Shown here: piece after piece, positions 1-24,952 of the stretch
Position numbering within the stretch: the first letter of the stretch is position 1
Layout of the letters: the number at the start of each line of letters is the position of its first letter
Virus record (IMG/VR): IMGVR_UViG_3300010885_036355
Coordinates: 1 to 24,952 of that record
From: a virus
DNA: 24,952 bases
Direction: 5' to 3' (one strand)
Notes under the pieces: generated by a model
Told to the model about the DNA's origin: nothing
Database searches by the model: none
What the model saw: only the letters and a program-made list of their open reading frames with translations
Translations under genes and position numbers: made by a program

Positions 1-465
1 ACCACTAGAAGCAAAGCCAATTCGTCCGTAGCCGGTAACTCCGTCTCCCCAGGTGTGAATGCCAACGCCTTCATGGCCAATCCATTTAGATCCTAGATAG
101 CCTGCTATTTCAAAATTGTCATAGACTTGACTGGCCTGTGCTACTCTTGTAACACTAGATAGTGTGCCAGCTGTACCGGCACCGTCACCTCTTGATCCGC
201 CTTGGCCTACAACTACTGTTAGTGTTTCGCCGGGGGTTACAGCTACATTATTATTGTAGGCTAATGCACCGCCTCCACCGCCGCCGCCATCATTGACATT
301 TTGAGCACCACCGGCTCCGCCACCAACTGCAACCATTGATATAGATTCAACATTTGCAGGAACAACAAACGAGTAGGTTCCCGGGGTGGTAAATTCTTGT
401 TGCCCTTGGGCTTTGGGCCTATAATAATTAGACCCGGCCAGTAAAACTTTTTCTAATGCAAACAT
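1..465 (-). CDS. Glycine-rich virion/adhesin-like protein, N-terminal part (runs off the left edge)
   Basis: An open frame starts at ATG (465-463) and stays open for 155 codons to the window edge, so the C-terminus is missing. It begins MFALEKVLLAGSNYYRPKA. A beta-rich stretch follows with the pattern TPGTYSFVVPANVESISMV, then VGGGAGG, a run of seven glycines (268-288), and TPGETLTVVVGQGG. This pattern of a predicted beta-strand, a 'PxxVxSI' segment and glycine-rich loops is typical of glycine-rich domains in phage tail and adhesin proteins. The last visible part is GYLGSKWIGHEGVGIHTWGDG, which I do not recognise. The start lies 1 nt after the TAA of the upstream long-fibre gene, so translational coupling is likely; no good Shine-Dalgarno is seen. 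A role as receptor-binding tip or adhesin is inferred from position after the fibre genes and from glycine content. It could equally be a structural decoration protein. Confidence 0.75.
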   Translation of the reverse strand, partial: MFALEKVLLAGSNYYRPKAQGQQEFTTPGTYSFVVPANVESISMVAVGGGAGGAQNVNDGGGGGGGALAYNNNVAVTPGETLTVVVGQGGSRGDGAGTAGTLSSVTRVAQASQVYDNFEIAGYLGSKWIGHEGVGIHTWGDGVTGYGRIGFASSG

Positions 466-466
466 A

Positions 467-3400
467 TTATCTGCTGTCGCCCATTGATATTGCACCACGC
501 CAGTTTGAGCCACCGTCGTCTGTGATAAAGACCAGTACATCTACACCTGCTGCTGCTAGACTTGGTGCTGAGCCGCTGGGCCACTTGACTGCTGCCGGCC
601 AGTATTGTGTATAGGCACCACCGTTGGTTAGTTCTAGAATAATACTACCTACTCTAGCACCGGTCGGAGGGTTGGCAAATGTCCAAGTCAATGCACCCAC
701 TGCTGTTGCAGACGCATAGTTACCTAATTCCATATTAACTGTTACACCGCCGGATACATTACCTAATGCATTGTGTGCAAGACTATAATCTTTTATTGTT
801 GGTCGAATTAAATTATTATCTTGGAAGTCAAGATAACCATTCATTGTTCCGCCGTTGATACTAACTGGGGTGTAACCCAGGCCTCCAGCTATCTGACCAG
901 ATGTGATAGTTGTAACTGTGGCTGCGTTACCTGTTACATTGATCGGCCAAGTGCCGCTGGCTCCCGTACCTGTGAGTGTAGGCGCATAGCTGTTGATGTT
1001 TACATCGCTGATTAATTTTGCCCATGCACTCCAAACATTACCAGTGTCTCTACGACTGCGAACATAGTTGTCTGCATGGGCTCCTGTGCTTCCGCTCCAT
1101 CCAATTAATAACTCGCCGCCGCCGGCGCCGCCTAGTGTAATTGCATTACCATAGCTTGTTGGATAACCGTTACTATAAACACTGCGTAATCTCAAGCCGC
1201 TTGGTTCACCAAAACCGTCTGTCTCGGCTGTGATATTTCCAGAGTTAGAAACCCCAGAAGTACTTGATGCGGTATTAGCATTGCCACTAATGTTTATTCC
1301 GTAAGTGCTGCCATCGTTTAAAACAATATTCGGTTTGCCAGTTACTCCTGTCCAAGCTACAGAACCTGCAGAACCTGCACTTCCTGTAATATTAATGCCC
1401 CAGGTGCCTGTTGCGCCGGTGCCAGATAATGTTGGAGAATAACTATTATAGTTGGCGGCATTTAATGTAACATAACCGTTGACTAACAAACTGTCGTTGT
1501 CGGGAACAATAAATTCTGCTTTGTCGTCAACTGGAGATATGCCAGCATCATTAGTTACTCTAAAGCGTAATCTAGTCTTCTCTCCGCTAACTGATTCATA
1601 TGTAATACTTGCAGCATCTCCGCTGCCACCGAATGGATCATTAGGAAATCTAATACCTGCTGTTGAAACATTTACCTGTCCACTAAAGGTTGCTGTTGTA
1701 CCGTTGATAGCAGTGCCCGATTGGTTGGTTAATGCTCCAGGATTAACTGGAGTATATCCTAAAGAATTTATAATTTGACTGCTTGGAAGATTTGCTACAG
1801 TAGTTGACTGGCCGCTAATGTTAATAGCCCAAGTGCCACTTGCACCACCACCTGTTTTAGTAGGAGCATAGTCGTTATAATTGTTACTATGGAGAATTTT
1901 ATTCCAAGCTGTAGCACCGCTGCCTGCTGTACTTCTATAATACAAATTCTGTGCATAAAAATCTGCACTAAACTGCATGGCATAGTAGTTTGCGTCATTT
2001 ACATGAGTAGATGATATTAAATGATACCAACTACTGGTAACTGGCCATCCGTTGGCAGTTGTTGGAGCACTCCAATCATAAAATCCGCTATCTGTTCTAG
2101 TTGAGATAACTTCTTTTGAAGCTGCGTGGAATCCAGCAGTAGACTGTCCTAGTCTACCTGTCATTGTATCGCCTACTCTTTGAATATTGTTTGTGGCGCT
2201 TTGTGCCACTGTTGCACTGGCAGCATTACCGGTAATATTAATTCCGTATGTTCCAGACAGTCTACTTGTAGGAACAGTACCTGTTGTTAGTCTATCAGCA
2301 TTGATATTTAAACTTGTGCCGGTACCACTAAATGTTCCAGTTGTTGTACCGTTGATTGTGGCATTACCAAATACAGTAAGAGCAGCATTGCCGCTGCTGT
2401 TTGGTACCAGTCGCATTGATTCAAATGTGCTGCCGCTGTTGTGTGTCCAACTAAAATATTCGTTGCCGTTATCAGTTGTTTGAAATTCTAATCTGCTGTT
2501 AGCGTCGCCATCACCTGTGTTGTAAAAACGAATACTTGCACCGTCTGTATTCATTCCCCAAGTTAAACCACGACCGGTTGTTGACCAATTTAGATCGCCG
2601 GTTAATGTTCCACCAGATGCTGCTATATTTCCGCTGGCTGTTCCTGTAACATTTCCGATTACTGCACCAGTATGAGTTCCTTGAGTGTTACCAGTTACAT
2701 TGCCAGTTACATTGCCAGTTACATCGATTACATAGCCGCCGGATAATCTAGCAGACGGAACTGTACCTGTTGCTAGATTAAATGCATTGAGATCAGTTAT
2801 GCCCGATCCTCGACCTTGAAATGTTGACGATCCACTAGATAAATTAATGTTTCCAGAAACATTGATAGTACCTGTTAAATTAAGATCTGCTGCTCCAGAT
2901 GCATTTGGAGTAAGACGCATAGATTCATAAGTTGAACCACTTACAGTATGAGTCCATCTAAAGAATTCATTAGTGTTATCGCCGGTGTTAAATTCTAATC
3001 TGCTGTTTGTATCAGCATCGCCTGTATTGTAATAACGAATACTTGCACTATCAGAATTCATTGACCATTGTAGGCCACGACCGGTTGTATTCCAAAAAAT
3101 GTCGCCGGACATGGTGTCGCCGGATTTTAACAAATTAAGACTGGCAGCACCAGTTAAATTACCAACTACATTACCAGTTAAATTGCCAATTACATTACCG
3201 TATGCATTTCCTGTTATAATAACATCTTTGGTAAATGTAACTTGATCTGTTAGTGTTCTACCACTGATGGTGTTGGTTTTTAGGCCGTCGAGTGTTGCTG
3301 CCGCAGAGTAAATATCACGCCATCTATGGCTTGGTAATCCAAGTACTGGTCTTTTTTCAATTGCAGTACCTAATGTATAGTCCGGAACCAATGCAGGAGA

Positions 3401-5068
3401 TAGTATTCCGTCAGCATTGGCTGCACTGGCTGAAATAAATGTAACTGTGGTTGGGGCAACGGTTACCGAACCTGTTAGTAATTTTAATTTAATTGCATTA
3501 GAAACATCAGACTCAAGTGTTGGTGTAAATCCTTCAATTCTAATGTTGAGGTTATTTCCATCGCCTACAATAATACCAGGGGCTTCAACTTCTAGATATT
3601 CCAGTTTGCCCAGTGTTGCTAGACTTGAGTTAACAACATTGATTGCCAGTGTATCTGTAGTCAGTGTGTTAGCTGGAACTGGAAGGGTGATATCTGCAGA
3701 GCCATCAAAATCGACTGTGTTAATTTTCTTAGGAAATCTAATTTTACTTGCTGTTGCTGCATTACCATTAACAACTGGTGCGTTAATTACACTGGCTGTT
3801 AGTTCATTAAATGTGCTGGTCCCAGATAGTGCTGTTACATTACCTTGAACATTACCAAACAAATCAGAGTTGATTGTGGTTGCTGTAAAGCCGCCCACTG
3901 AATTTCTAGCAACAATGGTTCCTAGAATATTTTCTGATTCAGCATTGATGTCCCATGTGGTTTCAAATGCTCCGTTGAATTCAGAACCAATGATATAATC
4001 GCCGGGCTTTAATGGTTGATTAGTTGCTGCGGTAACCGTGATATTAGATGTTCCGTTGAAGTCAACACCGTTGATTTTTCTTACATCTTTTAGTTGGCTA
4101 GCTGTTTCAGCATTTCCTCTAACATTACCAGTTAGTGCATATTTTGAAATTGCATTTGTAACTGTGGATGTTGTAGTTGCTCCAGAAATAGTAGGGCCAG
4201 GACGAATTGTTGTAGTTGAATTAACTCCGTCGTACCAGGTAGTAATACTTCTAGGATCGCTGATTCCTGTATTGGTATTCCAAAGTCTATCTCCCTGGTT
4301 TTCTTCAACAGAATATAATACCCATCTTCCGAGTTCATTAGCTTGATAGAGCAGAACATCTCCTGTTGACCCGTATTCTGCATAATAAAGGTCACTGTTT
4401 ACTTTTTCTAATACTTTTCCATTCAATCGAGTATTAACAGGATCAGTTAGTGTAACTGCCTGCAATACTGCAACTGCTACTTGTTCAGTACCTGTTGAAG
4501 GATAATTCAATCCAGGATAAATTACTGAGAAACCAGGGACTGCTTCATCTGCAGAAATTGTAAATTCTTGATCAGAATGAATCGCAGTTGTAACTCCATT
4601 AATCTGTGTTAGAATAACAGGATACGATGCACCGGTAGCTGACTTAATTTTAGTACTAGTCATCTTAGTGACTGCAAATCCTTCGGCGGCTTCTGGACCA
4701 ACTTGACGCCAAACAGTACCATCGCTGACATACAATTGTTGTGTGGTAGTTTTTAACCACAGGCCACCATTGCTGTGACCTGGCCCAGTTTCTGCTACTG
4801 TGGCATTACCAATTGACAACCAACTTGTACCGTTATATACTTTAAGTGCTTTTGAATTTTTATCGTACCATGCTTGGCCACTTAATGCTCGAGCAGGTGG
4901 ACTATCATTGGCAAAGTTCTCAAGCAAGAAAATAAAGTTTTCATTTTGGACTTCACCGTAACCGGTATAATTTCTACCTATTAGGCCTACAGGGGTGCTG
5001 GTATCTAAGATACCATCATCAACTATAGTAAGTTGTGTTCCGTCAAATCTATTAATTATGTAGGCCAT
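467..5068 (-). CDS. Long tail-fibre protein, 1533 aa, repeat-rich
   Basis: The N-terminus (residues 1-129) is the module shared with the next two upstream genes, with NRFDGTQL, LIGRNYTGYGE, NENFIFLLENFA, GQAWYD, LKVYNGTSW and QLYVSDGTVW. The shaft then carries two KIN-V-F-G-ITV segments (about 328-346 and 444-463) and a HRWRDIYSAAA segment (about 574-590). Next come NLTGN/NVTGN runs and two tandem copies of a 130-140 residue unit (about 648-784 and 817-947). Two knob-like segments with Y-RS...W-W/W-K-I features lie at about 1011-1068 and 1318-1364, each followed by an N-YAPT-TG-G-SGTW motif. The C-terminus (about 1406-1533: NGYLDFQDNNLIRP, ELTNGGAYTQYWP, GVDVLVFITDDGG) looks like a widespread fibre-tip domain. 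ATG 5068 is supported by GGAG at a 6 nt spacing. A fibrous trimeric host-recognition role is known for such proteins; this assignment is by architecture, not by close homologue. Confidence 0.85.
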   Translation of the reverse strand: MAYIINRFDGTQLTIVDDGILDTSTPVGLIGRNYTGYGEVQNENFIFLLENFANDSPPARALSGQAWYDKNSKALKVYNGTSWLSIGNATVAETGPGHSNGGLWLKTTTQQLYVSDGTVWRQVGPEAAEGFAVTKMTSTKIKSATGASYPVILTQINGVTTAIHSDQEFTISADEAVPGFSVIYPGLNYPSTGTEQVAVAVLQAVTLTDPVNTRLNGKVLEKVNSDLYYAEYGSTGDVLLYQANELGRWVLYSVEENQGDRLWNTNTGISDPRSITTWYDGVNSTTTIRPGPTISGATTTSTVTNAISKYALTGNVRGNAETASQLKDVRKINGVDFNGTSNITVTAATNQPLKPGDYIIGSEFNGAFETTWDINAESENILGTIVARNSVGGFTATTINSDLFGNVQGNVTALSGTSTFNELTASVINAPVVNGNAATASKIRFPKKINTVDFDGSADITLPVPANTLTTDTLAINVVNSSLATLGKLEYLEVEAPGIIVGDGNNLNIRIEGFTPTLESDVSNAIKLKLLTGSVTVAPTTVTFISASAANADGILSPALVPDYTLGTAIEKRPVLGLPSHRWRDIYSAAATLDGLKTNTISGRTLTDQVTFTKDVIITGNAYGNVIGNLTGNVVGNLTGAASLNLLKSGDTMSGDIFWNTTGRGLQWSMNSDSASIRYYNTGDADTNSRLEFNTGDNTNEFFRWTHTVSGSTYESMRLTPNASGAADLNLTGTINVSGNINLSSGSSTFQGRGSGITDLNAFNLATGTVPSARLSGGYVIDVTGNVTGNVTGNTQGTHTGAVIGNVTGTASGNIAASGGTLTGDLNWSTTGRGLTWGMNTDGASIRFYNTGDGDANSRLEFQTTDNGNEYFSWTHNSGSTFESMRLVPNSSGNAALTVFGNATINGTTTGTFSGTGTSLNINADRLTTGTVPTSRLSGTYGINITGNAASATVAQSATNNIQRVGDTMTGRLGQSTAGFHAASKEVISTRTDSGFYDWSAPTTANGWPVTSSWYHLISSTHVNDANYYAMQFSADFYAQNLYYRSTAGSGATAWNKILHSNNYNDYAPTKTGGGASGTWAINISGQSTTVANLPSSQIINSLGYTPVNPGALTNQSGTAINGTTATFSGQVNVSTAGIRFPNDPFGGSGDAASITYESVSGEKTRLRFRVTNDAGISPVDDKAEFIVPDNDSLLVNGYVTLNAANYNSYSPTLSGTGATGTWGINITGSAGSAGSVAWTGVTGKPNIVLNDGSTYGINISGNANTASSTSGVSNSGNITAETDGFGEPSGLRLRSVYSNGYPTSYGNAITLGGAGGGELLIGWSGSTGAHADNYVRSRRDTGNVWSAWAKLISDVNINSYAPTLTGTGASGTWPINVTGNAATVTTITSGQIAGGLGYTPVSINGGTMNGYLDFQDNNLIRPTIKDYSLAHNALGNVSGGVTVNMELGNYASATAVGALTWTFANPPTGARVGSIILELTNGGAYTQYWPAAVKWPSGSAPSLAAAGVDVLVFITDDGGSNWRGAISMGDSR
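2228..2618 (-). repeat. Long-fibre internal repeat unit 2
   Basis: This stretch encodes about residues 817-947 and is a second copy of the preceding unit: SGGTLTGDLNWSTTGRGL, SIRFYNTGDGD, SRLEFQTTD, WTHNSGSTFESMRL, LTTGTVPTSRLSG and ITGN. It is diverged from unit 1 but keeps the order and spacing, so a tandem intragenic duplication is the simplest explanation. Each unit probably forms one segment of the fibre shaft. Confidence 0.85.
2691..2726 (-). repeat. 12-bp tandem repeat, three copies
   Basis: On the plus strand ccagttacattg occurs at 2691-2702 and 2703-2714, with a third copy at 2715-2726 ending cg instead of tg. On the coding strand it specifies GNVT repeats. A looser version of the same periodicity lies near 3150-3200 (GNVIGNLTGNVVGNLTG). 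The 12-bp unit keeps the frame, so gain or loss of copies would change fibre length by four residues. Confidence 0.9.
2715..3125 (-). repeat. Long-fibre internal repeat unit 1
   Basis: This stretch encodes about residues 648-784. Anchors are SGDTMSGDIFWNTTGRGL, SIRYYNTGDAD, SRLEFNTGD, WTHTVSGSTYESMRL, LATGTVPSARLSG and VTGN. The same anchors recur in the same order in unit 2. The two units are separated by a short NVTGN/GTHTGAVIGN linker. Confidence 0.85.
4681..5068 (-). other. Shared N-terminal attachment module, copy in the 1533-aa fibre
   Basis: Residues 1-129 align by eye with the first about 130 residues of the 599-aa and 766-aa fibres. Conserved anchors in order are a DGT strand, G-N-TGYGE, ENF-LLENFA, a P-P--GQ-WY/F segment, L-VYNGTSW, G-LW, QLY--DG and VGP. 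The conserved part ends sharply at VGP. Sharing of an N-terminus among otherwise different fibres suggests a common attachment site on the baseplate; that role is an inference. Confidence 0.8.
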
Positions 5069-5074
5069 TAGTCG

Positions 5075-5078
5075 CTCC
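5075..5078 (-). promoter_or_regulatory. Ribosome binding site of the 1533-aa fibre
   Basis: The coding strand reads GGAG, then 6 nt, then ATG at 5068. It is one of the two clear Shine-Dalgarno sequences in the window and confirms the MAYIINRFDG start. Confidence 0.75.
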
Positions 5079-5086
5079 GTGTTTCA

Positions 5087-6886
5087 TTATGATACAAATG
5101 TCCATGCATTTGCAATTATTTGATATGTTTTAACAATTCTACTGATGTTGTATGCTGGTGTTGGAATCGATACTGTACTAAAAGTTACATCAATTAATGC
5201 TGAACCTGTACCCGATGGGGTATTGAAAGTAGCTGGTGATTTGTTTATGTAACCGTTTAAATCTAATGTTGGGCGAACTTCTGAAACAATTGTACATAAA
5301 ATTCTAGCAACTGTGCCATTATCATATTCGTCCACAGGAGCAATTAATTGTAAGTCAGATGCAATTTGATCGTTGGTCCTACCATCGGATATGTCCATAG
5401 ACAATGCCAACGGTTTAGCTTTGATCTGCACATCAACATAATTTTTAGTAGCGGCATCAGATATACCAACTGGCTCACCAATTTCGGTTATTCTTGCAGT
5501 GCCGTTCAATACAACATTACCGGTTCCATTAGGATATATTTCTATATCTCCGTTGGCGTTAACTGATGAAATTCTATTGTTATTAACATAGATGTTATCA
5601 ATAGTAAATTCTGCCTGCACACCAAAAATGTTAATACCTGTGGCTCGTGTTACCGCATTTGTTAATTCGTAAGTGGCAGCGCCTTCGTTGTATTTTAATA
5701 ATTCTACGCCAGCAATCCTAACGGATTTACCATATTCTAAATCAATGTTTTGATTAGAGACCCATGCATCTCTAGTAAGACTCCAATAAATCTCTTTGTC
5801 GCCGCCGGTGCCCGACGATCGTAATATAATGCCGCCGCCATCTGCTTGTTCGTTGGTTAGTATAGAACTATCTGCACTTGTTCCTAGTTCTATTTGTTTA
5901 TTTTCAACTCTAAGATTTGCAACATCAACTGCTACCGTATTTCCTAAAACTCTTAGGTCACCGTTAACTGTTAGGTTTCCGCCTACTGTTGTTTGACTGC
6001 TTAAAAATCCATCATAGATCTTAACGGTCTGCGAGCTTGGTTCAACTACTATAGCATCATCTTGCACCGCACCCCTACGAGCACTGATTCTGATAAATTT
6101 ATTCTGTGCAACGTTTTGTAACAACAAATCCCCGTTGGTTTCTAATAATTTAACTTGTTGTGCGTCACCAATTTCAACTCCGTCTGTAACACCTAACTTT
6201 CCTACAATTACTCCGCTGGTATCGTTCCTGACATAGGTTGTATCAAGTCGACCGCCTAGTTTTTCAGAATTAGTAACTGTAACATTAAATTTAATACCAG
6301 CAATAGTACCGGCATTAAAACCAGGAATAACTGTGCCACTGAATCCTGTAATAGGAAGTTTTGGAGTGAATTCTGTTTCACTGCTTGAAAAGATGCCAAT
6401 CAATGTTCCGTTATTATACAAGCTGGTGATAATTTTACTTTGATTCAAAGAATCTAAAATTGTATTAACACGAATACCACTGATACCCTGACTTAGTCCG
6501 TAGCTTGGGCCAAGCAATAATGTATTCACTCCGTCATAAAAATATAACTGTTTGTTTGTATCATCAAACCACAAGTCACCCGGTGTTAAAGAAGTAGGCT
6601 GGGTTGCACTGATAGTGGCGGAACTAACTGGTTGAAATGATGTACCATTGTACACTTTTAATTTTAATTCAGTGACATCGAACCAAATTTGTCCTCGAAT
6701 AGGACGAGTGGGTCTTGCCGCACTGGCAAAGTTTTCTAACAGTTTGATAAGATTTTCATTAAATGCTTCGCCGAAGCCGCTGTAGTTTTTTCCAATCAGC
6801 GTAAGGTCAGTGGTTAGGTCATCTATCTGTCCATCTGATACTGTGGTTAATGTTGTTCCGTCTGATTTGGTAATTAAATATGCCAT
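5087..6886 (-). CDS. Tail-fibre-like virion protein, 599 aa
   Basis: Residues 1-129 are the shared attachment module (MAYLITKSDGTTL, LIGKNYSGFGE, NENLIKLLENFA, RGQIWFD, LKVYNGTSF, GDLWFDDTNKQLYFYDG, LLGPSYG). The middle has the marine-phage fibre pattern LTVNGDLRVLGNTVAVDVANL followed by RVENKQIELGT, then GGGIILRSSG, EIYWSLTRDAWVSNQNIDL and NGDIEIYPNGTGNVVLNGT. Near the end is EPVGISDAATKNYVDVQI, a short segment commonly found in fibre shafts or tips and often predicted as a coiled coil. The last 115 residues are a compact beta-rich end of unknown fold. It ends 18 nt before the next fibre. ATG 6886 has AAGAGA 6 nt upstream. A structural fibre role is well supported; whether it is a separate fibre or a connector to the next gene's product is unknown. 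Confidence 0.85.
   Translation of the reverse strand: MAYLITKSDGTTLTTVSDGQIDDLTTDLTLIGKNYSGFGEAFNENLIKLLENFASAARPTRPIRGQIWFDVTELKLKVYNGTSFQPVSSATISATQPTSLTPGDLWFDDTNKQLYFYDGVNTLLLGPSYGLSQGISGIRVNTILDSLNQSKIITSLYNNGTLIGIFSSSETEFTPKLPITGFSGTVIPGFNAGTIAGIKFNVTVTNSEKLGGRLDTTYVRNDTSGVIVGKLGVTDGVEIGDAQQVKLLETNGDLLLQNVAQNKFIRISARRGAVQDDAIVVEPSSQTVKIYDGFLSSQTTVGGNLTVNGDLRVLGNTVAVDVANLRVENKQIELGTSADSSILTNEQADGGGIILRSSGTGGDKEIYWSLTRDAWVSNQNIDLEYGKSVRIAGVELLKYNEGAATYELTNAVTRATGINIFGVQAEFTIDNIYVNNNRISSVNANGDIEIYPNGTGNVVLNGTARITEIGEPVGISDAATKNYVDVQIKAKPLALSMDISDGRTNDQIASDLQLIAPVDEYDNGTVARILCTIVSEVRPTLDLNGYINKSPATFNTPSGTGSALIDVTFSTVSIPTPAYNISRIVKTYQIIANAWTFVS
6500..6886 (-). other. Shared N-terminal attachment module, copy in the 599-aa fibre
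   Basis: Residues 1-129 carry the same ordered anchors as the copies in the neighbouring fibres, and conservation again ends at the GP of LLGPSYG. By eye it is closer to the 1533-aa copy (DGT-LT-V-DG-ID, LIG-NY-G-GE) than to the 766-aa copy, which hints at the order in which the paralogues arose. Confidence 0.8.
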
Positions 6887-6892
6887 ATTTTA

Positions 6893-6898
6893 TCTCTT
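6893..6898 (-). promoter_or_regulatory. Ribosome binding site of the 599-aa fibre
   Basis: The coding strand reads AAGAGA, then 6 nt, then ATG at 6886. It is a partial match to AGGAGA and overlaps the stop codon of the upstream gene (6897-6899), as expected for coupled translation. Confidence 0.55.
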
Positions 6899-9197
6899 AG
6901 AATACTGGTGGACCTGAACGAATAATATAGTTCAGTGTTAAGTAGGGATTCATAATTGAAAAACTCTGTCCTAACTGTGGTGTTGTATAACCCAATACTC
7001 CGCCGCTACTTGGGAGATATTGCATTTGGCCCGGAGTTGTAGGGCCTCGGCCAAGGAAGGCTCCTTCTCCCGGATCAATTGATGAAGGACTAGCTGTGTC
7101 TAATCGTGTTGCATGATATTGATTACTTCCGCTAACTCCTGCATCATTTAGTGCTTTAAAGTTGTGTTCGTGTTGTGGAAGGTTAGTTGCGGTTAAAGTG
7201 TTTCTATAATCGCCGCTGGCTCCGCCTAAAGTAGAAGCTTGTGCATCATCAATTCTTGGAACTAATGTTGCCGAGCCTGTACCTGTGCCTACCGCAACAG
7301 CAGTAAATGTAGTACCGACTGCTGAAGAAATAGCACCTACCCAAGTACCGGGAATTGATTGATTAGTCCAGTTAGTTGAACCAACGCTGGCAATCGTGTA
7401 TCTACGACCTACAACAAATCTGCCTGCCGGAATAGCTTCACTACTAGGCAATCCGCCGCCAGCATCTGTAAATCCGCCACCTAATGGAACGGTGTTGTTG
7501 TTATCCATGTCGTGTTTACCTAGAGGAAAGCGACCACGCATGTCAGGCAATACAAAAGTCAACGAAGTTGGAATTTGTTGGCCTCTAAATGCTGTTCCGT
7601 AGATATTACCAATAACATTATATAATGCTAGATATTTGGAAATTTCTTGTTCGCTGCCGTCACACAATAGATAACCATAGGGTGCTGCAGATCCGGCAAA
7701 TGGCAAAATTGTACCAACTGGCACTCCAAGATCCCCAACAAACACATCTCTAGTTTCTTTTAATAGACCTTCGCCTGATCTAAAGACAAGTACATAATCA
7801 TCAGCTTTTGATACATTAGGACTAGGTTGAACTTTACTGGAAATAATTCCAGAAGTAATAACTGTGTCAAAGGTCTTTGTAGTACCGCCAACTTGTCCGT
7901 CAAATGTGATATTTGCAGAAGTTACATCTCCCTGCATTTTAAAAGTTGTTGGAAAACGCAGGTTGGTTGCAGTAGTGGCGTTACCAATAATATTACCTTC
8001 CAGTGCTCCAACTAAAGTATCTGCAATAAGAGTTTTAGTCCTAACAGTGTTCCATCGTCTTGTTAAACTTCCACTGTCGTATCTTTCTGTTTCTCTCGGC
8101 TCAATAGAAGTTGTAATTGTTTGGCCGTAAATATCAATGTTCTTGCCGATAAGAGCATTTTTAGTTACTGCTATACCGCCTGCGGTTCTAAAGCTACCGT
8201 TATTAAAGTTGGTGCTTTCAGCAATTCCAGTGAGAATTAAACTGCCGTCAGTTTTAATATTGCCGCTGACAACCAGTGCTTCGTCGGGTGCGGCTACATT
8301 AACACCCACTGTGTTGTTAACAATTTTTAGAACAGTATCTGGAACACCGTTTCGGTTAGTTTGAAGATCAATACTAGCACCTGCTGTGGCGTTGTATATC
8401 TTAGCGGCTGTTGAGGTTGAAGTTAAACTAAATGTCCCATCAATACCGATTGTAAGACCTGCATTATTTCTAATATTGAAATTTTGTTCAGTTGTATTAG
8501 TAGTATCTGATCTTAAAAACTTAGATGCGGCAACCGCGGTACCTGCAACATTTAGTGAATCTGCAGCAATTGCTGTTCCGTAAAATTTTGGTAGGAAGCC
8601 GCCTTCGCCAATATCAAGGCTAGTAATGTTGATACCCGTTTTAATTGCTGAGAAGCCGTTAATAGAATTTTTAGGAGTAAAGCTGTCTTTACTGATAACA
8701 ATAATTGGTTTGTCTTCTACATAAAAGGTTACAATAACTCTATCAAAGTTATCGCTATCAATAATAGATTCTACAACAGGACCAGATTGCAAACCTGTAG
8801 AAAAGTTAGGTCCGACTAAAATCCAACTTGATCCAGAAAATACATATAACTGTTGGTTAGTTGTGTCAACCCAGAGTTCGCCAACTCTAGCAGATTCTAC
8901 TGAAGGTTCGCTGGTACTTTTTTGAATATTACTGGCTGCTTTCCATTGGGTGTTATCCCAAATTTGTAAAATGCCTTCTAGAGAATTGTACCACAGTTGA
9001 CCTTCAACTGGGTTTGCTGGGGCTGACCCGCTGGCAAAGTTTTCTAACAATGCTAAAAAGTTTTCAGCAATAATTTGTCCGTAACCTGTAACATTGCGGC
9101 CTGGAAAGTCTAAACTTGTGTCTGCATTAGAAGTATTATCATAGACCGTAATCGGGGTCTTGTTTTCTCTGTCGGTAAAATTTATGATGTATGGCAT
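6897..9197 (-). CDS. Tail-fibre protein with phage tail-collar domain, 766 aa
   Basis: Residues 1-131 are the attachment module shared with the two downstream fibres (MPYIINFTDRENKTPI, FPGRNVTGYGQ, AENFLALLENFA, EGQLWYN, GELWVDTTNQQLYVFSGSSW). A beta-rich shaft follows, with SLTRRWNTVRTKTL and NATTATNLRFP segments also seen in the long fibre. A collar domain begins at about 491 (VPVGTILPFAGSAAPYGYLL, CDGSEQ) and runs through LPDMRGRFPLG. An HEH motif in LPQHEHNF lies near 675, reminiscent of the metal-binding HxH of T4 gp12, and the chain ends PYLTLNYIIRSGPPVF. A GRRYTIASVGSTNW insert of about 60 residues splits the collar region. An AGAGGT site 7 nt upstream supports ATG 9197. This is the best candidate for a gp12-like short-fibre function, though the attachment module makes it unlike T4 gp12 at the N-terminus. 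Confidence 0.88.
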   Translation of the reverse strand: MPYIINFTDRENKTPITVYDNTSNADTSLDFPGRNVTGYGQIIAENFLALLENFASGSAPANPVEGQLWYNSLEGILQIWDNTQWKAASNIQKSTSEPSVESARVGELWVDTTNQQLYVFSGSSWILVGPNFSTGLQSGPVVESIIDSDNFDRVIVTFYVEDKPIIVISKDSFTPKNSINGFSAIKTGINITSLDIGEGGFLPKFYGTAIAADSLNVAGTAVAASKFLRSDTTNTTEQNFNIRNNAGLTIGIDGTFSLTSTSTAAKIYNATAGASIDLQTNRNGVPDTVLKIVNNTVGVNVAAPDEALVVSGNIKTDGSLILTGIAESTNFNNGSFRTAGGIAVTKNALIGKNIDIYGQTITTSIEPRETERYDSGSLTRRWNTVRTKTLIADTLVGALEGNIIGNATTATNLRFPTTFKMQGDVTSANITFDGQVGGTTKTFDTVITSGIISSKVQPSPNVSKADDYVLVFRSGEGLLKETRDVFVGDLGVPVGTILPFAGSAAPYGYLLCDGSEQEISKYLALYNVIGNIYGTAFRGQQIPTSLTFVLPDMRGRFPLGKHDMDNNNTVPLGGGFTDAGGGLPSSEAIPAGRFVVGRRYTIASVGSTNWTNQSIPGTWVGAISSAVGTTFTAVAVGTGTGSATLVPRIDDAQASTLGGASGDYRNTLTATNLPQHEHNFKALNDAGVSGSNQYHATRLDTASPSSIDPGEGAFLGRGPTTPGQMQYLPSSGGVLGYTTPQLGQSFSIMNPYLTLNYIIRSGPPVF
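7250..7437 (-). other. Insert module within the collar region of the 766-aa fibre
   Basis: About residues 587-649 (AGRFVVGRRYTIASVGSTNW, then VGTTFTAVAVGTGTGSATLV) lie between the collar signature and the HxH segment. The RYTI-SVG-T...VGTTFTA-GTGTG-A pattern is one I associate with a small module found in many unrelated phage structural proteins. It looks like an exchangeable insertion. Its function is unknown; a surface-exposed beta module is the simplest guess. Confidence 0.65.
7480..7725 (-). other. Phage tail-collar domain
   Basis: Residues 491-572 of the 766-aa fibre show the collar signature: PVGTILPFAG, APYGYLLCDGSE, a YLALYNVIGNIYG helix-like stretch, LPDMRGRFPLG, then a glycine-rich turn. 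In known phages this domain occurs in short tail fibres and related receptor-binding proteins. Confidence 0.88.
8805..9197 (-). other. Shared N-terminal attachment module, copy in the 766-aa fibre
   Basis: Residues 1-131 carry the anchors GRNVTGYGQ, ENFLALLENFA, P-EGQLWYN, LQIWDNTQW, GELWVDTTNQQLY and LVGPNFS. It is the most diverged of the three copies, with an extra few residues near the start (TDRENKTPITVYD). Confidence 0.8.
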
Positions 9198-9200
9198 TTA

Positions 9201-9866
9201 TTATACCTCTGTGAAACCAGTTAAGCTCTGTACACGGATTGTATAATCCACTTGAAGCAGTCTGTTTAACGACTTTTGTACAGGATGGAATACTACATGA
9301 GTAAGCAATTTACCTTCTCCATTTGGATTGTAGCTTTTAAGACCTAGCTCATCAAAAACATAGCTACTGTTCATGTCAACACTGTTATCAAAGGCCTGCT
9401 GACCAACTGGCTCGCCGTAATCTAATAAGCAGCTAATAACAATATCGCTGTAAGTTGCTCCGCTGATATGTCGAATTTCCATTTTGTTTCTTGTTGGGTC
9501 CACATTCTCAATAGAATTTTGATCAACAATTTTAGCGTAGGTTTGATTATACAAACCAGTGTTTACTCCAACAGTATTAGGCGTTAGATAGGTAATTAGG
9601 CCGGTAGGATCGACAGTAGTTCCGCCGCTGCCGAAGGCCATTTGGTAAATCCACCCCTGCCCTTGATTGCTTAGACTGTTAACCATAGCAACACTCATAT
9701 TTTCATAGTGAATAGCATTACGCTTGTCTTGAAATACTTCGCCGGTTTCAGGGTCAAAAATCTTGATATGGCCTTCAAAATGCCATCCCGCAGTCTCGTT
9801 AGGTTGAGAATTTTCCTTTGGTTTTTCGTTTTTCATAGTTAATTCACTTGTGTTTTTCTGTTCCAT
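9201..9866 (-). CDS. Virion structural protein, probably baseplate-associated, 221 aa
   Basis: This is a soluble protein with no signal peptide or membrane segment. The first about 25 residues are charged and probably disordered (MKNEKPKENSQPNETAG). A beta-rich body follows with GHIKIFDPETGEVF, GWIYQMAFGSGGTTVDPTG, SDIVISCLLDYGEPVGQQAF, YVFDELGLKSY, LLTHVVFHPVQKSLNRLLQV and DYTIRV. The FGSGG-T-DPTG, LDYGEP and LTHVVFHPVQKS segments match my memory of a small conserved virion protein of marine T4-like phages, but I cannot assign a T4 counterpart. It lies 7 nt after the giant protein gene and 3 nt before the collar fibre, so it may link baseplate and fibres. No Shine-Dalgarno precedes ATG 9866; the second ATG (9836, residue 11) also lacks one, so the start is uncertain by ten residues. 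Confidence 0.75.
   Translation of the reverse strand: MEQKNTSELTMKNEKPKENSQPNETAGWHFEGHIKIFDPETGEVFQDKRNAIHYENMSVAMVNSLSNQGQGWIYQMAFGSGGTTVDPTGLITYLTPNTVGVNTGLYNQTYAKIVDQNSIENVDPTRNKMEIRHISGATYSDIVISCLLDYGEPVGQQAFDNSVDMNSSYVFDELGLKSYNPNGEGKLLTHVVFHPVQKSLNRLLQVDYTIRVQSLTGFTEV
9205..9210 (-). promoter_or_regulatory. Ribosome binding site of the 766-aa fibre
   Basis: The coding strand reads AGAGGT, then 7 nt, then ATG at 9197. The site lies inside the last codons of the 221-aa gene. Between site and start are two in-frame TAA codons (9203-9201 and 9200-9198), giving the upstream gene a double stop. Confidence 0.8.
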
Positions 9867-9873
9867 AGTATAT

Positions 9874-12800
9874 TTATTCAGGCAGTTCGGTGCTCTTTTG
9901 TTTTAGAAATTCAGCAATAGAACTTGTGTTTTTCAACAGAGTAATACCTGACGAAGCAGTTGTTTCTCCTCTATCATACCAAGTTTTACCAATTCTTCTA
10001 ATAACAGTGATGCGTGTTCCTGCAGGTACCGTAGATGTTAATCGAATATAATCGTTTACACCGTCTACACTGAATTCAGCTTCTAACACTTTATCAGCTT
10101 GTGGACTGGTAATATTAATTGCTTGATCGTAGACTGTTATGGGGTCTTTTCTTAAGCGTCGACCTGCGGCAAATACTTCAATTTGATCGCAAGGTTCGTA
10201 ACCTACAGGAATGGTCGTTCTTGTCCAATCAGCTCTGGTTGCTGCTTCTGGAACATAGTTTAACGGACCAACTAATAAGCTACTTCCGTCGCTGACAAAG
10301 TCTAGCCTTTCTTGGCTTTCGTTGTACGGAAGACTTTCAACTCTACCAACATCAACTACATTGCTGCCTATAGCATGAGTTTCTTTAATTGATGTGCCGT
10401 TAGTGCCTCTTCTCAGCTGAGATAATGTAGTAGCAGTTTTCTCAAAGTAGTCAATACGCTCACCGTTGATATAAACAGTTCCGGGAATATTTCTAGATTT
10501 AATTGGATCAAATAAATCAGCAGTGTCTGTAACATACATTACTTGATCGTAATAATTTAAATCTTGAGATAGTGTTACAGCTTTATCAATGCTGAATCGT
10601 TTGAAATGATAGATGTTTAACATGTCTTTAAACACCTCATATGCTAACGGAGCACGCCTTAGATAGTTGCCAAACTGTACAATTTTAATTTCGTCATTGA
10701 TTACTGATGTGGTTTTTAAGTAGACAACATTTCTAGGAATGGATACCTCATAGTCTTGATCTTGTGTTAGACGATGACCATTTTTATAGATCCAGATATA
10801 ACTGGCACTAACTGGTTCTCTTGCCAATTGATACTGAACTTTTCCTCCAGTATATTGATCGGATATGATATTCATACTTGGATATTCACTAAACCAAGTA
10901 ACTGTAATCTGATCCCCTTCTTGAAGTGTAGTTGTACTATCGTTTTCCACAAAACTAGTTCCGTTAAAAACAATGTTATTTCCTGTAAAGGTATATTGAC
11001 TTCTAATATCAACAATGACTTTGATCTCATCGTTGATTGCCAGTACTTCGGTGTCGACTGTTATTGTATTTTCATTTCCGTTATAGACATAATCAAGAAT
11101 ATTTCTTTTTAATTCATTGTTGACATAAACCTGAATATTGGTTTGTGTAGCAGTGTTAGGAGCTTCAATAGGATCTTGCCCTATTAAAATAACATTATTA
11201 GTTCCGTCATATACCGCAAATTCAGTATCAACACCTTTTAATTGGATACCATTAATTTCAACTAGGACGGCACCAGATGCACTAGCTCTTTCTAGATTTA
11301 CAAATTGATCTAAATCGTAACTCAATGTGCTTCCGTCAAATACTAGAGTTTGTTGATTAACTCGTACTAACGAGTTGGCTGACGAGTCAACATCCAAAAT
11401 GGCTCCTAGACAAACAATTTTTACAATCTGTCGGCGCTCTGGTTTGTTGGCAAACTGTATTAGTGTTTTGTTTGTGATATCCAATACTTCAGAACTATTG
11501 ATAGGAAGTGCGTCAACATCGACGCCATCAACCGTAACAACCACCGATGCTGTATCAGCAAAATTTGCTCTAGTTAAGAAAAATAGTGTATCGCCGTCGG
11601 CTTCAAATTCTTGATAGTCAAGTAGAGCTGCGCCGCCAACACCGATAGAAATAATTTCAATCACTGAATTGTGTATTGGAGCATTAGTAAACACCACTTC
11701 GTTGGTGTTATAATCTATGATATATTCTATGCTGCTGTCTGCTGAATTAATTTCGCATTTTACTTTATCAACATATACCATCACAGATGCACTATCAAGC
11801 ACAGTTAGTCCGATAGCAAAACGCTTGTCTCTTCCATTACTCTTTAATATACGAGACTGTAACGGTGTTGCACCAGTTTGAACTGTATGGAATACTTTGA
11901 TAGAAACACTGTCTATGACCTGTCCCGGAATATTTTCTTCTGGTGCAGGTATTTGATCTGGACTGATAAATTTGCTGCCATCGACTACAATGTCTTCTGA
12001 TGCTGTGCCTGTGGCTGTAATATATGCTCCGCTGACTGCACTCAACGAACCGCCAGTTAAATTTGTATCAATAATATTAATGTCAGTGATATTAACTGTA
12101 CCGTCACTATCCATTGGGCGGAATATCAGTGTATCTCCATTTTCTATCTGAACATACCGCTGAACATCAACGCTGTTTGTAGAGCCGTCGCCTATAACAG
12201 TAGGCATAACAGCTGATAAGTTTGTAACTCCAGCACCTCCAAAATTTGGATCGTCTATGCGGATGGTACGAGATTCTTCTATACCTTGATCGTAGACCAC
12301 CACTGGGGCTCCTGCGGAATCTAATGTATCAATACTTCTAGGAGATCCCAATCCGGTACGCTTTAGATAAACAGATAACTGTTGCCCTATTGTAGGAGTA
12401 AACGGTAATAGAATTGTTAATTCTTCCCAAACGGCCGGAAACTCAACTGGAGGTTTATCAGCATTGTCAACTACTGCACGATATTGCTTGTTTCCGTATT
12501 GAACTACAGAACCTGCTTTCCAAGTAATTGATCGACTGTCGACACCAGTTAATGTATACGGTTGAGTATCGACTACATAATAGAAGTCTGAGTTAGCTTC
12601 TACAGAATCCCAGGTGTCAGTAAACCACGGAAGGGCATCCCAACCACCCGAAACATCAAATGTAGTTCCTTGGATTTGCACTCCACCAAAGTCAATACCT
12701 GTCATTAGTTGGTTGATCTCTTTACCAATCATGCCTTTAGTTGGGCTGTAGTATTTGTTAATTCTATCAACTGCTTCTAATATTTCATCGGCTTTTTCGT

Positions 12801-15800
12801 AGACAATTATTATAACATCACCGGAAGTTGGCAAAGATAATAGTTTTAATTTACCTCTTAACAAACTATATTCGTCTGTGCTAGATTTATAAAATGTAAT
12901 TACATATGCACTATCTAATATAATTTCGTCATTGATGGTTACTGCAATTTTTGTCTTATCTCGTACTGGAGGATAACTTAATTCAAATATTGATGTAAAT
13001 CCATTAGCAACAAACTCTTGACTGTATGAGTACTCTTGGTAAGTGCCTTCTTTAGTAATTCTATCAAACTTAACTGTTAGATCAAAAGTTCTTGTTTTGC
13101 TATCACTAATGATCGCCACAGCTTTTGCAATGCTGGCAGATGTTCCGTTGCCTCCAACAATACTCACCGAAGCAGTAGTGTATCCGGTACCAGGTGTTAA
13201 TATTTTAATTCCGGATACAGAGCCGTTGGCAATATATGCCTGTGCTGTTGCTCCAGACCCATCTCCTGTAATAACAACTTTAGGAGCATCTTTGTAATCT
13301 GCTCCTGCATCAGAAACAACAATATCAGTGATAGAATAAGTGTGATTGTCTTTCCACCACTTGTAAGGATAGGTATCAATAACACTAGAATTTTCTAATA
13401 CTGGCAGTATTTGCCCTTCTCTAACATCATATGCTGGTGGCACATCAAAGTCTGTTATTGCTGCACCCTGACGATCTATATCAGTGTACCTGCTGGTGTA
13501 TTCCCTAATTGTTGTTCTAAATGGTTTTACTTCTTCTAGATAACTTTGGAAACTTGCAAGGTTGTCGTTCTTGTAATTTGTTTTTTGTTCTAAGTCGCCA
13601 ATGTTATGTATTGCATTTAAGAAACTGGTTTTAAAAGCCCAATCAACATATAACTGCTCCGAGAATATATAACGAATGCTGGCAAAGAACAATTTATTCC
13701 ACTCTGCTCTTAGATCATCAATAAAGATATTTTCCTTTAGTGCAGCAAATATAAATCTTAATTCTTGCGTTGGTTGATTGTCATAAGTGACTTCGTCATA
13801 CGAAGTTTGATAATCATATACTTTGACATTGTATATTGACTCATTAATTTTAATTGTGCCGTTTTTGCGACCAACTAAAATATAGTTGCCAAGAATATTT
13901 CCGCTGCCGTCTATAACTCTTTCAAGCAAGGCCCAGCCGCCGTTTGCGTATTCTTTGATCTTGATAACATCGCCTACTTTTATTTTAATAGTAGGTTCAA
14001 GGTATAGATCCAATATTTCTTTTACAATACGAGTTACTGAACTGTACCCGGTAGCGTACCAGTCAATGTAACTCCAATATTTTGTAGTGTCGTATGATTG
14101 TACTGTACTCTTAAAGAAACCTTCTCTAACACTGTCCCAGAAATAGATAGACCAGTAGTTGTTATAGGTTGTATCGTTTTTAACTAATACTGAGAAGTTT
14201 CTTACCGATACATCAGCAGTAGTATATTTTCTACCTTTCTGTACAACAGTAACAGAGGTAATTCTGCCTTGAAGGTCAAGAGTAACAGTGGCTTTGGCGC
14301 CGAGTCCGTCACCAACTATTTTAACAGGAGGTGTTGTACGATATCCAAAGCCTGCATCAATAATGTCAATAGTGTCTATTTCACCGTCAACAATATTTGC
14401 ACTTAATACTGCTGGACTAATTCTAATAATACCAACTTCTGATAATTCAACAAATGAGTCTACTGTTAAGTCGTAAAGGTTTAGTGTTGAATTAGGTATT
14501 GCTTCGATACGATTTAAATTTTCAAAATCAATTAGATCAGCAAACGGTCTTGTTAAAAGTATGTCGTTGCTTCTATCGATTGCAATTTTTAATGCTGTCC
14601 CGCGATCAACAAACATTGTTTGTATAGGTCTAAATGCTAGACCGTAACGCTGTTTAGGTAATAGTGTAGGATCAGGTACAGGATTGCCTGCCTGATTAAA
14701 TCCAACTAGGCTGTCTATCCATTTTTGTTCAAGCGGATTACTTGGCAGACTATCTGCAACACCTTCTGTTAGTAACTGGTATTCTGTATGTGTTGCATTA
14801 GGTCTTCGTTCTGAATTGTAGTATTCGATGTTTATTAAGGCAGAGTCGCCTGTAATAACCGAACTTAAATTGTAGGTTAAAAACTTGTCAGTGTCAATGA
14901 TAGCAAGTATTGGGGTACCATCGCTGGCAGGATTTTCAATTAAAGTTGCAACGCTGGCTGCAGAAATGTTTCTACCCGGTACACCTGTTGGTGTAATTGT
15001 TTTGCCTTTAACCCAGAAATAATACTTTGTTCCGTATGATAATCCTGTATTAGGATTTGTAAATCGCTTAATAGAATATGCTGTATTATTGTATAAAGGT
15101 TGTCCAGAAATTCCTGCAGACAATCCGTCTGCGGTGTCTGCCATTTTGGCCCAGTCAGTTGGACTCATTGAACTTTCAACCCACTCGCAGATGTCAATGC
15201 TGGCGCCCGGGGCCAGTTGATTCCAGTTGCCGGCTCTGTAGGCAAGATCCCCTTGCTCATAATGAGCCCATTTAGCTGTACTGATATTCCACCAAATTAC
15301 TCCAACATTTTTTTCAAACCAGGCTCGGTCAGCGTCAACTTCAACTTCGGTAGTACCGTTGGTATAACTGGCCGGATCGTATAGAGTTTTAAACTTAATT
15401 TCTTGTTCTGCACGACCAAGAATTTTTAATTTGTTTACATCAATAATATCTAGATCTGCAATTTTTAAATAATGCTCGTCATCATACAGAGCAACACTCT
15501 TTAACAGATTGATATTCACCATAGGCGATTCTTCTGCAACAACCGTAAAGCTGTCTTTGGTAACATCCTTTCTAAATATTCTAGTCATGCCCGAAGTAGC
15601 ATAGCTTGGAGAACCTGTTAAAATTACTGACGCTGTGCTGTCTAACGAATATCCAAATCCTTCATTATTTGTTATATCGGCTTCTAATTTTTCAGAAAGT
15701 ATATAAGTTTGATCTTTAAGTTCAAATACATAAACCTGTCCAGGATAACCTTGATCTTCGGAGAATGTTGTTCTATTGCCGTCGAATCGTGTTCCTAAAG

Positions 15801-18800
15801 CTAGATCAAATCTAGTCGGTAATTTATAAGGAGTATTTTTTGCCCCAACTACCACACGCTCGCCGCGTTCACTGATAGAAACACTAAAACCAAATAACTC
15901 ATTGTTATAAATTTCATAGCTTTGAAGTTTTTGTTTTAGACGATATTCTGTATCGTCGTATTTGAAAATATAAACACTACCTTGATTTTGTAAATTGCTA
16001 TCTGCTTGCGGGCTAGAAACTACTATAACATTTCCGGAGTTATCAATGTCTATTGAGAATCCAAACAAATCCCCAGAATTGATTATCTCTGTTGGGGCCA
16101 AGTCGTTGACCGCAGGCAAACTACCTGCATTGATTGTCTGGATTAGACTATAGAAGCCGTAGGCATTCATTTTATAGATATAGATTTTTCCAGATGTTGC
16201 AGTTGATACTGCTGCAACTAATGTCCACGGAGATCCGTTATCTGGATCTGCACCTATTGAAGTTGCTGTACTCAATCTGCGATAGACACCCGATTGTTTA
16301 ACTACATCGTTGATTTTATATGTTTGGTAACTATTCCAAACACCTCTATAATTAGTAAAATATTGTCCATCACTAGTTGGTGATCCTATTACTAGAGTCA
16401 TACCGTCACGACTCATAGTCATACTAGTTCCAAACTTGTCTCCCTCTTTGACTAATTCAGCAACTTGATTAGATAACAGCGAACCAACTGTAGGATCTGA
16501 GCTATCGTCTTCAAGAGCAATATTTGTGGGCAATGAACTTTGCGTTGATATAGGATCTAATCTTGTCCACTGATTTGAGTTAACAGAGATAGTACTACCA
16601 TCGCCTGTTTGGTCTTCTAGTGACTGCCACAGTGCATTGTTATACCATACAATGGCGCCGGCTTCGTAGAATCTAGCGCCGGAGTTATCGTAAACACCTT
16701 TAAAGTTTTGATTCTCAATTAGTTGCCATTCTTTAGCAATATTAGGATATTTTCTAATTATAGAATTACCCATATTCAATGTTGCCGATGAATAATAATA
16801 CAAGATACTGCTGGTGTTTTCTGTTACGGTAATTTGAACTTTTCTAGTCGTAGCAGTAGCAAACCCTGCAATATACTGTGCCTGGGTAACTGTACGATTG
16901 TCAATGAGATAAGTTACTCCAGTAGTGTACAATGTGCCACCACCTAACACTCCGTTGATGTTGTCGTTACTAAAATTTAAAGGGTGCTTGTTGGTTACTG
17001 TACCATCTACAGGGTTAGGATAATAAACATTGCTAAGATCAGTTTGATCAAATATATATGTGTTTCCAACTGTTAGTGATAGATTAGGTCTATACTGCTC
17101 ATTGATGTAATATTTGTAACCAGCTTCCATTCCCTGAGGTGGCGCCACTGTTATTTTATAGGTAACTGTTTCTGAAGTATTGGTAGTTAGAGGAGCATAC
17201 TTGTATAGATATACTCGGCCTTTATTATTTTCTGCACCTGGTGCAGAAATAGCCATATAATAATTTCCAGAATCAACTCCAATTGTTATTTTAGAACCAA
17301 ACTGTTCATTGGTATTTTGTCTTGGACTAACAAAACTATATCTTTCAACCCAACTTTGGCCGCTCCACTCATAAAGAGATACTGCACCTTGATACTGATA
17401 TCCGGTACTTGATCCTTGTTGATTAGCCGTGATTACTAGCGCCGGCTCCCAGTCTTCCATGGTGGTATCAATTCTAGCAAAGGTACTATCTGCTCCAACA
17501 TGGGTACTATCGGCGCCGGTATAGTCCTGGGCATAGATGTCAACTTTAGCCCTCCATAGTTTTCCTTTGTGTAAAACTATGTTTCCTTGAAAATAATCTA
17601 AATCGCTGTTATAAATTCCTTGATAATCTGACCTTACTGCGGTTGCTCTTGGACTACCAATTGCTAGCCATTTACCGTCTGGGCTAACAGCCAAACTTTC
17701 ACCAAATACATTATAGGCTGCTGCACTGATACTATTAGGTCTTTCAAATGTCTGGAAAGGCTTAAGACCGTCTGATCGTTCGAGATATGAAACTACTCGA
17801 TTACTTTCTGGCATTGAGGACACTATTTGTGTCAATATATCAATGTATAATACTGCTGTTCCGTTTCCTTTAGGACTAGTTACTCCGTATTCTGAAATTT
17901 CAGTTGCTGAAAATATTTTTTGTTTTTCAACAACTTCCCAATTGTTTGATTCGTTAGTGTCTATCCAAAATTTAGCTCCACTAGTCAATGATGCTGCGAT
18001 AGCAAGGTCAACTGATTGATATGTAGGAAAACGAGCAGAAGTAAAACATTCTAAATTAATAATATCATCTGCTTGCCACTTGGGTTCCTTAGCATCTTTA
18101 CTAATTTGAATCACAACAGTTCTTCTATCTGGTACTTCTGTAATTTTATAGAATCCTTCTAGATTCTCAATATTTCTAACGCCAAAGATATCACCGACAG
18201 ACAGTCCGTGTGATCTTCCTAGTGAGATTTCAACTCTTGTTTTAACCACAGTAATATTGGTGATTAATAACAGTTTAGAAATATTGTATCTTAACACAGT
18301 CCATGAAGTGTTGTAGAAAGTAATCCATACATGAGAATTTTCTTCAAATTCTGAAATATTAAGAGTTAAAATATCATCATAATTCTTAACAGCAAAATCA
18401 ACATCAAAAGAATTTACATATCCTGCTGTTCTTGGAGTTAATTTATATTTCTTAACTGGATTAATGTTAGCTGTAAACGGAATTGGTGCAATTGTAAAAT
18501 TCTTTTCTGGCACACGCATATACAGATCTAATACATCAGTACTAGCATCTGTAGGGGCAATAATTACAGGTTGGGGATTGATTTTAAAATCATTTTTTAA
18601 AATTCTAAATTCAGTTTCATTAAACTGTTCGGTACCACCTAATCGACCCACACGGAACGCCCATTCTTCATTGAGTTCAATACTGCCTGTATTGGTTCTA
18701 CTTAATTTGTCAAAAACTTTGGTAATGGCATTTGCTGTACCTTTTTCACGGATAAATCCTTGATATAATTTAAACTGGCTTACTGCATCTTCAGCCATGT

Positions 18801-21800
18801 TCTGTAGATACTCTCGTGTTTGATATCCAATAACATGTCGACTTAGATCTCGTTGGCTGCTACCTAGTCCGTCGGCATCAACATCATAATAATCCTCAAA
18901 TTGATTAATTCTATAATCAAAGTTTGCCACTAGGCCTTTTGTTGGAGTAGTATCTAATTTTTCCCATATTGTGGTATCGAACAATTCAGCGCCTTGCTGA
19001 TTTCGTTTGCTGACCCAGTTGTAAGACTTATAAGAAACAATGTCACCTAATCTGTAATCAGTGTAAGGACTCCACACCTGGATGTTTACATTGTCAAACA
19101 AGAATCCGGGACTGGTATAATCGCCGTCCCAGTCAACTGTACGGAAACCACGACTCTTAATGCGTTCTTGACGATATCCGGTGGTCTTGTCATAGATAAC
19201 ATCGTTGAACACTGTGCGATCATCAAAGACTGTGATATGTTCTTTAAGAACAAAATATACTTTAATAAAGTAAATACCTTCATTGGTATTAACTGTACTA
19301 ACTTTCACTGACTGGAAGTCTCTGTTAACATTTAAAAATATAGGTAATAGCGGAGCTCCGTCACTCTTAAATATTTGATAATCATAGAAACTGTCAAACA
19401 AACTGTCAGCAACTCCTAACGGAATTTCCATGTCAACTTGGCCGGCGCTTGGACTTAGTGTTAATAAAGATCCTACTGCCCAATTATGTTTGGTCCAGAA
19501 CAAGAATTCTTTACAGCTAGTTCCCCAGTTATAGGCCACTTGATTTTCTGCATCATATCGATCAAAGCTAAATCCTTGCGTTTTCAAATAGGCCTGATAG
19601 CCTAACAAGAAATCTACTACTCCCTGAATGGTAGTAATAACCGTTCCGTAGTACAATTGAGTTGGTTTTAATTGGCTAAATGTTTTTCTAAAATACGCTT
19701 CGACGCCGCCAACTACTGGTAGTTTAGGTAAGGTCTTCCAAAGGGTTTTATCAAACACACCGGTACTTGTGTGTGACTTTAAGGCACGATAAAAAATATT
19801 TTGAGTTCTTACTATGTCGCCATTACTATAGACTTTGTCTGCGGCCCAGTCTAAGAAAGATGCACTTGTGCCCCCAACCGATGTTAATGGATCGCTACTA
19901 CTAGCAATGGGTTTAAAATAGTTAAAGTATGGCTGTTGGTTGTCGTAGCCTTTGATTTTCCAACCTTCGGCTAACTTTTCAATTAATACTCCGCTGTAAG
20001 CGATGCCAATCATAGGAACGCCTACATTGAAAATTACATCATAATTTTCATTTGGCACATAAATGCTGCTAGAAGTGGCACTTGGATTTTTGCTATCAAG
20101 CAAATATTTTTGTTCTGTTTGGTCAACAAAGCCGGACATCCTAGTAGAAATTTTAACATCTAAATTGTTTAGTCGTGTTAACAATACTTGCGGATCTAGA
20201 TTTTTACTACGAACATAACTAGAAACAAATGTTACCAATCCAGACAGTTGTGTTCCACCTACTACAGGAACTAATAAATTAGAAATCTTAGAAAACACTC
20301 CAGAGTCTGCAAATACTGTTTGGCCAAGTTGGTTAACTGACATTCTAGATCTATCAAAACTGTCTGTGATAAATTCAAAAGGTTTTAACAGACATAGTGC
20401 AACCATTACCGAAAACGGCCATTCACTGCTGGATCTCCATGCGGCTTCTACTGGGCTAACATCTCCTGGTCTGTAATCACCCTGATTATTAATTAAAGTA
20501 AAATCGTTAGCTATTCCAGAATCCAATGGGCTCAATAGTCGACCGTCACCATCTGTTGGGATGTGGTCAAGTATGCTAGATCTAGCATATCTACTATGAG
20601 TACCTGCTCTTGTTCCTTGACGAATAACTCCATCGCGAATATCTTCCCAAAGAATTAAGTTACCTCTAGTGTAAGGTGCCGGACCGTATTCGCTTTCCCA
20701 CCATGTAGGTTTTTCGCTGAAGCCCAACATTTCCCAAGGACAAATATGTGGCCGATCAGTGTCATAGAACCATTGATACACGCCTCTCCAATACCCCGGC
20801 AAGCTCTGTAGCTTGGTCGGATCTGTCATGTTGCTGTAAGTGTAGGTAAAACTATTTTGAGTGTCAAAATACTGATCATTGTTGGTGTAATCGATGTCAG
20901 TGTTAGATACCCAGCGTAAAAAATCCTGTATAACAATAGCATCTAATTCTGGTTTAGTGTACAGTGCATTGCCGTAATAGCCGCCAAATACTGTATCAAT
21001 ATTAAAAATGTTTTCGTTATATTCTTGCTTAATGTTATTGTAAATTCGTAATTCTAGTTCTAAAATTGCATCGTCTCTATAGTCATCATAGGCCGCAGTA
21101 ATGCTTCCGTCGTGTCCTTGTATTACTAAACGCGGAGTTACAAATGTATCATCAAGATAAATTCTTGGCAGATATTTTTTATACAGGCCTAACTTGGTAG
21201 GCGTTGAAGGAATATAATTAAAGGCGGTAGATGTATATTCTCTAATTACAATTTGATCGCCTTCGGTTAGAGTTAATGAAAGTCTAACAAATCCAAATGT
21301 ACCGTCAAATACATAATCTGTTCCGTGAATTAATTGCTCACCATTACGATAAACATAAACTGCACGACGACTAAGTTCTGTAAGATTAAAAGTTTGGCTC
21401 AATGCAAAAACTTTTATTCCTTCGTCTTCTACTAGATATACTATATCTGCATGGGCTCCGTTACCAATCATATCGCTGTCTGCAAACGGATCTGATGAAT
21501 CTTTTGTCACCGTCATTGCTGACATAACTTCGTCAACAAAATCTACAATATTATCCAGCGGGCTAATTTCGGCAATTCTTTTTAAGAATTCGTTTTTAAA
21601 ATTGCTGTAGGCTCTTAGCGAATGTTGAATAGATTTTACAATGTTAATATTTTTATCGCAAAGCAACGATACTGCCATTGGTGCAATACCGGAGTGTTTT
21701 AAGAAACGCATACAACGATTTTGATAGCCGTCAATATTTCTTAAGTTACTAGTTCCGGGATATACTCCTAAAAACTGTGTTTCAATTTCCATCGCAGACG

Positions 21801-24231
21801 ATAAATGATCAATCGCCTGACCCAGTGTAAAATCTGTTAGGTTATCATTTAACGGATTTTTTTCTAATCCGTGTGGAATTTGATAATAGCCTTGGTCCGG
21901 ATCAATGTCAATATACATTTTAATCGATACTACATCGTTTACCGCAAATGTGTTGGCAAATGTAAATATTCCGTTTTCTCTAGTGTAACTGTCAAAGTGT
22001 CTTTGTCCGTTTAGATAAAAGATCACTGTAGACGGGAGACTACTAAATGCTATCCAATCAACTGTTGCTAGAGTAATTTTATTTGTTGCTTCAGTAACAA
22101 CTACACTATCTAAAATTGGCTGCTGATAATCGCTGTCTGATTTAGTCCATCCGTTGGCAAACTCGTCTAAGGGATTAAATCTATAAAATCCGGTGTTTAG
22201 ATTTTTTGTTATTGTTTCTTGATTAACAGAATAACTAAAACTATCTCTATCAAGATTGTATGTGAATGAAATATCGCCGACATTATCTATGTTTAAGTAA
22301 TCAAGGCTAAATCCCAATTCGCTGTCAGCAATGCTATTGCCAACTTTATAACTCACAATAGGAGATCCTGCAAATGTTGACGAAGGATAAGTTGCTGTTT
22401 CTGAAAAACTAATGCCGTTGTTATCGAACAGATCAAACAAGGGCAACTGATTGGCTTTTGTTTTTTCTTGGCTAGGTACCCAATTAACACCAGTAAAGTG
22501 ATACATCAATCCTTTATTATTGTTGCCACTTTTAACTAGTACACCTTCACCTAGGATAGGATCCGAATCAACTGTTGCTCTTAATGTAATCTGTCTAACA
22601 TTATTGTGTGTAATAAAGTTAACTTGATAAATTTTGTTATTAGCTAATTGGTCTGTGTCTGCAACAAATAATACTCGAGCGCCTTGGTATAAAAATTCTC
22701 CGTCAACGCTATAACCTTGACTTCCTTCAATTGTAGAAAAAATATCAGTTGTAAATGTATCAATAAAATCTACAGGAGTTTTAGCAATACTACCGTGATT
22801 GAATAGTTGAAGGTTTGGACGGAATTCAATAATAGGACGCTTGGCTCTAAAACTGTCACCTGCTTCAAAATCTGTGCCATTTAGTTTGTGTGCTTGTTCT
22901 AGAGTTGATTTGTGGAACCAACGATTATATCTACTCCATGGATTAGCATCAATACTAGCCCTACATACTATAATGTAATCTTTTTCTCCGGGATATGAAG
23001 TGGCGTCATCAAACGGGTCTGTATCAAATCCTGTGTTATCAAAAATTACTTCCGGAATTTGGCTTGTAATAATAGGTACTGTTAAATCTGAGAATTTAAT
23101 TAGGGTTATTTCTCTCCCAACTTTTTCCACTAACCAATTATCTTTGACATACTTAGTTGGAGTAACTTTTCCACCAAATCGTACAATTAGGCCGTTAGTA
23201 AACTCAACTCCGTTACTGCTGGTATAATTTTGTTTGCCTATAATTTCTTTATCGATATTAATACTGGTATTTTCTTCGATGTCTTGGATTAAGAAACGAC
23301 CAAATCTATCAGGATTTATTGCACTCTGATAGTAAAGAATATCTGGGGCGTCAAAGGGAACTTCAAATGTCACGGTGCCGTTAACAGCTCCGTTGTTAGT
23401 TACTCCGTTGAAGTAATCAAACTTTGATGTTTGTACATTCTCGTCTACAATTTCCCACTCTGGGCCTTCAACAATTGTGCCATCAATACTGGCTGTAACA
23501 TAGGTCAGTGCTCTCCACAATTTACCATCATAGACTGCAAGTTGATTAGGAATATAAGGAAGGAAAGGATTGTATTTTAAACTGCCTGTATCAAAAGCTG
23601 TTCTAATATAAAAACCTTCTCTAGGACTGTTAACTGCAAAATTATAGGTCTGCCCTCTATACAAGGTTAATGTAGGATTGTTTGTTGAACCGTCTGGATA
23701 AAAAATCCATGTTGATGTTGTACCTTGACGAACTCTATAGGTACTAGTAATTGCATCGCCTTGTCCAAGAACTTTAACACTTGGAGGACCGTTTGGAACC
23801 CAATAGTATTCACGGAAGTTTACAAACTTGTCCCATTCGATGGGGGGATTCCAGCTGTAATGATCTTGGCTGGTAATTAAATCGTCGCGCTCGTTGAGGT
23901 TATTAAAAAATCTAAGTTGATTTTTAAAGTCAATGTAGTCATAGAAATTTTCAATGTTTCCTCGATCATCCGATAGTACTACTCCTGGTTCTAATTGATA
24001 TCTACTGCGTAGTGTGTTGTCGCTATCGAGATAAATGTCAGAGCCTTTGTAGGTCTTGCCATATCTACGACCAACATATCCTACAGTTTTTTGTAGAACA
24101 CCCGGCTGGACCAAAGGGTCAATGACTCCGGCCATAAATTTACTGTTAGTCTCAGTCTTGAAAACCTGTGGCAGTAAATCTACTGTCCTGCGAATTGGTA
24201 ACCCGCTTGCCGGGAAAATTTCATTTGCCAT
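9874..24231 (-). CDS. Giant mosaic virion structural protein, 4785 aa (about 0.5 MDa)
   Basis: One uninterrupted frame follows directly after the gp6-like gene, in the place where T4 has gp7 and other wedge genes. The N-terminus has FPASGLPIRRTVDLLP and PIEWDKFVNFREYYWVPNGP (about 131-150), a segment I associate with giant proteins of marine T4-like phages. Later come GYWRGVYQWFYD, PWEMLGFSEKPTWW and YGPAPYT (about 1134-1197). An FG-GAP-like propeller occupies about 2170-2890. Paired GxGY/GDGxGA modules are at about 3284-3340 and 3634-3707, and GWDALPWFTDTWDSVE follows. The C-terminal thousand residues are mostly repeated NG...DY beta modules plus NIPGTVYINGERIDY and LRRGTNGTS (about 4557-4627). 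Seven short modules resemble chitin-binding folds. No transmembrane segment or catalytic motif was recognised. A virion and baseplate-periphery role is inferred from position and family. Only a weak AGGG at 12 nt precedes ATG 24231. Confidence 0.85.
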   Translation of the reverse strand: MANEIFPASGLPIRRTVDLLPQVFKTETNSKFMAGVIDPLVQPGVLQKTVGYVGRRYGKTYKGSDIYLDSDNTLRSRYQLEPGVVLSDDRGNIENFYDYIDFKNQLRFFNNLNERDDLITSQDHYSWNPPIEWDKFVNFREYYWVPNGPPSVKVLGQGDAITSTYRVRQGTTSTWIFYPDGSTNNPTLTLYRGQTYNFAVNSPREGFYIRTAFDTGSLKYNPFLPYIPNQLAVYDGKLWRALTYVTASIDGTIVEGPEWEIVDENVQTSKFDYFNGVTNNGAVNGTVTFEVPFDAPDILYYQSAINPDRFGRFLIQDIEENTSINIDKEIIGKQNYTSSNGVEFTNGLIVRFGGKVTPTKYVKDNWLVEKVGREITLIKFSDLTVPIITSQIPEVIFDNTGFDTDPFDDATSYPGEKDYIIVCRASIDANPWSRYNRWFHKSTLEQAHKLNGTDFEAGDSFRAKRPIIEFRPNLQLFNHGSIAKTPVDFIDTFTTDIFSTIEGSQGYSVDGEFLYQGARVLFVADTDQLANNKIYQVNFITHNNVRQITLRATVDSDPILGEGVLVKSGNNNKGLMYHFTGVNWVPSQEKTKANQLPLFDLFDNNGISFSETATYPSSTFAGSPIVSYKVGNSIADSELGFSLDYLNIDNVGDISFTYNLDRDSFSYSVNQETITKNLNTGFYRFNPLDEFANGWTKSDSDYQQPILDSVVVTEATNKITLATVDWIAFSSLPSTVIFYLNGQRHFDSYTRENGIFTFANTFAVNDVVSIKMYIDIDPDQGYYQIPHGLEKNPLNDNLTDFTLGQAIDHLSSAMEIETQFLGVYPGTSNLRNIDGYQNRCMRFLKHSGIAPMAVSLLCDKNINIVKSIQHSLRAYSNFKNEFLKRIAEISPLDNIVDFVDEVMSAMTVTKDSSDPFADSDMIGNGAHADIVYLVEDEGIKVFALSQTFNLTELSRRAVYVYRNGEQLIHGTDYVFDGTFGFVRLSLTLTEGDQIVIREYTSTAFNYIPSTPTKLGLYKKYLPRIYLDDTFVTPRLVIQGHDGSITAAYDDYRDDAILELELRIYNNIKQEYNENIFNIDTVFGGYYGNALYTKPELDAIVIQDFLRWVSNTDIDYTNNDQYFDTQNSFTYTYSNMTDPTKLQSLPGYWRGVYQWFYDTDRPHICPWEMLGFSEKPTWWESEYGPAPYTRGNLILWEDIRDGVIRQGTRAGTHSRYARSSILDHIPTDGDGRLLSPLDSGIANDFTLINNQGDYRPGDVSPVEAAWRSSSEWPFSVMVALCLLKPFEFITDSFDRSRMSVNQLGQTVFADSGVFSKISNLLVPVVGGTQLSGLVTFVSSYVRSKNLDPQVLLTRLNNLDVKISTRMSGFVDQTEQKYLLDSKNPSATSSSIYVPNENYDVIFNVGVPMIGIAYSGVLIEKLAEGWKIKGYDNQQPYFNYFKPIASSSDPLTSVGGTSASFLDWAADKVYSNGDIVRTQNIFYRALKSHTSTGVFDKTLWKTLPKLPVVGGVEAYFRKTFSQLKPTQLYYGTVITTIQGVVDFLLGYQAYLKTQGFSFDRYDAENQVAYNWGTSCKEFLFWTKHNWAVGSLLTLSPSAGQVDMEIPLGVADSLFDSFYDYQIFKSDGAPLLPIFLNVNRDFQSVKVSTVNTNEGIYFIKVYFVLKEHITVFDDRTVFNDVIYDKTTGYRQERIKSRGFRTVDWDGDYTSPGFLFDNVNIQVWSPYTDYRLGDIVSYKSYNWVSKRNQQGAELFDTTIWEKLDTTPTKGLVANFDYRINQFEDYYDVDADGLGSSQRDLSRHVIGYQTREYLQNMAEDAVSQFKLYQGFIREKGTANAITKVFDKLSRTNTGSIELNEEWAFRVGRLGGTEQFNETEFRILKNDFKINPQPVIIAPTDASTDVLDLYMRVPEKNFTIAPIPFTANINPVKKYKLTPRTAGYVNSFDVDFAVKNYDDILTLNISEFEENSHVWITFYNTSWTVLRYNISKLLLITNITVVKTRVEISLGRSHGLSVGDIFGVRNIENLEGFYKITEVPDRRTVVIQISKDAKEPKWQADDIINLECFTSARFPTYQSVDLAIAASLTSGAKFWIDTNESNNWEVVEKQKIFSATEISEYGVTSPKGNGTAVLYIDILTQIVSSMPESNRVVSYLERSDGLKPFQTFERPNSISAAAYNVFGESLAVSPDGKWLAIGSPRATAVRSDYQGIYNSDLDYFQGNIVLHKGKLWRAKVDIYAQDYTGADSTHVGADSTFARIDTTMEDWEPALVITANQQGSSTGYQYQGAVSLYEWSGQSWVERYSFVSPRQNTNEQFGSKITIGVDSGNYYMAISAPGAENNKGRVYLYKYAPLTTNTSETVTYKITVAPPQGMEAGYKYYINEQYRPNLSLTVGNTYIFDQTDLSNVYYPNPVDGTVTNKHPLNFSNDNINGVLGGGTLYTTGVTYLIDNRTVTQAQYIAGFATATTRKVQITVTENTSSILYYYSSATLNMGNSIIRKYPNIAKEWQLIENQNFKGVYDNSGARFYEAGAIVWYNNALWQSLEDQTGDGSTISVNSNQWTRLDPISTQSSLPTNIALEDDSSDPTVGSLLSNQVAELVKEGDKFGTSMTMSRDGMTLVIGSPTSDGQYFTNYRGVWNSYQTYKINDVVKQSGVYRRLSTATSIGADPDNGSPWTLVAAVSTATSGKIYIYKMNAYGFYSLIQTINAGSLPAVNDLAPTEIINSGDLFGFSIDIDNSGNVIVVSSPQADSNLQNQGSVYIFKYDDTEYRLKQKLQSYEIYNNELFGFSVSISERGERVVVGAKNTPYKLPTRFDLALGTRFDGNRTTFSEDQGYPGQVYVFELKDQTYILSEKLEADITNNEGFGYSLDSTASVILTGSPSYATSGMTRIFRKDVTKDSFTVVAEESPMVNINLLKSVALYDDEHYLKIADLDIIDVNKLKILGRAEQEIKFKTLYDPASYTNGTTEVEVDADRAWFEKNVGVIWWNISTAKWAHYEQGDLAYRAGNWNQLAPGASIDICEWVESSMSPTDWAKMADTADGLSAGISGQPLYNNTAYSIKRFTNPNTGLSYGTKYYFWVKGKTITPTGVPGRNISAASVATLIENPASDGTPILAIIDTDKFLTYNLSSVITGDSALINIEYYNSERRPNATHTEYQLLTEGVADSLPSNPLEQKWIDSLVGFNQAGNPVPDPTLLPKQRYGLAFRPIQTMFVDRGTALKIAIDRSNDILLTRPFADLIDFENLNRIEAIPNSTLNLYDLTVDSFVELSEVGIIRISPAVLSANIVDGEIDTIDIIDAGFGYRTTPPVKIVGDGLGAKATVTLDLQGRITSVTVVQKGRKYTTADVSVRNFSVLVKNDTTYNNYWSIYFWDSVREGFFKSTVQSYDTTKYWSYIDWYATGYSSVTRIVKEILDLYLEPTIKIKVGDVIKIKEYANGGWALLERVIDGSGNILGNYILVGRKNGTIKINESIYNVKVYDYQTSYDEVTYDNQPTQELRFIFAALKENIFIDDLRAEWNKLFFASIRYIFSEQLYVDWAFKTSFLNAIHNIGDLEQKTNYKNDNLASFQSYLEEVKPFRTTIREYTSRYTDIDRQGAAITDFDVPPAYDVREGQILPVLENSSVIDTYPYKWWKDNHTYSITDIVVSDAGADYKDAPKVVITGDGSGATAQAYIANGSVSGIKILTPGTGYTTASVSIVGGNGTSASIAKAVAIISDSKTRTFDLTVKFDRITKEGTYQEYSYSQEFVANGFTSIFELSYPPVRDKTKIAVTINDEIILDSAYVITFYKSSTDEYSLLRGKLKLLSLPTSGDVIIIVYEKADEILEAVDRINKYYSPTKGMIGKEINQLMTGIDFGGVQIQGTTFDVSGGWDALPWFTDTWDSVEANSDFYYVVDTQPYTLTGVDSRSITWKAGSVVQYGNKQYRAVVDNADKPPVEFPAVWEELTILLPFTPTIGQQLSVYLKRTGLGSPRSIDTLDSAGAPVVVYDQGIEESRTIRIDDPNFGGAGVTNLSAVMPTVIGDGSTNSVDVQRYVQIENGDTLIFRPMDSDGTVNITDINIIDTNLTGGSLSAVSGAYITATGTASEDIVVDGSKFISPDQIPAPEENIPGQVIDSVSIKVFHTVQTGATPLQSRILKSNGRDKRFAIGLTVLDSASVMVYVDKVKCEINSADSSIEYIIDYNTNEVVFTNAPIHNSVIEIISIGVGGAALLDYQEFEADGDTLFFLTRANFADTASVVVTVDGVDVDALPINSSEVLDITNKTLIQFANKPERRQIVKIVCLGAILDVDSSANSLVRVNQQTLVFDGSTLSYDLDQFVNLERASASGAVLVEINGIQLKGVDTEFAVYDGTNNVILIGQDPIEAPNTATQTNIQVYVNNELKRNILDYVYNGNENTITVDTEVLAINDEIKVIVDIRSQYTFTGNNIVFNGTSFVENDSTTTLQEGDQITVTWFSEYPSMNIISDQYTGGKVQYQLAREPVSASYIWIYKNGHRLTQDQDYEVSIPRNVVYLKTTSVINDEIKIVQFGNYLRRAPLAYEVFKDMLNIYHFKRFSIDKAVTLSQDLNYYDQVMYVTDTADLFDPIKSRNIPGTVYINGERIDYFEKTATTLSQLRRGTNGTSIKETHAIGSNVVDVGRVESLPYNESQERLDFVSDGSSLLVGPLNYVPEAATRADWTRTTIPVGYEPCDQIEVFAAGRRLRKDPITVYDQAINITSPQADKVLEAEFSVDGVNDYIRLTSTVPAGTRITVIRRIGKTWYDRGETTASSGITLLKNTSSIAEFLKQKSTELPE
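10115..11795 (-). repeat. Cluster of NG...DY beta modules at the C-terminus of the giant protein
   Basis: Between about residues 4145 and 4705 a unit of roughly 45 residues recurs: an alternating strand ending in V-V-G or Y-NG, a charged L turn, a DY or equivalent, then a strand ending in DEIKI or similar. Examples are VLVEINGIQLKGVDTEF, IQVYVNNELKRNILDYVYNG, YIWIYKNGHRLTQDQDYEV and IEVFAAGRRLRKD. Further copies lie upstream at about 730, 955 and 3757. The array suggests a string of small beta domains. Confidence 0.65.
12415..12540 (-). other. Carbohydrate-binding-like module 7
   Basis: About residues 3897-3939: ITWKAGSVVQYGNKQYRAVV followed by PAVWEELTIL. The YGNKQYRA core resembles the GKLWRA of modules 1 and 4, and a closing W is present. 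It follows the GWDALPWFTDTWDSVE segment. Confidence 0.5.
13110..13330 (-). repeat. GxGY / GDGxGA module, second copy in the giant protein
   Basis: About residues 3634-3707: VSDAGADYKDAPKVVITGDG, SGATAQAYI, then GIKILTPGTGYTTASVSIVG and GNGTSASIAKA. It holds two successive half-repeats and is more complete than the first copy. The pattern is common in phage structural proteins; its function is unknown. Confidence 0.75.
14210..14380 (-). repeat. GxGY / GDGxGA module, first copy in the giant protein
   Basis: About residues 3284-3340: IDAGFGYRTTPPVKIVGDGL, GAKATVTLD, then VTVVQKGRKYTTADVSV. The two half-motifs (GxGY...P-V-I and G-G-A-A) form a compact beta unit that recurs about 340 residues later. 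Confidence 0.7.
16216..16355 (-). other. Carbohydrate-binding-like module 6, between propeller blades 3 and 4
   Basis: About residues 2625-2672: YRGVWNSYQTYKINDVVKQS, GVYRRLSTATSIG, then SPWTLVA. An ND replaces the usual GD at the turn; the closing W is present. Confidence 0.55.
16558..16710 (-). other. Carbohydrate-binding-like module 5, between propeller blades 2 and 3
   Basis: About residues 2507-2558: GVYDNSGARFYEAGAIVWYN, NALWQSLEDQTGD, then NQWTRLDP. The aromatic spacing matches modules 2 to 4. Confidence 0.5.
17435..17620 (-). other. Carbohydrate-binding-like module 4, between propeller blades 1 and 2
   Basis: About residues 2204-2265: YNSDLDYFQGNIVLHKGKLW, RAKVDIYAQD, then MEDWEPALV. 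The GN-I-V turn, the LWRA core and the closing W are kept. It also contains an immediate repeat, GADSTHVGADST. Confidence 0.5.
18945..19085 (-). other. Carbohydrate-binding-like (ChtBD3-type) module 3
   Basis: About residues 1715-1762: VWSPYTDYRLGDIVSYKSYN, W-VSKRNQQG, then FDTTIWEKLD. The layout is the same as module 2, with the GDIV turn and closing W conserved. Confidence 0.65.
19728..19860 (-). other. Carbohydrate-binding-like (ChtBD3-type) module 2
   Basis: About residues 1457-1501: W-A-DKVYSNGDIVRTQNIFYRA, then HTSTGVFDKTLWKTL. It matches the W-x-x-Y-x-x-GD-V...Y-A...W arrangement of small chitin-binding type-3 domains closely, including the GD turn and the paired aromatics. It is the clearest of the copies. 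Confidence 0.65.
23450..23550 (-). other. Carbohydrate-binding-like (ChtBD3-type) module 1
   Basis: About residues 227-261: LAVYDGKLWRALTYV followed by GPEWEIVDE. The pattern is a strand, an x-GKLWRA core and a closing W about 25 residues later. It is the shortest and least certain copy. Confidence 0.4.
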
Positions 24232-24240
24232 TTTCTACAA

Positions 24241-24952
24241 TTACCCTAAATTAGTTGCTGATATAACTGCCGAAGCAGCTACACGGATTTCGCTAGCAGT
24301 GATTGCTGTTACAATAACAACATCATCTACTGTGGCTCCACTGACAAAAATTTCATCGTTAGCACTTTGAATTTCAAACAAACTACCAAAGCTCTGCGTT
24401 GGTTGTCTAGGAACAATTACCAAGTTACTTAAATCTGGAGTAACTGCATTAGTAATGTATGTGATTAATTCACCGAGATAAAATCTATCACCAAAGTCCC
24501 AGTTGGCTACATCAAAGAAATCATTAATTGCTGAAATAATTCTAACTTTAAGATCGTTGTCATTGATTGTTTTATTTGGATTTTTAACAATTTTAAATTG
24601 TGCTTGTAAGGCATAGTCTGCTGTTGCTCCGAACAGCACTTTATAGTTCACTGGATGGTATATTACTTCATCACTGATTGATTTAATCTCTCCCAGTGAT
24701 GATCCAAAACTAATACGCAAACTATCACTGTTAGGAGATTCAGGTTTAGTTACTAATCCGCCACTTAGATATTTTCTAAATTCAGTATCGTAACTTCTTG
24801 TTAATAAGTAGACATCAACAATGTTGCTAACACTAGGATCAATTCTTCGATCAACATTGGCATTGTGAACATACTGAAATTTTAATCCCGATCGTCCAAT
24901 ATTTGCTCTATAACCCGATTCTAGAATTAAACTGTTTGATGCAGTATCTACA
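24241..24952 (-). CDS. 6: Baseplate wedge protein gp6-like, C-terminal part (5' end beyond the right edge)
   Basis: The frame is open from the window edge (first full codon ends at 24951) to TAA 24243-24241, giving 236 residues. It begins VDTASNSLILESGYRANIGR and continues with FQYVHNANVDRRIDPSVSNI, DVYLLTRSYDTEFRKYLSGG, SDEVIYHPVNYKVLFGATAD, DFFDVANWDFGDRFYLGELI, VIVPRQPTQSFGSLFEIQSA and DEIFVSGATVDDV. These segments match my recollection of the C-terminal half of gp6 in T4-like cyanophages. In T4, gp6 dimers link the wedges into the baseplate ring. A TTG at 24720 opens a shorter frame but coding clearly continues upstream. Only 9 nt separate the stop from the giant gene, so they are probably co-transcribed. 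The gene symbol is given by family resemblance, not by a database match. Confidence 0.85.
   Translation of the reverse strand, partial: VDTASNSLILESGYRANIGRSGLKFQYVHNANVDRRIDPSVSNIVDVYLLTRSYDTEFRKYLSGGLVTKPESPNSDSLRISFGSSLGEIKSISDEVIYHPVNYKVLFGATADYALQAQFKIVKNPNKTINDNDLKVRIISAINDFFDVANWDFGDRFYLGELITYITNAVTPDLSNLVIVPRQPTQSFGSLFEIQSANDEIFVSGATVDDVVIVTAITASEIRVAASAVISATNLG

Follow-up and report, generated by a model that had tools for sequence, protein, structure and literature searches.

Propeller domain insertion is known from the integrin alpha subunit, in which the alpha-I domain, a vWA insert, sits between blades 2 and 3 of an FG-GAP propeller (PMC3192720 and PMC12422189). According to the available portions of these articles, this subunit uses a single insertion loop, and several of its blades carry a DxDxDG calcium motif in the A-B loops. 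A propeller within a phage-tail-like machine is likewise known from eCIS, where beta-propeller lectins are part of the tail fibres; domain insertion into the propeller is not described in the available part of that text (PMC12923769). Among the chitin-binding modules of CBM5/CBM12, CjCBM5 has a core formed by Y265 and W299, and its binding surface is the almost fully conserved Y282-W283 pair (PMC8449059, available portion). Among the papers listed on an FG-GAP, propeller or cupredoxin domain in phage baseplates, surveyed as titles and the beginnings of abstracts, none describes an array of such inserts, and with subscription journals thinly covered this absence is weak evidence. Within the same limited coverage, several exchangeable inserts in one phage propeller protein were not found in print.

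The locus described here lies in a viral sequence of 24,952 nucleotides (IMG/VR record IMGVR_UViG_3300010885_036355), the whole of which is referred to as the window. An unbroken open reading frame on the minus strand encodes a baseplate-region virion protein of 4785 aa, which matches, with E 0, the virion structural protein family phrog_10938. Jumbo myophages, e.g. PA5oct, Atu_ph07 and Rak2-like phages, have proteins that match residues 15-1917 (60 records) and the part beyond residue 2890 (58 records), with identities of roughly 23-40%, and the PA5oct homologue, gp355, carries an ESI-MS/MS mark in its record. Upstream, the window includes the end of a gene that matches the baseplate wedge subunit family phrog_10646 (gp6-like, E 7.7e-73). 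In T4-type phages it is the gene of gp7, the wedge core subunit, that directly follows gp6, a comparison of place only. PA5oct gp355 and Atu_ph07 gp180, homologous in their N- and C-terminal parts, occupy the same place beside a gene annotated as baseplate wedge subunit. Downstream of the giant gene lie the gene of a 221-aa protein, which matches phrog_11259 (unknown function), and three fibre-like genes, among whose matches are families of tail and tail fibre proteins. These fibre-like proteins, encoded successively at 467-5068, 5087-6886 and 6897-9197 (all minus strand), have by eye a similar N-terminal region of ~90 residues, which phrog_8309 matches in each of them. The last, of 766 aa, also contains a GRRYTIASVGSTNW-type stretch that by eye resembles a module near module 5 in L139, L161 and other relatives (L numbers denote loci). 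The whole window gave no Rfam family at the gathering score and no tRNA.

The region in question, 16216-17620 on the minus strand, corresponds to residues 2204-2672 of the giant protein. A profile scan of IMG/VR returned 130 relatives, of which 80 were analysed, and none of these 80 had a stop inside the segment. Six cut-off loci (L112, L116, L141, L152, L159 and L177) were left out, and the remaining 74 full-length relatives together with the window were grouped into 41 clusters with one representative each, the window's own cluster included. The cut-off loci L009 and L014 were left out of one alignment of relatives, in which L053 was kept; L053 was left out of another step. Four of 34 representatives (L002, L005, L028 and L038) were left out of the alignment for the larger structural model, hereafter model 1 (AlphaFold2, residues 2095-2945, 31 sequences).

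Pfam FG-GAP_2 matches the propeller segment with E 5.8e-21, and FG-GAP_2 as well as CBM_5_12 match in all 31 aligned members (E <= 0.1). The FG motifs, six rather than seven in number, start at residues 2176, 2311, 2600, 2723, 2780 and 2859. Following spacings of 135 and 289 residues, the last three intervals are 123, 57 and 79, so that the later blades are close together at the C-terminal end, as the original prediction had noticed for the insert-free blades 4 to 6. In the FG-GAP/integrin-type fold, seven four-stranded blades form a closed disc and each blade carries a cage motif; a loose pattern for the first part of that motif was found at 3 of the 6 FG sites. Model 1 has a mean pLDDT of 68 and a pTM of 0.71; its blade strands mostly reach pLDDT 74-95 in 10-residue blocks, with ~60 at blade 2 strand D and 42-44 in the blade 5 B-C loop. 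With VIA-align, the best match is the integrin alpha-L headpiece (Z 38.3, rmsd 3.0, 360 residues, model positions 11-798), and the best 50 matches listed are all integrin alpha headpieces (Z 34.2-38.3, rmsd 2.7-3.9, 350-381 residues). Foldseek also places an integrin, alpha-M/beta-2, at the top (E 4.3e-10), albeit with a low TM-score of 0.33 on the query, and non-integrin propellers (IFT-A, SSU processome) rank high below it. This fold match indicates a disc of probably seven blades and not the six first proposed, the seventh probably being shared between both ends of the segment in the model; its candidate closing strands at the C-terminus (residues 2912-2928) have pLDDT 46-55.

Sequence searches for the propeller gave little beyond the close family. 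A PDB sequence profile search with the whole alignment returned weak matches only (best E 0.026), and residues 2130-2930 matched nothing among the INPHARED phages by tblastn at E 1e-5. When the shorter relative L036 served as query and the limit was relaxed to E 0.01, two records of Vibrio phage nt-1 were the sole matches, and weak ones (E 4e-3), the match being to ORF127. In BFVD, the propeller model does have structure matches among FG-GAP-type proteins of phages and of giant viruses, one of them a separate protein of Atu_ph07 ('Hemagglutinin protein'), but judged from lengths and names these viral proteins differ from the giant baseplate-region protein of the window. Unlike integrins, the window segment has no DxDxDG-like calcium loop in any blade A-B loop, and calcium-binding integrin-type blades were dropped as a candidate for that reason. 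The pattern occurs three times in the 41 representatives (L117, L122 and L154), on reading within CBM-like modules.

Table 1. Features of the giant gene and its propeller region, in window coordinates, from the protein's N- to C-terminus below the first two rows
Feature	Position	Strand	Basis and remarks
Baseplate-region virion protein, 4785 aa, homologue of PA5oct gp355	9874..24231	-	Open frame; phrog_10938; PA5oct ESI-MS/MS mark
Integrin-type beta-propeller with inserts, probable, residues 2135-2928	15448..17829	-	FG-GAP_2; VIA Z 38.3 to integrin alpha-L headpiece
N-terminal strands 2145-2163, probably closing blade 7	17743..17799	-	DSSP strands 51-58 and 61-69 of model
Blade 1 strands A-B (FGESLAV...WLAIGSP)	17650..17709	-	FG motif, DSSP strand order
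Module 4, CBM5/12-like, blade 1 B-C loop	17422..17631	-	Model, profile matches; filled 41/41
Blade 1 strands C-D	17329..17388	-	DSSP strand order in model
Blade 2 strands A-B-C	17191..17301	-	DSSP strand order in model
Cupredoxin-fold domain (modelled), blade 2 C-D hairpin, residues 2350-2495	16747..17184	-	Model 2; rusticyanin/laccase/nitrite reductase fold; empty in 22/41
Blade 2 strand D	16720..16734	-	DSSP strand order in model
Module 5, CBM5/12-like, blade 2-3 linker	16540..16716	-	Both models, profile matches; filled 41/41
Blade 3 strands A-B	16381..16434	-	DSSP strand order in model
Module 6, CBM5/12-like, blade 3 B-C loop	16207..16359	-	Pfam, model; filled 41/41
Blade 3 strands C-D	16129..16191	-	DSSP strand order in model
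Blade 4, without insert	15925..16065	-	FG motif, DSSP strand order
Blade 5, B-C loop of 31 residues	15688..15894	-	FG motif, model, loop table
Blade 6, B-C loop insert of 101-105 residues in 3/41 representatives	15529..15657	-	FG motif, model, loop table
C-terminal strands 2912-2928, probably completing blade 7, low confidence	15448..15498	-	Model strands

The strand order in model 1, as assigned by DSSP, places module 5 between blade 2 strand D and blade 3 strand A, where the original prediction had put it. Modules 4 and 6, expected between blades 1-2 and 3-4, instead lie within blades 1 and 3, in each case between strands B and C. As predicted, all three appear as short strands of their own, separate from the flanking blade strands, with pLDDT 65-91 for module 4 (46-48 in one loop), 56-73 for module 5 and 74-86 for module 6; in the second model described below, module 5 reaches 62-83. 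On the window's own segment the CBM_5_12 score is 26.1 bits, just below the cut-off of 26.2. The modules are alike by hhalign (probability 98.8, 95.0 and 93.3%), the two comparisons with module 6 aligning only 38 and 30 columns, in the first half. Their sequence relatives in the PDB include parts of chitinases and deacetylases, the profile of module 4 finding the chitinase chain 2rts (E 1.1e-4) and deacetylases that include one chitin oligosaccharide deacetylase. Further relatives are the contractile-injection-system component Cis13/All3316 and the 587-aa spike gp124 of phage Milano. The latter is matched at residues 30-58, and the available part of the Milano paper describes residues 1-175 as the tail-binding module.

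Antiparallel propeller blades have their B-C and D-A loops on the same face, opposite the A-B and C-D loops. Modules 4-6, modelled in B-C and D-A loops, should thus all project from one face of the disc. The site of module 5 is apparently the insertion point of the integrin alpha-I domain, provided that the blades are counted alike, as suggested by the end-to-end alignment.

A fourth insert had been overlooked. Model 2 (residues 2336-2570, 36 sequences; mean pLDDT 84) shows the C-D hairpin of blade 2 filled by a stretch that folds as its own domain, mostly at pLDDT >90, over which model 1 gave 24-54. The modelled fold is a cupredoxin beta-sandwich. Its sole Foldseek match under 0.001 is rusticyanin (E 9.3e-4), and VIA finds laccase Ssl1 (Z 9.0, rmsd 2.9, 108 aligned) and a copper nitrite reductase (Z 9.0, rmsd 2.5, 100 aligned), which are modest Z values. 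The cupredoxin profile had no match up to E 1 against PDB sequences and Pfam gave none on four insert segments, so the assignment rests on the model. By the same propeller topology, this domain would lie on the face opposite to modules 4-6. The domain also explains why the propeller segment matches phrog_708 (baseplate wedge subunit). Type 1 copper is bound by His, Cys, His and Met. Read by eye, the first His and the Met are retained in the window copy, whose C-terminal loop lacks the Cys and the second His, and a functional copper site was dropped because the ligands are incomplete; the relative L010 (7687-8124) keeps all four ligand letters. The cupredoxin domain family also occurs in other phage proteins, with 21 of its 49 loci being copies from the propeller family. 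Among 20 matches listed for the other phage proteins, a Cys..His..Met C-terminal loop with an upstream His was seen in 8 (L077, L078, L079, L080, L084, L096, L098 and L100) and Cys..His..Gln in 3 (L086, L090 and L094).

Comparison of the 41 representatives reveals two kinds of insertion site. Those of modules 4, 5 and 6 are filled throughout, with lengths of 72-93, 86-168 and 56-124 aa, respectively, and no representative without these modules was seen. The case for their insertion therefore comes from the model and from analogy with other loops. The presence/absence expected for the three modules among homologues was found only at other sites. The C-D loop of blade 2 is empty (3 aa) in 22 of the 41 and filled by four kinds of domain in the other 19: the cupredoxin domain in 10, a 193-aa domain in 3, a 109-113-aa domain in 4 and an 88-aa domain in 2. 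The A-B loop of the same blade has 6 aa in 36 representatives and 401-424 aa in 5; in L179-L183 this insert, which splits blade 2, contains GTGY-type repeats and what by eye resembles a further CBM-like module. The blade 6 B-C loop comprises 6-20 aa in 38 and 101-105 aa in 3, and the 3-4 linker (D3-A4) 13-24 aa in 40 and 85 aa in one. The 2-3 linker of 7 representatives holds an extra module, which on visual reading follows module 5 in L139, L145 and L164 and interrupts it in L151, L161, L171 and L178. Inserts nested in inserts are seen also inside module 6 in L178, and inside the cupredoxin domain in L132 (the contig of L022). Eleven loops have constant length in all 41: A1-B1, C1-D1, D1-A2, A3-B3, A4-B4, B4-C4, D4-A5, A5-B5, C5-D5, A6-B6 and D6-A7. 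Domain insertion into propeller loops is thus well supported, in that the blade strands are kept while loops other than those of modules 4-6 gain or lose whole domains; together with the separate module strands in the model, this bears out the earlier view of insertion rather than linear addition.

Mapped onto a tree built from columns free of inserts, the blade 2 hairpin with its five states requires 5 changes, compared with a mean of 17.4 after shuffling. Three kinds of insert are each explained by a single change with starred support; the 109-113-aa kind needs two, its second origin depending on L160, which is flagged as a long branch. The tree is unrooted and the direction of change is not fixed; the empty hairpin is spread across it.

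The core and the inserts were further compared in terms of dN and dS with three relatives, L003, L008 and L012. In all three comparisons dN was lower than dS in the propeller core and in every insert, with dN of 0.015-0.14 outside module 6 and 0.26-0.32 within it. Relative to L003, dN/dS was ~0.04 for module 4 and for the cupredoxin domain, ~0.01 for module 5, 0.06 for the core and 0.35 for module 6, rough values given that synonymous sites are near saturation (pS 0.47-0.75). Module 5 shows 84-100% identity in all pairs of the window and its near relatives. Module 6 of the window has 59-69% identity to six near relatives, whose own pairwise identities are 73-88%, and it is, on these sequences, the fastest-changing and less constrained part.

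The core of the CBM5/12 fold is retained in all three modules: the core Tyr in 40, 41 and 41 of the 41 representatives (modules 4, 5 and 6) and the core Trp in all 41 for each. Conversely, the exposed pair of CBM5, Y-W or W-W, is absent. Both positions are aromatic in none of the 41 copies of any module, and any aromatic residue in these columns is found in 0, 3 and 2 of 41. CBM12 binds through a single Trp. A rough stand-in for that residue, another Trp located 3-18 residues ahead of the last one, was found in none of the 41 copies of module 4 or of module 6; module 5 gave 6 raw hits of 41, in which, on reading, an earlier Trp was probably taken as the last. With the chitin-binding pair absent, the modules are CBM5/12-like in fold (core Tyr/Trp, Pfam match) and lack the known binding site, as judged against the available text of PMC8449059. 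Modules 4-6 may still have another, non-canonical glycan site.

The original prediction had proposed a multivalent glycan-reading array, in which the three CBM-like modules jointly bind a host polysaccharide from one face. The CBM_5_12 matches in every aligned member, the chitinase and deacetylase relatives of module 4 and the probable placement on one face speak for such a reader, but the exposed CBM5 aromatic pair is lacking in all 3 x 41 modules and the CBM12-like Trp is equally missing, module 5's few hits being doubtful. The proposal is not borne out by these residues, and we now regard it as unlikely. A linear string of small domains that form no closed propeller would account for the low pLDDT of the closing strands and the six rather than seven FG motifs; it is hardly compatible with Z values of 34-38 to seven-bladed integrin propellers over model positions 11 to about 800. 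A domain string without a disc was dropped on this integrin fold match, and we consider it very improbable.

A further alternative is that the inserts are purely structural spacers or assembly contacts in an enlarged baseplate, without host contact, which come and go with little effect. Such a role would fit the relatives of the modules in Cis13/All3316 and, as far as the available text of the Milano paper goes, in the tail-binding part of gp124. It would also fit the cultured kin, where the propeller is dispensable: neither the homologue in PA5oct nor that in Atu_ph07 matches Pfam FG-GAP. The stretch that separates the conserved blocks spans 286 aa in PA5oct, where the window protein has 972, and 1470 aa in Atu_ph07, where the window protein has 952. 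On these sequences, the propeller is a block present in the window lineage and not seen in PA5oct or Atu_ph07. In Atu_ph07 gp180 (L055), residues ~1706-3177, ~1470 aa, stand in the propeller's place, and several parts of them match GTGY-type stretches of the window protein. Against little effect stands the constraint on the inserts, with the low dN/dS relative to L003 of module 4, the cupredoxin domain and, above all, module 5. We judge the purely structural role rather unlikely.

We favour an integrin-type FG-GAP propeller, probably seven-bladed, built into a giant, jumbo-type myophage protein encoded beside baseplate genes, the propeller acting as a rigid scaffold for inserted domains. From one face, the three modules of CBM5/12 fold would project through B-C and D-A loops; the cupredoxin domain would leave the opposite face through the C-D hairpin. 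Modules 4-6 are fixed, and the other insertion sites are exchanged between related phages. The computation shows the match in fold, the points of insertion, the presence or absence of inserts among relatives, the lack of the chitin-binding pair and the constraint on the protein sequence; the position at the baseplate rim, the faces and the role in docking or adhesion are inferred. One disc at the rim could thereby present several docking/adhesion surfaces. On the constant face, the CBM-like modules would probably dock proteins or fibres or make weak, non-canonical contacts with a surface; contacts to the host or a partner would be tuned by the variable sites. The structural reading, a propeller with inserts, is held with high confidence. 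The functional reading, a docking/adhesion scaffold, has close to, or slightly less than, an even chance of being correct, and for the integrin-type propeller as a domain-insertion scaffold for docking/adhesion the balance is about even.

Compared with the integrin alpha subunit, as described in the available portions of the articles above, the phage protein shares the FG-GAP propeller fold and, if blades are counted alike, a whole domain between blades 2 and 3; it differs in using several loops and in the CBM-like and cupredoxin folds of its inserts. A more far-reaching possibility, which we put forward tentatively and with some doubt, is an evolvable receptor platform: whole domains would be exchanged in at least five loops (blade 2 A-B and C-D, the 2-3 and 3-4 linkers and blade 6 B-C), even as nested inserts, while the disc and the three CBM-like modules stay fixed. 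If true, this would constitute a phage parallel, of separate origin, to the acquisition of the integrin alpha-I domain. Across this phage family, one beta-propeller takes different folded domains at several defined loops, so that its natural variants allow the rules of domain insertion to be read. Should the inserts set host contacts, giant phages could alter adhesion by whole-domain swaps, their fibres unchanged. In addition, 'chitin-binding' labels on phage tail proteins may denote a fold and not a function.
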